Shown here in pieces: positions 1-64,000 of a DNA stretch of 64,000 bases; position 1 is the first letter of the stretch; each line of letters begins with the position of its first letter. The notes under the pieces are model-generated. The model worked only from the letters and a program-made list of their open reading frames with translations, was not told where the DNA came from and did no database searches. Location of the stretch: NCBI RefSeq assembly GCF_022919715.1, contig NZ_CP095042.1, forward strand, positions 3,968,001-4,032,000, given 5' to 3'. The DNA comes from Agromyces sp. H17E-10. GTDB lineage: Bacteria; Actinomycetota; Actinomycetes; Actinomycetales; Microbacteriaceae. A program made the translations under genes and the position numbers.

Positions 1-491
1 GATACCCGTTCGGTCACGGACTGTCGTACACCTCGTTCGCCTACTCCGACCTCTCTGTCGAGATCACGGATGCCACAGCCGGACGTGTTCTCGTGTCGGT
101 CACGATCGCGAACGACGGTCCGGTCGCCGGCGACGAGATCGTGCAGCTCTATGTCGGCGACCCCGACGCCGAGGTGTACCGTCCCGTCCGCGAGCTGCGG
201 GGGTTCGAGAAGGTCCGACTCGCGCCCGGAGAGTCCAACCGCGTCGCGTTCGAGCTCGAGAACCGCGACTTCTCATACTGGGACTCGGTCGCCGAACGCG
301 GCGAAGGTCGTCTCGGGCTCTGGCGCAGGGAAGGGGGCGAGTTCCGCATCGAGGTCGGGGCGTCCTCGCGCGACATCCGCCTCTCTGAGGTCATCGAGTT
401 GCCTGATGACACCACGATCCCGACGCTGGTCACCGACGCCGAACTGCAGGGCTCGAGCACCTCCCGCTTCGTCCAGGGGCACGCCGGATGA
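1..491 (+). CDS. GH3 family beta-glucosidase, C-terminal end (5' truncated by window)
   Basis: The reading frame is open from base 3 and ends at 489-491. It begins with YPFGHGLSYTSF, the conserved segment joining the second catalytic domain of GH3 enzymes to the C-terminal fibronectin-III-like domain. The remainder (about 150 residues, including GDEIVQLYVGD and RELRGFEKV) is that Fn3-like domain. GH3 members hydrolyse terminal non-reducing beta-glucosides or xylosides; substrate cannot be told because the catalytic part lies outside the window. The stop overlaps the start of the next gene (GH1) by four bases, so the two are translationally coupled in one glycoside-degradation operon. Family assignment is firm; specificity is unknown. 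Confidence 0.93.
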   Translation, partial: YPFGHGLSYTSFAYSDLSVEITDATAGRVLVSVTIANDGPVAGDEIVQLYVGDPDAEVYRPVRELRGFEKVRLAPGESNRVAFELENRDFSYWDSVAERGEGRLGLWRREGGEFRIEVGASSRDIRLSEVIELPDDTTIPTLVTDAELQGSSTSRFVQGHAG

Positions 492-1891
492 GCGGCATCC
501 CTCGTCTGCCTGCCGCGCTGACCGCACGCGCACGCGACCTCGGCGGGCGCTTCCCCGCCGACTTCGTCTGGGGCGCGGCGACCGCCGCGCCCCAGATCGA
601 AGGCGCCGTCTCGGCGGAGGGCCGCACGCCCAGCATCTGGGACACGTTCGCCCGTGTGCCGGGCGCCGTCGCGGGGGGCGACACGCTCGATGTCGCCGAC
701 GACCACTTCCGGCGGTGGCGTGACGACGTCGCGCTCATGCGCGACCTCGGCCTCGGCGCGTACCGCTTCTCGATCGCGTGGCCTCGCGTCGTGCCCTCGC
801 CGTACGGCGTCGTGAACCGGGCGGGACTCGACTTCTACGACCGACTCGTTGACGAGCTGCTGGCGAGCGGGATCGATCCGTTCATCACCCTCTATCACTG
901 GGACCTGCCACAGTGGCAGCAAACCGTCGGCGGGTGGACCGATCGCTCCACCGCGCACCGGTTCGCGGAGTTCGCCGTGCACGTCGGGGAACGGCTCGGG
1001 GACCGGGTGCAGCACTGGATGACGCTCAACGAGCCGTGGGTGTATGTCTTCCTCGGGCACCTCGCCGGCGTCCATGCCCCAGGCCTGACCTCCGAGGAGA
1101 GCGCCGTGCGTGCAATGCACCACTCGCTGCTGGCGCACGGCCTCGGCGTGCAGGCGCTCCGCGCGGCCCTCCCCACCGAACGAGAGATCGGGATCGCGCT
1201 CAGCATGAGTCCGACCGAACCGGCCACTCCCACGCCCGAGGACATTGCGGCGGCCGAGCGCAACGACCTGTATCGCAACTGGCTCTTCCTCCACCCGATC
1301 ACGCACGGCGAGTACCACCCGCTCACGGAGGACCTCTTCCGCGAGAAGATCCCCGTCGAAGAAGGCGACCTCGAGACGATCGCCGAACCGATCGACTTCG
1401 TCGGCATCAACTACTACTCGCGAGCCGTGGTGGTGGGTGACGAAACCGTCCCAGTGACTCGCGCCCGCGAGACCCGACCTGATGGCACCTACACGGCGAT
1501 GGATTGGGAGGTGTACCCACAGGGGCTCACCGACATCGTCGCCCAGACGCACGAACGTTATGCCCCGAAGGCGATCTACATCACAGAGAACGGCTCCGCA
1601 TGGGAGGACGAGCAGGCCGCCGACGGATCGATCGTCGATTCGTCCCGGGTCGCGTACCTCCTGGACCATCTTGCGGCGGCGACTCGGTGCACCGATACGG
1701 GGATGCCGTTACGGGGGTATTTCGCATGGTCGCTCTTGGACAACTTCGAATGGGCCGAGGGCTACACGAAGCGGTTCGGCATCGTCGGCGTCGACTATGA
1801 AACGCAGCGGCGCACCGTGAAGCAGTCGGGTGCGGCCTACCGCGAGGTGCTCGACGCTCATCGTGAGGCGCGCTTTCCGATCGCGGAGTAG
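488..1891 (+). CDS. GH1 family beta-glucosidase
   Basis: A 467-residue protein of normal GH1 length. The N-terminus carries FPADFVWGAATAAPQIEGA, the GH1 N-terminal signature. The acid/base glutamate lies in TLNEPW (E182) and the nucleophile in ITENG (E367); the C-terminal WSLLDNFEWAEGY forms the aglycone/sugar-binding end. It has no signal peptide, so it should be cytoplasmic and hydrolyse imported beta-glucosides or related beta-glycosides by the retaining mechanism. The ATG overlaps the upstream GH3 stop (ATGA). The following hydrolase starts 13 bases after the stop, which suggests a four-gene operon. Confidence 0.95.
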   Translation: MSGIPRLPAALTARARDLGGRFPADFVWGAATAAPQIEGAVSAEGRTPSIWDTFARVPGAVAGGDTLDVADDHFRRWRDDVALMRDLGLGAYRFSIAWPRVVPSPYGVVNRAGLDFYDRLVDELLASGIDPFITLYHWDLPQWQQTVGGWTDRSTAHRFAEFAVHVGERLGDRVQHWMTLNEPWVYVFLGHLAGVHAPGLTSEESAVRAMHHSLLAHGLGVQALRAALPTEREIGIALSMSPTEPATPTPEDIAAAERNDLYRNWLFLHPITHGEYHPLTEDLFREKIPVEEGDLETIAEPIDFVGINYYSRAVVVGDETVPVTRARETRPDGTYTAMDWEVYPQGLTDIVAQTHERYAPKAIYITENGSAWEDEQAADGSIVDSSRVAYLLDHLAAATRCTDTGMPLRGYFAWSLLDNFEWAEGYTKRFGIVGVDYETQRRTVKQSGAAYREVLDAHREARFPIAE

Positions 1892-1904
1892 GAAAGGAGT
1901 CTCG

Positions 1905-2732
1905 GTGAGGTTCGTCGTGCACAACCGGCAGCTCACGGAGTCACGGACGACGATTCGCGACTACGTACCCGAGCAGCCACGGGGTTCCGCGTTGCTCTGG
2001 GTGCACGGGGGCGGCTTCGCCGGGGGCAGCATCGATATGGCGGAGTCCGATGCCGTTGCCCGTCAGCTGGCCGCTGGCGGTCGGCCGGTCCGAACGGTGG
2101 AGTATCGGTTGGCTCCGCCGTGGCCGGAGCACGGACCGCTCAACCTCAACCCTGCGCCGGGGCGCTACCCCGCCGCGCAAGACGACGTGACCACCGCCTT
2201 CCTCGACGTCGCACCGCACGGTGCAGCCTTCCTGGGCGGCGCAAGCGCAGGAGCCTGCATCGCTGCGAGCGTCGCCGTACGGTTGAGAGAGGAAGGCGGC
2301 CCGCCTCCGTTGGGCCTTGTGCTCGCGTACGGTGTGTTCCACGCGAGACTGCCGATGCCGACCGGCGCGGAAGACGATCCTCCGATGTCCCCGACGCACG
2401 CGCGGGCAGGGGAGTGGGTGGAGCGCATGACACTGAACTACGCGGGTTCGCGGGGGCTCCTCGCCGACCCGAAGGTGTTTCCAGGAGCCGGCGCCCCAAC
2501 CGGGCTCCCCGACACACTGATTCTGGATGCCGAGCGTGACAGCCTGCGTGCCTCGGGTCAGCGCTTCGCTGAACAACTCCGAGAATCCGGCGTCTGCGTC
2601 ACGGAGACAGTTGTTCCCGGCTCGTCGCATGGGTTCCTCAACGATCCGGTGAGCGGAGACTTCGAGCAGGGGATGCTCGAGATCACGCGCTGGCTCGAAC
2701 GAGTCGGAGCAGGGAACCGGCATGGCGCCTGA
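1905..2732 (+). CDS. alpha/beta hydrolase (hormone-sensitive-lipase-like esterase)
   Basis: A 275-residue protein starting at GTG 1905, chosen because AAAGGAG sits six bases upstream and homology-like sequence begins here. It carries the HSL oxyanion motif HGGGFAGG near residue 33, the nucleophile elbow GASAG, an acid in LDAERDS and a catalytic His in SSHGF. This is the complete Ser-Asp-His set of small carboxylesterases acting on acyl esters. It sits between a GH1 glucosidase and a kinase-fold protein, so it may remove acyl groups from imported glycosides; that role is inference from position. The stop overlaps the next gene by 11 bases. Confidence 0.85.
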   Translation: MRFVVHNRQLTESRTTIRDYVPEQPRGSALLWVHGGGFAGGSIDMAESDAVARQLAAGGRPVRTVEYRLAPPWPEHGPLNLNPAPGRYPAAQDDVTTAFLDVAPHGAAFLGGASAGACIAASVAVRLREEGGPPPLGLVLAYGVFHARLPMPTGAEDDPPMSPTHARAGEWVERMTLNYAGSRGLLADPKVFPGAGAPTGLPDTLILDAERDSLRASGQRFAEQLRESGVCVTETVVPGSSHGFLNDPVSGDFEQGMLEITRWLERVGAGNRHGA

Positions 2733-3696
2733 CACTCCTGGAGACCAGCCGCCGCTGGACGCACTGGTACGGCCGCTTGGGGAACTGCTCGATGCGGAAC
2801 CGTTGACCGGGGGCATGTTCGCTTCCACGTATCGTGTGACGCTCGACTCTGGCCTGCTGGTTGTGGTGAAGCTGACCGCCACAGATATCGGTGGACTCTG
2901 CCGCTACGAACGCGGCATCGCTCAGACCGAAGCGCGAACGTACACGATGCTCGCTCAGCACGAACTCCCAGTACCGGACCTGCTCCTCACGGACTTCTCC
3001 CGCACGATTGTCGACGCCGATGTTGTCGTGACGAGTCACGTCGCGGGGGCTCCGTGGAGTGAGTGCAACCTCGACAGAGTCGAAGCGGCAAGGGTCCGCC
3101 GTGGTCTCGGGAGCCTTATGGCCAGGATGCACCGCATTCACCCCCCGGCGTTCGGATACCCGGCACCGCAGGCGAACATGCGTGCGGCGACCTGGAGCGC
3201 CGCGTTCACCGCCATGGTCGACGGCATCCTCCAAGACGCGGCCAGCGCCAGCACGACCCTCCCCACTGCTGGCATCCGTGATGCGATGACTCGGCACGCA
3301 CCAGCCTTGGATGCGGTCAAACGGCCAGCCGTCGTGCACAACGACCTCTGGCCGGCGAACCTGTTCCTCGATCAGCGCGGGAGCATCACGGGCGTCATCG
3401 ACACTGAACGGACCGTGTGGGGGGATCCGCTGCTCGACCTCATCGGCGCCGACCAACTCGGACTATGGGACATCGACCCGGACCTCCTCGCCGGCAACTC
3501 GGCCGCTGGGGGTGTCCTCTCTACCGAACTCGGCTCGCCCACCGGAATCGTTCGGTTCGCGCTGTACCGCCTCTACTACTCGCTCATTCTCGCCACTGAG
3601 ATCGATATCCGTGGCTATGACGCCGAGTGGGTACCCGCACACCGCGAGCGAGCTCACACCCTCATCGATGCGTCGCTCGGCCGACTCTTGACCTAA
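2722..3696 (+). CDS. aminoglycoside phosphotransferase (APH) family kinase
   Basis: A 324-residue cytosolic protein of the APH/choline kinase fold. The nucleotide-binding lobe includes LVVVKL; the catalytic loop is VVHNDLWPANLF (HxDxxxxN) and the metal-binding segment is GVIDTERTVWGDP. Members phosphorylate small hydroxylated metabolites such as fructosamines, homoserine or choline as well as drugs. The VVHNDLWPAN segment plus a GDP motif is typical of the fructosamine-kinase-like branch. It is coupled to the upstream esterase by an 11-base overlap and belongs to the glycosidase operon, so a sugar or glycated-amine substrate is more likely than an antibiotic. Substrate is not determined. Confidence 0.8.
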   Translation: MAPDTPGDQPPLDALVRPLGELLDAEPLTGGMFASTYRVTLDSGLLVVVKLTATDIGGLCRYERGIAQTEARTYTMLAQHELPVPDLLLTDFSRTIVDADVVVTSHVAGAPWSECNLDRVEAARVRRGLGSLMARMHRIHPPAFGYPAPQANMRAATWSAAFTAMVDGILQDAASASTTLPTAGIRDAMTRHAPALDAVKRPAVVHNDLWPANLFLDQRGSITGVIDTERTVWGDPLLDLIGADQLGLWDIDPDLLAGNSAAGGVLSTELGSPTGIVRFALYRLYYSLILATEIDIRGYDAEWVPAHRERAHTLIDASLGRLLT

Positions 3697-3749
3697 CGCA
3701 AGCGGATCAAGAGCGGCCGATTGCACCTCCTGATCGCGCGCTTAGGACG

Positions 3750-3773
3750 GACCGACCAACTAGTCGGTCGGTC
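3750..3773. promoter_or_regulatory. 24-bp palindromic operator at the permease promoter
   Basis: GACCGACC (3750-3757) is mirrored exactly by GGTCGGTC (3766-3773). The centre ACTAGT (3759-3764) is itself palindromic about the same axis, so only one of 12 base pairs is mismatched. A plausible -10 hexamer TATGCT follows at 3777-3782, about 40 bases before the permease ATG. Long symmetric sites of this kind next to a -10 are usual for TetR-family repressors. The identity of the regulator is unknown. Confidence 0.7.
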
Positions 3774-3822
3774 ATGTATGCTCGGTCGAGTCCCCTGAAC
3801 TCGACGACGAGAAGGCACCCCC

Positions 3823-5340
3823 ATGAACTCAACGGCGACCACCACCGCCCCCGTGCACCCGACCGGCGGCACCCCGACGAAGGGGCTCGCGATCGGCAAG
3901 CTCGGGCTCTGGGGCTCGACCGTCATCGGCATCGCCTCGACGGCGCCGCTGTTCTCGCTCGCCGCCACGCTCGGCTACGTCGTGATCGCGGTCGGCGCGC
4001 AGGCGCCGATCGCGTTCGTGCTCGCGTTCGTGCCGATGCTGTTCACGGCGTTCGCCTACAAGGAGCTCAACGACGACGTGCCCGACTGCGGCACCGTGTT
4101 CACGTGGGCGGCCAAGGCGTTCGGGCCTCGCACCGGCTGGATGGCCGGCTGGAGCATCGCCGTCGCGGGCGTGCTCGTGATGGCGAACCTCGCCGAGATC
4201 GCCTCCGCCTACCTGCTGAGCCTCATCGGCGACGGGGCCCTCGCCGAGAACCGGTTCGTCGTGACGACGTTCGGCTGCGTCATCATCGCCGTGATGACCT
4301 GGGTGTCGCTGCGCGGCGTCGAGATCGGCGAGCGCATGCAGCAGGTGCTGCTCGCCATCCAGTACCTCGCGATGGCGGCGTTCGTCGTCGGCTGCCTCAT
4401 CGGCTTCTTCAACGGCACCGCGCCCGACCCCACTCCGGTCTCGCTCGACTGGTTCAACCCGTTCCTCGCCGACGGCACCGGCATGGTGCAGGCGATCCTG
4501 CTCGCCCTGTTCATCTACTGGGGCTGGGACACGTGCCTCGCGCTCACCGAGGAGACGAAGGACCCGAGGCGCACGCCCGGCCGCGCCGCGACGCTCACGA
4601 CGGTGATCCTGCTCGTCACGTACGTCGGCATCACGGTCGTCGCGATGATGTACGCCGGCCTCGGCGACACCGGCACGGGCCTCGCCAACGAGGCGCACGC
4701 CGACGACGTGTTCTCGGTGCTGGCCGGCACCGCGATGGGTCCCTTCGGCTGGTTCCTCGTCATCGCGGTCGCGATCTCGGCGCTGTCGTCGTCGCAGACC
4801 ACCATCCTGCCGACCGCCCGCGGGACCTTCGCGATGGGCATCTACAAAGCACTGCCCGCCCGGTTCGCGAAGGTGAACGAGGTCACGAAGACGCCGACGT
4901 TCTCGACGACGCTCCTCGGCGTCATCGCGATCATCTACTACGCGGGAATGAACCTGGTCTCGACCGACGTGCTCGCCGACTCGCTGCTCTCGATGGGCCT
5001 CGCGATCGCATTCTTCTACGCCATCGCGAGCTTCGCGTGCGTCTGGTACTTCCGCCGCACGCTCTTCGCCAGCCGCCGCAACGTGTTCTACCGCCTCGTC
5101 TTCCCGCTCATCGGCGGCGTCTTCATGACCTGGGCCTTCGTGCAGTCGGCGATCGACATGCTGAACCCCGACTACGGCTACTCGCAGCTCGCGGGCGTGG
5201 GCGGCGCCTTCATCATCGGCGTCGGCTCGCTCCTGCTCGGCGCCGTGCTCATGTTCGTGTGGGCGATGTTCCCGGGCGCGCGCGACTTCTTCGAGAAGCG
5301 CTCGCTCAACCGCGACACCGAGGTGCTCGCCCCCGAGTAG
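3823..5340 (+). CDS. APC-family amino acid/amine permease
   Basis: A 505-residue membrane protein with about 12 hydrophobic segments. It opens with a short polar N-terminus, then [20 protein letters not shown], the APC TM1 substrate-binding break. [23 protein letters not shown] matches the TM3 region of amino-acid/polyamine/organocation transporters. It would import an amino acid or amine by proton symport. A GAGAAGG ribosome site precedes the ATG, and the 24-bp palindrome lies 50 bases upstream. The next gene in the same direction is a polyamine-oxidase-like enzyme 160 bases away, suggesting amine uptake plus oxidation. Third positions are almost all C or G, more extreme than in the following oxidase. 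Confidence 0.88.
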
Positions 5341-5500
5341 CCCGTCTTCGGCGGCCGTGACTTTTCGCGCTCTCTGCTGTGCCCGAGTGCCGACCGGATG
5401 GCCAGACGTTGGTTGCGGAGACGCAGGAAAAGTAGGCCGTTTCCGCATGACGGTACAAATCGACAACCCACCCGTACACACACAGAAGGATGATTTGGAA

Positions 5501-6829
5501 ATGAGTGACCTGGATACGATCGTCGTGGGCGCCGGGGTTGCAGGGTTGACTGCAGCTCGGCTCCTCGCGCGGGCCGGTCGACGAGTGGTGGTGCTGGAGG
5601 CACGCGATCGGGTGGGTGGACGAGTCCACACTGAACGTGTCGATGGTTGGGTGACTGACCGTGGTGCGTCCTGGATCCATGGCATCAATGGCAGCCCGAC
5701 CACCGCTGCTGCCGAAGCGATCGGGATGCGGACCAAGGAGTACACCGTCGGCGGCTACCAGCCTGACAGCAGGCCGATCGCGTACTACGGGCCGGACGGG
5801 CAGCGAATGTCCGATGAGGAGGTCCAGCAGTTCGTTGACGATCTCACTGTGGTGGACGCCACGATTGTCGAGGAGATCGCGAATGCGGCGGCTGATGCTT
5901 CGTACCGCGAAGTGACCGAGGCAGCCCTGGAACGTCAGGGGTGGGACGAGTCGCGCACGCAACGCGTGCGCGAGTATGTGGATCACCGCCCCGAGGAGCA
6001 GTACGGCGTGCGCACGGCGGACTTGGCTGCACACGGGCTTGATGATGACAGCATCGATGGCATCGAAGTCGTGTTCCCCGACGGCTACGACCGGCTCCCG
6101 GCGCACTTGGCGCAGGGCCTCGACATCCGCCTCGGGCACGTTGTCTCCCAGGTGCACTGGTCGGAAAGCGGCGCGACGGTCACGACAACGAATGGTGATT
6201 TCACGGCGGGTTCGGTCGTCGTGACGGTTCCGGTCGGTGTATTGCAGTCGGACGACTTCGTCATCGAGCCGCCCCTTCCCGAGCCGATCGCCGGCGCACT
6301 CGGCCGCCTCAAGATGAACGCGTTCGAGAAACTGTTCCTCCGCTTCCCGTCCAAGTTCTGGGACGAAGAGGTCTACGCCGTCCGCCAACTGGGACCCGAA
6401 GGAGTCTGGTGGCACTCCTGGTACGACCTCACCGAAATGCACGGCACGCCGACCCTCCTCGTCTTTCCGGCCGGGCCCGCCGCCATCGAGACGCGGGACT
6501 GGCCGCAAGAGCGTGTCGTGGAGTCCGTACTCGCTCAACTGCGCCGACTGTACGGCGACCGCGTCGAACAGCCCGAGCATGTCGTGATGACGACCTGGCA
6601 GGACGACCCCTTTGCCCGGGGTTCGTACGCGTACATGACGGTGGGTTCGACCACAGCGGACCACGACGACCTCGCCACCCCAATCGGGGGCGGGGTGCTG
6701 CACCTCGCAGGGGAGGCTACCTGGACCGATGACCCGGCGACCGTCGCCGCAGCGCTCTACTCCGGCCACCGCGCCGCATCGAACATCCTGCACCAAGAGA
6801 TCCCGATCGAAGCCGCTTGGACCGACTGA
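5501..6829 (+). CDS. flavin-containing amine oxidase (polyamine-oxidase-like), copy 1
   Basis: A 442-residue FAD enzyme. I place the start at ATG 5501 because AGAAGGA lies about ten bases upstream and the FAD fold begins at once ([15 protein letters not shown], then [11 protein letters not shown]). GASWIHG with a following Asn-Gly-Ser-Pro is the signature seen in polyamine and spermine oxidases. The C-terminal LHLAGEATW and [14 protein letters not shown] close the FAD site. It should oxidise a secondary or primary amine to an imine/aldehyde with release of H2O2. An upstream in-frame ATG at 5447 is possible but lacks support. A strong terminator follows. It is paired with the APC permease upstream. 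Confidence 0.9.
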
Positions 6830-6849
6830 TCACACGTGCTCACCACATG

Positions 6850-6880
6850 AGGGCCGCGATCCACAACGGATCGCGGCCCT
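6850..6880 (+). terminator. intrinsic terminator after amine oxidase 1
   Basis: A perfect 13-bp stem: AGGGCCGCGATCC (6850-6862) and GGATCGCGGCCCT (6868-6880) around a five-base loop ACAAC, 20 bases after the oxidase stop. There is no U tract, as is common in high-GC actinobacteria. Confidence 0.85.
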
Positions 6881-6950
6881 GTCGGCCGGGTGCGCAGTCG
6901 AACTATCGTGAGACGGATGCCTCCTCCCGAGGGCGTCGGGGGAGGAACGT

Positions 6951-8078
6951 ATGAGCGCGGGCGCGACAGTAGCCGAGGCCGGCTTCGAGTCGATCGATGT
7001 CGTGGCGCCGTTGTGGGAGGCGCTGTTCGATCATCACTGCTCCATCGGTGCGGCGGGGTTCGCCGTGATTCCTCGGGAGTGGACCTGGTCGCTTCGTCGC
7101 GCGCATTACGAGCGCATTTTCGCTGGCGAGGCGAACGCAACTCTCTGGGTCGCCCGGCGGGAATCCACGGCGGTCGGATACGCGGTCGCGTTCGACGAGC
7201 TCATCGATGGATCCGAGGGCAGGATCTTGGAGACGCTGAGCGTTGCTCCCGAGGCTCGGGGGAGCGGCCTGGGGACACGATTGATGGCTGCGTTCGACGG
7301 TGAGGTACACCGACGCGGCTTGGTCGCCGCGCTCGACGTCATGACCGGGAACGAACGAGCGAAGTCGCTCTACCTCCGGCAAGGATTCGAGCCGAACTCG
7401 GAGCTGTGGATGCGATCGAGACCGGCCGCCGGCGAGGTCACTGAGCGGACGCCTGCGAGCCTGTCTGAGCTTGTTGAACGGTCCGGATTCCAGTTGACGA
7501 TCGTTCCCGGTCCCGACGACACCTGGCAGTCGTCCGATCGCATAGCCGTACTCAGCGCTTCCGCGCTCGAGAAGGGTCCGAATCCACCCGCTGTGCCTCG
7601 GGCGGTCGATGCACTGCAGAGTGTCGGCTATTGGACCATTCAGGTGGACGTCCCTACATCTTCCAGCGGGGTGTCTCTTCGAGCGAGCTTGCGTGCCGCC
7701 GGATTCGCGACCTGCTTGGAGCGATTGGTCCGTCGTTTACCCCACGATCCGGCCAGGCCGATCGAAAACAGGCCGTCTGCAGTGAGGTCCTGGTCGCGCA
7801 GGCTCGGCGGACAGGTCGTCTTGGAAGCGCTACTGATCGTGGTTGCGTCGGACGGCGGAGCGAGGACGCCGGGGTGTAAGTCGAACTGGTGTGCGTCCAC
7901 ATCGACGAGGCGAGCCTCGGAGGCGCGACAGCGTCCGGGCGTCAAGGCATCTGCGCCTGAGCTACGCGGCCGGGAACGCAGACATCTCGAGATCGTCGGG
8001 CTCGACTGTCTAGGGCGCTGGCTATCGCCGACCTCAGGCAGGAATTGTCACGAGCGCTGCTCGGCACCGCGGTCGTAG
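6951..8078 (+). CDS. GNAT N-acetyltransferase with anomalous C-terminal extension
   Basis: The open frame gives 375 residues. Residues 1-160 are a GNAT domain: ETLSVAPEARGSGLGTRLM carries the acetyl-CoA pyrophosphate loop (Q/RxxGxG/A), and MTGNERAKSLYLRQGFEP is the usual motif B end. Residues about 160-265 resemble a second, weaker GNAT-like half ending in GFATCLERLVRRLP, where such proteins normally stop. The last 100 or so residues are rich in Arg, Ser, Cys and Trp and look like read-through of non-coding DNA, so a lost stop or frameshift near 7750 is likely. Acceptor substrate is unknown. It lies alone between a terminator and a convergent Lrp gene. Confidence 0.7.
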   Translation: MSAGATVAEAGFESIDVVAPLWEALFDHHCSIGAAGFAVIPREWTWSLRRAHYERIFAGEANATLWVARRESTAVGYAVAFDELIDGSEGRILETLSVAPEARGSGLGTRLMAAFDGEVHRRGLVAALDVMTGNERAKSLYLRQGFEPNSELWMRSRPAAGEVTERTPASLSELVERSGFQLTIVPGPDDTWQSSDRIAVLSASALEKGPNPPAVPRAVDALQSVGYWTIQVDVPTSSSGVSLRASLRAAGFATCLERLVRRLPHDPARPIENRPSAVRSWSRRLGGQVVLEALLIVVASDGGARTPGCKSNWCASTSTRRASEARQRPGVKASAPELRGRERRHLEIVGLDCLGRWLSPTSGRNCHERCSAPRS

Positions 8079-8183
8079 GAGCGACCCACGTCTGTGTGAG
8101 ATCTCGCATGTCGATGCCGCCACACGCTGGGTGCCTCTACTACAGCCGCGGCCCTGGTGCGGCTCGCTCGAGGACACTCTGCT

Positions 8184-8672
8184 TCAGTCGGGCACGGCTC
8201 CCCATGCGAAGCGGTGCGTGTGGGTGCGGTAGTACGTGAACGTCTCGACCGCACGTACTCCGGGGATCGTGCGGAGGTGACGGTTGATGATCTCGTAGAG
8301 TTCGTCGGAACTGCTTGCGATCACTTCGACGAGGAGATCGACCGAACCCGCGGCGAGGATGACGTAGATGACGCCGTTCACTCGTCCGATCGCATCGGCG
8401 GCTTCGTCGATGTCGCCGTCGACGTTGATGGCGAGCATTGCCATATTGCGATAGCCGAGTCGAAGCGGATCTGTTACGCCGACGATCTGGAGGGTGCCGT
8501 CGTCCTGCAGCTTCAGGACTCGGGCGCGCGCCGCGCCGGCTGAGAGGCCTGTGGCGTCTCCGAGCTCGGAGTACGAGAGGCGGCCGTCCTTTTGCAGCAG
8601 CGTCAGTAGTTGTCGGTCGATCTCGTCGAGCCCGTAGTCGTGATTGCGTCCATGCGCGGGCTCGGTGTTCAT
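8184..8672 (-). CDS. Lrp/AsnC family transcriptional regulator
   Basis: A 162-residue protein, starting at the ATG complementary to 8670-8672 (MNTEPAHG); an earlier in-frame start at 8741 would run into the divergent promoter. An N-terminal winged helix (LDEIDRQLLTLLQKDGRLSY, then LGDATGLSAGAARARV) is followed by the RAM ligand-binding domain (IDEAADAIGRVNGVIYVILAAGSVDLLVEV). Lrp/AsnC proteins sense amino acids or amines and usually control the adjacent divergent gene. Here that gene is the kinase/aminotransferase fusion 97 bases away, so it probably responds to the substrate of that pathway. Confidence 0.93.
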   Translation of the reverse strand: MNTEPAHGRNHDYGLDEIDRQLLTLLQKDGRLSYSELGDATGLSAGAARARVLKLQDDGTLQIVGVTDPLRLGYRNMAMLAINVDGDIDEAADAIGRVNGVIYVILAAGSVDLLVEVIASSSDELYEIINRHLRTIPGVRAVETFTYYRTHTHRFAWGAVPD

Positions 8673-8769
8673 GTCAACCAGTATGACCCCACCGAGACGA
8701 CTGCATGCCGAATCAGCCTTGACAACATTGCTAGACTGCAAAATCAGCAGTGAAAGGCGGATTAGACAG
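8673..8769. promoter_or_regulatory. divergent lrp / fusion-gene promoter region with a direct repeat
   Basis: The 97-base gap between the divergent starts holds a perfect -35 TTGACA (8719-8724, plus strand). It also holds two copies of AATCAGC, at 8711-8717 and 8742-8748. The copies are 31 bases apart, about three helical turns, so they lie on one face of the DNA as expected for an oligomeric Lrp-type regulator. A clear -10 is not evident. Site function is inferred. Confidence 0.5.
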
Positions 8770-11664
8770 ATGAATCAATCGTGGGAGCTTCCTCGGCCGG
8801 TGATCGATGCTGTGTCCGCGAGCGAGATCGCGACGCGGACCTTCGGTATCGAAGGACGCGCGACCGAACTCGGGAGTCAGCAGGACCGGAATTTCCTCAT
8901 CGAGGAGGCCGGCGGTAGCCGCTGGCTCCTCAAGGTCAGCAACCCCGCGTTCTCTCAGGCGGAGATCGAGGCGCAGAACTCGCTCATGCGCCGTCTGCAC
9001 GAACGCGGCCTCGATGTTCCGCACCCCGCGCTCGCGATCGAGGGCGGCGATACAGCTTCTGTCGAACTCAGTGAAGGCCGCCATGTCGTCCGGCTGTTGT
9101 CGTGGGTGGATGGCACCCCGCTGATCGAGCGATCGCACCTGTCGGAGGAGGTGCTCGAGAGCGTCGGTGATCTCGTTGCGGACGTTAGCGTGGCGCTTGC
9201 CGGGTTCTCGCATCCGGGTCTTGACCGTGTCATCCAGTGGGATCTTCGTCGCGCGGGCGACGTGATTTTCGAGCTGCTGGGATTCGTTGGCGATCAAAGC
9301 CACCGGTCGGCGATCGAGGACGCGACCGTGCGGTCGCTCCGTGCGATCAAGCCGGTCGCGAACAAGCTTCCGGTCCAGCCCGTGCACGGTGATCTCACCG
9401 ACGACAACCTCGTGGTCGATCGTGAGGGCATGGTGGGTGGCATCATCGATTTCGGTGACGCCGTTGAGAGCTGGCGTGTCGCTGAACTCGTCATCGCCTG
9501 CAGCTTCGTTCTGCATCACGAGCCGAGCCGGCCGCTCGCCATTCTGCCGCTCGTTGCGGCGTTCGACCGGAAGGTTCGCCTTACGGACGAGGAGCTCAGT
9601 GTCATCTGGCCGCTGTTGGTGCTGCGAGGCGCGTCGCTCGTCGTGAGCGGACTGCAGCAGGTGAGTATCGATCCGCAGAACGATTACGCCCGAAACGCTC
9701 TCGAGCGGGAGTGGGCTGTGTTCGCGGCCGCCCACGATCGGGATGCCGATGCCATGACCGCGGCGATTCGTGCGGCGATTCGCCCCGACCCTGTTCGGCC
9801 GCGCGGATGGCATTCGCCTGGGCCGTTGGTTGACGGCATCAACGAGTTCGACGAGGTGGTGCTCGGCTATGACAGTCGAACTCTCGAAGCCGGGGAGTGG
9901 CTCGGTGACGCCGATGCTGTGGAAGCAATCCAACTCGGCAGAGTCGCTTCCCGCGGACTCGCCGTCACCCGCTTCGCCGAGCCGCGCCTTACCCGTGCCG
10001 GAGGTGCGGGACCTGAGGAGCCGGTCAACGTGCCGCTGTTCATCGACGTCGCCTCGCATGCGCCAGTCGAGCTCATTGCGCCGGTCGACGGGCGGGTCGA
10101 CGCCGACGGCGGGCTGATCACGCTCACGGCCGGCGAATACGCGCTCATCATCGAGGGCCAGCCACAGGAAAGAACCCATGAGGGTGAGATCAGCGCCGGC
10201 CAGCGGATCGCCGTGTTCGACGGACCGGTCAGGCTGTGGTATCTGCTGGTCGATCGTGCCGAGGCGATGGTGCGGCTTCCGCTCTTCGTGCGTCCGAGTG
10301 AAGCACCTGGATGGCTGACTGGGTTCCTTGACCCGACGCCACTCATCGTCGGGCACACGGGTCGCTCCAAGCTCACGGAGAAATCCGTCCTGACGCGGCG
10401 CACGGAATCGTATGCTCCGCTGCAAGGGCACTATTACCGGCGGCCGCCACGGATCGAGCGCGGATGGCGCGAGTTCATGATCGATGTCGACGGCCGCCAC
10501 TACCTCGACATGGTCAATAACGTGACCGTTCTCGGCCACGGTCACCCTCGGCTCGCTGAGGCCGTCGCCGATCAATGGCGCATGCTCAACACGAACTCGC
10601 GATTCAACTACGCCTCGGTCGCCGAATTCAGCGAACGCCTCCTCGAAACAGTCCCGGCTGCGCTTGACACCGTCCTCCTGGTGAACAGCGGCACGGAGGC
10701 CGTCGACCTCGCGCTGCGGCTGGCGCGTGCGCACACCGGGCGGAAGGCGGTCGCCTGCGTGAGCGAGTCATACCACGGATGGTCGGTCGCGGCAGATGCG
10801 GTCTCGACGAGCGTGTCGGACAATCCGCTCGCCGAGCAGACAAGGCCCGCATGGGTCCACGTGCTCGAGGCGCCGAATGCCTACCGCGGGCGATACCGCG
10901 GTGCAGACGCCGGAGATCGATACGCCCGCGACGCCGTCCGCCAGCTTGAGGAATGGGCAGCCGACGGGACTCCGATCGGTGCCTTCATCGCCGAGCCGCG
11001 CCACGGAAACGCCGGCGCCATCGAGGTGCCTGACGGCTACCTTCGCCAGGTCTACTCGGCCATCAGGGCCGGTGGCGGTCTGTGCATCGCCGACGAGGTC
11101 CAGGTCGGCTACGGCCGCCAAGGAGACGTGTTCTGGGGGTTCGAGCAGCACCCCGGCGTCGTCCCTGACATCATCACCGTCGCCAAGGCGATGGGCAACG
11201 GGCACCCGCTCGGAGCTGTGATCACTCGAGCCGACATCGCGGCGTCGCTCGCCGCGCAGGGCACCTTCTTCTCCTCGGCAGGTGGCAGCACCCTCAGCGC
11301 GAAGCTCGGCACGACAATCCTCGACATCATCCGTGACGAGCGGCTCCAGGAGAACGCCGCCGTGATGGGTCGCCGACTTCTCGACGGCTTTGCCAGCCTC
11401 GCGGAGCGCCACGAGATCATCGGTGCAGCCCACGGACGGGGGCTGTACCTCGGCCTCGAACTCGTCCGCGACCGGAACACCCTTGAACCCGCCACCTCAG
11501 AGACTCGCGCCCTCTGCGATCGACTCCTGCAGCTCGGCGTGATCGTCCAACCCACCGGCGACCGGCAGAACGTGCTGAAGATCAAGCCACCGCTGTGCAT
11601 CACCGCGGCGAGCGTTGACTACTTCCTCGAAGCGCTTGACCGGGCCCTCGGCGAGATCGTCTAG
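8770..11664 (+). CDS. fusion: APH-type kinase / M23-like domain / class-III aminotransferase-fold phospholyase
   Basis: A 964-residue protein with ATG at 8770 after GAAAGGCGG. Residues about 30-300 are a kinase domain: PVHGDLTDDNLV with D208 as catalytic base, IIDFGD with D227. Residues about 400-520 resemble an M23-peptidase/lipoyl-like fold (LIAPVDGRV, GEISAGQRI) but show no Zn-binding histidines. Residues about 560-960 are a PLP fold-type I, class-III aminotransferase domain with LVNSGTEAVDLAL, IADEVQVGYGR (D775) and TVAKAMGNGHPLG (PLP lysine K806). Animal relatives of the two ends are hydroxylysine kinase and the phosphoethanolamine/phosphohydroxylysine phospholyases. The likely reaction is phosphorylation of an amino alcohol, then loss of ammonia and phosphate to give an aldehyde. 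The exact substrate is unknown. Confidence 0.85.
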   Translation: MNQSWELPRPVIDAVSASEIATRTFGIEGRATELGSQQDRNFLIEEAGGSRWLLKVSNPAFSQAEIEAQNSLMRRLHERGLDVPHPALAIEGGDTASVELSEGRHVVRLLSWVDGTPLIERSHLSEEVLESVGDLVADVSVALAGFSHPGLDRVIQWDLRRAGDVIFELLGFVGDQSHRSAIEDATVRSLRAIKPVANKLPVQPVHGDLTDDNLVVDREGMVGGIIDFGDAVESWRVAELVIACSFVLHHEPSRPLAILPLVAAFDRKVRLTDEELSVIWPLLVLRGASLVVSGLQQVSIDPQNDYARNALEREWAVFAAAHDRDADAMTAAIRAAIRPDPVRPRGWHSPGPLVDGINEFDEVVLGYDSRTLEAGEWLGDADAVEAIQLGRVASRGLAVTRFAEPRLTRAGGAGPEEPVNVPLFIDVASHAPVELIAPVDGRVDADGGLITLTAGEYALIIEGQPQERTHEGEISAGQRIAVFDGPVRLWYLLVDRAEAMVRLPLFVRPSEAPGWLTGFLDPTPLIVGHTGRSKLTEKSVLTRRTESYAPLQGHYYRRPPRIERGWREFMIDVDGRHYLDMVNNVTVLGHGHPRLAEAVADQWRMLNTNSRFNYASVAEFSERLLETVPAALDTVLLVNSGTEAVDLALRLARAHTGRKAVACVSESYHGWSVAADAVSTSVSDNPLAEQTRPAWVHVLEAPNAYRGRYRGADAGDRYARDAVRQLEEWAADGTPIGAFIAEPRHGNAGAIEVPDGYLRQVYSAIRAGGGLCIADEVQVGYGRQGDVFWGFEQHPGVVPDIITVAKAMGNGHPLGAVITRADIAASLAAQGTFFSSAGGSTLSAKLGTTILDIIRDERLQENAAVMGRRLLDGFASLAERHEIIGAAHGRGLYLGLELVRDRNTLEPATSETRALCDRLLQLGVIVQPTGDRQNVLKIKPPLCITAASVDYFLEALDRALGEIV

Positions 11665-11674
11665 GAAGAGAACC

Positions 11675-13291
11675 ATGGACATCGCCTTCACGAACGGCAT
11701 TGTGTACCTCGGTGCGGGTCTACCCGACACCGACCGGATGTTCGTGCGCGACGGTCGCATCATCGATTGGCCGGCGGAGGTCCCGCGCACCGCGCTGACG
11801 GTCGATCTCGGCGGCGGGTACCTCGGACCCGCGTTCGCGGACGGTCATGTCCACCCGATGCTCGCCGCCGCCGAACTGCGAGGTCCTCGCATCGGTCCGG
11901 CGAACACCGTCGAAGAGATCGGCACCATCGTCGCAGCCTGGGCGATTGACCACCCGGATGCCGAGTGGATCGTCGGAGGGAGCTACGACGCGACCATCGT
12001 CGAGGACAGTCGCTTCGACGCACGATGGCTCGACGCCGTCGTAGCAGACCGTCCCGTGGTGCTGAGGGCCTGGGACTACCACACCGTCTGGTGCAACTCG
12101 CGCGCCTTGGAACTTGCAGGCGTGACCTCGGCGACCCCTGACCCGCCGCTCGGCCGGATCGTACGGCGCGCCGACGGGACGCCGGAGGGAACGCTCCTCG
12201 AATCGGCGACGGCACTCGTTCTCGGAGTCGTTCCCGCTCCACCGCTGGCAGACCGGATCGACTCGCTCGTGAGCGCGGTCGAGATGCTGGCGGCGCGGGG
12301 GATCACCTGGGCGCAGGAGGCGTGGGCCGACGCTGACGACATCGAGGTGTGGGTCGAAGCGGCGCGATCCGGCCGACTCGTGGTCGACTTCGACATCGCC
12401 CTGCGCGCTGACCCTCTGCGCTGGCCGCAGCAGCTGGGAGAGCTCGAGGCGATGCGGGCGAAGATCGCCGAAGCGCCCGGCCTCACCGCCGATACGGTGA
12501 AGTTCTTCGTCGACGGCATCATCGAGAATCACACGGCGCACATGCTCGAGCGGTACGCGGATGCCTGTGATCACGGGCTTCCGAACTGGACGGCCGAGAC
12601 GCTCGCTCCCGCCGTCATCGACGTGGACACCCGTGGATTCGATATTCACCTGCATGCCATCGGCGATGCCGGAGTACGCAGTGCCCTCGACGCGATCGAA
12701 CGACTCGACGCGGTGAGCACTCGGGCGAACCGGCGTGCCACGATCGCCCATGCTCAAGTGATCCATCCGGCCGACCTCGAACGATTCGCCTCGCTCGGGG
12801 TGATCGCCTGCCTCCAGCCGCTCGCGGCCCGTGCCGACCCCGTGATGACCGACCTCACGATTCCGCGACTCGGCCCAGCTCGTGAGCTGCAGCACCAGAT
12901 GGGAGCCCTTCGAGCCGCCGGAACGACGATCAGCTTCGGGAGTGACTGGCCGGTCTTCGAGCCCGATGTGATCGCTGGGATGTGGACCGCTGTTCACCGG
13001 CAGAACCCGGACGGCACGCCCGTAGGTGGCTGGCAGCCGCAGGAGCGCCTGACCGTCGAGCAAGCCCTCGACGCGGCAACGGCGGCGGTGATGCAGAGTC
13101 GGAGGGGCGCGCTGGACGGTTCGCTCGCTGTCGGAGGCCGGGCCGATTTCGTCTGGCTGTCGAGCGATCCACGCTCCTTGACGACACATTCCCCCGAGTC
13201 GATCGAGGTCCTAGGTACGTGGCGCCGAGGCAGCCGCACCCACAGCGCGGGCGATGCTGCACGGCACCCCGGGAAGGAGGACGCCCAGTGA
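11675..13291 (+). CDS. YtcJ-type metal-dependent amidohydrolase
   Basis: A 538-residue enzyme starting at ATG 11675, ten bases after the fusion gene. The TIM-barrel metal site is visible as ADGHVHP (H58, H60). Later ligands sit in [11 protein letters not shown] and [12 protein letters not shown], with the terminal aspartate in ISFGSDWPV. This is the YtcJ branch of the amidohydrolase superfamily, which includes N-substituted formamide deformylase. It probably hydrolyses an N-acyl or N-formyl amine in the cytoplasm. Its position between the amine phospholyase fusion and an amine oxidase, with a GTGA overlap to the latter, supports a deacylation step before amine oxidation. Confidence 0.85.
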
Positions 13292-14517
13292 AGATCATCG
13301 TGATCGGCGCCGGCCTGTCGGGGTTGGCCGCGGCGTGGGAACTCGCGAAGGCCGGACACGACATCACCGTGCTCGAAGCCCGTGACCGCGTCGGCGGACG
13401 CACGTGGTCGCATCGACTCAAGAACGGCGAGGTGATGGAGCGGGGCGGTGAGTACATCTTCCCCGATGAGCACGCTATCCGCCGCCTGGCCGCTGAACTC
13501 CAGTTGCCGATCATGTCTCACGGCGTCCGGTATGCACGCCGGACCGTGAACGGCCGTATCATCACCGACATCGAGCTGCGTCGAACGAACACAATGGTGC
13601 GCGGCACGCTCCGCGCGATGATCGCGGACGGTGTGTCGGGCGTATCGCTCGAACGCGCGTACGCGGAAGCCCTGGGCGCCGACTATCGTCTCGATCCGGT
13701 CTACCGCCGTGTCACGACCTCGGCCGCGGCCGATCCCGAGCTCGTCAGCGCGGCGGCCGTGCTCTTGCACGAAGCATCCGATGACGACCGTCACATCGAG
13801 GACGGGGGTCGCCTCGTCGGCGGCAATCAGGTGCTGACGCTCGAGCTCGCACGCCGATTCGGGCGACGGATCCGCCTGGAGGAGCCCGTCGCGGCGGTCG
13901 ATCAGAGCGCGTCCGGCGTGCAGGTGCACCTCGTCGACGGCACCCGAGTCGATGCCGATGCCGTCGTGATCTCGGTTCCGTTGCCCGTACTCCGGCGAAT
14001 GCCGCTCGGCTTCGCGCTTCCAGACCCCGAACAGCGGGCGCTCGACCACCGCCTGATGGGTGTCGCCGCGAAGCTCGCCGTGCCGCTCGGCGCGGTCGAC
14101 AGCGATGTCGCGCTCCAGAACGCCGATCACACCTGGTGGTCGTGGCGGTCACTGTCGACCGATGGGACGTCGCGGATCTCCGCATTGTCGAGCTTCGCGG
14201 GCGGGGCGGCGGCACTCGAAGAACTGGGCGTCGAGCGCGGCGCCGACGGCTGGCTCGCCGCCATCTGCGAGATGCGACCCGAGCTGCAGGTCACCGGGGA
14301 GCCGATGCTCACGACCTGGGCCGACGACCCGTGGGCACTAGGCGCGTACACCGCGCCGAACCTGGACTGGCAGCCCGAAGACGCCGAAGCATTCTCACAT
14401 GCGATCGGGCGAGTCGCGATTGCCGGTGAACACACCGGCACCGCGCAGTCCCTCTCTGGTGCCGTTGCCTCGGGATACCGGGCGGCCTCCGCCATCGCCG
14501 CGCTCCAGAAAGCGTGA
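13288..14517 (+). CDS. flavin-containing amine oxidase, copy 2
   Basis: A 409-residue FAD amine oxidase starting at GTG 13288 (GTGA overlap with the amidohydrolase stop; GGAAGGAGG 10-15 bases upstream). The dinucleotide fold [19 protein letters not shown] and [12 protein letters not shown] are intact. [13 protein letters not shown] replaces the DLGASWIHG of polyamine oxidases. The C-terminal [25 protein letters not shown] completes the flavin site. It should convert an amine to an imine with oxygen as acceptor. Sequence divergence from copy 1 in the substrate region implies a different amine. It is the last gene of the lrp-linked operon. Confidence 0.9.
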
Positions 14518-14639
14518 CGCCGCGCCGGGAACGCAGCGAACCGGACTGATGAGATCGCCCTCAGGCTGATTGGCGGCCCGGTCCTCCGTACCATGGAAGA
14601 CATGAACCCTGGCGCCGTCGACGGTGAGGGCGGACGGCG

Positions 14640-15671
14640 ATGTCGGACCACCTGGTAATCAGGGCCGCATCCAAGCGGGCATCGGACGCTGTGATCCCGC
14701 TCAGCAGTGCCCAACTGATCCGACGCCACCTCTCGAGTATCAAGCACGCGCTCCCGTACGATGCCGCCCAAGTTCTGGTCTTCGACCGCAGTACCGATCG
14801 CCATCGCCAAATGGCGCAGATCGGCTATCCGGCGGAGGTCGCCCGGGTGATGTGCGAGGAGTTCCCGAAACACTGGCCGCTGCCTGCCTGGGCCCCCGTG
14901 CTCGACGGTGACGATCTTCCGCCGACGATCAGTGCTGAGCAGGACCACCCCGGAAGCTTCCGCTACTCGACGATCTACCTCGAGTATCTGGCTCCCGCCG
15001 GGTTCCGTGACGGGCTCACCCTCGAACTCAACCATCGTGGCCGATACGTGGGGCTCGCCAACTTCTCGTCGTTCGAGGCAGCGTTCTATACCCTCGAGCT
15101 TCGGCGCCGGAGCCTCGCCTTCGCATCCCTACTCGGGCACGCCATCAGCGCGACGGCCCAGGACCTCGAGGCGATCCCCCTGAGCGCCAGGGCGAGCGTC
15201 ATCGACCAGCATCGAATGGTCAGCCCCATCGCCGGGCGGGTGCCGAGCAACCTGGTCGTGCGCGACGACTTCTTCGCTGCGCTCGCTCCGCTGTTCGACG
15301 CGCCGCACGGCGAGGTTGCGTTCCTCTGGGATGTCGATCGGCAGTGGTTCAGGGTCGTCGTGCGTCGCCAGAGCGACGACAGCCTCCCCGATCTGCAGCC
15401 CCTCGTGGTGATCGAGGCGCCGATCGAACGGCCGTCGGGACTGACGCCGACGGAGATCCGGGTGTTGACCCGGCTCATCACCTGCTCCTCGAACGAGATG
15501 ATCGCGAACTCCCTGGGCATCGGCATTCGCACCGTGCACACGCACATCTCGAGCATCCTCGCGAAGCTCAACTGCACCCGAAGATCCCAAGCCGTCGCCA
15601 GCGCCGTTCGCAACGGACTCTTCCGTCCGGAGGCTGCGCCGGACGCCTCCCTGGGCGATCTCATCCACTGA
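14640..15671 (+). CDS. LuxR-type regulator with N-terminal sensor domain
   Basis: A 343-residue protein. There is no receiver aspartate pattern at the N-terminus; residues 1-260 look like a GAF/PAS-type ligand or redox sensing region. Residues about 265-330 are a LuxR/FixJ helix-turn-helix: GLTPTEIRVLTRLITCSSNEM, then ANSLGIGIRTVHTHISSILAKLN. It lies directly upstream of the ribose-type ABC importer and in the same direction, with hairpins between, so it is the natural candidate regulator of that importer and the deacetylase. The inducer is unknown. Confidence 0.85.
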   Translation: MSDHLVIRAASKRASDAVIPLSSAQLIRRHLSSIKHALPYDAAQVLVFDRSTDRHRQMAQIGYPAEVARVMCEEFPKHWPLPAWAPVLDGDDLPPTISAEQDHPGSFRYSTIYLEYLAPAGFRDGLTLELNHRGRYVGLANFSSFEAAFYTLELRRRSLAFASLLGHAISATAQDLEAIPLSARASVIDQHRMVSPIAGRVPSNLVVRDDFFAALAPLFDAPHGEVAFLWDVDRQWFRVVVRRQSDDSLPDLQPLVVIEAPIERPSGLTPTEIRVLTRLITCSSNEMIANSLGIGIRTVHTHISSILAKLNCTRRSQAVASAVRNGLFRPEAAPDASLGDLIH

Positions 15672-15681
15672 GCTCGACGTG

Positions 15682-15702
15682 GCACTCGCAATCCGTGAGT
15701 GC
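15682..15702 (+). terminator. short hairpin after the LuxR-type gene
   Basis: GCACTCGC (15682-15689) and GTGAGTGC (15695-15702) form an 8-bp stem with one G-U pair and a five-base loop, ten bases after the stop codon. It could be an intrinsic terminator or attenuator; there is no U tract. Confidence 0.4.
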
Positions 15703-15740
15703 GGGATGTCTCGGTGAGGTAACGAATCGAACGGAGCGAT

Positions 15741-15769
15741 CGGTTTCTCCGCATTCCTACGGAGCACCG
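15741..15769. promoter_or_regulatory. interrupted inverted repeat upstream of the ABC importer
   Basis: CTCCG (15747-15751) and CGGAG (15760-15764) flank eight bases. Outer CGGT (15741-15744) and ACCG (15766-15769) extend the symmetry with a one-base offset. It lies about 75 bases before the binding-protein ATG, a reasonable position for the operator of the adjacent LuxR-type regulator. Function is inferred from position only. Confidence 0.35.
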
Positions 15770-15843
15770 GGTAATCGGAACGCCGTACGTTCGCTGCACA
15801 TCGGCGCACAACCCGCCGATCCCCGCAACCTCAGGAGTGCAAA

Positions 15844-16836
15844 ATGCAGACGAACACTCGTAGAGCCGCCGTCCTCCTCGGCCTGGCCGGCGTGCTCGCG
15901 CTCACGGCGTGCACCGGCAGCACCGAACCCGTCGGAAGCTCGAACGACACGAGCGATACGAGCAAAGGCGCTCTCGCCATGAGCTTCGCCGGGCTCGACA
16001 TTCCGATCTGGGTCGACCAGCTGGCGATCATGGAACCGATCATCAACGAGGCCGGTTACGAGTTCCTCAGCGACGATCCGGCCTGGGACATCCAGACCCA
16101 GGTCAACGACTGGGAGAACTGGATCCAGCGAGGCGACGTGAAAGCGATCATGGGCTATCCCGTGCAGTCGGACTCCATGGTCGCCGTGTCCGAGAAGGCG
16201 CAGGCTGCAGGCATCCCGGTCCTCGGATATGCCTCGACCTGGGACGGGATCTCGTACGGTGTTCTCCTCAACAACTATGAGGACGGCGTGCGCCTCGGCG
16301 AGGAGGCCGGCGAATGGATCAAGGAGAATGCTGACGGCAGCGGTGCGCAGCCTGTGGCGCTCCTCGGCTATTGGGACACGGATCTCGGCCGGGAACGCAG
16401 CGAAGGAATCGCGGACGGGCTCAAGAACAGCGGCGCGAACGTGGACGTCAACGAGATCTCGGTCATCAACCTCGACGACGGCTATGCGGCCGCCCAGACC
16501 CAGCTCGCCGCGGAACCCGATACGAAGATCTGGCTTGGAATGGCCTCTGAACCACTTCAGGGCGCGTACCAGTACCTCACCGATCAGGGCGTCGCCGAAG
16601 ACGACCCCACGTACCTCCTCGGTGCGCTCGACGCGACCGACGAGATCCTCGACATCGTCTCGATCGACGACTCGATCTGGCGGCTCAGCTACATCCTGCC
16701 CGCGAAGCAGCTCGCCGAAGCCAACGCCGAACTGCTGATCTCCGCGGCGGAGGGCGACGCTGCCGACGACATCGTCATCGAGTCCACCAAGGTCACCGCG
16801 GACAACGCTGCGGACTTCTACGTCGACCGGCAATGA
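15844..16836 (+). CDS. ABC importer substrate-binding lipoprotein (ribose/autoinducer-2 type)
   Basis: A 330-residue lipoprotein: Arg-rich start, hydrophobic stretch and lipobox LTAC with the modified cysteine at residue 23. The mature part is a periplasmic-binding-protein fold 1 domain (sugar-binding RbsB group), with MEPIINEAGYEF, KAIMGYPVQSDSM and an ALDATDEI segment near the hinge. It captures a small solute outside the membrane and delivers it to the permease encoded two genes downstream. The family classically binds sugars, but the neighbours (deacetylase, amine oxidase) make an aminated or acetylated compound possible. The stop overlaps the ATPase start by four bases. Confidence 0.88.
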   Translation: MQTNTRRAAVLLGLAGVLALTACTGSTEPVGSSNDTSDTSKGALAMSFAGLDIPIWVDQLAIMEPIINEAGYEFLSDDPAWDIQTQVNDWENWIQRGDVKAIMGYPVQSDSMVAVSEKAQAAGIPVLGYASTWDGISYGVLLNNYEDGVRLGEEAGEWIKENADGSGAQPVALLGYWDTDLGRERSEGIADGLKNSGANVDVNEISVINLDDGYAAAQTQLAAEPDTKIWLGMASEPLQGAYQYLTDQGVAEDDPTYLLGALDATDEILDIVSIDDSIWRLSYILPAKQLAEANAELLISAAEGDAADDIVIESTKVTADNAADFYVDRQ

Positions 16837-18344
16837 GCGGCACCAAGGACACCCCCGTGTCGACGTTCCGCCTCGAGCTCAACGACGTCACCGTCGACTT
16901 CGGCGCCACCCGGGCTCTGGCAGATGTCTCCGCGCAGATCGGGCCCGGCGAGATCGTGGGTCTGCTCGGTCACAACGGCGCCGGCAAGTCCACGCTCTTC
17001 AACGTGCTGGCCGGAGTGATCAGGGCGAGCGCCGGCTCATTCCTCCTCGACGGCGAGCACGTCCCCGCCGACAGCACGCCCCGCGATGTCGCCGAGCTCG
17101 GCATCTCGATCCTGTACCAGGAGCCGGCGCTCGCCGCGAACCTCACGGTGTTCGAGAATCTCTGGCTCGCACAGCCCGCGAGGAAGGACAAGACGGACCG
17201 CCGACGCGTGGCCGAGGAAGCGCTCGGCCGCGTCGGTGCCGAGTTCGGTCTCGATCTGCCCGTTGCCAGCCTGACTCTCGGCGAGCGGCAGATGGTCGGG
17301 CTCGCACGCGGTCTGCTGGGGCGGGAGATCCGGGTGCTGCTGCTCGACGAGCCGACCGCGGCGCTCGGACGGCAGGAGACCGACGCGTTGCATCGGATCA
17401 TCCGGCGCCTCGCTCAGTCGGGCACGACCGTCATCTACGTCTCGCACCGGCTGCCCGACATCCTCTCGGTCTGCGAACGGATCCTCATCCTCTCGGGCGG
17501 TCGCCTCGTCGCCGATGAGTCGGCCGCGTCCTTCACGCCGCAGCGGCTGGCGCGAGCACTGGCACCGGGGCTCATCGTCGCCGAGTGGGAGGAGCCGCGC
17601 ATCGGCGAACCCAGCCTCGAGGTGACGTTCGGTTCTGAGCGCGTCACAGCGCACCGTGGCGAGGTCCTCGGGTTGTTCGGGATGGCCGCCGGGGAACAGT
17701 TCGACCTCGTCGAACGGGTTTTCGGGGTCCGTGGGCGAGCGACGTTCACGCTACGAGGGCGGCAGACGAGGATCGCCAGTCCGCACCAGGCGATGCGGCG
17801 CCGCGTGCACCTGGTGCCCGCCGACCGAGAACGCGACGGGCTCATTTCCGGGATGGGAGCCGCGGAGAACGTCTTCCTCCCGTGGCACGGTCTGCTCGGG
17901 CGGAGTTGGTGGATCAACCCGCGTTACGGGGCGACGGCGTACGAGACCGCTCGGCACGAACTCGGCATCCTCGGACCCGGGGGAGTGGAGCCCATCGACG
18001 AGTTCTCAGGCGGCAACCGCCAGAAGCACCTGCTGGCGCGGTGGATGTCCGTGCGAACGCCCGACGTCCTGCTGCTCGCACAGCCGACACAAGGCGTCGA
18101 CGTCGGCGCCAAAGCCGACATCGCGCGGGCCGTCAGGCGTCTGGCCGCGACCGGGGCGACGGTGGTGGTCGCGTCCGCCGAGTCGGATGAGATCGCCAGC
18201 CTCTGCGATCGCGCCTACGTCCTGCTCGCGGGAGCTGCCCGCGAGGTGACCCGCACTCCTGATTTCGACGAGCAGCTACTCACCACACTGCTCGCGCTCG
18301 CCGCCGACGCACCGACGCGTCAACCGGAAGGACCGACCCGATGA
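16833..18344 (+). CDS. ABC importer ATPase, tandem nucleotide-binding domains (RbsA type)
   Basis: A 503-residue protein with two ABC domains. The first has an intact Walker A GHNGAGKST, a signature LTLGERQMVGLA and Walker B LLLDEPTAALG. The second is degenerate: the P-loop position reads GMAAGEQ without the lysine, and Walker B reads LLLAQPTQGVD, lacking the catalytic Glu. FSGGNRQKHLLARW is a good signature. RbsA-type proteins often have a degenerate second site, so ATP is probably hydrolysed only at the composite site using the first P-loop. Overlaps of four bases with both neighbours indicate tight coupling with the binding protein and permease. Confidence 0.92.
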   Translation: MSGTKDTPVSTFRLELNDVTVDFGATRALADVSAQIGPGEIVGLLGHNGAGKSTLFNVLAGVIRASAGSFLLDGEHVPADSTPRDVAELGISILYQEPALAANLTVFENLWLAQPARKDKTDRRRVAEEALGRVGAEFGLDLPVASLTLGERQMVGLARGLLGREIRVLLLDEPTAALGRQETDALHRIIRRLAQSGTTVIYVSHRLPDILSVCERILILSGGRLVADESAASFTPQRLARALAPGLIVAEWEEPRIGEPSLEVTFGSERVTAHRGEVLGLFGMAAGEQFDLVERVFGVRGRATFTLRGRQTRIASPHQAMRRRVHLVPADRERDGLISGMGAAENVFLPWHGLLGRSWWINPRYGATAYETARHELGILGPGGVEPIDEFSGGNRQKHLLARWMSVRTPDVLLLAQPTQGVDVGAKADIARAVRRLAATGATVVVASAESDEIASLCDRAYVLLAGAAREVTRTPDFDEQLLTTLLALAADAPTRQPEGPTR

Positions 18345-19405
18345 GACTCTCCTCTTCGATGACCCTCTTCTTCGCCAAGAACGGGATCTTCGCCGCACTG
18401 CTGCTCCTGATCGCCCTCTTCGCGATCCTCAACCCGAACTTCCTCACCCTCGGGAACGCGCAGAACATCCTGCTGCAGTCCGCAGAACTCGGCATCATCG
18501 TGGTCCCGCTCGCATTCCTCGTGATGTCGGGCTCACTCGACCTCTCGGTCGGTTCGGTCGCGTCGGCTTCGGCCGTCACCGCCGCCCTCGTGATGGCGTC
18601 GACGGGCAACACGATTCTCGGCATCTTCGTCGCGATCGGTCTCGGGGCCTTCGCCGGCGCGGTCAACGGATTCCTGATCGCCTACCTGCGCCTGAATCCG
18701 ATCGTCATCACCCTCGGCTTCCTGAGCATCTGGGGTGGCTTCGCGCAGGTGATCACGGGGGGCAAGACCGTACAGCGATCGAGCCTGCCCGAGGAGTTCC
18801 GGGCGATCGGCACGGCGACCATCGGCCCGGTGCCGATCCAGATCGTCCTGCTCGTGCTCACCGTTGCCCTCGGAGGGTACTTCCTGCGCCGTCATCGCCT
18901 CGGCAAGGAGGTCCTCGCCATCGGCGGCAACGAGCGCGCCGCCCACCTGATGGGCATCAACGTCGTTCGGCGCAGGTTCGAGCTGTTCATCGTCTCCGGC
19001 GTGGCTGCCGCGATCGCCGGAGTGATGCTCACCGCGAAGGTGCAGTCCGCGAGCCCGGTGATCGGCGCAGGAATGGAGCTCCAGGCGCTCACCGTCGTGC
19101 TGCTCGGTGGCGTCGCCTTCGAGGGCGGCATGGGCCGGATCTCGGGTGTGGTGGCCGGCCTGCTGTTCTTCAAGGTGCTGAGCAACGGCCTCGTGTTCCT
19201 TCAGGTGTCGCCGTTCGTGCAGACGATCCTCGTCGGTGCGACCCTTGTCGTCGCCGTCGCGCTCGACAGCTCGATCCAGCGGATGGTCAAGCGTGCCTGG
19301 GCGCAGAGGGGGCGCCGAGCGATCTCGAGACAGCCGGATGAGCCAGGCGACGATCAAGCCAACCATGACGAACTCACCCCGAACACGCACGGAGGACGCG
19401 CATGA
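18341..19405 (+). CDS. ABC importer permease (RbsC type)
   Basis: A 354-residue integral membrane protein with about ten hydrophobic helices and the branched-chain/ribose permease signature (LVMSGSLDLSVGSVASASAV; IGGNERAAHLMGINVVRRR, the cytoplasmic coupling loop; GVAFEGGMGRISGVV). It forms the channel of the importer, probably as a homodimer. The C-terminal 30 or so residues after the last helix are polar and acidic (DEPGDDQANHDE). The ATG overlaps the ATPase stop, and its own stop overlaps the deacetylase start, so all four genes form one transcript. Confidence 0.92.
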   Translation: MRLSSSMTLFFAKNGIFAALLLLIALFAILNPNFLTLGNAQNILLQSAELGIIVVPLAFLVMSGSLDLSVGSVASASAVTAALVMASTGNTILGIFVAIGLGAFAGAVNGFLIAYLRLNPIVITLGFLSIWGGFAQVITGGKTVQRSSLPEEFRAIGTATIGPVPIQIVLLVLTVALGGYFLRRHRLGKEVLAIGGNERAAHLMGINVVRRRFELFIVSGVAAAIAGVMLTAKVQSASPVIGAGMELQALTVVLLGGVAFEGGMGRISGVVAGLLFFKVLSNGLVFLQVSPFVQTILVGATLVVAVALDSSIQRMVKRAWAQRGRRAISRQPDEPGDDQANHDELTPNTHGGRA

Positions 19406-20520
19406 CCCGCAACACCGGATACGTCTGGCACGAACGCTACGCCTGGCACGACACCGGGACGTTCGCGGGCATCGTCCCGCCCGGACCGACCGTGCAGCCG
19501 TTCCACAACTTCGAATCGCCCGAGTCGAAGGCGCGGCTGAACAGCCTCGTCGAGGTCAGCGGGCTCATCGAACGACTCACTCCGATCCGGCCCCGACCGG
19601 CCACGGAAGAGGACGTGCTCCGCGTGCACACCGCTCGCCACGTCGAGCACATCCGCTCGCAGAGCCTCCTGCCACTCGGCGACGCCGGCGACGGCTGGTC
19701 TCCGTTCGGGCGCGGCGGATACGAGATCGCGATGCTCGCGGCCGGTGGCACCATTTCGGCGACCGAAGCAGTGCTGAGCGGTTCCGTCGACAACGCGTAC
19801 GCGCTCGTCCGACCGCCGGGACACCACGCGGAGCGCGACCTGGGTATGGGCTATTGCCTGTTCGCGAACATCCCGATCGCGATCGAAGTCGCCCGCGCCC
19901 GGTACGGCGTCGAGCGGGTGGCCGTCGTCGACTACGACGTGCACCACGGCAACGGCACCCAGCACATCTACGAGGACGACCCTGATGTTCTCGCGATCTC
20001 GCTCCACCAGGAGTTCCTCTTCCCGCAGAACACGGGGAGCGCAGCTGAGATGGGAGTCGGTCGCGCCGAGGGGACGACCATCAACGTTCCGCTCCCTGCC
20101 GGCAGCGGCAACGGCGCCTACCTGGCATCGTTGCAGCGAGTGGTCCTCCCGGCGCTCCGCGCGTTCCGGCCGCAGCTCGTGATGGTGGCGAGCGGGTTCG
20201 ACGCCTCGGCCGTCGATCCGCTCGGCGGGATGACCGTGACGGCGAGCGCCTATCGGGCCATCGCCGAGAACCTCGTGGACGTCGCCGAGGAAGTCTGCGA
20301 CGGGCGGATTGTGTTCTCGCACGAGGGCGGCTACTCGCCGGTCTACGTCCCCTACTGCGGACTCGCGGTGCTCGAGGCGATGAGCGGTATCGAGACAGGC
20401 GTGCTCGACCCGTACGCCTTCTCGTTCGAGAACTCGCCGGCGCACCAGCTCAAGCCGTGGCAGGACGACGTCATCGCCGAGGCCGAGGTGCTGGCCCGCA
20501 GGCTCGGCCTCGTGGTCTGA
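19402..20520 (+). CDS. histone-deacetylase-superfamily amidohydrolase (acetylpolyamine amidohydrolase-like)
   Basis: A 372-residue class-II-HDAC-fold enzyme. Catalytic features are intact: RPPGHHAERD holds the paired histidines, DYDVHHGNGTQ gives the first Zn ligands (Asp, His), GFDASAVDPLGG gives the third Zn aspartate and HEGGYSPVY holds the transition-state tyrosine. Bacterial members deacetylate acetylated polyamines or other small N-acetyl amines. It is translationally coupled to the ABC importer (ATGA overlap), so it probably deacetylates the imported compound. The product could feed the amine oxidase or kinase-phospholyase encoded upstream. Substrate is inferred from family and context only. 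Confidence 0.85.
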   Translation: MTRNTGYVWHERYAWHDTGTFAGIVPPGPTVQPFHNFESPESKARLNSLVEVSGLIERLTPIRPRPATEEDVLRVHTARHVEHIRSQSLLPLGDAGDGWSPFGRGGYEIAMLAAGGTISATEAVLSGSVDNAYALVRPPGHHAERDLGMGYCLFANIPIAIEVARARYGVERVAVVDYDVHHGNGTQHIYEDDPDVLAISLHQEFLFPQNTGSAAEMGVGRAEGTTINVPLPAGSGNGAYLASLQRVVLPALRAFRPQLVMVASGFDASAVDPLGGMTVTASAYRAIAENLVDVAEEVCDGRIVFSHEGGYSPVYVPYCGLAVLEAMSGIETGVLDPYAFSFENSPAHQLKPWQDDVIAEAEVLARRLGLVV

Positions 20521-20535
20521 GGCCTGCACGAGACT

Positions 20536-20579
20536 CCCGCCGCGGCCCGGGTCATCGCCTGCTCACGGGCTGCGGCGGG
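20536..20579. terminator. bidirectional terminator between convergent operons
   Basis: CCCGCCGC-G-GCCCG (20536-20549) pairs with CGGGC-T-GCGGCGGG (20566-20579) with one mismatch, giving a 14-position stem and 16-base loop. It sits between the convergent deacetylase (plus) and rhodanese (minus) genes, so it can serve both. Confidence 0.8.
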
Positions 20580-20614
20580 TACTTCCGGGCCTCGCGAGTT
20601 CGGCCGGCGGCCGG

Positions 20615-21487
20615 TCAGGCGCTCGCCGCGACTACCAACGGTAGCGCCGGATCAGCGCTCCACTCCTCGAGGGACCCGTCGTAGACGCGAACGTGGCGAA
20701 CGCCGGCATGTGCGAGAGCGAGCGCGTTGGCGGTCGCGGAGATGCCGCCGCCGCAGTACAGCAGCACTTCCCGGTCGAGATCGACACCAGCTTCCAGGTA
20801 ACGTGCCCTGATTTCGCCGGGCGACAAGAGGCGGCCGTCGTCGCCCGAGAGAGCCCGTGCTGGGACGTTCGTGCTGCCCGGTATGTGCCCGCGTCGCGAA
20901 TAGCGGGTCGGCACGGTTCCCTGGAACGCATCCTCCGGCAAGCCGCAGACCAGGTTGCCGCAACCGACGAGCAGCTCGATCTCGGCCCGGTCCACCCACG
21001 CTTCGCGCTTCGTCGTCACCTGCCACGAAGCCCGCGGCGTTGCGACGGGAGCATCCTCACCGGTCGCCGTCGGGAGCCCGGCATCGCGCCAGGCCGCGAT
21101 GCCGCCATCGAGCACGCGGACATCGATGCCGATCCAGTCGAGCAGGTACCAGACGCGGGCGGCCCACAGCCCGCCGACCGTGTCGTATGCGACGACGGAG
21201 GTGTCCGGACCGATTCCTGCGGCGGCGAGGTTCGAGGCCAGTACGTCCGCCTCCGGATGATGATCGTGCTGCGTCGGATGCGGCACCGACAGGTCGGTGT
21301 CGACGGCGATGTGCCGAGAACCCGGGATGTGGGCGTCCAGCCAGCGGCCACGGCCGCTTTCCGCGACGAAGTCGCCGTCGTGACGCGGACGTCGGAGCAC
21401 CAGTGTCGCGTCGAGTACGGTCACCGGCCGGCCGGCCGACAGCTCGACGGCAAGTTCTCCGGCAGTGATAAGCGGGCCGATGCTCAC
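20615..21487 (-). CDS. sulfurtransferase, tandem rhodanese domains (mercaptopyruvate/thiosulfate type)
   Basis: A 290-residue protein starting at GTG complementary to 21485-21487, overlapping the upstream stop (GTGA). It has two rhodanese domains. The N-terminal inactive one includes HIPGSRHIAVDTDL and WYLLDWIGIDVRVLDGGIAAW; the C-terminal one has HIPGSTNVPA and the active loop CGGGIS with C245 as the persulfide-forming cysteine. The loop resembles the CG(S)G(V)T/S of mercaptopyruvate sulfurtransferases more than the CRxGx of thiosulfate enzymes. It is the last gene of the GntR-linked ECF operon, which suggests sulfur transfer in the metabolism of the transported compound. Confidence 0.88.
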   Translation of the reverse strand: MSIGPLITAGELAVELSAGRPVTVLDATLVLRRPRHDGDFVAESGRGRWLDAHIPGSRHIAVDTDLSVPHPTQHDHHPEADVLASNLAAAGIGPDTSVVAYDTVGGLWAARVWYLLDWIGIDVRVLDGGIAAWRDAGLPTATGEDAPVATPRASWQVTTKREAWVDRAEIELLVGCGNLVCGLPEDAFQGTVPTRYSRRGHIPGSTNVPARALSGDDGRLLSPGEIRARYLEAGVDLDREVLLYCGGGISATANALALAHAGVRHVRVYDGSLEEWSADPALPLVVAASA

Positions 21488-22431
21488 CGTTCGACCCCGA
21501 TGAATCCGGCCGCGACTGGAGCGGATCGGTGTTCCTTCGCGTCGATCGCCTTTGGCCACACCGTCGCATCCGAGAGGATTCCCACCCGCTCGAGCCACGC
21601 TGCATAGTCGTGCATCGCCTCGGGTCGGATGTCGCCCCAGCGATCCTCCTCGAACCAGGTGGGTGCGATGAGTTCGAGCGACTTGGCGAGCACCCGGCGA
21701 TCGAAGTATGGGGTCACGGTCTCGAGCAGGTCGACCGTTGCGGCTTGATCGGCAGCCGCCCGGCGGAACCCTCGCTCCGTGGCGTCGAGGAACCGTGCGC
21801 GCAAGTCGGGGTCCAGGCCGGCGAACGAAACGCCGCCCCCCAGGAGGTAGCTGTGGTACCGGATTCCGAGTTCATCGTCGACCCGCCACACACGTTCAGG
21901 TCGGTCGGGCCGCTCTGTGAGCAGGACATCCCAGGCCCAGTACGAACCGAACGTGGCGTCGGCAATGCCGGCCTCGAGGTCGTCGGCGGTGAGTTCTCGC
22001 GTACCGACGTCGAGGAGCTCCACCTCGTCGGGGTCGCCGCCGGCCGCCGCGACGAGTTCGCGCACGATGGCGATCCCACGGGGCGTCGGGTTCAGAGCGA
22101 GCCGGCGACCCTCGAGATCGGCGAGCGAGCGGATGCCGCTGCTCTCGAGCGTTCGGACCGTCTCGAGACCGCGCTGGTTCACGGCGGCGATGGCCGACAG
22201 GAGCTGCCCGCGCTCGCGGCGCGCCAGCAGTCGGTTCGTCGGGAACACCGCCAGATCGGCGACGCCTCGAGCAACGTGTTCGAGGCTGTCGCCGATCCCG
22301 GGATCGCCGGTCCGAATCTCGAGCTCGATGCCTGCATCTTCGTAGAAGCCGGCGGTACGTGCGGCATAGAAGCCGGCCGAGTTCGGCCAGGGGTGGAAGT
22401 ACTCGAGCACGAGGCTGAGGCGGGTGATCAC
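21484..22431 (-). CDS. THI5/ThiY (NMT1)-like protein lacking a signal peptide
   Basis: A 315-residue protein of the NMT1/THI5-like periplasmic-binding-protein family. The fold starts immediately (RLSLVLEYFHPWPNSAGFY; compare the aromatic-Pro-Asn...Gly-Tyr opening of pyrimidine-binding ThiY). Then DLAVFPTNRLLARRERGQ and GSYWAWDVLL follow. No signal peptide or lipobox is present, and none can be gained upstream because the start overlaps the kinase stop (ATGA). There are no cysteines, so the CCCFC motif of yeast THI5 is absent. It may be a cytosolic ligand-binding protein or enzyme acting on a pyrimidine or similar heterocycle; function is uncertain. Confidence 0.75.
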   Translation of the reverse strand: MITRLSLVLEYFHPWPNSAGFYAARTAGFYEDAGIELEIRTGDPGIGDSLEHVARGVADLAVFPTNRLLARRERGQLLSAIAAVNQRGLETVRTLESSGIRSLADLEGRRLALNPTPRGIAIVRELVAAAGGDPDEVELLDVGTRELTADDLEAGIADATFGSYWAWDVLLTERPDRPERVWRVDDELGIRYHSYLLGGGVSFAGLDPDLRARFLDATERGFRRAAADQAATVDLLETVTPYFDRRVLAKSLELIAPTWFEEDRWGDIRPEAMHDYAAWLERVGILSDATVWPKAIDAKEHRSAPVAAGFIGVER

Positions 22432-23009
22432 GGGGTGGCTCCTGGGGGCTTCTGGATGGATGCGGGGGAGGGCCGGAGCGAGAAGCCGGCAGGAAGGGGA
22501 GTGGCGAGGACATCGGCGAGGCTGGACGGGCGATGTCGAGCGATGAATGTGGCCTCCTGCTCGGCCCAGCGGCGCCAGTACGGAACGTAGAGCTCACCGT
22601 CTCTGGCCAGCGCCCGAGAGCGCCGGACCTCGTCGTCGGCCTCGACCCAGACGGTGAGCGTCGCGAGGCGCCGTGTCGCAGCTGTGAGGGAGCCGACCCC
22701 CTCGAGGATCAGCGGAAGCTCGCCGGGCACCTCGTGCCAGCCGGCGGGCTCGCCGGCATTCCAGTCCCACTGGCGCCATCGGGCTGGCCGCCCGATGGCC
22801 CGCGGGCCCAGGAGGTTCCGGCGCACGTGGTCGCTCGCCCAGTCGAGCCCGTCCCAGCCGGGATAGATGTCGTCGAGACGCACGATGTGCGCCGGCCGAA
22901 GCGCACCGAGCTGCGTGGCGAGCGTGCTCTTGCCGGCGCCGGAGCGGCCGTCGATCAGCACGGTTGCGCGCGGGCCGTCGAGTGCCTGTGCGAGGTCAGT
23001 GAGCTCCAA
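22428..23009 (-). CDS. P-loop small-molecule kinase (uridine-kinase-like)
   Basis: A 193-residue protein with a likely TTG start complementary to 23007-23009, inside the end of the ECF T-component gene. Walker A GRSGAGKST lies near residues 21-29, a lid/substrate segment LDDIYPGWDGLDW follows, and LILEGVGSL is a Walker-B-like strand. The layout matches uridine-kinase/nucleoside-kinase-like proteins that phosphorylate small hydroxylated compounds. It is coupled to the ECF transporter upstream and the THI5-like gene downstream, consistent with trapping the imported vitamin-like solute by phosphorylation. Substrate is unknown. Confidence 0.72.
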   Translation of the reverse strand: MELTDLAQALDGPRATVLIDGRSGAGKSTLATQLGALRPAHIVRLDDIYPGWDGLDWASDHVRRNLLGPRAIGRPARWRQWDWNAGEPAGWHEVPGELPLILEGVGSLTAATRRLATLTVWVEADDEVRRSRALARDGELYVPYWRRWAEQEATFIARHRPSSLADVLATPLPAGFSLRPSPASIQKPPGATP

Positions 23010-23766
23010 TGAAGTTCCATGCTCCCGTGCTCACGGCGAAAGCGACAGACACCAGGCCGATGGCGAGGCACAGCGCGATGAGCACATAGTCGGATCCGCG
23101 CATGACGGAAGGCCTCGCCCACGTGCGAGTCGCATGGGCGCCGAACCCGCGAGCCTCCATCGCGGTCGCGAGCTTGGCACCGCGTCGTACGGCGAAGACG
23201 AGCAGTGCGAACGCCTGGCCCGCGGTCCGACGAACGCGTCCGTGGTCGGCCACGCCGCGAGCACGGCGCGCGTAGCCGAGGTAGGCCCAGTCATGCCGCA
23301 GCAGGCCGACAAGGCGGAATCCGGCCAGGGCGCCGATCACGAAGCGCGACGGAAGCCGCAGGATCTGCGCGAGCCCGTCAGCCAGGTCGGTTGGATCCAT
23401 GTCGGTGAAGAACAGCACCGAGGGTAGGCCGATCGCGAGGACGCGCAGCACGGTCGCGGCCGCGAGCTCGATCGAGCCGTCGCTGACGGTGACGAGCAAC
23501 GCCTCGACGTGCACCCGGCCGCTCGGCTGGCCGTAGAGGAGAATCGTGAGGCCGGTGAGGAGGGCGGCCACGACGATGGGCAGGCTGCGTCGGACGATTC
23601 GGACGACCGGGACCTCCGATTGCAGGAAGAGCAGGGACTCGAGCACGAGCGCGGTGAGGGCGGACACCCAGTCGACGCTGAAGACGAGCGCGATCGCGAT
23701 GGCGAGCGCGGCGAGCAGCCGCGCCACCGGATTCGCGTGTGGAACATCGAGGCGGAACGAGTTCAT
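22996..23766 (-). CDS. ykoC: ECF transporter T component (YkoC/CbiQ family)
   Basis: A 256-residue membrane protein starting at ATG complementary to 23764-23766 (MNSFRLDVPHANPVARLL), overlapping the ATPase stop by one base. It has about five hydrophobic segments. The two coupling motifs of EcfT proteins are visible as ARRARG and MEARGFGA near the C-terminus. It joins the ATPase to the substrate-binding S component encoded two genes upstream. A longer frame upstream (to 23817) lacks a reason to be used. Its 3' end overlaps the kinase start by 14 bases. Confidence 0.88.
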   Translation of the reverse strand: MNSFRLDVPHANPVARLLAALAIAIALVFSVDWVSALTALVLESLLFLQSEVPVVRIVRRSLPIVVAALLTGLTILLYGQPSGRVHVEALLVTVSDGSIELAAATVLRVLAIGLPSVLFFTDMDPTDLADGLAQILRLPSRFVIGALAGFRLVGLLRHDWAYLGYARRARGVADHGRVRRTAGQAFALLVFAVRRGAKLATAMEARGFGAHATRTWARPSVMRGSDYVLIALCLAIGLVSVAFAVSTGAWNFIGAH

Positions 23767-25274
23767 CAGGCCGCCTCGACTTGTGGGTATGCCTCGGAAG
23801 GGGTATCCCCACGCCACGCTGCGAGTTCGATGCGATCATCGGCGAGCATTTCGATGAACAGTTCATCGTGGGTCACCGCGACGACCGCGGTGCCGCCGTC
23901 GACGATCTCCGCGATGAGTCGGACGAGTTCCTCCCACGTGCGGCGGTCTTGGCCGAAGGTGGGTTCGTCGAGGATGATCAGCTCGGGGCGACTCGCGAGG
24001 ACCGTGCCCACCGAGAGGCGGCGCTTCTCACCACCCGACAGGGTGAAGGGGTTGACGTCAGCGAGATGGTCGAGTCGCAGCCTGACCAGCAGTTCATCAG
24101 TGCGTCGCGCGATCTCGTCGGCTGGGAGCCCGAGCGCGCGAGGCCCGACTGCCAGCTCATCGCGCACGCTCGTAGCGAGGAACTGATGCTCGGGATCCTG
24201 GAAGACGCTGCCGATGCGCGTGAGCAGTTCGCGCGACCGCCAGCGGATCGGCTCCGTGCGGCGGGCGTCGGGCGCGAACCCGGGCGATCCGATCAGTGAA
24301 CCTGAGATCGGCGCGCGCAGCCCGCCGAGGGCGAGGGCGAGCGTGGACTTGCCGGCTCCGTTCGGTCCCGTGATCGCAACGACCTTTCCGCGCGAGACCG
24401 AGAAGTCGTGTTGCACCGGTGTGCCGGTCGCATCGGGAGCGGCGGTCACGAGCGCCGCGGCGGTGAGGAGTGCGCCTTCGGCGGAGTTGCGGTGACGCTC
24501 GAGCACTGGTGCGGACGCGTCCGGTACCCAGACGCCGTCTTCGAGAAGACGCTGCCGCTCGGCTGCGATGACCGTGTCGGGCGGGCCGTCGGCGGCGAGA
24601 CGGCCGTCGGCGCCGAGCACGACGACGCGGTCCACCACGGGAAGCCAGACCTCGGTGCGGTGTTCGATGACGACGAGCGTCGCCCCCGTCGAGCCGGCGA
24701 CTTCGGCAACGGCGTCCCGGACCTCGCGCACCCCGGCCGGGTCGAGGTTCGCGGTTGGCTCGTCGAGGAGGATGAGGCCCGGGTGCATCGCGATCACGCC
24801 GGCGAGAGCGAGCCGTTGCTTCTGGCCGCCCGAGAGATACGCGCTTTCGGTGTCGACGGCGGAGCGCAGTCCGACAGCATCCAAGGCGTGTCGAACCCGA
24901 GCCCAGATTCCCTCGCGAGGCACCCGCAAGTTCTCGAGCCCGAACGCCACATCGTCGCCGATCCGCGAGAGGATCACCTGCGAATCGGGATCCTGTAGGA
25001 CCATTCCGATGCGATCGCGCCGGTCGTCCGGACGACCACCGTCGACCGTGAGACGACCTCGCGCTGTACCCTCGTCGGCGCCGCCGAGCACGCCGCCGAG
25101 CGCGTGCAGCAGGGTCGATTTGCCGGCACCTGATGGGCCGAGCAGCAGCACTCGCTCGCCGGGCTCGACGACGAGATCGAGATCTCGTACTGCCCAGCTC
25201 TCGCGCCCCGCGTGCTGCCAGCCCCAGCCTTCGATGTCGATCCGGGCGCCGGGAACGGTGTTCGACACGGTCAT
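23766..25274 (-). CDS. ykoD: ECF transporter ATPase with two fused ABC domains (YkoD type)
   Basis: A 502-residue protein with two complete ABC domains. The first has Walker A GPSGAGKST near residue 45, signature YLSGGQKQRLALAG and Walker B LILLDEPTANLD. The second has GPNGAGKST near residue 303, TLSGGEKRRLSVG and LIILDEPTFGQD. The fused arrangement is typical of the YkoEDC group of energy-coupling-factor transporters. It powers uptake through YkoC and YkoE. The start overlaps the ykoE stop (ATGA), so stoichiometric expression is expected. Confidence 0.92.
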   Translation of the reverse strand: MTVSNTVPGARIDIEGWGWQHAGRESWAVRDLDLVVEPGERVLLLGPSGAGKSTLLHALGGVLGGADEGTARGRLTVDGGRPDDRRDRIGMVLQDPDSQVILSRIGDDVAFGLENLRVPREGIWARVRHALDAVGLRSAVDTESAYLSGGQKQRLALAGVIAMHPGLILLDEPTANLDPAGVREVRDAVAEVAGSTGATLVVIEHRTEVWLPVVDRVVVLGADGRLAADGPPDTVIAAERQRLLEDGVWVPDASAPVLERHRNSAEGALLTAAALVTAAPDATGTPVQHDFSVSRGKVVAITGPNGAGKSTLALALGGLRAPISGSLIGSPGFAPDARRTEPIRWRSRELLTRIGSVFQDPEHQFLATSVRDELAVGPRALGLPADEIARRTDELLVRLRLDHLADVNPFTLSGGEKRRLSVGTVLASRPELIILDEPTFGQDRRTWEELVRLIAEIVDGGTAVVAVTHDELFIEMLADDRIELAAWRGDTPSEAYPQVEAA

Positions 25275-25948
25275 CGTGCGGCTGCGGCATCGGCCGCGCT
25301 GGTCCGCGCTCCGCCGCTGCGGGCGCGTGCTTCACGGCCGGCCGCGAAACGGTTCAGAGCGCCGGTGGCAGCGAGGCCGCGTACGGCCAGCCACGAGAGC
25401 AGGCCGGCGAGCGCTGCGCCCGAGACGACAGCCGCGACGATGTAGATCCAGCTGAACGCGGTGGAGGACCCCGGGTACCAGAGGATGAGGTCGTTGACTG
25501 CGAGCATCAGGCCGCTTGCGGCGCCCGCGAGCAGCGCCATCGGCAGGTTCCACCGGCGGTAGAGGAAGAGCGCGAACACGAGCTCGGCGCCGAGCCCCTG
25601 CACGAGTCCAGACTCCAGTGTGAGGACGCCCCACTGGTTTCCGACGAGTGCCGAGACCACCGCGGCGACGAGTTCGCCGAAGAGCGCCGCTCCGGGCTTA
25701 CGCACGACGAGTGCGGTGAGCACCCCCGCGAACAGCCAGCCGCCGCCCACGACCGCCTGCAGTCCGGGTACCACGGCACCCAACGGGGCGCTGATCGGGT
25801 TCGACGCGATGTTCCACAGGACGAACACGAGGCCGGATGCCACGGCCAGCACGCTCGCGACGACGACGTCGATGACTCGCCACCGAAGGCGCGAGCCGAC
25901 CGCGGGCTCGACGGCGGTCGTGGTTTCGTTCGTGCTCGAACGGGTCAT
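25271..25948 (-). CDS. ykoE: ECF transporter S component, YkoE family
   Basis: A 225-residue membrane protein starting at ATG complementary to 25946-25948 with AAGGAG eight bases upstream. It has five or six hydrophobic helices (VIDVVVASVLAVASGLVFVL; AVVGGGWLFAGVLTALVV) and the YkoE-like GAALFGELVAAVVSALVGNQWG, FALFLYRRWN and WYPGSS loops. YkoE proteins are thought to recognise thiamine or its hydroxymethylpyrimidine precursor. Here there is no TPP riboswitch in the leader and a GntR gene sits divergent, so control and perhaps substrate differ. It is the first gene of a six-gene operon. Confidence 0.85.
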   Translation of the reverse strand: MTRSSTNETTTAVEPAVGSRLRWRVIDVVVASVLAVASGLVFVLWNIASNPISAPLGAVVPGLQAVVGGGWLFAGVLTALVVRKPGAALFGELVAAVVSALVGNQWGVLTLESGLVQGLGAELVFALFLYRRWNLPMALLAGAASGLMLAVNDLILWYPGSSTAFSWIYIVAAVVSGAALAGLLSWLAVRGLAATGALNRFAAGREARARSGGARTSAADAAAAR

Positions 25949-26047
25949 GGGAGGTGCTCCTTCAAAGGCGCCGGCGCGAGCCGGGAGGTCGTGCACGCAA
26001 GTATTGACGAGGGCGTCGATCGGTGCACGTTTGTGTCGGCGCATGTA

Positions 26048-26064
26048 GATTGTGTATACAGTGG
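26048..26064. promoter_or_regulatory. GntR-type operator between ykoE and gntR
   Basis: ATTGTGTATACAGTGG contains the perfect palindrome TGTATACA (26053-26060). TTGTATACAA-like boxes are common for FCD-domain GntR repressors. It lies 33 bases before the gntR ATG and about 105 bases before ykoE, so one site can serve both promoters. The regulator and site pairing is inferred from adjacency. Confidence 0.55.
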
Positions 26065-26092
26065 CAAGGCAGACGTACACGGAGGCGACACA

Positions 26093-26725
26093 ATGGAACG
26101 GGCATCGCTTTACGTACGATTGCGAACCGACCTCGTGAACGGCACCTTCGCCGCCGACTCGCTCCTCGTCGAGGGTCGACTCGCGACCCTGTACGGGGTG
26201 TCGCGCACGCCAGTTCGCGAGGCGCTCGCGCGGCTCGAGCAGGAAGGGCTGATCGTGCGTGCGGTGCGCGGCTTCCAGGTGAACTCCGGAACCCCGCAGG
26301 ACGTGATCGAGATCTACGAGGTGCGGAGCGTGCTCGAGCAGACGGCGGCCGCCGCAGCCGCGGTCGGTCGTACCGAACTTCAGCTCGCCGAGTTGACGCA
26401 GCTGCACCGCGAGGCCGAGGCGGCAGGCGACCCAGCGATCGCCCGAGCGCGGAACTCGGCTTGGCACGAACTGCTCTGGGGAGCATCGCAGAACACCACG
26501 CTCGAGGCGATCTTGCGTGGGCTCGTTGCCCGACTGCGCATCTTCGACCGCGAGTCGGATCATCGCGACGATCTCGCCGAGGCGCTCGCCGAGCACTCGA
26601 TAGTGCTCGCCGCGATCCGAGACCGCGATGCCGAGGCTGCCGGGGCAGCCATGGCCGCCCACCTCGATCGCACCAAGCGAGAGCGCCTGGAGAGTTTCGC
26701 GCGGCGTCGTGTCGGCGGCGCCTGA
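26093..26725 (+). CDS. GntR family regulator, FCD-domain type
   Basis: A 210-residue protein; ATG 26093 has GGAGG ten bases upstream. The N-terminal winged helix reads SLYVRLRTDLVNGTF, then LYGVSRTPVREALARLEQEGL and RGFQVN. The C-terminal all-helical FCD ligand domain (residues about 75-205) has EVRSVLEQTAAAAAA, FHxLL-equivalent WHELLWGAS and the metal-binding-like EHSIVLAAIRDRD. Such repressors bind organic acids or small metabolites and are released by the pathway substrate. It is divergent from the YkoEDC operon and is its probable repressor. Confidence 0.92.
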   Translation: MERASLYVRLRTDLVNGTFAADSLLVEGRLATLYGVSRTPVREALARLEQEGLIVRAVRGFQVNSGTPQDVIEIYEVRSVLEQTAAAAAAVGRTELQLAELTQLHREAEAAGDPAIARARNSAWHELLWGASQNTTLEAILRGLVARLRIFDRESDHRDDLAEALAEHSIVLAAIRDRDAEAAGAAMAAHLDRTKRERLESFARRRVGGA

Positions 26726-27010
26726 ACACGCTCGTCTCGGCGCGGTTTCACGGCTCTAATCAACAACGTTCGGTGATCGCGCCGTGCGCGGCGGTGTGGT
26801 GTGCTCGGTTGTCGTGTGCCTCGGCACAATTCTTCGAACCAGTAGTCGGTATCGGTCTGTTCACAGACCGTTCTGGTCTCGGTACTGGACCGTGTGGTCT
26901 AAACGCCGATACTCTGACCCGCGAAGTCAGGAAGCGCCGAAAAGGTCTCCGGGCCGTTGGTGTACAGCGGCGCGCATTTCAGCGCGTCCGAGAAGTGATT
27001 GAGGAGAGAA
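26726..27010. promoter_or_regulatory. 285-base intergenic region with an 11-bp phased repeat array and hairpin (PHO-box-like)
   Basis: There is no credible gene here and base composition is less GC-rich than the surroundings. GTTCACAGACC (26859-26869) and GTTCTGGTCTC (26870-26880) are adjacent 11-base units starting GTTC. Weaker units GGTACTGGACC (26881-26891) and GTGTGGTCTAA (26892-26902) follow in phase. Actinobacterial PhoP binds 11-bp direct repeats of the GTTCAC kind. A 7-bp hairpin CGGTCTG/CAGACCG (26853-26870) overlaps the first unit. It lies about 110-150 bases before the secreted phosphatase-fold gene. Function is inferred. Confidence 0.45.
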
Positions 27011-28111
27011 ATGCTCAAACGTCGAGAAGCACTCGGACTACTCGGGTTGGCGGTCGGTGCCGCCGCATTGGGCGCCACGCCCGCCCAGGCGGCGGAAGGA
27101 GCCGTGCCAAGCGGCCTCGGCGCATCGCCGCACCGATCACTGCGTGTGCTGCAGTTCAACACGTGGCTCGGAGGCACCGAGGTACCCGGCGGGCGGAACG
27201 GCATCGTCGACACGATCGCGAACGTGAAGCCCGATGTCGTCACGCTCAGCGAGTCCGACCCAGAACTCGTGCGGGGGATCATCGCCGACCTCGCATCCCG
27301 CGGCCTGACCTATTCCGACAACGGCAGCCCGGGCGACCCGTCGGTGATCTCGCGCTGCCCGATCATCGATAGCGCGCAATTCCCGTTCTGGTCGAAAGCG
27401 GTTATCTCGGTCGGTGGCGCTGAGGTCGCGGTGTACTCGGGACACCTGGAGTACCGCTATTACGCGAACTACCTGCCGCGCGGCTACGGTGGCGGCACCC
27501 CCGAGCCCCTCGAGACCTCGGAGTACGGCTGGGACGAGATCCCGACCGGGCCGATCACGGACCTGGCGTTGATCGAACGCATCAACGCCGCCTCGGGGCG
27601 CACGGAAGTCACGAGAACCGTGCTCATCGATGCCGCGCGCGAGCGTCGCAAGGGGCGCCTCACGGTGCTGGGTGGCGACTTCAATGAACCCTCGCACCGG
27701 GACTGGACCCGACGCACTCGGAACCTCTTCGATCACAACGGCGTCGTGACCGAGTGGTCCACGACCAAGTCGATCGAGGATGCCGGATTCCGGGACAGCT
27801 ATCGTGAGATCTTCCCCGACCCGGTCCGGTCGCCTGGCTTCACGTGGCCGAGCGACAACCTCGGGGCCGATCCGAGCAAGCTCACCTGGACGCCGAAGGC
27901 CGACGAACGCGATCGGATTGACTTCATCTTCTACTTCCCGGACCGTCGGATCCACCTGAGGGACTCTATGATCGTCGGTCCCTCGTCGTCGATCGTGCGC
28001 AGTCAGCGTGTCGAGGAGTCCGGGCGAGACATGTTCTGGGAGCCGTCCTGGGTGTGGCCGACCGACCACAAGGGTGTGCTGAGCACCTTCCGGATCACGC
28101 CGCGAGGCTGA
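27011..28111 (+). CDS. secreted endonuclease/exonuclease/phosphatase-family hydrolase
   Basis: A 366-residue protein; ATG 27011 follows GAGGAGAG. The N-terminus KRREALGLLGLAVGAAAL ending AQA is a twin-arginine-like export signal with cleavage near residue 30. The EEP fold is clear: LRVLQFNTWLGG (metal Asn), TLSESDPE (metal Glu), VYSGHLEYR (catalytic His), LGGDFNEPSH (catalytic Asp/Asn) and the terminal WPTDHKGVLSTF (His). Family members cleave phosphodiesters or phosphomonoesters in nucleic acids, lipids or inositol phosphates. Export and a PHO-like upstream repeat suggest phosphate scavenging. The gene is solitary and ends at a shared terminator. Confidence 0.88.
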   Translation: MLKRREALGLLGLAVGAAALGATPAQAAEGAVPSGLGASPHRSLRVLQFNTWLGGTEVPGGRNGIVDTIANVKPDVVTLSESDPELVRGIIADLASRGLTYSDNGSPGDPSVISRCPIIDSAQFPFWSKAVISVGGAEVAVYSGHLEYRYYANYLPRGYGGGTPEPLETSEYGWDEIPTGPITDLALIERINAASGRTEVTRTVLIDAARERRKGRLTVLGGDFNEPSHRDWTRRTRNLFDHNGVVTEWSTTKSIEDAGFRDSYREIFPDPVRSPGFTWPSDNLGADPSKLTWTPKADERDRIDFIFYFPDRRIHLRDSMIVGPSSSIVRSQRVEESGRDMFWEPSWVWPTDHKGVLSTFRITPRG

Positions 28112-28134
28112 TCACGACCGGAAGTACACATCCT

Positions 28135-28171
28135 CGTCGGGCGCCCAAGATCGAGTCTCGAGCGCCCGACG
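28135..28171. terminator. bidirectional terminator
   Basis: CGTCGGGCGC (28135-28144) and GCGCCCGACG (28162-28171) form a perfect 10-bp stem with a 17-base loop that can itself fold (CGAG/CTCG). It lies in the 66-base gap between convergent genes and can stop both transcripts. Confidence 0.85.
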
Positions 28172-28177
28172 TCGGTG

Positions 28178-29479
28178 CTATTCGTAGCGAAGCGAGTCCA
28201 CGGGGTCGGCCCGCGCTGCTCGAGCCGCCGGAAGCGTGCCGGCGAGGAACGCGATACCCATGACGAGCAGGATGATCGAGAGGATCGAGGTGGGATCGAA
28301 TGCGATCAGCGTCAGCCCCGGGAGGTCGGCGAGTAGAGAGTCGGCGAGCACGGCGCTGAGCGCGGTGCCCGCACCCATCGCGACAAGGACCCCGATCGCG
28401 CTGCCGAGGAAGCCGATGAACGTGGCCTCGAGGCTGAAGAGACCGAAGACCTTGCCGCTGCCCATCCCCATCGCCTTCATGAGTCCGATCTCCCGCGTTC
28501 GTTCCTGGACGGACATGTAGAGCGTGTTCACGATTCCAAAAGCGGCAGCGAGGAGGGCGATGATCGCGAACGCGTTCAGCACGAGGACGATGCCGTCGAT
28601 CACGCTCGTGACCATACCGAGTTGGTCGGCGACGGTCGTTCCCGTGAACCCTTCTGCCGCGAGGCGCTGCTTCAGCGCGTCGATCTGGTCTGCGTCGGCG
28701 CCGGGATCGAACCAGACCGTCGCCTGGGAGTAGCGGTCGGCCTCGTCCTCGGGAAGGCCCGTCGATTGCGCGTCGAAGAGCGCGTCGTTCAGTGCCGCGT
28801 TCGTCAGCAGGCTTGAGCCCGTGGGTGAAGCCAGGGCTTCCTCCGTCACGCCGACGACGGTCGCCTCGATTCGGTGCTCCGCGCGGAGCGCATCGGTGAT
28901 GCCGATGGTCACCGTCTGGCCGAGTGCCGCTTGGTCGTCGGCGAACCCGAGGGGTACCACGTATGCGTGCGGAATCGCGACCTGGGCGTCTGCACTGTCA
29001 TCGTCGGGTTGAACCCCCTCTGTGAGGAGTGTCGTCTGCCCTGCGACGAGGCTCCCGACGGACGCGACGTACTTCGCGCCGTCGGCGAACTGCACGAAGT
29101 CGGGCGTGAGGTTGCGCTGCGCGTCGACGCTCACGACTCCATCGATGCCGGCGATCGTCGTGATGTCGTCGGTAGTGAGTGCGATCACGGTCGTTCCGGG
29201 GATGCCGGTGGCGACGGCATCCCGGTCGTATTCCGCGGGTCCGCCATCGCCGGCGAACGGGTCACCCGCGCTCTCGCTCGCCTTCGTGACCGTCATCGCA
29301 TTGGATGCGCCGACCCCCGAAACGGTGTCGGCGATGTACGCGTTGATACCGGTGCCGAGGCCGCTCGTAATGCTCAACGTGAAGGCGCCGATGAAGATCG
29401 AGAGGATCGTGAGCAATGTGCGGGTCTTCGATCGGAACGTGTTGGTGATCGCTGACACGATCAGGTCTGGCGTTTTCAT
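28178..29479 (-). CDS. ABC exporter permease (MacB/FtsX-like)
   Basis: A 433-residue protein with one N-terminal transmembrane helix (LLTILSIFIGAFTLSITSGL), a large extracytoplasmic MacB-PCD domain (residues about 45-290) and three C-terminal helices (ALLAAAFGIVNTLYMSVQER, LEATFIGFLGSAIGVLVAM, ILSIILLVMGIAFLAGTLPA). The ERTREIGLMKAMG coupling loop is diagnostic. Such permeases use mechanotransmission to export or extract peptides, lipids or drugs with a MacB/LolD-type ATPase, encoded directly upstream with an ATGA overlap. It is the last gene of an exporter operon linked to a two-component system. Confidence 0.92.
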   Translation of the reverse strand: MKTPDLIVSAITNTFRSKTRTLLTILSIFIGAFTLSITSGLGTGINAYIADTVSGVGASNAMTVTKASESAGDPFAGDGGPAEYDRDAVATGIPGTTVIALTTDDITTIAGIDGVVSVDAQRNLTPDFVQFADGAKYVASVGSLVAGQTTLLTEGVQPDDDSADAQVAIPHAYVVPLGFADDQAALGQTVTIGITDALRAEHRIEATVVGVTEEALASPTGSSLLTNAALNDALFDAQSTGLPEDEADRYSQATVWFDPGADADQIDALKQRLAAEGFTGTTVADQLGMVTSVIDGIVLVLNAFAIIALLAAAFGIVNTLYMSVQERTREIGLMKAMGMGSGKVFGLFSLEATFIGFLGSAIGVLVAMGAGTALSAVLADSLLADLPGLTLIAFDPTSILSIILLVMGIAFLAGTLPAARAARADPVDSLRYE

Positions 29480-30195
29480 GCGGCGGCGTCCACGGTGTCG
29501 TCGATCAACTGCCCGTCGGTGATTCGGAGGCGGCGGTCGCAGCGCGCGGCGAGGTCGTCATCGTGGGTGACGACGATGAGGGTGATGCCGTGCTCGCGGT
29601 TGAGGTCGAACAAGATGTCCTCGACCACCGCGCCGGTCTTTGAGTCGAGGTTGCCCGTCGGTTCGTCGGCGAAGATGATCCGCGGGTTGTTGACGAGAGC
29701 ACGGGCGATGACGACGCGCTGCTTCTGGCCGCCGGAGAGATTCACCGCTTTGTTCTTGGCCTTGTCGGCCAAGCCGAGTTCATCCAAGACGGCAAGGCCG
29801 AGCCGTCGGCGTTCGGCTGCGCCGACCCCGGCGATCTTGAGCGGGAGGGTGACGTTGTCGAGCACCGAGCTGTTCGGCACGAGGAAGAACTGCTGGAAGA
29901 CGAATCCGAACGTCTTGTTCCGGGTGCGGTTCAGACGCTGACCCTTCAGGGTTCGGGTGTCGACGCCCGCCAGCTCGATCGTGCCGGAGGTCGGTGCGTC
30001 GAGCAGGGCGAGCGTGTGCATGAGGGTGGACTTGCCAGAGCCGCTCTTGCCGAGGATCGCAATGGATTCACCCTCCTGGATCTCGAAGCCGACCCCCTTC
30101 AAGGCCTCGAACCCGGTCTGTCCTCGCCCGTACGTCTTGTGCACGTCGACGGCCCGGATCAGTGGGGCCTTCGTGCGCGTTGCGTCGGCGGTCAT
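29476..30195 (-). CDS. ABC exporter ATPase (MacB/LolD-like)
   Basis: A 239-residue ABC ATPase with Walker A GKSGSGKST, the MacB/LolD Q-loop VFQQFFLVPNSSVLDNV, signature NLSGGQKQRVVIARAL, Walker B IIFADEPTGNLDSKTG and the H-loop VTHDDDLAARCDRRL. The ADEPTGNLDS string is typical of this exporter class. It energises the FtsX-like permease encoded next, with ATGA overlaps both to it and to the preceding MFS gene, so three export components are co-expressed. Confidence 0.94.
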   Translation of the reverse strand: MTADATRTKAPLIRAVDVHKTYGRGQTGFEALKGVGFEIQEGESIAILGKSGSGKSTLMHTLALLDAPTSGTIELAGVDTRTLKGQRLNRTRNKTFGFVFQQFFLVPNSSVLDNVTLPLKIAGVGAAERRRLGLAVLDELGLADKAKNKAVNLSGGQKQRVVIARALVNNPRIIFADEPTGNLDSKTGAVVEDILFDLNREHGITLIVVTHDDDLAARCDRRLRITDGQLIDDTVDAAA

Positions 30196-31877
30196 GACTT
30201 TCGCTCCTGTCGGTCGGCGCCGGCGCGCATGCTGTTGGCGAGATTCTGTGTGGAGTTTTCCAGAACGCGTGCGGCCGCCTCAGCCCCGGCGACCGGGGCA
30301 TTCGACAGTGACGCGGCCGCTCCCAGCTCATCCTGTTGCCCGTCCGCCGTAGCCTCGATCGTCGATCGGAAGGGTACTTCCTTGATGAAGAGGACGACGA
30401 TCAGACCGACTGCGGCGAGGGGGATGAGCATTGCGAATACCGGCGTCAGGGCGTCGTTGTATGCCCCGACGATCAGGTCGCGGATCGGATCGGGCAGTTC
30501 GTTCACGGCGGCGGGCGTGAACGAGTTCAGATCCCCGGCACCACCGGCCGGCGCTCTCTCGCTGAGAAGGTCGGTGAGGCGCGAGGTGAACAAGGCGCCG
30601 ACGAGCGCTGCGCCGAGTGAAGCGCCGATCTCGCGGAAGAAGTTGTTCGCAGCGGTGGCGGTGCCGACCTGGCTGTCCGGGAACGAGTTCTGCACTACGA
30701 GAACGAGGATCTGCATCGCCAGCCCGACACCCGCTCCAAGCAGGAACAGGTAGCAGAGCAGAAGCCAGAGAGGAGTGGTCACGGTGAGCGTCGACATCAG
30801 CGCGAGTGCGACCCCGATGACGCCCATGCTCGCGATCGGCATCCACTTGTAGCGGCCGGTCCTGGCGGCGAGCTGTCCGGTGAGGATCGCCGTGGTCATG
30901 AGCCCGACCACCATCGCCACCATGAGCAGGCCGGACTCGGTGGCATTGACCCCTGTGACCATCTGGAGGTAGGTCGGCAGGTAGGCGAGGGTGCCGAACA
31001 TGGTGATGCCGATGATGAGCCCGGCGATGGTCGCCAGGACGAAGTTGCGGCTCTTGAAAAGTCGGAGCGGGATGAGCGGCTCAGCGGCCTTGTGCTCGGC
31101 GAAGACGAATGCCCCGCTGAAGACTGCGGCCACCACGATGAGCGCCAGGATGGTGGGCGAGCTCCAGTCGTACTCGACTCCGCCCCACGAGGCGATCAGG
31201 ATGATCGAGGTGACGGCGATCGCCATCGTGAACGTGCCCCAGATGTCGAAGCGCACCTTCGTATCGTGCTTGGGCAGGCGGAGATAGATGGCCGCGAGCA
31301 GGATAGCGGCGAGGCCGAGGGGGATGTTGATCCAGAACGCCCAGCGCCACCCGACACCTTCGGTGAACCATCCGCCCAGGAGGGGGCCGGCGACGCTGGA
31401 GATGCCGAACACCGCGCCCATGAAGCCCATGTACTTCGATCGTTCGCGAACCGGGACGACGTCGGCGATGATGGCCTGAGCAAGGATCATGAGGCCGCCT
31501 CCTCCGATGCCCTGGACCGCGCGGGCGATGATCAGCCAGGTCATGTCGGGGGCGAGTCCGCCGATCACCGAGCCAAAGACGAAGATCGCCAGGGCGCCGA
31601 TGAACAAGCCCTTGCGGCCGATGAGGTCGCCGAGTTTTCCGTAGATCGGCATCATGATGGTCGCGGTGACGAGGTAGGCCGTGGTCACCCACAGCATGTG
31701 GTTCACGCCGTCGAGCTCGCCCACGATCGTGGGCAGGGCGGTCGAGAAGATCGTCTGATCAAGGGAGGACAGGAGCATGGCGACGAGCAGCCCTGCGAAG
31801 ACCGCGCCGATGTGGCGCTTGCCCGACGCCGCGGTGGCGCCGTCGGCAGGGGCGAGAGTACTGGAACGAGTCACCAT
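30192..31877 (-). CDS. MFS multidrug exporter, DHA2 (EmrB/QacA) family
   Basis: A 561-residue membrane protein with 14 predicted helices. Motif A-like GKLGDLIGRKGLF follows TM2, LLSSLDQTIFSTALPTIVGE is the DHA2 TM1 signature, and GPLLGGWFTEGVGWRWAFWIN is motif C plus the following loop. A roughly 80-residue polar Ala/Glu-rich C-terminal tail follows. It exports cationic or amphipathic compounds by proton antiport. It is coupled to the MacB-type ATPase by a four-base overlap, and a two-component system lies 98 bases upstream, suggesting stress-induced efflux. Confidence 0.92.
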   Translation of the reverse strand: MVTRSSTLAPADGATAASGKRHIGAVFAGLLVAMLLSSLDQTIFSTALPTIVGELDGVNHMLWVTTAYLVTATIMMPIYGKLGDLIGRKGLFIGALAIFVFGSVIGGLAPDMTWLIIARAVQGIGGGGLMILAQAIIADVVPVRERSKYMGFMGAVFGISSVAGPLLGGWFTEGVGWRWAFWINIPLGLAAILLAAIYLRLPKHDTKVRFDIWGTFTMAIAVTSIILIASWGGVEYDWSSPTILALIVVAAVFSGAFVFAEHKAAEPLIPLRLFKSRNFVLATIAGLIIGITMFGTLAYLPTYLQMVTGVNATESGLLMVAMVVGLMTTAILTGQLAARTGRYKWMPIASMGVIGVALALMSTLTVTTPLWLLLCYLFLLGAGVGLAMQILVLVVQNSFPDSQVGTATAANNFFREIGASLGAALVGALFTSRLTDLLSERAPAGGAGDLNSFTPAAVNELPDPIRDLIVGAYNDALTPVFAMLIPLAAVGLIVVLFIKEVPFRSTIEATADGQQDELGAAASLSNAPVAGAEAAARVLENSTQNLANSMRAGADRQERKS

Positions 31878-31930
31878 TCGATGCTTGCCAGTCGAGATTG
31901 CGAGCGCGTCCCCTCAGCGCGGACTGTCGT

Positions 31931-31948
31931 GTACCGCGCTCGCGGTAC
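31931..31948. promoter_or_regulatory. 18-bp palindrome between response regulator and exporter operon
   Basis: GTACCGCG (31931-31938) is mirrored by CGCGGTAC (31941-31948) across CT, in the 98-base gap upstream of the exporter. It is a candidate binding site for the adjacent response regulator. With GCTC as loop it could instead form a 7-bp hairpin ending the regulator transcript. No U tract follows on the minus strand. Confidence 0.5.
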
Positions 31949-31975
31949 TCCGCAGGCGGCGCGCGGATGACGCCG

Positions 31976-32635
31976 TCAAGTCCCGGGAGTGAGCAGACCC
32001 GACTCGTACGCGATGATCACGAGCTGCGCGCGATCATGGGCGAGAAGTTTCGACATGATGCGGTTGACATGCGTCTTGGCGGTGTGCGGAGAGATGAACA
32101 GTCCACCGGCGATGTCTTGATTCGACTGGCCCTTGGCCACCAGCAGCAGGACTTCGCGCTCGCGGTCGGTGAGCTGGTCGAGTGCCGGATGCTGCTGCAG
32201 CACGACTTCGGGCTTGAGGTGGCGGGCGATGAGCGCTTTGGTGGCCGCGGGGGAGAGCAGGGCATCGCCGGCGTGGATCGCGCGCACTGCGCGCACGAGC
32301 TCGTCGGGTTCGGCGCCCTTCCCGATGAAGCCGCTCGCTCCCGCCCTGAGCGCCGCGACGACGTACTCGTCCTCCTCGAACGTCGTGAGGATCAGCACCC
32401 GCGTCGCGCCGAGGCGCTTGTCATCAGTGATGGCTGCCGACGATGCGATTCCATCGAGCGACGGCATTCGGATGTCCATCAGGACGACATCGGGCCGTAG
32501 TTCGCTGCTCTTCGTCACGGCTTCGTTGCCGTCGGCCGCCTCGCCGACCACCGTGATATCGGGCTCGTCGCTGAGGATGTCGACGACGGCCTGGCGGATG
32601 AGGGTTTGGTCATCGACGACGAGCACGCGGATCAC
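31976..32635 (-). CDS. NarL/FixJ-family response regulator
   Basis: A 219-residue protein. The receiver domain has acidic VVDDQ, phospho-acceptor D54 in DVVLMDIRMPS, the switch threonine in RVLILTTFEEDEYV and GASGFIGKG with the conserved lysine. The C-terminal LuxR helix-turn-helix reads LTDREREVLLLVAKGQSNQ, then LFISPHTAKTHVNRIMSKL. It is coupled to the sensor kinase (ATGA overlap) and probably activates the adjacent efflux operon, as is common in actinobacteria. Confidence 0.95.
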   Translation of the reverse strand: MIRVLVVDDQTLIRQAVVDILSDEPDITVVGEAADGNEAVTKSSELRPDVVLMDIRMPSLDGIASSAAITDDKRLGATRVLILTTFEEDEYVVAALRAGASGFIGKGAEPDELVRAVRAIHAGDALLSPAATKALIARHLKPEVVLQQHPALDQLTDREREVLLLVAKGQSNQDIAGGLFISPHTAKTHVNRIMSKLLAHDRAQLVIIAYESGLLTPGT

Positions 32636-33855
32636 GGGCGATCCTCCTCTTCGAAGGGGAGTCGTGCGGCGAGTCGCCAGCCCCCCAGGCCGGCGCCGAT
32701 TTCAATACTGCCGCGGACCGCGGCGACTCGCTCGCGCAATCCGATCAATCCGAGTCCCGCGCCGACGGACTCCGCATCGGCTGAAGGGCGCTGCGGCGAT
32801 GCCCGATTCGTCATCGGGTTCGTGACGACGAGCTCGACGTCACGCTCTCCGGCGCGTATCAGGACATGGGCGCGATGCTCCGCACCGTGCTTGTGTGCGT
32901 TCGTCAGCGCTTCTTGCACCACCCGGTATCCGACGCTGTCGACCGTTCCTGCGACGCGGGAGAGGTCGCCTTCGATCCGGACGTTGACGTCGAGCCCGAC
33001 CGCCGCGAACTGCCCGACGAGTTCGTCGACCCGTGCGAGGCTCGGCTGGGGAGCCGTGCCGGTCTTCCGATCGTCTTCGGTGCGCAGGACGGCGAGCAGG
33101 TCGCCGATCTCCCCGAGCACCGTCCGCGCGGCACTCCGAATTGTCGAGAGGGCGGCTTTCGCCCGTTCGGGCTTCGACTCGATCGTCGTCGACGCGACGC
33201 CGGCGTTCAGACTGATGACGGCGATCTGGTGGGCAACGGCGTCGTGCAGGTCGCGCGCGATCTTGAGACGCTCCTCGCTCACGCGTCGCTGGGCTTCGGC
33301 TTCCCGCGTCCGCTCCGCGCGTTCGGCACGTTCTGTGATGGCACGGATGTACTGCCGCCGGGAGCGGGTGGCGTCGCCGGCCGCGGCCGCTGCCGCGACG
33401 AGGAACGCGACTTGGAACACGCGTGGTTCGAAGGGGCTGCCGATCGTCGCCGGAATGCTGACTAGTACGACCGCGGCGAGCGCACACGCCATGACGATCA
33501 GACCGCTGCGGCGCGATGACCGGTTCGTCACCCCGAACATCGCGATCGCCACCGCGAGACCGACACCAGACGAGAGGACTCCGTCGAGCGCCACGACGCC
33601 GTAGAGCGCGATGCAGGCCGCGAGGACAGGGACCGGCCATCGCCTCCTGAGCGGCAAGACGAGTGCGGCGATCCCTGTCGCGGTGAGTGTCACGAGGCTG
33701 GGCATCGCATACGGCTCGCCGGGCACCGGCGCGAATGTGGCTGCGACGACCAGTGCCCCGGCGATGACGTCGCCGACCCACACCGGCAACCGTGGACGGG
33801 GATCGGAGGGATCGTGCATCTCGTCGGAGGAGGAGACCATCTCCCCAGTCTGCAT
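32632..33855 (-). CDS. two-component sensor histidine kinase (HisKA_3 type)
   Basis: A 407-residue membrane kinase. About six hydrophobic segments occupy residues 25-165 with very short loops, so the stimulus is probably sensed within or at the membrane. The dimerisation box RLKIARDLHDAVAHQIAVIS holds the phospho-histidine. The HATPase domain has VVQEALTNAHKHG (N box) and GAGLGLIGLRERV (G box). The start is either the first ATG or one five codons later; neither has a strong ribosome site. The partner is the NarL-type regulator encoded downstream. Confidence 0.92.
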   Translation of the reverse strand: MQTGEMVSSSDEMHDPSDPRPRLPVWVGDVIAGALVVAATFAPVPGEPYAMPSLVTLTATGIAALVLPLRRRWPVPVLAACIALYGVVALDGVLSSGVGLAVAIAMFGVTNRSSRRSGLIVMACALAAVVLVSIPATIGSPFEPRVFQVAFLVAAAAAAGDATRSRRQYIRAITERAERAERTREAEAQRRVSEERLKIARDLHDAVAHQIAVISLNAGVASTTIESKPERAKAALSTIRSAARTVLGEIGDLLAVLRTEDDRKTGTAPQPSLARVDELVGQFAAVGLDVNVRIEGDLSRVAGTVDSVGYRVVQEALTNAHKHGAEHRAHVLIRAGERDVELVVTNPMTNRASPQRPSADAESVGAGLGLIGLRERVAAVRGSIEIGAGLGGWRLAARLPFEEEDRP

Positions 33856-33961
33856 GCTTCGACATGCGAGCGAATCAGTCCATCGCAGTACTCCGCGCCT
33901 GCTGATTCTTAGGGGTGGTGCGACGGGATGTGCTCACGATAACAGGCACGCCGGACGCGCA

Positions 33962-35392
33962 TCACACTGCCCGATTCGGCGCGGAATGTTCGGGCTCTTG
34001 GACTCCAGCCTGCCGGAATTGGCGCCAGGCCGTACGGGCGAGCCAGAGTTCGGAGAGATCCTTCGTTCGGCGAACGCTCCGCCCGGTGATCGCCTCGACC
34101 TGATTCAGACGGTAGACGAGCCCCTGCCGATGCATGCCGAGGGCAGCGGCAGTACGGTTCCAGTGGAGGTCGTTCTCGAGGAACTCGAACAGTGTCTCGC
34201 GCAGGGCGACGTAACGTGGTTCGTCTCCCGATAGTGGCCCGAGGACGGTCGCCACGATCTGGGCGGCTTCGGATCGTGAGCGGGAGACGAGGGAGACTCG
34301 CTCACCGCGGAACTCGCGCCAGTGTGAGCCTCGGCCCCACACCTCCGCGTGTTCCGCCGTGGCCTCCGCGATGGCTCCGGATACGTCTCCGAGATCGCGA
34401 TGTTCGGCTGATACACCCGACTCGGGGCAGAGCTCCTCCACGATCCTTCGCACTCCATCAATCTCGTGCGCCGGGGCGATGATGAGGATCCGTCCATCGG
34501 TATCGATCGCCGCGGTCGAGAGGCCTGCGATCGCCAGAGCCATCTGCAGTCGCAGTGGTATCGCGCAGGTAGTCGCGATCGCACGGAATGCGCCGGAGTC
34601 GCTCGCCCAGAGGCGCCGGAGCTCGGCGCGGGAGTCCTGTCGTCCTTCCAGAGCCCGCTCGAGCGCTGCGACGCCGGCGTCGATTCGCGCCATCGCCTGC
34701 TGCGCAGCCACAGTCGCGTCGACCGCGAGGATCTGCGCAAGATGAACCAGGGTGAGGCTGTCAAGCGGTGCGTCGGCATCGATCAAGAGATGCGTCGGGC
34801 GATGCGTGCGCAGTGCATAGGCCCGCGAGCCGGCAGGGCCGAGGAGACCGCGGCCGATGAGCACGCAGCCGGTCGCATCGTCGACGACCGTGAGACGAAC
34901 GCCGAGTATCTCGCCGAGATCGTCCGCGGAGCGTCGCTGGTCGTGGTGCCGCAGGCCTGCGACCTGGTAGAGCTTGGCGAGTCTGAGAACCCCCATGGTC
35001 TGCCGCTCCGCGTTTGCGGCCGCGACGGTTCGCCCGATCGCTGCGAATGGGGTGTGCGGTCCGGTCGTGAGGACGGGGAAACGTCGGGCGGCGGCTTCGG
35101 CGAGCATCGCCTTCGTGAGGCGCGGGGCGAGCCCGTCATCGCCGACCGCGATGCCGGCGAGCCCCGCGTCGTCGAGCCGGGCGATGAAGTCACGCTGGCG
35201 CTGGGCACCCTTCGGGATGCAGAGGCCGATCGTCATCAGCAGCTCGTGCGGTCCGAGCCACTTGTCCGGATTCGCCATCTCGCAGGAATGCGCCCACAAC
35301 ACAGTGCGATCGGCACCTTCGGCACCGCTCAGCACTCGCGTGTCCAGCGTCGGATCGCTGACCAGGTCGGCGATCGTGAAAGTCGACGGCAT
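33962..35392 (-). CDS. PucR-family transcriptional regulator
   Basis: A 476-residue protein; ATG preceded by GAAAGGTG. Residues about 1-135 are the PucR sensor domain (IADLVSDPTLDTRVLSG, NPDKWLGPHELLMTIGLCI). A GGDEF-like middle region follows. The C-terminus is the HTH_30 domain (FLENDLHWNRTAAALGMHRQ, then GLVYRLNQVEAITGRS). PucR proteins commonly activate purine, polyamine or amine catabolic genes. It is divergent, with 130 bases between, from potA and the polyamine uptake/oxidation genes, and is the prime candidate for their activator. Confidence 0.9.
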   Translation of the reverse strand: MPSTFTIADLVSDPTLDTRVLSGAEGADRTVLWAHSCEMANPDKWLGPHELLMTIGLCIPKGAQRQRDFIARLDDAGLAGIAVGDDGLAPRLTKAMLAEAAARRFPVLTTGPHTPFAAIGRTVAAANAERQTMGVLRLAKLYQVAGLRHHDQRRSADDLGEILGVRLTVVDDATGCVLIGRGLLGPAGSRAYALRTHRPTHLLIDADAPLDSLTLVHLAQILAVDATVAAQQAMARIDAGVAALERALEGRQDSRAELRRLWASDSGAFRAIATTCAIPLRLQMALAIAGLSTAAIDTDGRILIIAPAHEIDGVRRIVEELCPESGVSAEHRDLGDVSGAIAEATAEHAEVWGRGSHWREFRGERVSLVSRSRSEAAQIVATVLGPLSGDEPRYVALRETLFEFLENDLHWNRTAAALGMHRQGLVYRLNQVEAITGRSVRRTKDLSELWLARTAWRQFRQAGVQEPEHSAPNRAV

Positions 35393-35522
35393 GTTTCACC
35401 TTTCGTATGGAAAGTGGTGTGACTCTAGCAGCTCGTACAGTATGCCTTGCCCCGCGGAATTCGTAGTGTGGACGACGCGAGGCCGGATCCGGTCATCGCG
35501 ACGACATCAAAGGAGATGGACG
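35393..35522. promoter_or_regulatory. divergent pucR / potA promoter region
   Basis: A small inverted repeat CTTTC (35400-35404) and GAAAG (35410-35414) abuts the pucR start. GTACAGTATG near 35434-35443 offers a weak -10 for potA, and AAAGGAG (35509-35515) is the potA ribosome site. The repeat is a possible PucR or autoregulatory site. I see no stronger signal. Confidence 0.35.
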
Positions 35523-36761
35523 ATGACGCGCACAGTCGTGCCCGGCGGAGGCCCGGGGGGCCCCGCACCCGCACCACAGGTCGCCGACCGAACGATGACC
35601 AGCGCAGCCACGATCGAGTCCACACCGACCACTCCCACCGGCGGTGAGGCACCGGGCATGGTCGTCGTCGACGCTGTCACGAAGCGGTACGGCACCTCCA
35701 CCGCTGTCGACGGGATGTCGCTCACGATCGAGGCGGGCGAGTTCATCTCGCTGCTCGGGCCGTCGGGGTGCGGCAAGACCACGACGCTGCGCATGATCGC
35801 CGGCTTCGAGCAGCCCGACGTCGGCGACATTCGCGTCTCGGGTCGCTCGGTGCTCGGTGTGCCGCCCTACCGCCGCGACGTGAACACGGTGTTCCAGGCG
35901 TACGCGCTGTTCCCGCACATGTCGGTCGCGGAGAACGTCGCCTACGGCCTCCAGCAGCGCCGCACCCTCAAGTCCGAGGTGCGCGACCGTGTCGTCGAGG
36001 CGCTCGACCTCGTGCAGATGCGCCGCTTCGCCGACCGCAAGCCGACCCAGCTCTCGGGTGGCCAGCAGCAGCGCATCGCGCTCGCCCGTGCCCTCGTGAA
36101 CCGCCCCTCGGTGCTGCTCCTCGACGAGCCCCTCGGCGCGCTCGACCGGCAGCTGCGCGAGGAGATGCAGCTCGAGCTCAAGCTCCTGCAGTCGCGGCTC
36201 GGCATCACGTTCGTGTTCGTCACCCACGACCAGGGCGAGGCGCTCTCGATGAGCGACCGCATCGCGATCATGCGCGACGGCCGCATCGAGCAGCTGGCCG
36301 ATGCCGACACCGTCTACGCCCGGCCCGCCTCGGCGTACGTCGCCGCGTTCGTCGGCCAGCAGAACTTCTTCGGCGGCGAGGTCGCCGAGGGCGGTGCCGC
36401 CGTCGCGTCGACGTACGCGCTCGTGCGCGGTGCGACGGCCGAGCTCGCCGGGCTCGCGAACGGCCAGGCCGCGGTGCGGCCCGAGTTCGTCGAGATCGCC
36501 GCGGCACGGCCGGATGCCTCGAGCGAGGTCAACCTCGCACGCGGCACGCTGCTCGGGGTCTCGCACCTCGGCGAGACGATGCAGTACCTGGTGCGGCTCG
36601 GCGACGACCAGAGCCTCATCGTGCGCCGCCCCACCCCCGAGGCGCCGAACCTCACCGTCGGAGATCCCGTCGAGTGCTCGTGGCGCGCCGAGAGCGTGCT
36701 GCTGTTCCCCGCCGACGATGCGGCGAGCGCGGGCGGCTACGTCGCCCCGCCGACCGCCTGA
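35523..36761 (+). CDS. potA: polyamine ABC importer ATPase (PotA)
   Basis: A 412-residue ATPase. The core has Walker A GPSGCGKTT, FQAYALFPHMSVAENVAYGL, signature LSGGQQQRIALARAL, Walker B VLLLDEPLGALD and FVTHDQGEALSMSDRIAIM. A C-terminal TOBE domain follows (residues about 285-400). The first 45 or so residues before MVVVDAVTKRYG are a Pro/Gly/Thr-rich extension not needed for the fold. Its DNA resembles the 5' end of the downstream amine oxidase at 39937. The start at 35523 follows AAAGGAG by seven bases; ATG 35595 is an alternative that drops most of the extension. It drives spermidine/putrescine-type uptake with the next three gene products. Confidence 0.93.
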   Translation: MTRTVVPGGGPGGPAPAPQVADRTMTSAATIESTPTTPTGGEAPGMVVVDAVTKRYGTSTAVDGMSLTIEAGEFISLLGPSGCGKTTTLRMIAGFEQPDVGDIRVSGRSVLGVPPYRRDVNTVFQAYALFPHMSVAENVAYGLQQRRTLKSEVRDRVVEALDLVQMRRFADRKPTQLSGGQQQRIALARALVNRPSVLLLDEPLGALDRQLREEMQLELKLLQSRLGITFVFVTHDQGEALSMSDRIAIMRDGRIEQLADADTVYARPASAYVAAFVGQQNFFGGEVAEGGAAVASTYALVRGATAELAGLANGQAAVRPEFVEIAAARPDASSEVNLARGTLLGVSHLGETMQYLVRLGDDQSLIVRRPTPEAPNLTVGDPVECSWRAESVLLFPADDAASAGGYVAPPTA

Positions 36762-36788
36762 ACAACGACATCACACCAGGAGGCTCAG

Positions 36789-37973
36789 ATGACTGACTCG
36801 ATCCCCACCGTCCGCATCCTCGCGCACGAGAGCGCCGCGAAGATCATCGGCCACGAGCTCAACCGCCGCCGGTTCCTGAGCTTCGCCGCGGCCGCCGGCG
36901 CGACGGGCTTCCTCGCGGCCTGCTCGACGGGCGGCGGCACCCAGGGCGCGCCGGTCGCCACGGGCGGCCCGCTCGAGAGCGAGCTGTCCATCTACACGTG
37001 GGGCGACTACGACGACCCCGACGTGCTCGAGGCGTTCACGGCGGAGTTCGGCCCGAAGATCACGCTGTCGTCGGTCAGCTCGAACGAGGAGATGATCTCG
37101 AAGCTCGTCGCAGCCAAGGGCACCGGCGGCTTCGACATCGTGGTTCCGACCGGCATCTACATTCCGCAGATGGTCGAGAACGGCCTGCTGCAGAAGCTCA
37201 ACCATGACCTGATCCCGAACCTCGAGCACATGGACCCAGCGTTCATCGGCCGCGCGTGGGACCCCGAGAACGAGTACACCATCTGCAAGGACTGGGGCAC
37301 GACCGGATTCGTCTACGACAAGACCGTCATCACGCGTGAGCTCAAGGACTGGAACGACTTCCTCGACGCCGCGCAGAACGAGGCGAGCGGCAAGACCTCG
37401 CTCCTCGACGACCCGGCCTCGCAGACCGGTCTCTACTTCTGGGCGAACGGCATCGACTGGACCACGACCGACCCGGCCGAGCTCGACGCCGCCGAGGAGT
37501 ACCTCGTGAACACGCTCGCTCCGCACGTGTCGGCGTTCGACTCCTATCCGGGCGGCGCGGCCATCCCGCAGGCGACCCAGGCGCTGCTGCAGGCGTGGAA
37601 CGGCGACGCCCGCATAGGCATCCTCGAATCGAGCGACCCCGACCGCTGGCAGTGGGTGCTCGGCTCGCCCACCACGGAGATCTGGATGGACAACTGGGCC
37701 ATCCCGACGGGCGCCCCGAACCCCGAGGCCGCGCACGCCTTCATCAACTACGTGCTCGACCCCGAAAATTCGCTCGCCGAGCTCGACTACGTCGGTTACC
37801 ACACGGGCGTCGCCGGTATCGAGGAGGCCGCTCGAGCGGCCGAACTGCCGAGGCTCGACCTCGTGTTCCTCACGCCCGAGCAGATCGAGACGATGAGCGA
37901 GGGCGAAGTCACCGAGGCGCAGGCCCGCATCGTGGACATCTGGAACAAGACAAAGGCGGCCGCGGGTGAGTAA
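36789..37973 (+). CDS. potD: polyamine ABC importer substrate-binding lipoprotein (PotD)
   Basis: A 394-residue TAT-exported lipoprotein: NRRRFLSF twin-arginine motif (residues 25-32), then a lipobox FLAAC with the lipidated cysteine at 45. The mature domain is PotD/PotF-like: LSIYTWGDYDDPDVLEAFTAEFG, GGFDIVVPTGIYIPQM and MDNWAIPTGAPNPEAAHAFI. The aromatic/acidic residues in these segments line polyamine pockets in known structures. Ribosome site CAGGAGG is eight bases upstream. The stop overlaps the GTG of the next permease by eight bases. Confidence 0.93.
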   Translation: MTDSIPTVRILAHESAAKIIGHELNRRRFLSFAAAAGATGFLAACSTGGGTQGAPVATGGPLESELSIYTWGDYDDPDVLEAFTAEFGPKITLSSVSSNEEMISKLVAAKGTGGFDIVVPTGIYIPQMVENGLLQKLNHDLIPNLEHMDPAFIGRAWDPENEYTICKDWGTTGFVYDKTVITRELKDWNDFLDAAQNEASGKTSLLDDPASQTGLYFWANGIDWTTTDPAELDAAEEYLVNTLAPHVSAFDSYPGGAAIPQATQALLQAWNGDARIGILESSDPDRWQWVLGSPTTEIWMDNWAIPTGAPNPEAAHAFINYVLDPENSLAELDYVGYHTGVAGIEEAARAAELPRLDLVFLTPEQIETMSEGEVTEAQARIVDIWNKTKAAAGE

Positions 37974-38937
37974 GAAGTTCGGAGCCGGCGCCGCGCTTGC
38001 GATCCCCGCGTGGGCCTGGCTGCTGGTCTTCTTCGTCGCGCCGGTCGCGATGGTGATCTGGTTCAGCTTCGGCTACAAGCCCGGCATTTTCGGCACGCAC
38101 GCGAACGACGTGCTGTCGTTCGACCGCTACGCCGAGGCGATGTCGCCGACGTTCTTCGCCACCTTCCAGAACACGCTGTGGGTCGGAGTCGCGGGAACCC
38201 TGCTGTGCCTCGTCGTCGGCCTCCCGGTCGCCTACTGGATGGCCGTCAAGGCATCGCCCGCCCGACGTGGCCTGCTCGTCGCGCTCGTGATGGTGCCGTT
38301 CTGGACGAACTTCCTCGTGCGCACGATCGGCTGGCAGGTCATCCTCGCCCCCGAGGGCTGGCTGTCGACGAGCCTGCAGCAGCTCGGCCTCATCGGCGGG
38401 CCGCTCGACATCCTGTACACGCGCGGCGCCGTGCTGCTGGGCGTCGTCTACAACTACCTGCCGCTCATGATCCTGCCGCTGTACGTCGCGTTCGACCGCG
38501 TCGGCGGGCCGCTCCGCGAGGCGTCGAAGGACCTCGGGGCCGGCAAGTGGACGACGTTCTTCCGCATCACCCTGCCGCTCGCCCGGCCCGGGGTCGTTGC
38601 GGGCGTGCTGCTCGTGTTCATCCCGCTCATGGGCGACTACATCACCGCGACCGTGCTCGGCGGCGCGAAGGGCAACATGGTCGGCCAGCTCGTCGCGAGC
38701 CAGTTCCAGACCGCGCAGAACTGGGCCCTGGGCTCCGCGATGGCGGTGCTGCTCATCCTCGTGATCATGCTCACGGTCGCCGTCGGCGCGCTCGTCGTGT
38801 GGCTCGTCACGCTGCCCTTCCGCGCCCGCAACCGGCTCGTGATCGGCGACGCGGCAGAGATTGAAGTCCCGCACCCCGTAACCAGGGCCGTCGCAGCGCT
38901 CCGCGCCGAACCAGCGATCGAGGAGGTCTCAGCATGA
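37966..38937 (+). CDS. potB: polyamine ABC importer permease (PotB)
   Basis: A 323-residue membrane protein with a GTG start at 37966 inside the end of potD. It has about six helices (LAIPAWAWLLVFFVAPVAMV at the N-terminus). The EAA coupling loop reads REASKDLGAGKWTTFFRITLPLARPG and is followed by GDYITATVLGG, as in PotB/PotH. It forms a heterodimeric channel with the next gene product. A polar C-terminal tail follows the last helix. The last four bases overlap the next ATG. Confidence 0.93.
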   Translation: MSKKFGAGAALAIPAWAWLLVFFVAPVAMVIWFSFGYKPGIFGTHANDVLSFDRYAEAMSPTFFATFQNTLWVGVAGTLLCLVVGLPVAYWMAVKASPARRGLLVALVMVPFWTNFLVRTIGWQVILAPEGWLSTSLQQLGLIGGPLDILYTRGAVLLGVVYNYLPLMILPLYVAFDRVGGPLREASKDLGAGKWTTFFRITLPLARPGVVAGVLLVFIPLMGDYITATVLGGAKGNMVGQLVASQFQTAQNWALGSAMAVLLILVIMLTVAVGALVVWLVTLPFRARNRLVIGDAAEIEVPHPVTRAVAALRAEPAIEEVSA

Positions 38938-39851
38938 GCGCCCAACAGACCCAAGCATCACCACAGGCCGAACGGCTGCGTGAGGTTCCAGGCGAAGCAC
39001 CACAGCACAGGGTGCGCCGTCCGTGGTCCGACATCGTGCTCAACGTGTGGGGCGTCGCGGTGTTCGCGTTCCTGTTCGCGCCCATCGTCGTGATCGTCCT
39101 CTCGTCGTTCAACGTCGGCCGGCTCCTCGTCTCATGGCAGTCGTTCGGCTTCGACGCGTTCCTCGCGATCGCCTCGAAGCCCGCCATCCGCGACGCGGTC
39201 GTGATCTCGGTGCAGACCGGCTTCATCGCCGCGATCGTGGCGACGCTGCTCGGCACGCTCGCCGGCATCGCGATGGCGAGGCATCCCGGCAAGTGGGTCT
39301 GGTGGTTCCTCGGGCTGCTGCTGCTCGTGTCGGTGACCCCGGAGATCGTCGACGCCGTCGCACTGCTGCCGTGGATGGTGTTCCTCGGCCAAGACCTCGG
39401 CCTCGCGATCTTCAACGACGGCATCGTCCGCCTCGTGATCGGCCACTCGCTGTTCTCGGTCGCGGTCGTCTCGTACCTCGTGCGCGCCCGACTCGTCGGC
39501 CAGGACGCCCAGCTCGAGGAGGCCTCCGCTGACCTCTACGCGAAACCGTTCAACACGTTCCGCCGGGTGACCCTGCCCCTCGCGATGCCCGCCGTGCTCG
39601 CCGGCTTCCTGCTGTCGTTCACGCTGAGCCTCGACAACACCGTCATCGCCGCGTTTGTGCAGGTGTCGGGCACCACGCCGTGGCCCGTGTACGTGCTGAG
39701 CGCCCTGCGCAGCGGCCTGCGCCCCGAGATCGCCGCCGTCTCGACGATCATGCTCGTGCTCACGCTCATCGCGCTCGGCCTCGTGGCCTACGTGCTGCGC
39801 CGCGCCGGCGACTCGGCCGCCGACATCGCCCGCACCATGAGCGGCGGCTGA
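38934..39851 (+). CDS. potC: polyamine ABC importer permease (PotC)
   Basis: A 305-residue membrane protein with about six helices and a 35-residue hydrophilic N-terminal tail. Landmarks are [13 protein letters not shown] after TM1, the EAA-type loop [20 protein letters not shown], and [20 protein letters not shown] typical of PotC/PotI. It is the second channel subunit of the importer. The stop is followed after 85 bases by amine oxidase 3, with no clear terminator between, so import and oxidation genes may share a transcript. Confidence 0.93.
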
Positions 39852-39936
39852 CCGGCACGCACCGCACCGAACGGCCACCGATTACCCGTCGCAGGTCCGT
39901 ACGTCCGCGACTGCCAGGACATCGAAGGAGAGAAGA

Positions 39937-41175
39937 ATGACGCGCACCGCAGTGCTCGGCGCAGGCCTCGCAGGCCTCGCCGCTGCGACCCAACTGGCCC
40001 GGGCCGGCCACGATGTGACCATTTTCGAAGCACGCGATCGTGTCGGAGGGCGCGTATGGTCGGAGACCATCACCGCGGCCGGCGGATACCACGTCATCGA
40101 GCGCGGAGCGGAATTCGTGCTCGACGGTTATTCAACCCTTCGCAGCTACTGCGAAGAACACCGTCTCGAGCTCGTCGAGACGGGGATGAGCTACTACGTC
40201 CGCACACCGGCCGACCGTCCCGAGGTCACCACCGCAGCGATGGCGGCGCTCGGGAGGGCCGCCGCCGAAGCCGCCGCCGACGGCCCCGACGAGCGGTCGG
40301 TCGCGGATGTCCTCGACGCCATCGGCGTCGAAGGGCCTACCCGCGAAGCGCTCGAGGCGAGAATCGAGATGTCGACGGCAGTCCGTATCGACCAGGTGAC
40401 GGCAGCAGAAACTCTCGAACACGTCGCCTCGTTCGAGCCCCAGCCGAGTTGGCGCATCGGCGGGGGCAACCAGAGCCTTCCCGATGCAATGGCGGTCGCG
40501 CTGGACGGCCGCGTCCGCCTGAGTTCCAGAGTCGACCACGTCGAGCAGCACGGCGACCGGGTGAGGATCAGCGTCGGCCACGATGACGAGTCCTTCGACT
40601 TCGCCGTGGTGGCGTTGCCGTTCGGCGTGCTCGCCGACCCCGCTTCCGTGCGCCTCGAGATCCCGCGATGGAAGCGTGACGCGATGTCCCGGGTCGTCCA
40701 GGGCAACGCTGCGAAACTCCACCTCGCTCTCGACGAGGCCCCCGCGACCAGCGCGGTGATGAGCGTTACGGGGAGATTCTGGACTTGGACCGCGAACGCG
40801 CTGGACGTCGGGGTCGCTCCCGTGCTCAACTGCTTCGGCGGAGAGATCGGTCACCTCCTCGATCTCCGCATCGACCGAGGTGAACGCGACTGGGAGCGGG
40901 CGGTCCGTGCGCTTCGCGCCGACTTGCCGATCGCCCCCGGGCGCGCCGTGCTCTCCGCTTGGCCGTTTGATCCGCTCGCCCGAGGTGCGTACACGGCGCA
41001 CAGCCCGCGTTTCACGACCGCGGACGCGGAGGCACTTGCTGCCCCGCATGGGCGGCTCTACTTCGCGGGGGAGTACATCGACCCCGAGTTCACCGGTCTC
41101 ATGGAAGGCGCACTTCGCAGCGGCGACCGGGCCGCCGCAGCGCTCCTCGCCGCCGAAGGGAACGTCGCGGCATGA
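39937..41175 (+). CDS. flavin-containing amine oxidase, copy 3
   Basis: A 412-residue FAD amine oxidase; ATG 39937 follows GAAGGAGAG. Flavin motifs are [30 protein letters not shown], and C-terminal [36 protein letters not shown] replaces the DLGASWIHG segment. [12 protein letters not shown] is the usual central motif before the second FAD strand. It lies directly after potADBC, so it probably oxidises the imported amine to an aldehyde plus H2O2. It is coupled by ATGA to a cupin and then a semialdehyde dehydrogenase. Confidence 0.9.
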
Positions 41176-41528
41176 CTGGATTCGTCGCTACCCGATTCGA
41201 GCACTCGGCCATCGACTGGCCGGACGACGTTGCGATTGCCGCCGACCGAGTCCTGAAGGGCACGCCGACGGCGTCCACGTTCGTCATCGAGGACGCTTCC
41301 ACCCACCAGCTCGGACTGTGGCGTGTCACTCCTGGCGAATTCGTCACCGATCATGCGGGCTACCTGGAGTACATCCACGTCCTATCCGGGACTGGCCGGC
41401 TCATCGACGAGGGCGGTGTCGCGCTCGATCTCGGCCCCGGCGTCACCGTGCTCATGCAGCCCGGCTGGAGGGGCCGTTGGGTCGTCCACGAGACCATCAC
41501 CAAGGCGTACACCGTGATCAACTCATGA
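41172..41528 (+). CDS. small cupin protein (Cupin_3/DUF861-like), copy A
   Basis: A 118-residue single-domain cupin: [20 protein letters not shown] (first motif, with His and Glu), then [20 protein letters not shown] (second motif) and [11 protein letters not shown] at the end, matching Cupin_3 proteins related to EutQ and ureidoglycine aminohydrolase. It overlaps the amine oxidase stop and the dehydrogenase start (ATGA on both sides), so it is made in step with both. Whether it is an enzyme acting on an amino-aldehyde intermediate or a sensor is unknown. Confidence 0.85.
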
Positions 41529-43015
41529 GCGCGCTCCCGGACCCGACGGTCACGAACCGTGAGCACGAGCTGCTGGCGTCCGTCCCCGACGGCCTGTTCA
41601 TCGACGGATGCTGGCGTAGGGCGACCGGCGGCGTCACGATGACGGTTTCCGATCCTGCGACCGGTGAACCCGTCAAGGAGGTCGCGAACGCTTCGCCCGA
41701 GGATGGACTGGCAGCGCTCGACGCAGCGAGTGAGGCCTTCCCCGCTTGGGCGGCGAGGCCGGCGCGGCAGCGGGCGGAGATCCTCCGGCGGGCGTTCGAC
41801 CTGCTGCAGGAGCGCAAGGAAGACTTCGCACTGTTGCTGACGATCGAGATGGGAAAGCCGCTTCCCGAGGCGCGCAATGAAGTCGACTACGGTGCTGAGT
41901 TTCTCCGCTGGTTCAGCGAGGAAGCCGTGCGGATTCAGGGTCGGTACGGTGAGAATCCCGAGGGAACGGGCCGTGTGATCGTCTCGCAGCACCCCGTGGG
42001 TCCGTGCTTCCTGATCACCCCTTGGAACTTCCCTCTGGCGATGGCGACCCGCAAGATCGCACCGGCGCTTGCCGCCGGTTGCACCGTGGTAATCAAGCCG
42101 GCCGAGCTCACCCCGCTGACGATGCTCGCCTTCGCACAGCTACTGCAGGACGCCGGCGTGCCGGGCGGTGTCGTCAACGTGATCACCACATCGATGTCCG
42201 GGGACGTCTCGGAGCCGATCATCCGTGATCCGCGGCTCCGGAAGCTCTCATTCACCGGGTCGACGCGGGTCGGTCAGCGCCTCCTTCGGCAGGCAGCGCA
42301 CGGCGTGCTGCGCACATCGATGGAACTGGGCGGGAACGCGCCGTTCGTCGTCTTTGATGACGCTGATCTCGACAAGGCGGTCGAGGGGGCGATCGCGGCG
42401 AAATTCCGCAACACCGGTCAGGCCTGTACGGCGGCGAACCGGTTCATCGTGCAACGATCCCTCGCCGACGAGTTCGCCGAACGGGCGACCGACCGGGTGA
42501 GCGGACTCCGCCTCGGTCGCGGAACCGAGGAGGGCGTGGCGATCGGCCCCCTCATCAACGAAGCCGCGGTTACGAAAGCGGATCGCCTGGTGCAGGACGC
42601 GGTCGCCCGTGGCGCCTTCGTGACCACCGGTGGCAGGAGGGCGGGGGAGCGCCGTGGTGCCTTCTACGAACCGACCGTCGTGAAGGACGTGCAGCCGGGG
42701 TCAGAGATCCTGCACGAGGAGATCTTCGGACCAGTCCTCGCGATCATCCCGTTCGACGACGAGCAGGACGCCGTGCGCATCGCGAACGACACCGACTACG
42801 GCCTCGTGTCGTACGTGTACACCGAGAACCTCGCCCGCGGCCAGCGGATGATCGAGCGTCTTCAGACCGGAATGATGGGCCTGAACACGGGCGTCGTCTC
42901 CAATGCGGCCGCACCGTTCGGCGGCTGGAAGAGGTCTGGACTCGGACGCGAGGGCGGGGCCGAAGGGATCCACGAGTATCTCCAAACCAAGTACACGCTC
43001 GCACCGCGCAGCTAG
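41525..43015 (+). CDS. gabD: NAD(P)-dependent aldehyde dehydrogenase (succinate-semialdehyde dehydrogenase-like)
   Basis: A 496-residue ALDH of normal length. The catalytic Glu is in MELGGNAP (E267), the nucleophile cysteine in NTGQACTAANRF (C301), the cofactor-binding FTGSTRVGQRLL and ITPWNFPLAMATRKIAPALA are intact, and EIFGPVLAIIPF is the C-terminal conserved block. The pattern matches the GabD/succinate- or glutarate-semialdehyde branch. It would oxidise the aldehyde made by amine oxidase 3, for example 4-aminobutyraldehyde-derived products, to an acid feeding central metabolism. Exact substrate is inferred. It starts in the cupin stop (ATGA). Confidence 0.92.
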   Translation: MSALPDPTVTNREHELLASVPDGLFIDGCWRRATGGVTMTVSDPATGEPVKEVANASPEDGLAALDAASEAFPAWAARPARQRAEILRRAFDLLQERKEDFALLLTIEMGKPLPEARNEVDYGAEFLRWFSEEAVRIQGRYGENPEGTGRVIVSQHPVGPCFLITPWNFPLAMATRKIAPALAAGCTVVIKPAELTPLTMLAFAQLLQDAGVPGGVVNVITTSMSGDVSEPIIRDPRLRKLSFTGSTRVGQRLLRQAAHGVLRTSMELGGNAPFVVFDDADLDKAVEGAIAAKFRNTGQACTAANRFIVQRSLADEFAERATDRVSGLRLGRGTEEGVAIGPLINEAAVTKADRLVQDAVARGAFVTTGGRRAGERRGAFYEPTVVKDVQPGSEILHEEIFGPVLAIIPFDDEQDAVRIANDTDYGLVSYVYTENLARGQRMIERLQTGMMGLNTGVVSNAAAPFGGWKRSGLGREGGAEGIHEYLQTKYTLAPRS

Positions 43016-43045
43016 AACCACACCTTACGAAGGAGCTATCAACAC

Positions 43046-44383
43046 ATGGAGAAACACGACGTCATCGTGCTCGGAGCCGGCCTGGCCGGACTCAGCGCGG
43101 CGCGGGACCTTGCCGCGGCAGGAGTGGATGTGATCGTCGTCGAGGCTCGAGCACGGGCCGGAGGGCGCGTCGAGCAGGCCAAGACGCCCGACGGCCGGCT
43201 CGTTCAACTCGGCGGCGAGATCATCGGCAGCTTCCACACCGCATACAAGGAGTTGGTCGGAGAGCTCGGGCTGACGCTCGTCCCGACTTTTGTGGCCAGC
43301 AATGGTGAGACCAGCTGGAGCCTCGCCGACGGCTCGTTCCTCGGCGACGACCTGCCGTGGATGAGCAGTGGCGACCGTCGCGTCTACGACGCGATCGAGA
43401 AGCAGTTCTCGGCCCTGGCCGCGACGGTGAATCCGGACGACCCGTGGTCGCACCCCGATGCCGAGCGACTGGATGCCCTCTCCATCGCCGAATGGGTCCG
43501 TGGCGAGGGCGGGTCGCCGTCGGTTCTCCGCGCGCTCGAACTCTCGGCCAAGGCGCTTGCCGACTCGTCGATCGAGCGTTCGTCGCTGCTCGCGTACCTC
43601 CGCAAGGAGTCAGCTGCCGGAGCGGACGGCTTCTACAATTACGACGCTTGGGAGAACGAGCGGGTGCTCGAGGGCTCCGCAACCGTGGCCCTTCGAATGG
43701 CCGATGACCTCGGTGAGCGCATCCGCTACAGCAGCCCTGTCGAGCAGGTACGGATCGATAGACGGAAGAGCACGGTGCGCCTGGCGACGGGTGAGATCCT
43801 CGGCGCAACAGCGATCGTCTCGGCGCTTCCTGTCGGACCACTTCGCGATGTCCGTGTCGAAGGTGTGAGCGACGCACGAATGGCATCGCTGCACGCGCAG
43901 CGGAACGCGCTCACGGTCAAAGTCGCAGCTGTCTACCCGGACTCCTTCTGGGAGAACGATGGGCGCAACGGAACCAGCTACATGGAGCAGACGCTCCTCG
44001 GCGGAACCTGGGCGCAAAGCGACGGCGTCCTGTCAGGCCTCCTGCCTCCGTCGAGTCTCGCCGAGTACTTCGCCACGCCTCTGGACCGCCGACAAGCGGA
44101 ACTCACCGACGAGCTCATCACAGTCGTCGGCAAGCAGGCCGACGAGTACTCCCAGTTCTACCTCCGCAACTGGGCGACCGACAGGTGGACGCAGGGATAC
44201 GCCACCGGTTGGCGGCCCGGCGATGTCATGGCCGTCGGGCCGCTCCACGGCTCCCACGAGCCGCCGTTCTACGTGTGCGGGTCGGACCAGTGGGTGTGCG
44301 GCTACATGGAGGGCGCGGTTCGCACCGGTCGAGCCGCAGCCGCCGCCGTCCTCCAGGGGAGCGAAGGGAAACAGAGCCGATGA
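43046..44383 (+). CDS. flavin-containing amine oxidase (putrescine-oxidase-like), copy 4
   Basis: A 445-residue FAD amine oxidase; ATG 43046 follows GAAGGAG by ten bases. Motifs: [50 protein letters not shown], and a central EGSATVALRMADDLGERIRY. The C-terminal FYVCGSDQWVCGYMEGAVRTG replaces the usual AGE with CGSD, which alters the residues next to the flavin. The general plan is closest to bacterial putrescine/monoamine oxidases. It overlaps a second cupin gene by four bases, repeating the oxidase-cupin pairing seen at 39937-41528. Confidence 0.88.
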   Translation: MEKHDVIVLGAGLAGLSAARDLAAAGVDVIVVEARARAGGRVEQAKTPDGRLVQLGGEIIGSFHTAYKELVGELGLTLVPTFVASNGETSWSLADGSFLGDDLPWMSSGDRRVYDAIEKQFSALAATVNPDDPWSHPDAERLDALSIAEWVRGEGGSPSVLRALELSAKALADSSIERSSLLAYLRKESAAGADGFYNYDAWENERVLEGSATVALRMADDLGERIRYSSPVEQVRIDRRKSTVRLATGEILGATAIVSALPVGPLRDVRVEGVSDARMASLHAQRNALTVKVAAVYPDSFWENDGRNGTSYMEQTLLGGTWAQSDGVLSGLLPPSSLAEYFATPLDRRQAELTDELITVVGKQADEYSQFYLRNWATDRWTQGYATGWRPGDVMAVGPLHGSHEPPFYVCGSDQWVCGYMEGAVRTGRAAAAAVLQGSEGKQSR

Positions 44384-44757
44384 ACAGCAAGATCCGGCCT
44401 CTGCCCACGTCCGACATCGCAGGTCCCAGCATGACCGCGAGCTCTTACGTGACGCCAGAAGCGTTGCGCACCGGTGATCCGCACGAATGCGAGCTTTCGC
44501 ATCTGGTCAGCGCCGACGGCCGCTTCGTTGTCGGCATCTGGTCGGCGGAGCCATACAGTGAGCACGTCGATTCGTACGGGGGATACGAGTACACCCGCGT
44601 AATCGAGGGTCGGGTCACGCTCACCGATACCGACGGCGTAATTCGCAGCTTCGGACCTGGCGATGCCTTCACGATCGAACCGGGCTGGTCTGGTGAATAT
44701 CGTGTCGACGAACGTCTCATGAAGCAGTTCGTCTACTACGAGAGTGACGACGCCTGA
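44380..44757 (+). CDS. small cupin protein (Cupin_3/DUF861-like), copy B
   Basis: A 125-residue cupin: FVVGIWSAEPYSEHVDSYGG, YEYTRVIEGRVTLTDTDG, then FGPGDAFTIEPGWSGEYRV and LMKQFVYYE. It belongs to the same small cupin group as the 41172 protein but is clearly diverged. The ATG lies in the stop of amine oxidase 4, so it is translationally coupled. A role in handling amine-derived intermediates is inferred from the repeated pairing; no reaction can be assigned. Confidence 0.83.
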   Translation: MNSKIRPLPTSDIAGPSMTASSYVTPEALRTGDPHECELSHLVSADGRFVVGIWSAEPYSEHVDSYGGYEYTRVIEGRVTLTDTDGVIRSFGPGDAFTIEPGWSGEYRVDERLMKQFVYYESDDA

Positions 44758-44786
44758 CCTGACTCACTCGATCCTGCCGCGTTCTC

Positions 44787-44986
44787 CTACCCGGTGGACA
44801 GTACCCAGCCGAGCTCCTTCTCGACGTACGCCATCGCCAGTTCACCCGCACGTCGCGGGGGGAGAACTCGGGATCCTGCAACGCCATTTGCGTCGACATC
44901 CCGTGGAGCAGGGCCGTGAACGTCAGCACGAAGCTCCGCGGCTCAACCGGCAGTGACCGAATACTCAGCAAACTCTCGCATTTCAA
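44787..44986 (-). pseudogene. TetR-family regulator remnant (C-terminal fragment, frameshifted)
   Basis: On the minus strand the frame from 44986 reads VEPRSFVLTFTALLHGMSTQ, MALQDPEFSPRDVR, typical of a TetR C-terminal ligand domain. Homology then jumps frame near 44840-44850 (a net +2 or -1 shift) to ELAMAYVEKELGWVLSTG and a stop at 44787-44789. The DNA-binding half is missing: amine oxidase 5 begins 37 bases beyond the upstream limit. This is the decayed 3' end of a regulator gene that once lay divergent from amine oxidase 5. The rest of this 265-base gap holds the ribosome site GGAAGGAAAAG for the oxidase. Confidence 0.75.
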
Positions 44987-45022
44987 GTTCGAACGCGATC
45001 AAACAGGTGGAAGGAAAAGCGG

Positions 45023-46336
45023 ATGTCAGTGTCCGATTACGACGTGGTCATCGTGGGTGCCGGCCTGGCCGGTCTGGCAGCTGCGCGCAGGTGTGTTGCC
45101 GCCGATCTGGACGTGTGCGTGCTCGAGGCAAACGTCCATGCCGGCGGACGGACGTTCAGCCAAGTGAAGGACGGCCTGACGTTGGACCTCGGGGCGGAGT
45201 GGGTCGAGTCGGCGTATCACGATGCCGTCGTCCGTGAGCTCGACAGGTACGGACTTGAGTTGGATGCGCCGGAGGTGCCGGCATCGCCATACTGGGCGAT
45301 CGGCGACCTGGTCGAGCGTCGACCGAGCGGCTTGATCGGAGTAGCCGAAGAAGGTTTCCGCGCTCTCTGCGTCTCGATCGACGCGGACGTCGCGCGCATC
45401 GACGCCGACGATCCCCGTTGGCACGAGGCTGCAGCCGAATTCGACATCCCGATGACGGATTACCTGGACCGATTCACCCCCGATGCGGCGGTCCGGGCGC
45501 AATTCCTGCGGCATTGCTTCGCTCTGTTCGGCTCGGATGAAGCCTCCTACAGCGCCATGTACGCGCTCCACGAGTTCGCGGCCTTCGGATCATGTGAGGA
45601 GGCCTTCACCAGTGAGACCGCTCGCGTGAAGGGGGGCACGATGAAGATCGCGGAGTCGATCGCGGAGGGACTGGGGGAGAGGCTCCGGCTCGGGACGACG
45701 GTCGACCGGATCAGCACAGTCGACGGGCCGTCGCCCGTCCGGGTCTTCACATCGGACGGTGCGATGACAGCTCGGGCGGTGATCGTCGCCGTGCCCGTCA
45801 ATGCCCTCCGCGGGATCGACCTCGAGGTGCCACTCAGCGCTGCCGAGCGGGAGGTCATTGCGACCGGGCACTCCGGCGCCGTCGTCAAGGTGTGGCTTCG
45901 AACGGCCGATCTCCCGGAACCCTACTGGTCCTTCGGGTGGCCCGATGTTCCCGAATCCTACGGACGTTCCGTTCCGGGTGGTCAGCAGATCGGCGCCTTC
46001 CAACTCGTCACGGGGGCCGACACGAGCGGTGCCGCCGATCGCGCACTCGAGGTGATGCAGCTCCGACACCCCGAAGTGACGTTCGACGACGAGACGATCC
46101 ACCACGACTGGATCAACGATCCGCTGACACGCGGGACATGGTGCACGCCGGCGCCTGGACAGGCCACCGGGCTCTACGAACTCGCGGCTGAGTCGGGCCC
46201 CTGCTTCTTCGCCGGAGGCGATCTCTCTCGCAGATGGGCTGGCTGGATGGACGGAGCTCTCACGTCGGGCGAGGATGCTGCCGAACGCTGCGCGGCCTAC
46301 ATCGGGCACCAGGCCGTGCCCGAAGTGGCTGGATGA
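45023..46336 (+). CDS. flavin-containing amine oxidase, copy 5
   Basis: A 437-residue FAD amine oxidase; ATG 45023 follows [31 protein letters not shown] and LEANVHAGGRTFSQ form the FAD fold, and LDLGAEWVESAYHDAV aligns with the DLGASW segment of polyamine/monoamine oxidases. KGGTMKIAESIAEGLGERL is the central motif. The C-terminal CFFAGGDLSRRWAGWMDGAL replaces AGE by AGGD. It has no coupled cupin. Substrate differs from the other four copies judging by the pocket segments. Its former regulator appears decayed just upstream. Confidence 0.88.
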   Translation: MSVSDYDVVIVGAGLAGLAAARRCVAADLDVCVLEANVHAGGRTFSQVKDGLTLDLGAEWVESAYHDAVVRELDRYGLELDAPEVPASPYWAIGDLVERRPSGLIGVAEEGFRALCVSIDADVARIDADDPRWHEAAAEFDIPMTDYLDRFTPDAAVRAQFLRHCFALFGSDEASYSAMYALHEFAAFGSCEEAFTSETARVKGGTMKIAESIAEGLGERLRLGTTVDRISTVDGPSPVRVFTSDGAMTARAVIVAVPVNALRGIDLEVPLSAAEREVIATGHSGAVVKVWLRTADLPEPYWSFGWPDVPESYGRSVPGGQQIGAFQLVTGADTSGAADRALEVMQLRHPEVTFDDETIHHDWINDPLTRGTWCTPAPGQATGLYELAAESGPCFFAGGDLSRRWAGWMDGALTSGEDAAERCAAYIGHQAVPEVAG

Positions 46337-46399
46337 AGGTCAGCGCCCGACGCAGCGCGAGCGCGACCATGCAGGACGAGAGACCCGTGTCCTACACTG

Positions 46400-46415
46400 G
46401 CCGACATGTGTCGGC
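46400..46415. promoter_or_regulatory. palindromic operator upstream of tetR (46444)
   Basis: GCCGACA (46400-46406) and TGTCGGC (46409-46415) are perfectly symmetrical about TG. A -10-like TACACT lies at 46393-46398, so bound protein would cover the start of transcription. This is the arrangement expected for autorepression by the TetR encoded 29 bases downstream. Confidence 0.6.
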
Positions 46416-46443
46416 TCCGTAGTGAAGGCATCCTGAGGTCCGC

Positions 46444-47100
46444 TTGACTCGCACGACGACGCGGCGCCGAGGTGCGGCGCTGGAGAACGCGATTCTCGAC
46501 GCGGCGTGGGCCGAGCTCGAGGCGGGGGGATGGGCGGGCTTCACCGTGCAGAGGGTTTCGGCACGCGCGGGTACTGCGAAGGCCGTGATCTACCGGCGAT
46601 GGCGGAACCGAATGGAGCTTGCGGCCGACCTGCTGGAACGGGAGACCGCGAGCCGTCAATGGTCACGGACGAGATCGATCGATCTCGTCACAGACCTGCG
46701 CAGCTTCCTGCACGAGATGGCAGGCTTCCTCGCGAGTCCTTATGGCGACGCGGTGCGGGGCGTGATGACGCAGGGTGATTCGGCCCGTCGGGCGAGTCTG
46801 CTCGCCGGGCCGGTCATCATCGGACGGGTGCGAACGATCGCCGAGGCGGCACAGGAACGAGGTGAGTTGGTCGTCGAACCGCCCGGTTCGGTCCTGAACC
46901 TAGGTCATGCGGTCATGATGTCCGAGTTCCTCCACACCGGGCGTCCCGCAGACGAGGCCGGCGTGGAATCCCTCCTCAACGACCTCTGGTTGCCGGCGAT
47001 CCGTGCGTCGCAGTCCCGCTCGGGGTCCGACGTCGCACGCCCCGTGGATCCGCGGGCGAGTGCCGACGCGGATCCACGGGGTGCGAACACCGCTCCGTGA
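46444..47100 (+). CDS. TetR/AcrR-family transcriptional regulator
   Basis: A 218-residue protein beginning at TTG 46444, eight bases after GAGGTC; no ATG or GTG fits better. The N-terminal helix-turn-helix reads LENAILDAAWAELEAGGWAG, FTVQRVSARAGTAKAVIYRR WRNRMEL. The C-terminal domain has DLRSFLHEMAGFL and the WLPAIRAS end. The last 20 or so residues are encoded by a terminator hairpin and look non-functional. It may control the flanking amine oxidase gene and itself through the palindrome just upstream; the ligand is unknown. Confidence 0.87.
   Translation: MTRTTTRRRGAALENAILDAAWAELEAGGWAGFTVQRVSARAGTAKAVIYRRWRNRMELAADLLERETASRQWSRTRSIDLVTDLRSFLHEMAGFLASPYGDAVRGVMTQGDSARRASLLAGPVIIGRVRTIAEAAQERGELVVEPPGSVLNLGHAVMMSEFLHTGRPADEAGVESLLNDLWLPAIRASQSRSGSDVARPVDPRASADADPRGANTAP
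47040..47081. terminator. bidirectional terminator inside the tetR 3' end
   Basis: CCCCGTGGATCCGCG (47040-47054) and CGCGGATCCACGGGG (47067-47081) form a perfect 15-bp stem with a 12-base loop. It lies within the last 20 codons of tetR, directly before the abutting stop codons of tetR and the convergent GH106 gene. Confidence 0.85.
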
Positions 47101-50100
47101 TCACCTTCCGGGTACCGAAAGCTCTACGTCACGATACGGGGTGATCGTCACCGGGCCGATGAGGCCGGTTCGCTGCCAGTCAGGGATCTGGTAGTTGCTG
47201 TCTCCAGTGGAGCGGACGGCATTGAACATGGTCGTCGCCGCGCGTACGGCGATGGTGTTCGTACCGGCATGCAGGAGATGACCGAGATCGATCCGGCCGC
47301 GGTCCGATTGGTTCACGATCACGGGCTCACCGTTGACCGACACGGTGGCGGAGTCGAGGACGGCTCCGAGGCTCAAGTACGCGCCATCGGACTTCGTCCA
47401 TTCCTTGGGCAACATGAAGGTGGTCACGTACAAGCCGAGGCCCGAGTGGCGAGTAAGGTCCGTGGGCGAGGTGATCTCCCGCCATGACGGCAACTTTCCG
47501 TCGCTTCCCGCCACGACCGGGAATTCTGCGACGTCCGTCTTCGTCGTGGTGTACGCGTTCGCACCGGGCGTCCACGTCTGAGCCTTGAGCGTCCAGTTGT
47601 TGAGCGTGATCGCTGGGATGATGCCCCGCACGTCCGTGGTTCGCTGAGCACCGCTGCTCAGTTCCGTCGTGTAGGTGCCGGCCGCAGAGGCACGAAGTGT
47701 GAGGCCCTGCGCATTGCCGGAGGCGAATACCTCGCCATCGCTTCGGACAGCGTAGGTCGCGGGAGCGTGGATCGGGTCGCCCTGACCGCTGGTAATCACT
47801 CCCTTGTTCGTGAGCCCGATGATCACCTTGTCGTATGGCGCGATACTGACCGGAACGGTCACGGTGTCGTCACCCTTGACGTACTCACCGAGCGGGGTGA
47901 TCTGGCCGGTCCACGTATCGAAGGCGAACGGACGACCGGATCCGGCGAGCGTGAGGTTCTGCTCGACTTCCGCGCCCGAACGGTTGTAGATGAAGTCGTA
48001 GGTGACGTTGCCGAGGTCTCGACGGACGAGGCCGAGCGCGGACGTCGGCGTCTCTGGTGTCACCGCGGGCCGAATTCCTGCCCCGCCCAACTCTCGGGGA
48101 AGTTCGGTCTCCGTTGCCACCCGCCTGACGGTGGGCTGGTCGAGCAGTGCGGCGACGATGCCGGCGAGGTCGGCCGCATCGGGCTCGGCCCCGGTGGTCG
48201 TGGTGGGCGCTTCGCCGACCACGAAGACTCGCAGGCCCTGTTCAGCCAGTTCGAGGATCCGCTGGGCCGCCGAAAGCGAGATGCTCCGCTGGTTGTTCAG
48301 GACGAGTGCACCGTAGTCGGAACGGTCGCCGAAGAGGCCGCCATCCTTCTCGGGGCTGAGGTACGGATCCTCGAGGAACTCGGGAGCGACGTACTCGTAC
48401 GTGTATCCGGCACTGGAAGTCGCCGAGTCGGTTCCAAGCATGTGCTGAGGCGTCTGCTGGCCGCTCACCGACGAGCCGATCAGGCCCAGATCCTCGTAGT
48501 AGATACCCAGGTCGACCTTCGCTCGACCTTGCCGCAGGACGAGCTGGGTGCGGGCGAGGCTGTCGTTCACGGCCTGGTAGTCCGGCCAGCTCGCCTGGCG
48601 CGGGCCGAACGCGTCGTTCACGTTGAGGGCGCCGAAGATATCCCAGGGCTGGTAGCCCGGCCATGTGCCGCCGTCACGACCCGCGGTGCCCACGCCCTTC
48701 GGTGCGTCCCGGTATGCGAGGCCGTGCCAGACCACCTGGTTGACGCCACCGGCGTAGCTCTTGTAGATGCTGTCGAGCAGTCCCTGCGAGTAGCGGCCGC
48801 CGACTGTTGACCCGTCGCCGCCCTGGCCGAATTGACCGGGAACCTGCGGTCCGGCCAGGCTCGAGCGATATCCGCCCTGGAACACCGCGCAACACTCGAC
48901 CGAGACGACGTTCTTCCCACTCAGGTGTGCTCCAGCGCTCACCGCCCGGTAGTCCTGTTCGGCCCCGAGCGGGTTGGGGCTGCCGAAATTCAGCGACTCG
49001 CCCTCGGCGATGCCGGCGCGGCCGGATGCGGCCGGAGTCCCGATGGGGATGCCGTACGGCTGGACGCGGAAGTTGAGACCATGTCCTTCTGCCCAGTCCT
49101 GCATCGATCCGACGTATTCCTCGGTGTACAAGTCGCTCACGGTCTTTCGGTAGTCCTCTCGGACCTTCGGGCCGATCCCGGTGAACTCGAACGCGGGGGC
49201 GGTCGTGCCTTGAATGCCGGCGCCGGCCAACGCCGGCAGGAGCAGCGTGGGATCGTACCCCCGCTTGGCAGTGAACGCCTCGACGAAATCCCACGTCCAC
49301 TTCTGAGCCGACCCGAGCTCGAGCGAGTCCTCGAAGATCGCACCAGAACCGATTCGGGCGAGATTCGCGCGGACTTCGTCGGTCAGGATGTGCTCATCCC
49401 AGAAGTCTGACTGGATGGCCACCCCGCCGCGACTGAGGTGATCGACGACGTAGTTCGGCTGCGTCGACATGTACCCGCCACGCTGCGCGATCAGCCCCGA
49501 AGGTGCCTGCAGGAAGTCGATCACCACCCACGGGTTGCCGTTTCCGGTGGGGAATGTGTAGCTGAGTGCGCCGCTCTGCACATCGGCGCTGACATCGACG
49601 ACCGACTCGGGGTCGAGCACGCGCTGCCCGTTGCCCGTCGTCGCGCAGGCGTCCACGCACTGCGCGATCAAGGTGCGAATCCGCGTAGTGCGGGCGATGT
49701 TGCCGACGGGCTCGTTCAGAGCGTGCGGACTCGCCAGCGCCGACACTGACAGGACGCCGCACGACGCAGTGCGATCACCCAAACCGGTGACCGTCACGCG
49801 TTCCGCGCCGCTGTCCACGCCAACGGTGATCGTATCGCCCGACGCGAACCCGCCGAGGTTCCGTACGTGCAATTCGGTCTGGCCAGCGGAGGCAGATTCG
49901 CAGAGCTGCGTCGACACCGACGGGGGACCGGTGGTCGGGGCGGGCAGCGGGCCAGAGCGCGTTTCGCCCGGCCGGCGGAACTCGCGCCCGAAAATGAGCT
50001 GCTGTTCCGCCTCGGGCTGGTTGAAACTGCTGAGAGTCGGAACCGTCGGCGGATACTGCGGGCCGAGGTTCTGGTCGACGATCAGTCCCAGGTCCGCGGC

Positions 50101-50508
50101 CTCGCCGGTGATCACTTCCATCTTGTGCGCCCAAGCGGCCGTGCCCCAGCCGTACTCCGCGAGGAACGCGTTGCTCTGATTGCCCTCGCCGGGTACGTAG
50201 AAGGGTGCGACCTCCACACCGCCCGCACCCGAGGCGGCGAGGTCGCGCAACTCCTCGCGGAGCACGTCGTCTTCGGTGAACGCCAACGGCATCCACCACC
50301 GGTACATCGGGCGCACCGAGCCGGGCGGATTGGCGAACGTTTCGGCGGTCAGCTCGGCGCCGCCGCTCGGCCCCTCAGTGTGGCGGCTTGATGCAGGAGC
50401 GGCGATCGATGCAGCTGATGGCGCGGCAATGAGCGCGAACGCGACGACGACCGCCGAGCTTGCGAGCACGGCGCGACGCCTCGATGGAGTCGGTTGCGGG
50501 ATAGACAC
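47101..50508 (-). CDS. secreted GH106-type alpha-L-rhamnosidase
   Basis: A 1135-residue exported protein with a GTG start complementary to 50506-50508 (GAAGGGA upstream). A signal region with SRRRAVLASS followed by a long Ala/Val/Leu stretch to about residue 40 suggests Sec or TAT export. PGSVRPMYRWWMPLAF, then AASGAGGVEVAPFYVPGEG, are hallmarks of GH106 N-terminal TIM-barrel regions. Further blocks are SDFWDEHILTDEVRANL, FEDSLELG and RAGIAEGESLNFG. The C-terminal 250 residues resemble beta-sandwich carbohydrate-binding parts (GLYVTTFMLPKEW). It should release terminal alpha-L-rhamnose outside the cell; fitted with intracellular GH78 and GH1 it suggests flavonoid or pectin-type rhamnosides. 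The stop abuts tetR. Confidence 0.85.
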   Translation of the reverse strand: MSIPQPTPSRRRAVLASSAVVVAFALIAAPSAASIAAPASSRHTEGPSGGAELTAETFANPPGSVRPMYRWWMPLAFTEDDVLREELRDLAASGAGGVEVAPFYVPGEGNQSNAFLAEYGWGTAAWAHKMEVITGEAADLGLIVDQNLGPQYPPTVPTLSSFNQPEAEQQLIFGREFRRPGETRSGPLPAPTTGPPSVSTQLCESASAGQTELHVRNLGGFASGDTITVGVDSGAERVTVTGLGDRTASCGVLSVSALASPHALNEPVGNIARTTRIRTLIAQCVDACATTGNGQRVLDPESVVDVSADVQSGALSYTFPTGNGNPWVVIDFLQAPSGLIAQRGGYMSTQPNYVVDHLSRGGVAIQSDFWDEHILTDEVRANLARIGSGAIFEDSLELGSAQKWTWDFVEAFTAKRGYDPTLLLPALAGAGIQGTTAPAFEFTGIGPKVREDYRKTVSDLYTEEYVGSMQDWAEGHGLNFRVQPYGIPIGTPAASGRAGIAEGESLNFGSPNPLGAEQDYRAVSAGAHLSGKNVVSVECCAVFQGGYRSSLAGPQVPGQFGQGGDGSTVGGRYSQGLLDSIYKSYAGGVNQVVWHGLAYRDAPKGVGTAGRDGGTWPGYQPWDIFGALNVNDAFGPRQASWPDYQAVNDSLARTQLVLRQGRAKVDLGIYYEDLGLIGSSVSGQQTPQHMLGTDSATSSAGYTYEYVAPEFLEDPYLSPEKDGGLFGDRSDYGALVLNNQRSISLSAAQRILELAEQGLRVFVVGEAPTTTTGAEPDAADLAGIVAALLDQPTVRRVATETELPRELGGAGIRPAVTPETPTSALGLVRRDLGNVTYDFIYNRSGAEVEQNLTLAGSGRPFAFDTWTGQITPLGEYVKGDDTVTVPVSIAPYDKVIIGLTNKGVITSGQGDPIHAPATYAVRSDGEVFASGNAQGLTLRASAAGTYTTELSSGAQRTTDVRGIIPAITLNNWTLKAQTWTPGANAYTTTKTDVAEFPVVAGSDGKLPSWREITSPTDLTRHSGLGLYVTTFMLPKEWTKSDGAYLSLGAVLDSATVSVNGEPVIVNQSDRGRIDLGHLLHAGTNTIAVRAATTMFNAVRSTGDSNYQIPDWQRTGLIGPVTITPYRDVELSVPGR

Positions 50509-50530
50509 GTGGATTCGGTCCCTTCGTCAT

Positions 50531-50606
50531 TGAAAGGTTTCATTCGAGCTTTCGTGTGACGATATCAATCGGCGAAGTGGCGGGTCAATAGGAAACGTCA
50601 CGTTTC
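50531..50606. promoter_or_regulatory. GH106 promoter region with two GAAA/TTTC palindromes (LacI-type)
   Basis: GAAACGT-C-ACGTTTC (50592-50606) is a perfect 15-bp palindrome. TGAAAGGTTTCA (50531-50542) is a near-palindrome of similar core 62 bases closer to the gene. Both resemble the TGAAACGTTTCA sites used by LacI-family repressors of sugar genes. No LacI gene is present in this window. Confidence 0.5.
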
Positions 50607-50707
50607 TTGTCTGCCGCGCGTTCGAAGGCTGAGGGTCCAGCAAGGTCCGGCCGCCTTACGCCGGATAACCCGGGCGGAACTGCGGCGGGGGCGCCGGGTC
50701 TGCGCGT

Positions 50708-50731
50708 GGACTCAGGTTCGAACCTGGCTCC
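50708..50731. terminator. near-perfect inverted repeat downstream of tetR (51489)
   Basis: CAGGTTCGAACCTG (50713-50726) is a perfect 14-bp palindrome, extended by GGA (50708) and TCC (50729-50731) across one two-base mismatch. It lies 54 bases past the stop of the minus-strand tetR, so a terminator is the simplest reading; a regulatory site for the GH106 gene is possible. The rest of 50607-50784 shows no gene. Confidence 0.45.
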
Positions 50732-50784
50732 GGCGATGAGCACTGCGCGCCTTTCGGCGATGCCGGGTTCTGGGAGGTTCCCCG

Positions 50785-51489
50785 TCAGTCGCGTGCCGCG
50801 TCGTCGGTCATGATCATGCGCATGAATGTCTCGAGAAGCGGCAGCGTCTGGCGGCTCGGGTCGAGTAGCGCCTGGATTCGCAGGCCGTCGATCATGGCGA
50901 GCAGCATGGTGACCTTGTCGTCGGCGGTGACCTCTTCGCCGTCGTGGGCGGTGGCGAGTCGGCCGCTCGAGAAGTGCTGGCGCATGCGTTCGCGTCGCGC
51001 GATGAAGAAGTCGTGCGCAGGGTGGTCGGGGTTGGTCGCCGCGACGGTGATCGCGAGCCAGTTGCGCTGGTGCTCGGGGTGGGCGAACTCGTCGGCCAGC
51101 ACATTCGAGAGCACCTGCTCGGCCGGCACGCGCGACTGCATGATGCGGCGCGCCATCTCTTCGTCGTCGTCGTCGCGCTGCGCGAGTGCCGCGAGGAGGA
51201 GTTCGTCTTTGCTGGCGAAGTGGCGCAGGAGCGCGGCGTGCGTCAGCTCAGCACGCGCGGCGATGTCGCGGAGGGAGGCGCGTTCGTAACCGTGCTCGGC
51301 AAAACTGGCCAGGGCCGCACGCACGATCTGGGCGCGGCGCGCGGGCGTGCTCGCGTAGGGGCCACGACGGGCTCGCGGTTTCGCGGGCGGAGCGGCTGCG
51401 ATTCGGTGGGCGGAAGCGGGAGTAGGGGACTTCTCGCGCAAGCCGGACTCCTGCAGCTGCGCTGTCTCCGGCGGGGTGGAACCCGGCAT
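50785..51489 (-). CDS. TetR/AcrR-family regulator of the rhamnoside operon
   Basis: A 234-residue protein. I take the ATG complementary to 51487-51489 (MPGSTPPETA) because AGGGAG lies five bases upstream; earlier in-frame ATGs at 51510 and 51552 lack a ribosome site. After an Ala/Pro/Arg-rich 50-residue tail comes the helix-turn-helix: RRAQIVRAALASFAEHGYER, ASLRDIAARAELTHAALLRHFASKDELL. The C-terminal effector domain ends LLAMIDGLRIQALLDPSRQT. It is divergent from the MFS-GH78-GH1 operon, with twin palindromes in the gap that are its likely binding sites. Confidence 0.9.
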   Translation of the reverse strand: MPGSTPPETAQLQESGLREKSPTPASAHRIAAAPPAKPRARRGPYASTPARRAQIVRAALASFAEHGYERASLRDIAARAELTHAALLRHFASKDELLLAALAQRDDDDEEMARRIMQSRVPAEQVLSNVLADEFAHPEHQRNWLAITVAATNPDHPAHDFFIARRERMRQHFSSGRLATAHDGEEVTADDKVTMLLAMIDGLRIQALLDPSRQTLPLLETFMRMIMTDDAARD

Positions 51490-51553
51490 GCCTTCTCCCT
51501 GTACGCGCATCCCTCGAGTCTGGCAGACCCGTACTCGAGCCCGATTTGCCAAT

Positions 51554-51602
51554 AGTAACCGATATGGTTACTGTTGCCCACAAGTAACCATGCTGGTTAC
51601 TT
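51554..51602. promoter_or_regulatory. twin palindromic operators (AGTAACC-N5-GGTTACT, two copies)
   Basis: AGTAACC-GATAT-GGTTACT (51554-51572) and AGTAACC-ATGCT-GGTTACT (51583-51601) have identical 7-bp arms and 5-base spacers. The second copy extends to 9-bp arms (51582-51602). Centres are 29 bases apart. They lie in the 178-base gap between the divergent TetR gene and the MFS gene, the standard position for a TetR operator pair. Confidence 0.85.
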
Positions 51603-51667
51603 TTGCGTACTTTCCAGCACGACCTGCGTACGATCGCGTGGTCGGCTCATCGCCGATGAAGGAGTCA

Positions 51668-52999
51668 ATGGTGACGAAGAACGAGCCGGACGCGGACCTC
51701 GCAGCCGGCCTGGCCGTATCCGACGGGGAGACCGCGCCCGCGGTCGCGATTCCGGTGGCCGAGCCGCAGCAACCGATGAGCCGGGGCTACATCCTCTGGC
51801 TGATGCTCGCGAGCTTCGGTGCATCCATGGCCATGATGGTGCCGCTCTCGTACGGCATCGCCGTACGCATCACCGAACTCGCACCCGGTCACGAAGAAGT
51901 GCTCGGGTTCATCACCGGGATCGCGCAGGCCGTGTACCTCGTGCTCAGTCCGCTGGTCGGCATCTGGAGCGACCACACCCGGTCCCGGTTCGGACGTCGA
52001 AGTCCGTTCATCTACCTCGGCGCGGCGATCGGCCTGGCAGGCCTCGTCGTCATCGGTCTTGCTCCGAACCTGCTGATCGTCGGCGCCGGCTGGGTGCTCG
52101 GCATGGTGGGCTGGTCGATCGCCGGCGCCGCGCTGCAGAACATCCAGGCCGACAAACTGCCCGAGGGGCAGCGCGGCAAGGTGTCGGCGCTCACCGGCCT
52201 GATGACCCAGGTGGCTCCGGTGCTCGGCATCGGCGTCGCCTACGCGGTGTCGTCGAACACCTTCCTGGTCTTCCTGCTGCCGGGCGCGATCGGCGCGGTG
52301 CTGCTCGTCCTGTTCCCGCTCGTCAAGCCCGAGGGCAGTTCGAAGGACCTCGTGCCGCCGACGCAGGTCACCGTAAAGTCGGTGTTCGCCAGTTACGGGT
52401 TCAACATCCGCAAGTACCCCGACTTCGCGTGGAACTGGCTGGGCCGCTTCGTCTTCTTCATCGGCCTCTACTTCAACACCACCTTCGGCACGTTCTTCTA
52501 CGCCCAGCGGCTCGACATGCCGGTGCGAGAGGTGGCCGGCGTGGTCGCGACGGTCGGCATGGTCGGGGTGCTCGCCGCCGCGGGCGGCGCGCTCGCAGGA
52601 GGATTCCTTTCGGACAAGCTCCAGCGTCGCCGCCTGTTCGTGATGATCGCCGCCGTGCTCTTCGTCGTCGGCGCGCTCGTCGAGGCCACCGCCTGGTCGC
52701 TCGCGCAGATCGTCGTCGGCGCCGTGCTCATGCAGCTGACGATCGCGGTGTTCGCGACCGTCGACCAGGCGATCGTGTACGCGACCATCCCCGAACGCGA
52801 CCAGGCCGGCCGCTACATGGCGGTCATCCAGTTCGCCCAGAAGATCCCGAGCGCCATCGCGCCGCTGCTGGCCGGCGTCGTGATCGTGATCGGCGCGACC
52901 GGTGGCGAGAAGAACTACACGCTGCTGTACCTGCTCGGCGCCGTCTTCGCGCTGATCGGCGGCCTCGTCATCATGTTCAAGGTCAAGTCGGTTCGTTGA
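51668..52999 (+). CDS. MFS sugar/glycoside transporter (SLC45-like)
   Basis: A 443-residue protein of about 12 helices. A polar 40-residue N-terminus precedes ILWLMLASFGASMAMMVPLS; the motif-A loop GIWSDHTRSRFGRRSPFIYL is typical of SLC45/GPH-like glycoside symporters. It probably imports a rhamnosyl- or glucosyl-conjugate with protons. The start is uncertain: ATG 51668 is only three bases after AAGGAG, GTG 51671 six bases after, and ATG 51656 upstream of it. It is first in the operon controlled by the twin operators, followed after 56 bases by GH78. Confidence 0.87.
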   Translation: MVTKNEPDADLAAGLAVSDGETAPAVAIPVAEPQQPMSRGYILWLMLASFGASMAMMVPLSYGIAVRITELAPGHEEVLGFITGIAQAVYLVLSPLVGIWSDHTRSRFGRRSPFIYLGAAIGLAGLVVIGLAPNLLIVGAGWVLGMVGWSIAGAALQNIQADKLPEGQRGKVSALTGLMTQVAPVLGIGVAYAVSSNTFLVFLLPGAIGAVLLVLFPLVKPEGSSKDLVPPTQVTVKSVFASYGFNIRKYPDFAWNWLGRFVFFIGLYFNTTFGTFFYAQRLDMPVREVAGVVATVGMVGVLAAAGGALAGGFLSDKLQRRRLFVMIAAVLFVVGALVEATAWSLAQIVVGAVLMQLTIAVFATVDQAIVYATIPERDQAGRYMAVIQFAQKIPSAIAPLLAGVVIVIGATGGEKNYTLLYLLGAVFALIGGLVIMFKVKSVR

Positions 53000-53055
53000 C
53001 CGGGCTCGACCCATTCGACAGTCCGAAATCCGCACTCGAACGGAAGCGAACCCGC

Positions 53056-55737
53056 ATGCCCAGTGCACCGTACGACCTCGTCGTCGACTACGGCGGTGAC
53101 GAATTCGCAGTCACCGGCTCTGCCCCCCGCCTTTCCTGGAAGGACGCGGTCGACCGCGATCTTCGCGCGGTTTACCGGGTGGAAGCGGTGATCGACGGAG
53201 CACAACCGATCGTCTCGGAGGTCGCCGGTCGTCGCTTGACGGCGTGGCCGTTCACGGCGCTCGGCAGCGCACAGCGGGTGCGGTGGCGGGTCCGCGCCGA
53301 GGCGCCGGATGCCGTTTGGTCGGAGTGGGCGGAGTTCGAGTCGGGACTCCTCGGCGCGGACTGGTCCGCACCTTGGATCTCTCCCGTCGAACCTGCCGTG
53401 GGCACCGACGGCGATGCCGGCTACGGACGGCGTGCGGCGCATGTGCTCGCGGGTGGCTTCAGGATCGCCGGCGCCGTTTCGTCGGCCCGCCTCTACACGA
53501 CCGCCCTCGGCGTGTACACGGCGAGCGTGAACGGCGAGCGCGTCGGCACGGTCGAGCTCGCGCCGGGGTCGACCTCGTACGACCGCACCGTCTACGCGCA
53601 GGCGGCGGACGTCACCCGGCTGCTCCGCGACGGGGCGAACACGGTCGAACTCGAGCTCTCCGACGGCTGGTACCGCGGGCAGGTCGGCGCGTTCCGGCTT
53701 CCCGCCGCCTGGGGCACCACGTTGGGTGCCCGCGTCGAGCTGCACGTCGAGTTCGCCGACGGATCGCGGCAGGTCGTGGCGGGCGACGGCTCCTGGACGA
53801 GCCGGCGGTCGGCGATCACCCGTGCCGACCTCATGGACGGCGAGACGCTCGACCTGTCCACGGTGACCGGCCCCGTGGTGCCCGTGCTTGTCGACGTCGT
53901 CGAGGCGCCGCCGATCGACTGGTCGCCGGCGCCGCCGGTGCGGGTCGTCGAGCGGCGCGCACCCGAGGCGCTGCGAGCGATCGCCCACGGGGTCTGGCTC
54001 GTGGACTTCGGGCAGAACGCGTCCGGCTGGATTCGGCTGACCGACCTGGGTGCGCCGGGCACTCGCACCGTGCTCGAGTACGGCGAGGCACTGGGCCGCG
54101 ACGGCGACCTGGACACCTCGCACCTCGATTCCGAACGGCCCGACGGCGGGCGCAAGGCGTTCGTGCAGCGCGACGAGATCGTCGCGGGGAAGCAGGGCGG
54201 CGTCTTCGAGCCCCGCCACACGGTGCACGGGTTCCGGTACGCACGGATCACCCGCCCCGATGGCAGCGCACTCGCCGCCGCATCCCTGGAGATGTGCATC
54301 GTGCAGACCGATCTCGCGCGCACGGGAGCCTTTGCGTGCAGCGACGACGAACTGAACCGGCTGCACGAGATCACCGACTGGAGCTTCCGCGGCAACGCGG
54401 TCGACGTGCCGACCGACTGCCCGACCCGTGAGCGGCTCGCCTGGACCGGTGACTACCAAGTGTTCGTGCCGATGGCCACGCGCCTGTACGACGTGCACGG
54501 CTTCAGCCGCAAGTGGCTGCGCTCGGTGCGTGATGATCAGCTCGACGACGGCCGGATCGCGAACTTCTCGCCCGACGGGCGCCGTATCAAGCACCACCTC
54601 GACGACCAGTTCGCCATGATGACCGGTTCGGCGGGCTGGGGCGACGCGATCGTCGCGGTGCCGTGGGAGCTCTACCTCTCGTATGGTGACGAGCAGGTGC
54701 TCGCCGAGAACGTCGACGCGATGAGGCGCTGGGTCGAGTGGGCGCTCGGACAGGCGCGCTCCGCCCGGCACTTCGCCCGCGTGCAGGCCTCAGCCGAGCC
54801 CGAGCCGTTCGAGCAGTATCTCTGGGACGGCACGTTCCACTGGGGCGAGTGGACCGAGCCCAGGCAACGCGACGCCGAGGGGAACCGGATCGATCCGGTC
54901 AAGCACGACCCGATGGCCTGGTTCATGGCTGACAAGGGCGAGGTCGGCACCGCCTACCTGCACCGCTCGACCGCGACCCTCGCCGCCGTCTCGCGCGTCC
55001 TCGGCCGCGTCGAGGATGCCACCCGCTACGCGGCGACCGCCGACCGCATCGCCGATGCCTGGCGACAGGCCTACCTGCGCGCCGATGGCACGACGACGAC
55101 CGACACTCAGGCCGCCTACGCGCGGGCCCTCGCGTTCGGACTGATTCCCGAAGAGCTCCGCGACCGCGCGGTCGACCGGCTCGTGGAACTGATCCGCGAC
55201 GCCGGCACCCATGTCGGCACCGGATTCCTCGCGACGGGCGACCTGCTGCAGGTGCTCGCCGACCACGGCCGCGCGGACGTCGCGTACGAACTCCTCCAGC
55301 AGCGCACCGCCCCGTCGTGGCGGTACATGCTCGACCGCGGCGCGACCACAGTCTGGGAGGACTGGGAGGGCATCGACGAACACGGCGACGCCCACGAGTC
55401 GCTCAATCACTACAGCAAGGGTGCCGCGATGCGGTTTCTCCACACGCACACGCTCGGGCTGCGGCAGGACGCCGATTCTGTCGGCTGGCAACGTGTCTTG
55501 ATCGAACCCGTTCCGGGCGGTGGCGTTACCTGGGCACGCGGCAGCCACGAGGGGCCGCAAGGCACGATCGACGTCGACTGGCGCATCGAGGGCGAGCGGA
55601 TGACGCTGACCGCCGTGGTCCCATCGGGCACCACCGCCCGCGTCGTGCTGCCCGACGGCACCGAGTACCGGATCGGGGCGGGCCGGTTCGAGACGACCGC
55701 CACGCTCCCCGCCCGCGCGTCGACCGCGACGGCATGA
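53056..55737 (+). CDS. GH78 family alpha-L-rhamnosidase (cytoplasmic)
   Basis: An 893-residue protein of typical GH78 length without a signal peptide. N-terminal beta-sandwich domains (PRLSWKD, LYTTALGVYTASVNGERVG, FGQNASGWIRL) precede the (alpha/alpha)6 barrel with NAVDVPTDCPTRERLAWTGD, the GH78 catalytic-acid motif. Later blocks are HFARVQASAEPEPFEQYLWD and WEDWEGIDEHGDAHESLNHY, holding the second catalytic Glu region. It hydrolyses alpha-L-rhamnosyl bonds of imported oligosaccharides or aglycones with inversion. The upstream MFS carrier and downstream GH1 glucosidase support stepwise removal of rhamnose then glucose. Confidence 0.93.
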   Translation: MPSAPYDLVVDYGGDEFAVTGSAPRLSWKDAVDRDLRAVYRVEAVIDGAQPIVSEVAGRRLTAWPFTALGSAQRVRWRVRAEAPDAVWSEWAEFESGLLGADWSAPWISPVEPAVGTDGDAGYGRRAAHVLAGGFRIAGAVSSARLYTTALGVYTASVNGERVGTVELAPGSTSYDRTVYAQAADVTRLLRDGANTVELELSDGWYRGQVGAFRLPAAWGTTLGARVELHVEFADGSRQVVAGDGSWTSRRSAITRADLMDGETLDLSTVTGPVVPVLVDVVEAPPIDWSPAPPVRVVERRAPEALRAIAHGVWLVDFGQNASGWIRLTDLGAPGTRTVLEYGEALGRDGDLDTSHLDSERPDGGRKAFVQRDEIVAGKQGGVFEPRHTVHGFRYARITRPDGSALAAASLEMCIVQTDLARTGAFACSDDELNRLHEITDWSFRGNAVDVPTDCPTRERLAWTGDYQVFVPMATRLYDVHGFSRKWLRSVRDDQLDDGRIANFSPDGRRIKHHLDDQFAMMTGSAGWGDAIVAVPWELYLSYGDEQVLAENVDAMRRWVEWALGQARSARHFARVQASAEPEPFEQYLWDGTFHWGEWTEPRQRDAEGNRIDPVKHDPMAWFMADKGEVGTAYLHRSTATLAAVSRVLGRVEDATRYAATADRIADAWRQAYLRADGTTTTDTQAAYARALAFGLIPEELRDRAVDRLVELIRDAGTHVGTGFLATGDLLQVLADHGRADVAYELLQQRTAPSWRYMLDRGATTVWEDWEGIDEHGDAHESLNHYSKGAAMRFLHTHTLGLRQDADSVGWQRVLIEPVPGGGVTWARGSHEGPQGTIDVDWRIEGERMTLTAVVPSGTTARVVLPDGTEYRIGAGRFETTATLPARASTATA

Positions 55738-55811
55738 CCCCCGCGGCAGCCTCCGCACGCCGCATCCATCTTTCGAAATCGACCACTCCACGAACGAGAG
55801 GAAACCAACCC

Positions 55812-57050
55812 ATGACGACCTTCCCCGAGGGCTTCCTCTGGGGCGCCGCGACCGCGGGCCACCAGATCGAGGGCAACAACGTGAACAGCGACTGGTGGGC
55901 GCGCGAGCAGATGATGCCGGGCATGGAGCTCTCCGGTGACGCGGTGGACAGCTACCACCGCTACCGCGAGGATATCCGGCTGCTCGCTGACGCGGGCCTC
56001 ACGTCCTACCGCTTCAGCCTGGAGTGGTCGCGGATCGAGCCGGTGCGCGGTCACTTCTCGAAGGCTGAGCTCGCCCACTACCGCCGCATGATCGACTACT
56101 GCCTCGACCACGGCGTCGCACCCGTCGTCACCCTGCAGCACTTCACGACACCGCAGTGGTTCGCCGCGCTCGGCGGCTGGGACGGCCCCGACGCCGAAGC
56201 GCTGTTCTGCGCGTACGTTGAGCAGGCGTGCACCATCCTCGACGGCGTCGAATGGGTCGCGACCATGAACGAGCCCAACATGCAGGCGGCGATCATGACC
56301 GCGATGCGGCACCTCTCAGCGTCCGGCGGGGAGTGGACGAGCCCCACGGTCGAGGCCGAGGGCGATGCGGAGAAGAAGCAGACGCACAGTGAGTTCCTGA
56401 CCTACGCCGACCCCGAGATCGGGCGCATGTTCACGCGGATCCACCACGCCGCCCGCGCGATCGTGCGCGAGCGCACCGGCGCGAAGGTCGGCTGGACGAT
56501 CGCGGCAGGCGCCCTCACGGCAGCGCCCGGCGGCGAGGAGAAGCTGCTGCAGATCCGGTACGGCAAGGAGGACGTGTACTGGGAGGGCAGCCGCGGCGAC
56601 GACTTCGTCGGCGTGCAGGCGTACTCGAGCCAGCAGGTCGACGCGAACGGCCTCGTGCCGCACCCGCCGCACCCCGACAACACCCTCGTCGGCACGTCCT
56701 TCCGTCCCGACTCCCTCGCGATGGCCGTCCGCCACGCGTGGGAGGTCAGTGAGCACACGCCCATCGTCGTCACCGAGAACGGCATCGCCACCGCCGACGA
56801 CGCGCAGCGCATCCGCTACACGGAGGAGGCGCTGCGGGGCCTCGCGGGCACCATCGCCGACGGCATCGACGTGCGCGGCTACCTGCACTGGTCACTCCTC
56901 GACAACTTCGAGTGGGGCCACTGGGAGCCGACCTTCGGCCTCATCTCGGTCGACCGCGACACCTTCGCGCGCACACCGAAACCGAGCCTGGCCTGGCTCG
57001 GCGAGGTCGCGAAGCGCAATGGGCTGGAGTCGGCGGAGGCTGCAGCATGA
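55812..57050 (+). CDS. GH1 family beta-glucosidase, second copy
   Basis: A 412-residue GH1 enzyme. FPEGFLWGAATAGHQIEGN is the N-terminal signature, E154 in TMNEPN is the acid/base and E322 in VTENG the nucleophile, with WSLLDNFEWGHWEP near the C-terminus. It is shorter than the GH1 at 488-1891 and has an altered acid/base neighbourhood (NEPN for NEPW), suggesting another aglycone range. It has no signal peptide, so it acts on glucosides inside the cell, probably those exposed by GH78. The stop overlaps the SDR start (ATGA). Confidence 0.94.
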   Translation: MTTFPEGFLWGAATAGHQIEGNNVNSDWWAREQMMPGMELSGDAVDSYHRYREDIRLLADAGLTSYRFSLEWSRIEPVRGHFSKAELAHYRRMIDYCLDHGVAPVVTLQHFTTPQWFAALGGWDGPDAEALFCAYVEQACTILDGVEWVATMNEPNMQAAIMTAMRHLSASGGEWTSPTVEAEGDAEKKQTHSEFLTYADPEIGRMFTRIHHAARAIVRERTGAKVGWTIAAGALTAAPGGEEKLLQIRYGKEDVYWEGSRGDDFVGVQAYSSQQVDANGLVPHPPHPDNTLVGTSFRPDSLAMAVRHAWEVSEHTPIVVTENGIATADDAQRIRYTEEALRGLAGTIADGIDVRGYLHWSLLDNFEWGHWEPTFGLISVDRDTFARTPKPSLAWLGEVAKRNGLESAEAAA

Positions 57051-57880
57051 CCTTCCCGTTCGCCGACGTCTCGGCCCGTTCGCTCACCGAGCTGCTCTCG
57101 CTCGCCGGCCGCCGGGCCGTCGTGACCGGTGCGGCTCAAGGCCTCGGCAAGGCCATTGCGGCGCGACTGGCCGAGGCCGGGGCCGACCTCCTGCTGATCG
57201 ACCTCAACGAGGATGCGGCGCAGCTCGCCGCCGTGGAACTCGCCGACCGGTACGGCGTTCGCGTGGCCGCCACGCGCGCCGATGTCGCCGATACGGCATC
57301 GGTCGCGGCGGCCGCCGACGTGGCGGTCGCCGAGCTCGGCGGCATCGACATCTGGGTGAACAACGCCGGGATCTTCCCGAACGCGCCGGTGACCGCGATG
57401 CCCGACGAGATGTGGGACGCGACCTTCGCGGTCAACGCGCGCGGCGTGTTCCTCGGTTCGCGCGAGGCCGCACGCCGCATGTCGGCCGACCGATCGGGCG
57501 GCGTCATCGTCAACATCATCTCGACCGCGGGCGTGCAGGTGGCATTCCCCGGCATGGCCGCGTACGTCGGATCCAAGCACGCCGCGCTCGGCATGACCAA
57601 GTCGCTCGCGGTCGACCTCGCCCCGCTCGGCATCCGCGTGCTCGGCGTCGCGCCCAGCTTCGTACCCACCGAGGGCAACATCGCGGCGGCGAAGGCCGGC
57701 GCCGAGGCCGCCGCCGCGGCCGGGATCGAGACGCCGACCCTCGACGTGATGAAGACGAGCATGATCGGCCGCATGGGCACCCCCGACGACATCGCGCGCG
57801 TCGTGCTCTTCGCAGCGAGCGACCTCTCGATGATCATGACGGGCAGCACCCTCCTTGCCGACGCCGGCGAGACGGTCTGA
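57047..57880 (+). CDS. short-chain dehydrogenase/reductase (SDR), copy A
   Basis: A 277-residue classical SDR with TGAAQGLGKAIA (cofactor glycine motif), LLLIDLNE (acidic end of strand 2, so NAD preferred), VNNAGIF and catalytic Ser...YVGSKHAALGM (Tyr-x-x-x-Lys). A 24-residue N-terminal extension precedes the Rossmann fold. Within a rhamnoside operon an L-rhamnose or other sugar 1-dehydrogenase is plausible, since some non-phosphorylative rhamnose pathways begin with an SDR, but this is inference. It is coupled on both sides (ATGA with GH1, one-base TGATG with the next gene). Confidence 0.87.
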   Translation: MTFPFADVSARSLTELLSLAGRRAVVTGAAQGLGKAIAARLAEAGADLLLIDLNEDAAQLAAVELADRYGVRVAATRADVADTASVAAAADVAVAELGGIDIWVNNAGIFPNAPVTAMPDEMWDATFAVNARGVFLGSREAARRMSADRSGGVIVNIISTAGVQVAFPGMAAYVGSKHAALGMTKSLAVDLAPLGIRVLGVAPSFVPTEGNIAAAKAGAEAAAAAGIETPTLDVMKTSMIGRMGTPDDIARVVLFAASDLSMIMTGSTLLADAGETV

Positions 57881-58728
57881 TGGGCACCCCGGTGACGGCG
57901 CCGATCAGCGTGCAGCTGTATTCCGTGCGCCACGAACTCGCCGACCTCGATGCGACCCTGGAGCGTCTCGCGACGGCCGGCGCGCAGGCGGTCGAGCCGT
58001 TCTCGGTGTACGACCGGCCCGCGGAGCTCGCCGCGGCGGCCGCGGCGAACGGCCTGTCGATCCCGACCGCCCACGCGCCGTTGCTGTCGGACACCATGCG
58101 GTTCTCGGGCCGGGAGGTGCCTGTTCCGCCCGCGACCGCGGCCTTCGGGGCGGCGCGGGCGCTCGGTGCGGCCATCCTGATCGACCCGATGGTGGACGCA
58201 GATCGCTGGCGGACAGCCGACGACGTCGCCCGCACCGCCGACCGCATGAACGCACTCGTCGAGCCGGCCGCGGCCGAAGGCCTCGTCGTGGGCCACCACA
58301 ACCACACCTTCGAGTTCCATCACCGCATCGGCGAGCTGACCGCGTACGAGCACTTCGTGTCGCTGCTCGACGAGCGCGTCGCGCTCGAGCTCGACGTCTA
58401 CTGGGCGACGGCCGCCGGGGAGGATGTGCCGGCGCTCGTCGAGCGGCTCGGCTCGCGCGTGCGTGCCCTGCACCTGAAGGACGCCGCGAAGGCGCTTGAC
58501 GTCTTCGCAGCGAGAGGCGAGTACGACCCCGCCGTGCTGACCCAGTGCGCGCTCGGCTCGGGCAACCTCCAGAACGACGCCGCACTGGCGGCCGCACCTG
58601 CGCAGTGCATCCCGGTCATCGAGTTCGACCACGTCGGCGGCGATGTCCTCACGTCGATCGCCGTGTCGATCGCACACCTCCGCGCGGCCGGTTCGCACCA
58701 CGCCGATGCCGCGGGGGCGATCGCATGA
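57880..58728 (+). CDS. TIM-barrel sugar isomerase/epimerase (xylose-isomerase-like, AP2EC fold)
   Basis: A 282-residue protein of the sugar phosphate isomerase/epimerase family. SVQLYSVRHELADLDATLER opens the barrel. Likely metal ligands lie in GHHNHTFEF (Glu/His), ALELDVYWAT (Asp) and RALHLKDAA (His, Asp), with the last in VIEFDHVGGD. Family members interconvert ketoses/aldoses or keto-sugar derivatives using a divalent metal. Next to two SDRs it may process an oxidised sugar from the glycoside. Relatives take part in C-glycoside cleavage, but the partner GMC-type oxidase of that system is absent here. Confidence 0.83.
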   Translation: MGTPVTAPISVQLYSVRHELADLDATLERLATAGAQAVEPFSVYDRPAELAAAAAANGLSIPTAHAPLLSDTMRFSGREVPVPPATAAFGAARALGAAILIDPMVDADRWRTADDVARTADRMNALVEPAAAEGLVVGHHNHTFEFHHRIGELTAYEHFVSLLDERVALELDVYWATAAGEDVPALVERLGSRVRALHLKDAAKALDVFAARGEYDPAVLTQCALGSGNLQNDAALAAAPAQCIPVIEFDHVGGDVLTSIAVSIAHLRAAGSHHADAAGAIA

Positions 58729-60470
58729 ACGTACGCGTCATCTGCAATCCGCTCGACCTCGCGTACCGCTACCAGGACGTCCGCACCCCGTTCGCCGGCC
58801 GCAGCGTCTACCGCGAGGCGGCCGACCCGACCGTCGTGTTCTACCGCGACCGCTACTTCATGTTCGCCTCGATGACGCGCGGGTTCTGGCATTCGGAGGA
58901 TCTCGTCGATTGGACGTTGCAGCCGAGCGAGAAGATCCCCGCGATCGACTACGCGCCCGACGTGCGCGAGGTCGACGGCGCCCTGCTGTTCACGGCATCG
59001 CGGCGCACGAACGGACGATTCTTCCGCAGCGTCGATCCGCTCGCCGACGACTTCGAGGAGGTCGCGTCGAGCGACATCGCGTTCTGGGACCCCGACACGT
59101 TCCAAGACGACGACGGCCGGCTGTACCTCTACTGGGGCTGCTCGCACAAGGAGCCGATCCGCGGCGTCGAGCTCGACCGCGAGACGCTGCAGCGCATCGG
59201 CGAGCCGGTCCCGCTCATCGCGGCGGAGACCGCGACGCGCGGCTGGGAACGCCCCGGCGACGACTACGTGCCGATCGTGCGACGCGGCCTCATCGGGAAG
59301 GTGATGGACGCCTACATCGGCGACGCGCCCTTCATCGAGGGCGCCTACCTGACGCGTATCGGCGACCGATACCATCTGCAGTACGCTGGCCCCGGCACGC
59401 AGTTCAACACGTACGCTGATGGGACGTACGTCGGCGACGGCCCGCTGGGGCCCTTCGAGTACGACCAGCACAGCCCCTTCTCGTCGAAGCCCGGCGGATT
59501 CATCACGGGCGCAGGCCACGGCAGCACCTTCCAGGACCGGCACGGCAACTGGTGGCACGCGGCGACCATGCGCATCTCGGTGAACGCCGACTTCGAGCGG
59601 CGCATCGGCCTGTTCCCGGCCGGGTTCGACGAGGATGGCGTGCTGTTCTGCAACCAGAACTTCGCCGACTTCCCGATGCAGCTGCCCGACCGCGCGTTCG
59701 ACCCGTGGACCGAGGCATCCCCGGGCTGGATGCTGCTGTCGTACGGCGCCGCAGCGACCGCCTCGTCGTCGCTGGCGGATCACGGACCCGAACTCGCGAC
59801 CGACGAGTCGGTGCGCACCTGGTGGGTCGCGGGAGACGAGCATCCCGGGGAGTGGTTGCAGGTCGACCTGGGCGCAGTCGCCTCCGTGCACGCGCTGCAG
59901 GTCAACCTCGCCGACCACGACCTCGCATCGCACGCACCGAAGCGTCGCGACCTCGCCAGGGCGACGTTCGGCAAGCGGGCGGTGTTCCCGGACTCGCAAT
60001 CGACCGAGGTCCGCATCGAGCTCTCGACCGACGGCCACGAATGGGCGGTCGTGCACGACACGATCGGAACGCGCGCGGACGCCCCGCACGCGTTCATCGT
60101 CCTGCCCGAACGGCGGCGTGCGCGATTCGTGCGTGTCACCGCCGGGGCGATGCCGTTCGGCGCCGCCTTCGCCGTCAGCGGGCTTCGCGTATTCGGCCTC
60201 GCCGATGTGGCGCTGCCGGAGCCGGTCACCGTGGCAGGGGAACGGCCGGACCCGCGCACGGCATCGCTGCGGTGGGATGCCGCGCCCGGCGCCGTCGGGT
60301 ACAACGTGCGCTACGGGCTCTCGCCCGACAAGCTCCATCACTCCTGGCTCGTGTACGACCGTACCGACCTCGAGGTCGGATCGTTGAACGCCGGTCACGC
60401 GTACTGGTTCGCGGTCGACGGCTTCAACGGTGCCGGAGTCACGGCCGGTGTCGCGACGCGAATCGGCTGA
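58725..60470 (+). CDS. GH43-like glycosidase with C-terminal F5/8C and Fn3 domains, no signal peptide
   Basis: A 581-residue protein. Residues about 25-320 are a five-bladed beta-propeller of GH43/GH32-like type: base Asp in AADPTVVFYRDRYFMF (D34), a middle Asp in AIDYAPDVREVDG and acid Glu in APFIEGAYLTRIG. Residues about 350-480 look like a discoidin (F5/8C) carbohydrate-binding domain (ATDESVRTWWVAGD; GEWLQVDLGAV). Residues about 490-580 are an Fn3 module (ASLRWDAAPGAVGYNVRYG). Accessory domains of this kind normally occur on secreted enzymes, yet no signal peptide is present. Substrate may be an arabinoside, galactoside or xyloside; not determined. It overlaps the isomerase by four bases. 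Confidence 0.82.
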   Translation: MNVRVICNPLDLAYRYQDVRTPFAGRSVYREAADPTVVFYRDRYFMFASMTRGFWHSEDLVDWTLQPSEKIPAIDYAPDVREVDGALLFTASRRTNGRFFRSVDPLADDFEEVASSDIAFWDPDTFQDDDGRLYLYWGCSHKEPIRGVELDRETLQRIGEPVPLIAAETATRGWERPGDDYVPIVRRGLIGKVMDAYIGDAPFIEGAYLTRIGDRYHLQYAGPGTQFNTYADGTYVGDGPLGPFEYDQHSPFSSKPGGFITGAGHGSTFQDRHGNWWHAATMRISVNADFERRIGLFPAGFDEDGVLFCNQNFADFPMQLPDRAFDPWTEASPGWMLLSYGAAATASSSLADHGPELATDESVRTWWVAGDEHPGEWLQVDLGAVASVHALQVNLADHDLASHAPKRRDLARATFGKRAVFPDSQSTEVRIELSTDGHEWAVVHDTIGTRADAPHAFIVLPERRRARFVRVTAGAMPFGAAFAVSGLRVFGLADVALPEPVTVAGERPDPRTASLRWDAAPGAVGYNVRYGLSPDKLHHSWLVYDRTDLEVGSLNAGHAYWFAVDGFNGAGVTAGVATRIG

Positions 60471-60507
60471 TCATCACGTCACCTCACGAGAACAGGCGGA
60501 CTCGAAC

Positions 60508-61311
60508 ATGGACATCACGCACAAGATCTTCGTCGTCACCGGCGCCGGCAACGGCATCGGACGCGAGACCACGCTCCGACTGCTCTCCGGCGGAGCATCC
60601 GTCGCCGGCGTCGACCTCGATGCGGACGGTCTCGCGGAGACCGCTCGGCTCGCCTCGGCCGGCGATCGGTTCTCGCGGCATGTCGTCAACATCACCGACC
60701 GTACAGCGGTCGCGGCGCTGCCCGATGCCGTCGAGCACGCGCACGGCGCGGTCGACGGCATCGTGAACATCGCGGGCGTCATCCAGCAGTTCGTGAAGGT
60801 CGTCGACCTGCCGTTCGCCGAGATCGACAAGGTGATGAACGTCAACTTCGGCGGGGTCATGAACATGTGCAAGACATTCCTCCCCGTACTCCTCTCGCGC
60901 CCCGAGGCGGCGATCCTCAACGTGGCGAGCATGGGGTCGTACGCGCCGGTGCCCGGTCAAGCCGTCTACGGGGCGTCGAAGGCGGCGGTGAAGCTGCTGA
61001 CGGAGGCGCTCTACGCCGAACTCCTCGGGACGAACGTGCAGGTGACCGTGGTGTTCCCAGGGGCGATCGGCACGGATATCGCAGCGAACTCGGGCGTCAG
61101 CCTTGCGGGTGACACGTCCGCCGAGACGGCGACGTACAAGACGACGAGCCCGGTCGAAGCAGGACGCGTCATCGTCGCCGCCATCGAGAAGGGGCGGTTC
61201 CGCGCGACGATCGGCTCGGATGCCGCGGCGATGGACCGGCTCTCCCGACTGAACCCGCGGTTCGCGACGACCCTCATCGCCAAGCAGATGGGCGACCTCC
61301 TCGAGGCCTGA
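60508..61311 (+). CDS. short-chain dehydrogenase/reductase (SDR), copy B
   Basis: A 267-residue classical SDR: VTGAGNGIGRETTLRLL, GVDLDADGL (acidic, NAD-type), VNIAGVI in place of NNAG, and catalytic Ser in NVASMGS with YGASKAAVKLL. The C-terminal part (GRVIVAAIEKGRFRATIGSD) resembles broad-specificity alcohol/keto reductases of the DltE/YqjQ kind. It follows the GH43-like gene after 37 bases and is probably the last gene of the TetR-controlled operon. Substrate unknown. Confidence 0.87.
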   Translation: MDITHKIFVVTGAGNGIGRETTLRLLSGGASVAGVDLDADGLAETARLASAGDRFSRHVVNITDRTAVAALPDAVEHAHGAVDGIVNIAGVIQQFVKVVDLPFAEIDKVMNVNFGGVMNMCKTFLPVLLSRPEAAILNVASMGSYAPVPGQAVYGASKAAVKLLTEALYAELLGTNVQVTVVFPGAIGTDIAANSGVSLAGDTSAETATYKTTSPVEAGRVIVAAIEKGRFRATIGSDAAAMDRLSRLNPRFATTLIAKQMGDLLEA

Positions 61312-61468
61312 CGGATTCGAAAGCGGGTGCCGAATTCGTACTAGATCCGTCGACACGGTTCTATCACGGGCACGCCCCCCGTTCCTAGTGTTGCTCTCGG
61401 CTCAGTGAAGCGACCGACGGAACGACCCGTTCGTCGCACGAGCGGATTCCCGAAGGAGCGAGAACGCA
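61312..61468. promoter_or_regulatory. intergenic region upstream of the GPH transporter
   Basis: The 157-base gap contains TAGTGT near 61387-61392 as a possible -10 and GAAGGAG (61456-61462) as ribosome site. No strong hairpin or palindrome is seen. The length and the lack of overlap suggest a separate promoter for the transporter, which may answer to the convergent AraC-type regulator. Confidence 0.35.
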
Positions 61469-62971
61469 ATGGCGCGTAACCCGAAGCAGACGGCCAGCGA
61501 GGCGGACGGCGTGACCTACCGCCGCGCCAAGACCTGGGAGATCGCCCTCTCCCAGATGAACAACGGCTCGGCGATGATCTTCTACGTCCTCGTCGGCCTG
61601 ATGAGCTACCTGCAGAACGCTGGATACGGCATCGCCGTCGCGGCCGCAGGTCTCATCCTCACGTTCACCAGGGTGTTCGACGGGCTGATCGACCCTCTGC
61701 TGGCGCTGGTGATCGAGAAGGTGGACTTCCGCTTCGGCAAGCTCCGGGTGTTCATGCTGGGCGGATGGGCGATCCGGTCGCTCGCGATCCTGATGCTCTT
61801 CGTCTGGGCGTCCGACACCGGGCTGGGCGCCGTGTTCTTCATCGCGATGTACGTCGTGTACATCATCGGTTCGTCCATGAACGACATCGCCGGCCAGATG
61901 ACCGGCCCCGTGCTCACGAACGACCCCCGGCAGCGACCCACCGTGCAGGTGTGGGCGACGGTCTACGCCTATTTCGTGCCGGCGATATTCTCGATCCTCT
62001 CGACCGTGGTCTTCCTGCCACGCCACGGCAACGAGTTCACGGTGGAGATGCTGAGCGAGACCGCGCTCACCTATGTGGCCTGCTCGCTCGTGTTCCAGAT
62101 CCTCGCCTGTGTCGGCGTGTCCCGCATCGACAAGCCCGAGAACTTCGCGCACCTCGAAGTCGACCGCGCGAAGGCGGACGTCTCGATGCGCGACATGTGG
62201 AACCTGCTGACGAAGAACGGGCCGTTCCAGCGCTACCTCATCAGCGGCGCCTCCGACAAGCTCGCCCAGGTGGTGAAGTCGCAGGCCGTGATCGGCACGC
62301 TCATGTGGGGCATCCTGCTCGGCAACATGCAGCTCGGCTCGGTGCTCGGGCTCATCGCGATCCTCCCGGGCATCGTGTTCGCGATCTGGGGCGCGCGCTA
62401 CACCGGCAAGCACGGATCGAAGGCCGCGACCGTCACGTGGACCTGGATCTGCGTGATCCTCGCCGCGGTGCTGACCGTGTTCTGCCTGGTCGTCGACATG
62501 GGCTCCATCCTGGGCAACCTCGCTCTCACGATCGGGTTCTTCCTCGTCTACCTGCTGCTGAACGGCGCGTCGATGGTGGTCACCGTCGCTTCCGGCGCGA
62601 TGCGAGCGGACGTCATCGACTACGAGCTCGACCGCTCGGGCAAGTTCCTGCCGGCCACGGTCACTGCGACCTACAGCATCGTCGATCAGATCGTCTCGTC
62701 GCTCGGCGCGACGCTCGCGCTCGGCGCCGTCGCGCTGATCGGCTTCACGACCGCGATGCCCCAGCCGACCGACCCTCCGTCGACGCCGATCCTGCTCATG
62801 AGCCTGCTGCTCTTCTTCGGCCTGCCGATCCTCGGCTGGGTGTGCACGCTCATCGCGATGCGAGGCTACAAGCTCGATCGAACCGAGATGATCGAGGTGC
62901 AGAAGCGCGTGGGCGCGCGCAAGGCCGCGCTGGACGCGGCCGAACCTGACACGGAGGGCGTTCTCGCCTGA
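61469..62971 (+). CDS. GPH-family glycoside/pentoside/hexuronide symporter (MFS)
   Basis: A 500-residue protein with about 12 helices. The N-terminal MNNGSAMIFYVLVGLMSYLQ, the loop FTRVFDGLIDPLLALVIEKV DFRFGKLRVF (the GPH R-x-x-D...DP motif region) and RADVIDYELDRSGKFLPATV all match the GPH/MelB-like group. It imports a sugar or glycoside by cation symport. It is the second carrier of this locus after the SLC45-like one at 51668, suggesting two different glycosides or products. A terminator follows. Confidence 0.9.
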   Translation: MARNPKQTASEADGVTYRRAKTWEIALSQMNNGSAMIFYVLVGLMSYLQNAGYGIAVAAAGLILTFTRVFDGLIDPLLALVIEKVDFRFGKLRVFMLGGWAIRSLAILMLFVWASDTGLGAVFFIAMYVVYIIGSSMNDIAGQMTGPVLTNDPRQRPTVQVWATVYAYFVPAIFSILSTVVFLPRHGNEFTVEMLSETALTYVACSLVFQILACVGVSRIDKPENFAHLEVDRAKADVSMRDMWNLLTKNGPFQRYLISGASDKLAQVVKSQAVIGTLMWGILLGNMQLGSVLGLIAILPGIVFAIWGARYTGKHGSKAATVTWTWICVILAAVLTVFCLVVDMGSILGNLALTIGFFLVYLLLNGASMVVTVASGAMRADVIDYELDRSGKFLPATVTATYSIVDQIVSSLGATLALGAVALIGFTTAMPQPTDPPSTPILLMSLLLFFGLPILGWVCTLIAMRGYKLDRTEMIEVQKRVGARKAALDAAEPDTEGVLA

Positions 62972-62986
62972 CGTCGTGACGCTTCG

Positions 62987-63018
62987 AGGGCCGTGGATCC
63001 GACCGGGTCCGCGGCCCT
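62987..63018. terminator. terminator between the GPH transporter and the AraC-type gene
   Basis: AGGGCCGTGGATCC (62987-63000) pairs with GGGTCCGCGGCCCT (63005-63018) through a four-base loop, with a T-C mismatch or wobble at two positions. It lies 15 bases after the plus-strand stop and eight before the minus-strand stop, so it can serve both convergent genes. Confidence 0.78.
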
Positions 63019-63026
63019 GGCGTGCG

Positions 63027-64000
63027 TCAGCCCGTGTGGGCGTCGCGGTAGGCGGTCGGGGTCATCCCGTACGCCTCGCGGAAGACCTTCACGAAATAGT
63101 TCGCGTCGTCGTACCCGACGAACAATGCAATGTCACGAACGTTCTGCGTGGTGGTGGCGAGCAGGCGGGCCGCACGTTCGGCGCGCTGCCTCGCCGTGTA
63201 GGCCGCGACCGTCATGCCGGTCGCGGCTTTGAACCGGCGTGCGAGCGTCGACACGGAGACCCCGAGGCGATCCGCGAGATCCGTGGTCGAGACCTGGCTG
63301 CTGAGGTGCAGGTCGATCTCATCGGCGACTTGCCGGACGAGCGGCGGAAAGCTTCGCTGACGGTGGCGGCGCACGTGCCGACAGAAGTCGGTGACCATCT
63401 GAGCCGTGAACGAAACCGACCGGCGCATGTCAGAGGAATGCCCGATCCGATGCAGCCGCTGCGCGTACTCCTGAGAGATCGCATCGATCGTCACAGGCGG
63501 CAGCCCACCGCGCTGCGCTGCCACGCGCGCCATGATCCGCAGGATGGTCGTCCCGAGGAACGGTGTGTTCAGGTAACTGATCGTCTGCGGCATCCGCCCC
63601 ATGCGATGCAATGCGGCAAGCGCACGCTCGGCGGAGCCGTCGGCGACGGCATCCATGAAGTCCCGCTCCAGCCGGTACCGCTCCTCGATCACCGTGACGG
63701 TCGCGGACTGCGGGGCATCGCCGGACCCCGGCGCGATCGTTCCGCCGTCGGCCTCGACCTCGCGGAGGCTGCCGAGCAGATCCTCGCTCCCGGCAGCACG
63801 CAGCAGCGCCGTGGCACCGCGGTAGACGTACTCCGCATCGACTATCGGGTATCTCGTGCGATACAGCTTGTACAGCGGCAGGTGGGCGCTCGGGATGCCG
63901 AGCCGGCTCATCGTCTCCTCGGCCATCCCGGGGTGCATCGGCTCGTGGGTGTAGGGACCGACGACGAGCAGGTGATCGTCCCAGCGCAGGAGGGTGATCG
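63027..64000 (-). CDS. AraC-family transcriptional regulator (5' end beyond window)
   Basis: The frame is open through the window edge, and codons upstream of the first internal ATG (63938) read LLRWDDHLLVVGPYTHEP, so the true start lies outside. The visible 324 residues contain a sensor region with GPYTHEPMHPGM, a linker like that of YesN-type regulators, and two C-terminal AraC helix-turn-helices (VSTTDLADRLGVSVSTLARR, FKAATGM; NVRDIALFVGYDDANYFVKV, FREAYGMTPTAYR). It is convergent with the glycoside transporter and probably controls sugar genes in this locus or beyond the edge. Confidence 0.92.
   Translation of the reverse strand, partial: ITLLRWDDHLLVVGPYTHEPMHPGMAEETMSRLGIPSAHLPLYKLYRTRYPIVDAEYVYRGATALLRAAGSEDLLGSLREVEADGGTIAPGSGDAPQSATVTVIEERYRLERDFMDAVADGSAERALAALHRMGRMPQTISYLNTPFLGTTILRIMARVAAQRGGLPPVTIDAISQEYAQRLHRIGHSSDMRRSVSFTAQMVTDFCRHVRRHRQRSFPPLVRQVADEIDLHLSSQVSTTDLADRLGVSVSTLARRFKAATGMTVAAYTARQRAERAARLLATTTQNVRDIALFVGYDDANYFVKVFREAYGMTPTAYRDAHTG

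What the first reader, a model, noticed from the sequence alone, without database searches (positions are those of the whole stretch)
8184..11664. Lrp-controlled kinase / M23-like / aminotransferase-fold fusion: a one-protein amino-alcohol degradation enzyme
One 964-residue chain carries an intact APH-type kinase (D208, D227) and an intact class-III PLP domain (D775, K806), separated by an M23-like fold that has lost recognisable metal ligands. Relatives of the two ends are hydroxylysine kinase and phosphohydroxylysine/phosphoethanolamine phospholyases. This predicts phosphorylation then ammonia-plus-phosphate elimination within one polypeptide, with the dead middle domain acting as spacer, binding or channelling module. 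The coupled amidohydrolase and amine oxidase suggest the substrate arrives N-acylated and is not simple ethanolamine.
Basis: partly seen in the sequence, partly recalled or inferred. Interest (0 to 1): 0.7.

Follow-up and report, generated by a model that had tools for sequence, protein, structure and literature searches.

The report
Fused kinase and phospholyase, Lrp-linked
This gene encodes a real but already catalogued bacterial fusion protein that probably adds a phosphate to a small amino alcohol and then removes phosphate and ammonia to leave an aldehyde, with a worn-out peptidase-like domain in between; its database family is named only 'aminotransferase'.

Summary
Window 8770-11664 encodes 964 residues: an intact APH-type kinase, a degenerate M23/LytM domain, and an intact class-III PLP domain. 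It belongs to an existing NCBI full-length family (NF004800/PRK06149, 'aminotransferase'; 1195.7 bits, cut-off 973). One sister-family record is already named 'hydroxylysine kinase /5-phosphonooxy-L-lysine phospho-lyase'. The architecture is known; I found no test of the function.

New here. The PLP domain shares one fully supported branch with human ETNPPL and Arthrobacter phospholyase A1RDF1, apart from 23 other class-III proteins. Kinase and lyase also occur as neighbouring genes, or fused without the middle domain. The middle domain is M23-derived: sister family PRK06148 keeps the M23 ligand pattern in 115 of 120 listed proteins, this family in 0 of 120. An Lrp gene is a recurrent close neighbour (26 of 80 loci). 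The 97-bp gap holds two AATCAGC-type repeats 31 bp apart, as in Microtetraspora; that 12-base pattern has no other exact match in the genome.

Best reading: phosphorylation, then elimination of ammonia and phosphate, on a terminal beta-amino alcohol. Substrate unknown; amine genes nearby make a hydroxylated diamine a candidate, but that linkage is sporadic in relatives.

The parts
8770..11664 (+). Fusion gene: kinase - degenerate M23 - phospholyase-type PLP domain, 964 aa (P0001)
   Evidence: NF004800 1195.7 bits vs cut-off 973 over the whole length
8866..9525 (+). APH-type kinase domain (residues 33-252); K55, H206, D208, N213, D227, D230 invariant in 73 aligned proteins
10015..10263 (+). Degenerate M23/LytM domain (residues 416-498), metal ligands lost
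10456..11649 (+). Class-III PLP domain (residues 563-960) with the phospholyase-type signature N583 N584 V585, R611, K937, K939; catalytic K806
8184..8672 (-). Lrp/AsnC regulator (AsnC-type HTH and ligand-binding domain), divergent; ATG at 8672
   Evidence: relative adjacent in 26 of 80 related loci
8706..8722 (+). Proposed Lrp operator copy 1 (TGCCGAATCAGCCTTGA)
   Evidence: same pair with 31-bp spacing in L009
8737..8753 (+). Proposed Lrp operator copy 2 (TGCAAAATCAGCAGTGA), 31 bp from copy 1
11675..13291 (+). Amidohydrolase (Amidohydro_3), 10 bp downstream; probably co-transcribed
   Evidence: 48-49% relatives near the fusion gene in L019 and L072
13288..14517 (+). FAD amine oxidase, start overlaps the previous stop (GTGA)
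5501..6829 (+). Second FAD amine oxidase (start uncertain); 47-49% relatives lie within 740 bp of the fusion gene in L009, L079, L086, L087
3823..5340 (+). APC-type amino acid/amine permease; 40-43% relatives next to the fusion gene in L020, L021
6951..8078 (+). GNAT acetyltransferase; membership of the system uncertain
14640..15671 (+). LuxR-type regulator; membership uncertain
15844..19405 (+). ABC importer resembling ribose/arabinose importers, below their cut-offs (binding protein, ATPase, permease); membership uncertain
19402..20520 (+). Histone-deacetylase-like amidohydrolase; membership uncertain

Best explanation
A bifunctional catabolic enzyme. The N-terminal APH-type kinase phosphorylates the hydroxyl of a small compound that carries a neighbouring primary amine. 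The C-terminal PLP domain then eliminates ammonia and phosphate from that vicinal amino-phosphate and leaves an aldehyde, the chemistry of human ETNPPL. The middle domain is an M23/LytM domain that has lost its metal site and is probably structural or regulatory. The divergent Lrp/AsnC protein probably controls the gene through the paired AATCAGC repeats. Shown: architecture, intact catalytic residues of kinase and PLP domain, one branch with known phospholyases, loss of M23 ligands, Lrp linkage and repeat pair. Inferred: both activities, their order, Lrp binding, and the role of the middle domain. Substrate unknown; a terminal beta-amino alcohol, perhaps a hydroxylated diamine.
Against: No activity was measured, and my literature searches listed no characterised member. 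This family sits on a long branch (0.85), and placing it outside the other phospholyase-like sequences is not rejected (AU p 0.251), so it is not strictly bracketed by known phospholyases. It has its own letters at two signature columns (W671, S836 in 120 of 120, in 0 of 120 sisters), so substrate or reaction may differ. The kinase was not tied to an amino-alcohol kinase of known function. Aldehyde dehydrogenase is not a general neighbour (within 3 kb in 5 of 80 and 1 of 36 regions; anywhere in the stretch 11 of 80 and 4 of 36, against 2 of 28 controls). 54 of 80 loci show no Lrp relative at that threshold. The operator motif was read off two genomes after the fact, and no sigma-70-like promoter was found in the gap.
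Confidence: 0.75

Rival explanations
1. The PLP domain is an ordinary omega-transaminase of an amine, as the database name 'aminotransferase' says, and the kinase acts on something else or only regulates.
For: NCBIfam product name 'aminotransferase'; class-III fold; a vast majority of characterised class-III enzymes are aminotransferases (PMC8154272, passages).
Against: One branch with two known phospholyases and apart from 23 other class-III proteins; Lys in place of the Arg of dialkylglycine decarboxylase; kinase-lyase linkage in several gene arrangements.
Confidence: 0.12
2. The substrate is 5-hydroxylysine: kinase then 5-phosphohydroxylysine phospho-lyase, as one sister-family record is already named.
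For: Record name 'hydroxylysine kinase /5-phosphonooxy-L-lysine phospho-lyase [Dongia mobilis]' for P0143; an Lrp-type regulator (a family that often senses amino acids, recalled) beside the gene; homoserine kinases, which act on a hydroxy amino acid, as nearest outside kinase families.
Against: The name is an annotation in the sister family, not a test; the local genes handle amines rather than amino acids, as far as their families tell. Lysine-specific neighbours were not searched for.
Confidence: 0.2
3. The substrate is a hydroxylated diamine such as 2-hydroxyputrescine; phosphorylation and elimination would give 4-aminobutanal, oxidised to GABA. Neighbouring amidohydrolases open acylated or carbamoylated forms.
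For: Pararhizobium gene run with amidohydrolase, importer (ATPase over the polyamine cut-off, 396.3 vs 355.6), acetylpolyamine amidohydrolase (E 2.7e-126 to a solved one) and aguB (442.3 vs 410.25), and a partly annotated similar run in Rhizobium sp. RCAM05350; aminobutyraldehyde dehydrogenase (689.9 bits, cut-off 615) directly downstream in Kribbella; amine oxidases, a PotD/PotC-like importer and a dehydrogenase nearest to succinate-semialdehyde dehydrogenase elsewhere in the window, the last three below their cut-offs.
Against: Polyamine-type neighbours are sporadic: PotB/C-like genes within 3 kb in 1 of 80 and 0 of 36 regions; S. meliloti shows histidine-utilisation genes instead.
Confidence: 0.2
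4. The substrate is ethanolamine or 1-amino-2-propanol (ethanolamine-phosphate phospholyase type).
For: Closest solved relative is ethanolamine-phosphate phospho-lyase.
Against: ETNPPL groups with the sister family, not with this one (97/93); this family has its own W671 and S836.
Confidence: 0.2

Closest known systems
NCBIfam NF004800 / PRK06149 'aminotransferase'
   Same: Full-length match over the curated cut-off (1195.7 vs 973 bits)
   Different: Nothing found that sets the window protein apart; the family name hides the kinase and the probable lyase chemistry
NCBIfam NF004799 / PRK06148 (sister family)
   Same: Same domain order kinase - M23 - PLP; PLP domain on the same side of the supported branch
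   Different: M23 ligand pattern intact (115 of 120 by pattern; H443, D447, H498, H534, H536 invariant in 32 aligned); window protein scores 672.9 against a cut-off of 1128
Human ethanolamine-phosphate phospho-lyase ETNPPL (AGXT2L1, PDB 6tor)
   Different: The matched enzyme is the PLP domain alone (499-residue chain); the window family has its own W671 and S836; substrate not shown to be shared
Phospholyase A1RDF1 of Arthrobacter aurescens (PDB 5g4i)
   Different: PLP domain alone (446-residue chain); 31-32% identity; groups with the fusions and separate pairs without a middle domain (98/97)
Homoserine kinase (PRK05231, thrB_alt) and APH kinases
   Same: APH-type catalytic motifs
   Different: Only 33-38 bits; no evidence that homoserine is the substrate
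LytM domains without peptidase activity (EnvC, DipM, SpoIIQ; inactivity recalled)
   Different: Those act at the cell envelope or in sporulation (recalled); here the domain sits inside a metabolic enzyme

Membership tests
NF004800 (PRK06149) | Whole-protein score over the curated cut-off, full-length coverage | tested here: met
   1195.7 bits vs 973, profile 6-970 of 972
NF004799 (PRK06148) | Whole-protein score over the curated cut-off | tested here: not met
   672.9 bits vs 1128
PLP-dependent phospholyases (ETNPPL/A1RDF1 group) | On one supported branch with characterised phospholyases, apart from other class-III enzymes | tested here: met
   48-row side of a branch, support 100/100; strict bracketing not shown (AU p 0.251)
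PLP-dependent phospholyases (ETNPPL/A1RDF1 group) | Catalytic lysine and aspartate of the PLP site | tested here: met
   K806, D775
PLP-dependent phospholyases (ETNPPL/A1RDF1 group) | Elimination of ammonia and phosphate from an O-phospho amino alcohol | not testable with these tools
   needs an assay
Class-III transaminases | Arg at the position of dialkylglycine decarboxylase R406 (carboxylate binding, recalled) | tested here: not met
   K937 in this position; not all of the 23 other class-III proteins have Arg there either
APH-type kinases | Catalytic H-G-D...N and the D of the metal-binding motif | tested here: met
   H206, D208, N213, D227 invariant in 73; Pfam APH 88.2 bits
Hydroxylysine kinase | Closest relationship to characterised hydroxylysine kinase | not tested
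   no sequence of it was compared; no PDB match of the kinase part at E 0.001
Peptidase family M23 | M23/LytM fold | tested here: met
   profile alignment E 4.5e-6; structural matches of middling strength but of one kind
Peptidase family M23 | Metal ligands H-x3-D and H-x-H | tested here: not met
   0 of 120 relatives with H[LVIM]H; alignment shows other residues
Peptidase family M23 | Pfam PF01551 gathering score | tested here: not met
   no hit in the window protein at E 10
Lrp/AsnC regulators (8184-8672) | AsnC-type HTH plus ligand-binding domain | tested here: met
   PF13404 57.9 bits, PF01037 45.8 bits

The most novel reading that the evidence does not exclude
The ancestral enzyme was a three-step machine: an M23 hydrolase domain freed an amine from an acyl or peptide conjugate, the kinase phosphorylated it, and the lyase released the aldehyde. 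The sister family still does all three; the window family lost the hydrolase site, handed that step to separate amidohydrolases, and kept the dead domain as an allosteric or docking part. The amine is a hydroxylated diamine such as 2-hydroxyputrescine, giving 4-aminobutanal.
Probability: 0.08. Interest if true: 0.7.

Novelty: new member of a known kind. Interest (0 to 1): 0.42.

Why it matters
A widespread family named only 'aminotransferase' (17 of 60 genomes of the window's family; 32 of 345 of its class; both counts include the window genome) is probably a self-contained route from an amino alcohol to an aldehyde. Correct naming would change pathway predictions in many soil bacteria. The contrast between a sister family with intact M23 ligands and this one with none makes the role of a peptidase fold inside a metabolic enzyme directly testable.

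Tried and rejected
Literature: ten searches. None of the listed titles and abstract heads concerns the fused protein; two searches found nothing. I read passages of PMC8154272, PMC6776027 and PMC9283133, no paper in full. The founding paper on hydroxylysine kinase and the two phospholyases (Veiga-da-Cunha 2012) is not held; I recall, unverified, that it mentions bacterial fusions.

Ordinary transaminase: disfavoured, not excluded. Among the 23 other class-III proteins L113 has NNV and R at the signature columns and L106 has K at 937, but none has both lysine-type residues. 'Other' means not fused to this kinase; their neighbourhoods were not examined.

Polyamine linkage as a general rule: tested and not supported. 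PotB/C-like genes within 3 kb in 1 of 80 and 0 of 36 regions. The 28 control regions (other parts of such genomes) held PotA-like 6, fusion-like class III 3, ALDH 2, amidohydrolase 1, Lrp 1, aguB 1, amine oxidase 0. The two sets of near regions share some genomes and should not be added. One query meant as the window's PotA was a wrong-frame ORF (0 families); it can add no true hits, and PotA counts rest on the Pararhizobium protein.

Sigma-70-like promoters in the gap: none found in the window or in L009. A TTGACA at 8719 is not used as evidence. The 12-base pattern at one mismatch is no more frequent in the window than in shuffles (3 against 2.6 expected); the case rests on the pair, its 31-bp spacing in two genera, and the genome count of two exact matches. 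The pattern was made after seeing both gaps. The other Lrp-flanked gaps that I printed (L013, L041, L019, L046, L028, L031, L131) were looked at by eye only and do not show the pair.

Kinase against the PDB: no match at E 0.001; at E 10 only aminoglycoside kinases around the catalytic motif. The full-length model gave PLP-domain rows in the rows shown, so the kinase fold was not tested by structure. In one search the first row (CbpA, 5gt1) is not named as M23; of the next 15, six are named M23 or LytM and the rest (zoocin A, lysostaphin, Csd3, NMB0315, SpoIIQ, LECT2) are of that fold as I recall.

Rows left out: 73 of 120 hits were aligned for the model; 64 of 80 loci for the middle-domain model, after dropping near-copies and odd lengths; 32 sister proteins in A3; the tree used 18 of 120 and 16 of 120 of the two families; duplicated loci were counted once. 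Of the 12 'linked' tree rows, one is the second copy of the window genome, one a sister-family protein, and two (L120, L128) have no kinase found in their stretch. A tally of neighbour families by Pfam was prepared but not run.
Full report
What is there. The finding's coordinates hold two divergent genes: an Lrp/AsnC regulator at 8184-8672 (-) and a 964-residue fusion protein at 8770-11664 (+). Pfam sees an APH-type kinase (residues 33-252) and a class-III PLP domain (563-960). A full-length AlphaFold model is confident (mean pLDDT 90.1, pTM 0.88).

It is a known family. NCBIfam NF004800 (PRK06149, 'aminotransferase') matches the whole chain at 1195.7 bits against a cut-off of 973. The protein search scored 7997 candidates and 6694 passed E 0.001; only the best 120 are listed, all 890-1014 residues long, 119 of them with Pfam APH. 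At E 1e-100 it occurs in 17 of 60 genomes of the window genome's family, and at E 1e-150 in 32 of 345 of its class; the window genome is counted in both. In 289 genomes of the class of G001 (Alphaproteobacteria, judged by the record title of L053) one match is over the family cut-off. The window genome has a second copy (L089), over the same cut-off (1243.2 bits), whose kinase motif reads HLDLTDDN.

Kinase and lyase belong together. A search of 76 genomes of the class of G001 with the sister-family model, and 11 stretches taken from eight of them, show the same pair in several forms: a three-part fusion (G038:C9), fusions of about 775-825 residues without room for the middle part (G038:C3, G072, G017, G035, G062; two of these run to a contig end), separate neighbouring genes (G038:C4, G016, G043), and a middle-plus-lyase protein without a kinase in the same frame (G038:C10). 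This supports coupled activities and shows that the middle domain is not needed to join them.

Regulation. In 80 related loci, 26 hold a relative of the window's Lrp at E 1e-20 and all 26 lie within 401 bp of the fusion gene; the other 54 show none. In a second set it is 6 of 36 regions, in control regions 1 of 28 (the two near sets share genomes). The 97-bp gap holds two repeats, 8706-8722 and 8737-8753, 31 bp apart and 76% alike. The gap of Microtetraspora (L009), the closest relative, has the same pair at the same spacing. The pattern TGMNRAATCAGC has exactly two matches in the 4.25-Mb genome, both here. This is consistent with an Lrp operator; binding was not tested, the pattern was chosen after seeing both gaps, and seven other Lrp-flanked gaps do not show the pair by eye.

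Context and substrate. The fusion gene is followed after 10 bp by an amidohydrolase, which overlaps an amine oxidase; upstream lie a permease and a second amine oxidase. Relatives of these sit close to the fusion gene in other genera (amine oxidase in L009, L079, L086, L087; amidohydrolase in L019, L072; permease in L020, L021), so the local grouping has parallels, but they are sporadic. In Pararhizobium the gene starts a run of genes with an amidohydrolase, an importer whose ATPase passes the polyamine cut-off, an acetylpolyamine amidohydrolase and aguB; a partly annotated relative looks alike. In two Kribbella loci an aldehyde dehydrogenase follows directly; the one scored passes the aminobutyraldehyde dehydrogenase cut-off (L073). 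In S. meliloti the gene follows hutC and stands near a PRK06148 copy (1679.1 bits) that has an Lrp gene beside it. These clues favour amines, and 2-hydroxyputrescine would give exactly 4-aminobutanal, but no substrate is established.

Verdict. A correct and well-read observation of a known and widespread fusion for which I found no assay. What is worth keeping is the phospholyase placement, the intact-versus-dead M23 contrast between two sister families, and the candidate Lrp operator.

Noticed in passing
window 33962-46336: A second amine-related cluster: PucR-type regulator, PotABCD-like importer (PotA part 48% to the Pararhizobium one; PotD- and PotC-like parts below NCBIfam cut-offs), three FAD amine oxidases and an aldehyde dehydrogenase nearest to succinate-semialdehyde dehydrogenase, below cut-off. 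L149 has an amine oxidase and a 66-67% relative of that dehydrogenase near its fusion gene.
   Followed up: partly
L089:8676-11741 (own genome 2590676-2593741): A second PRK06149 copy in the same genome, 1021 aa, with an altered kinase motif (HLDLTDDN) and, by eye, LuxR-like genes beside it.
   Followed up: partly
L119 and proteins P0121-P0240: Sister family PRK06148 keeps the complete M23 ligand pattern inside a kinase-PLP enzyme; a possibly active metal hydrolase in a metabolic fusion, function unknown.
   Followed up: partly
L130:5209-13753: S. meliloti pSymB carries both families 1.2 kb apart, the window-type gene directly after hutC and the sister gene (1679.1 bits, over cut-off) beside an Lrp gene.
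   Followed up: partly
window 19402-20520: Histone-deacetylase-like amidohydrolase (best solved relatives: histone deacetylase-like amidohydrolase, dimethoate and propanil hydrolases), at the end of the ABC importer genes.
   Followed up: partly
window 2722-3696: A separate APH/fructosamine-kinase-like protein just upstream of the permease.
   Followed up: no
L009:7749-7764: A third, one-mismatch copy of the proposed Lrp motif about 0.3 kb upstream of the amine oxidase gene in Microtetraspora.
   Followed up: no
window 47101-55737: Two large rhamnosidase-type proteins of different families (Glyco_hydro_106 and Bac_rhamnosid).
   Followed up: no
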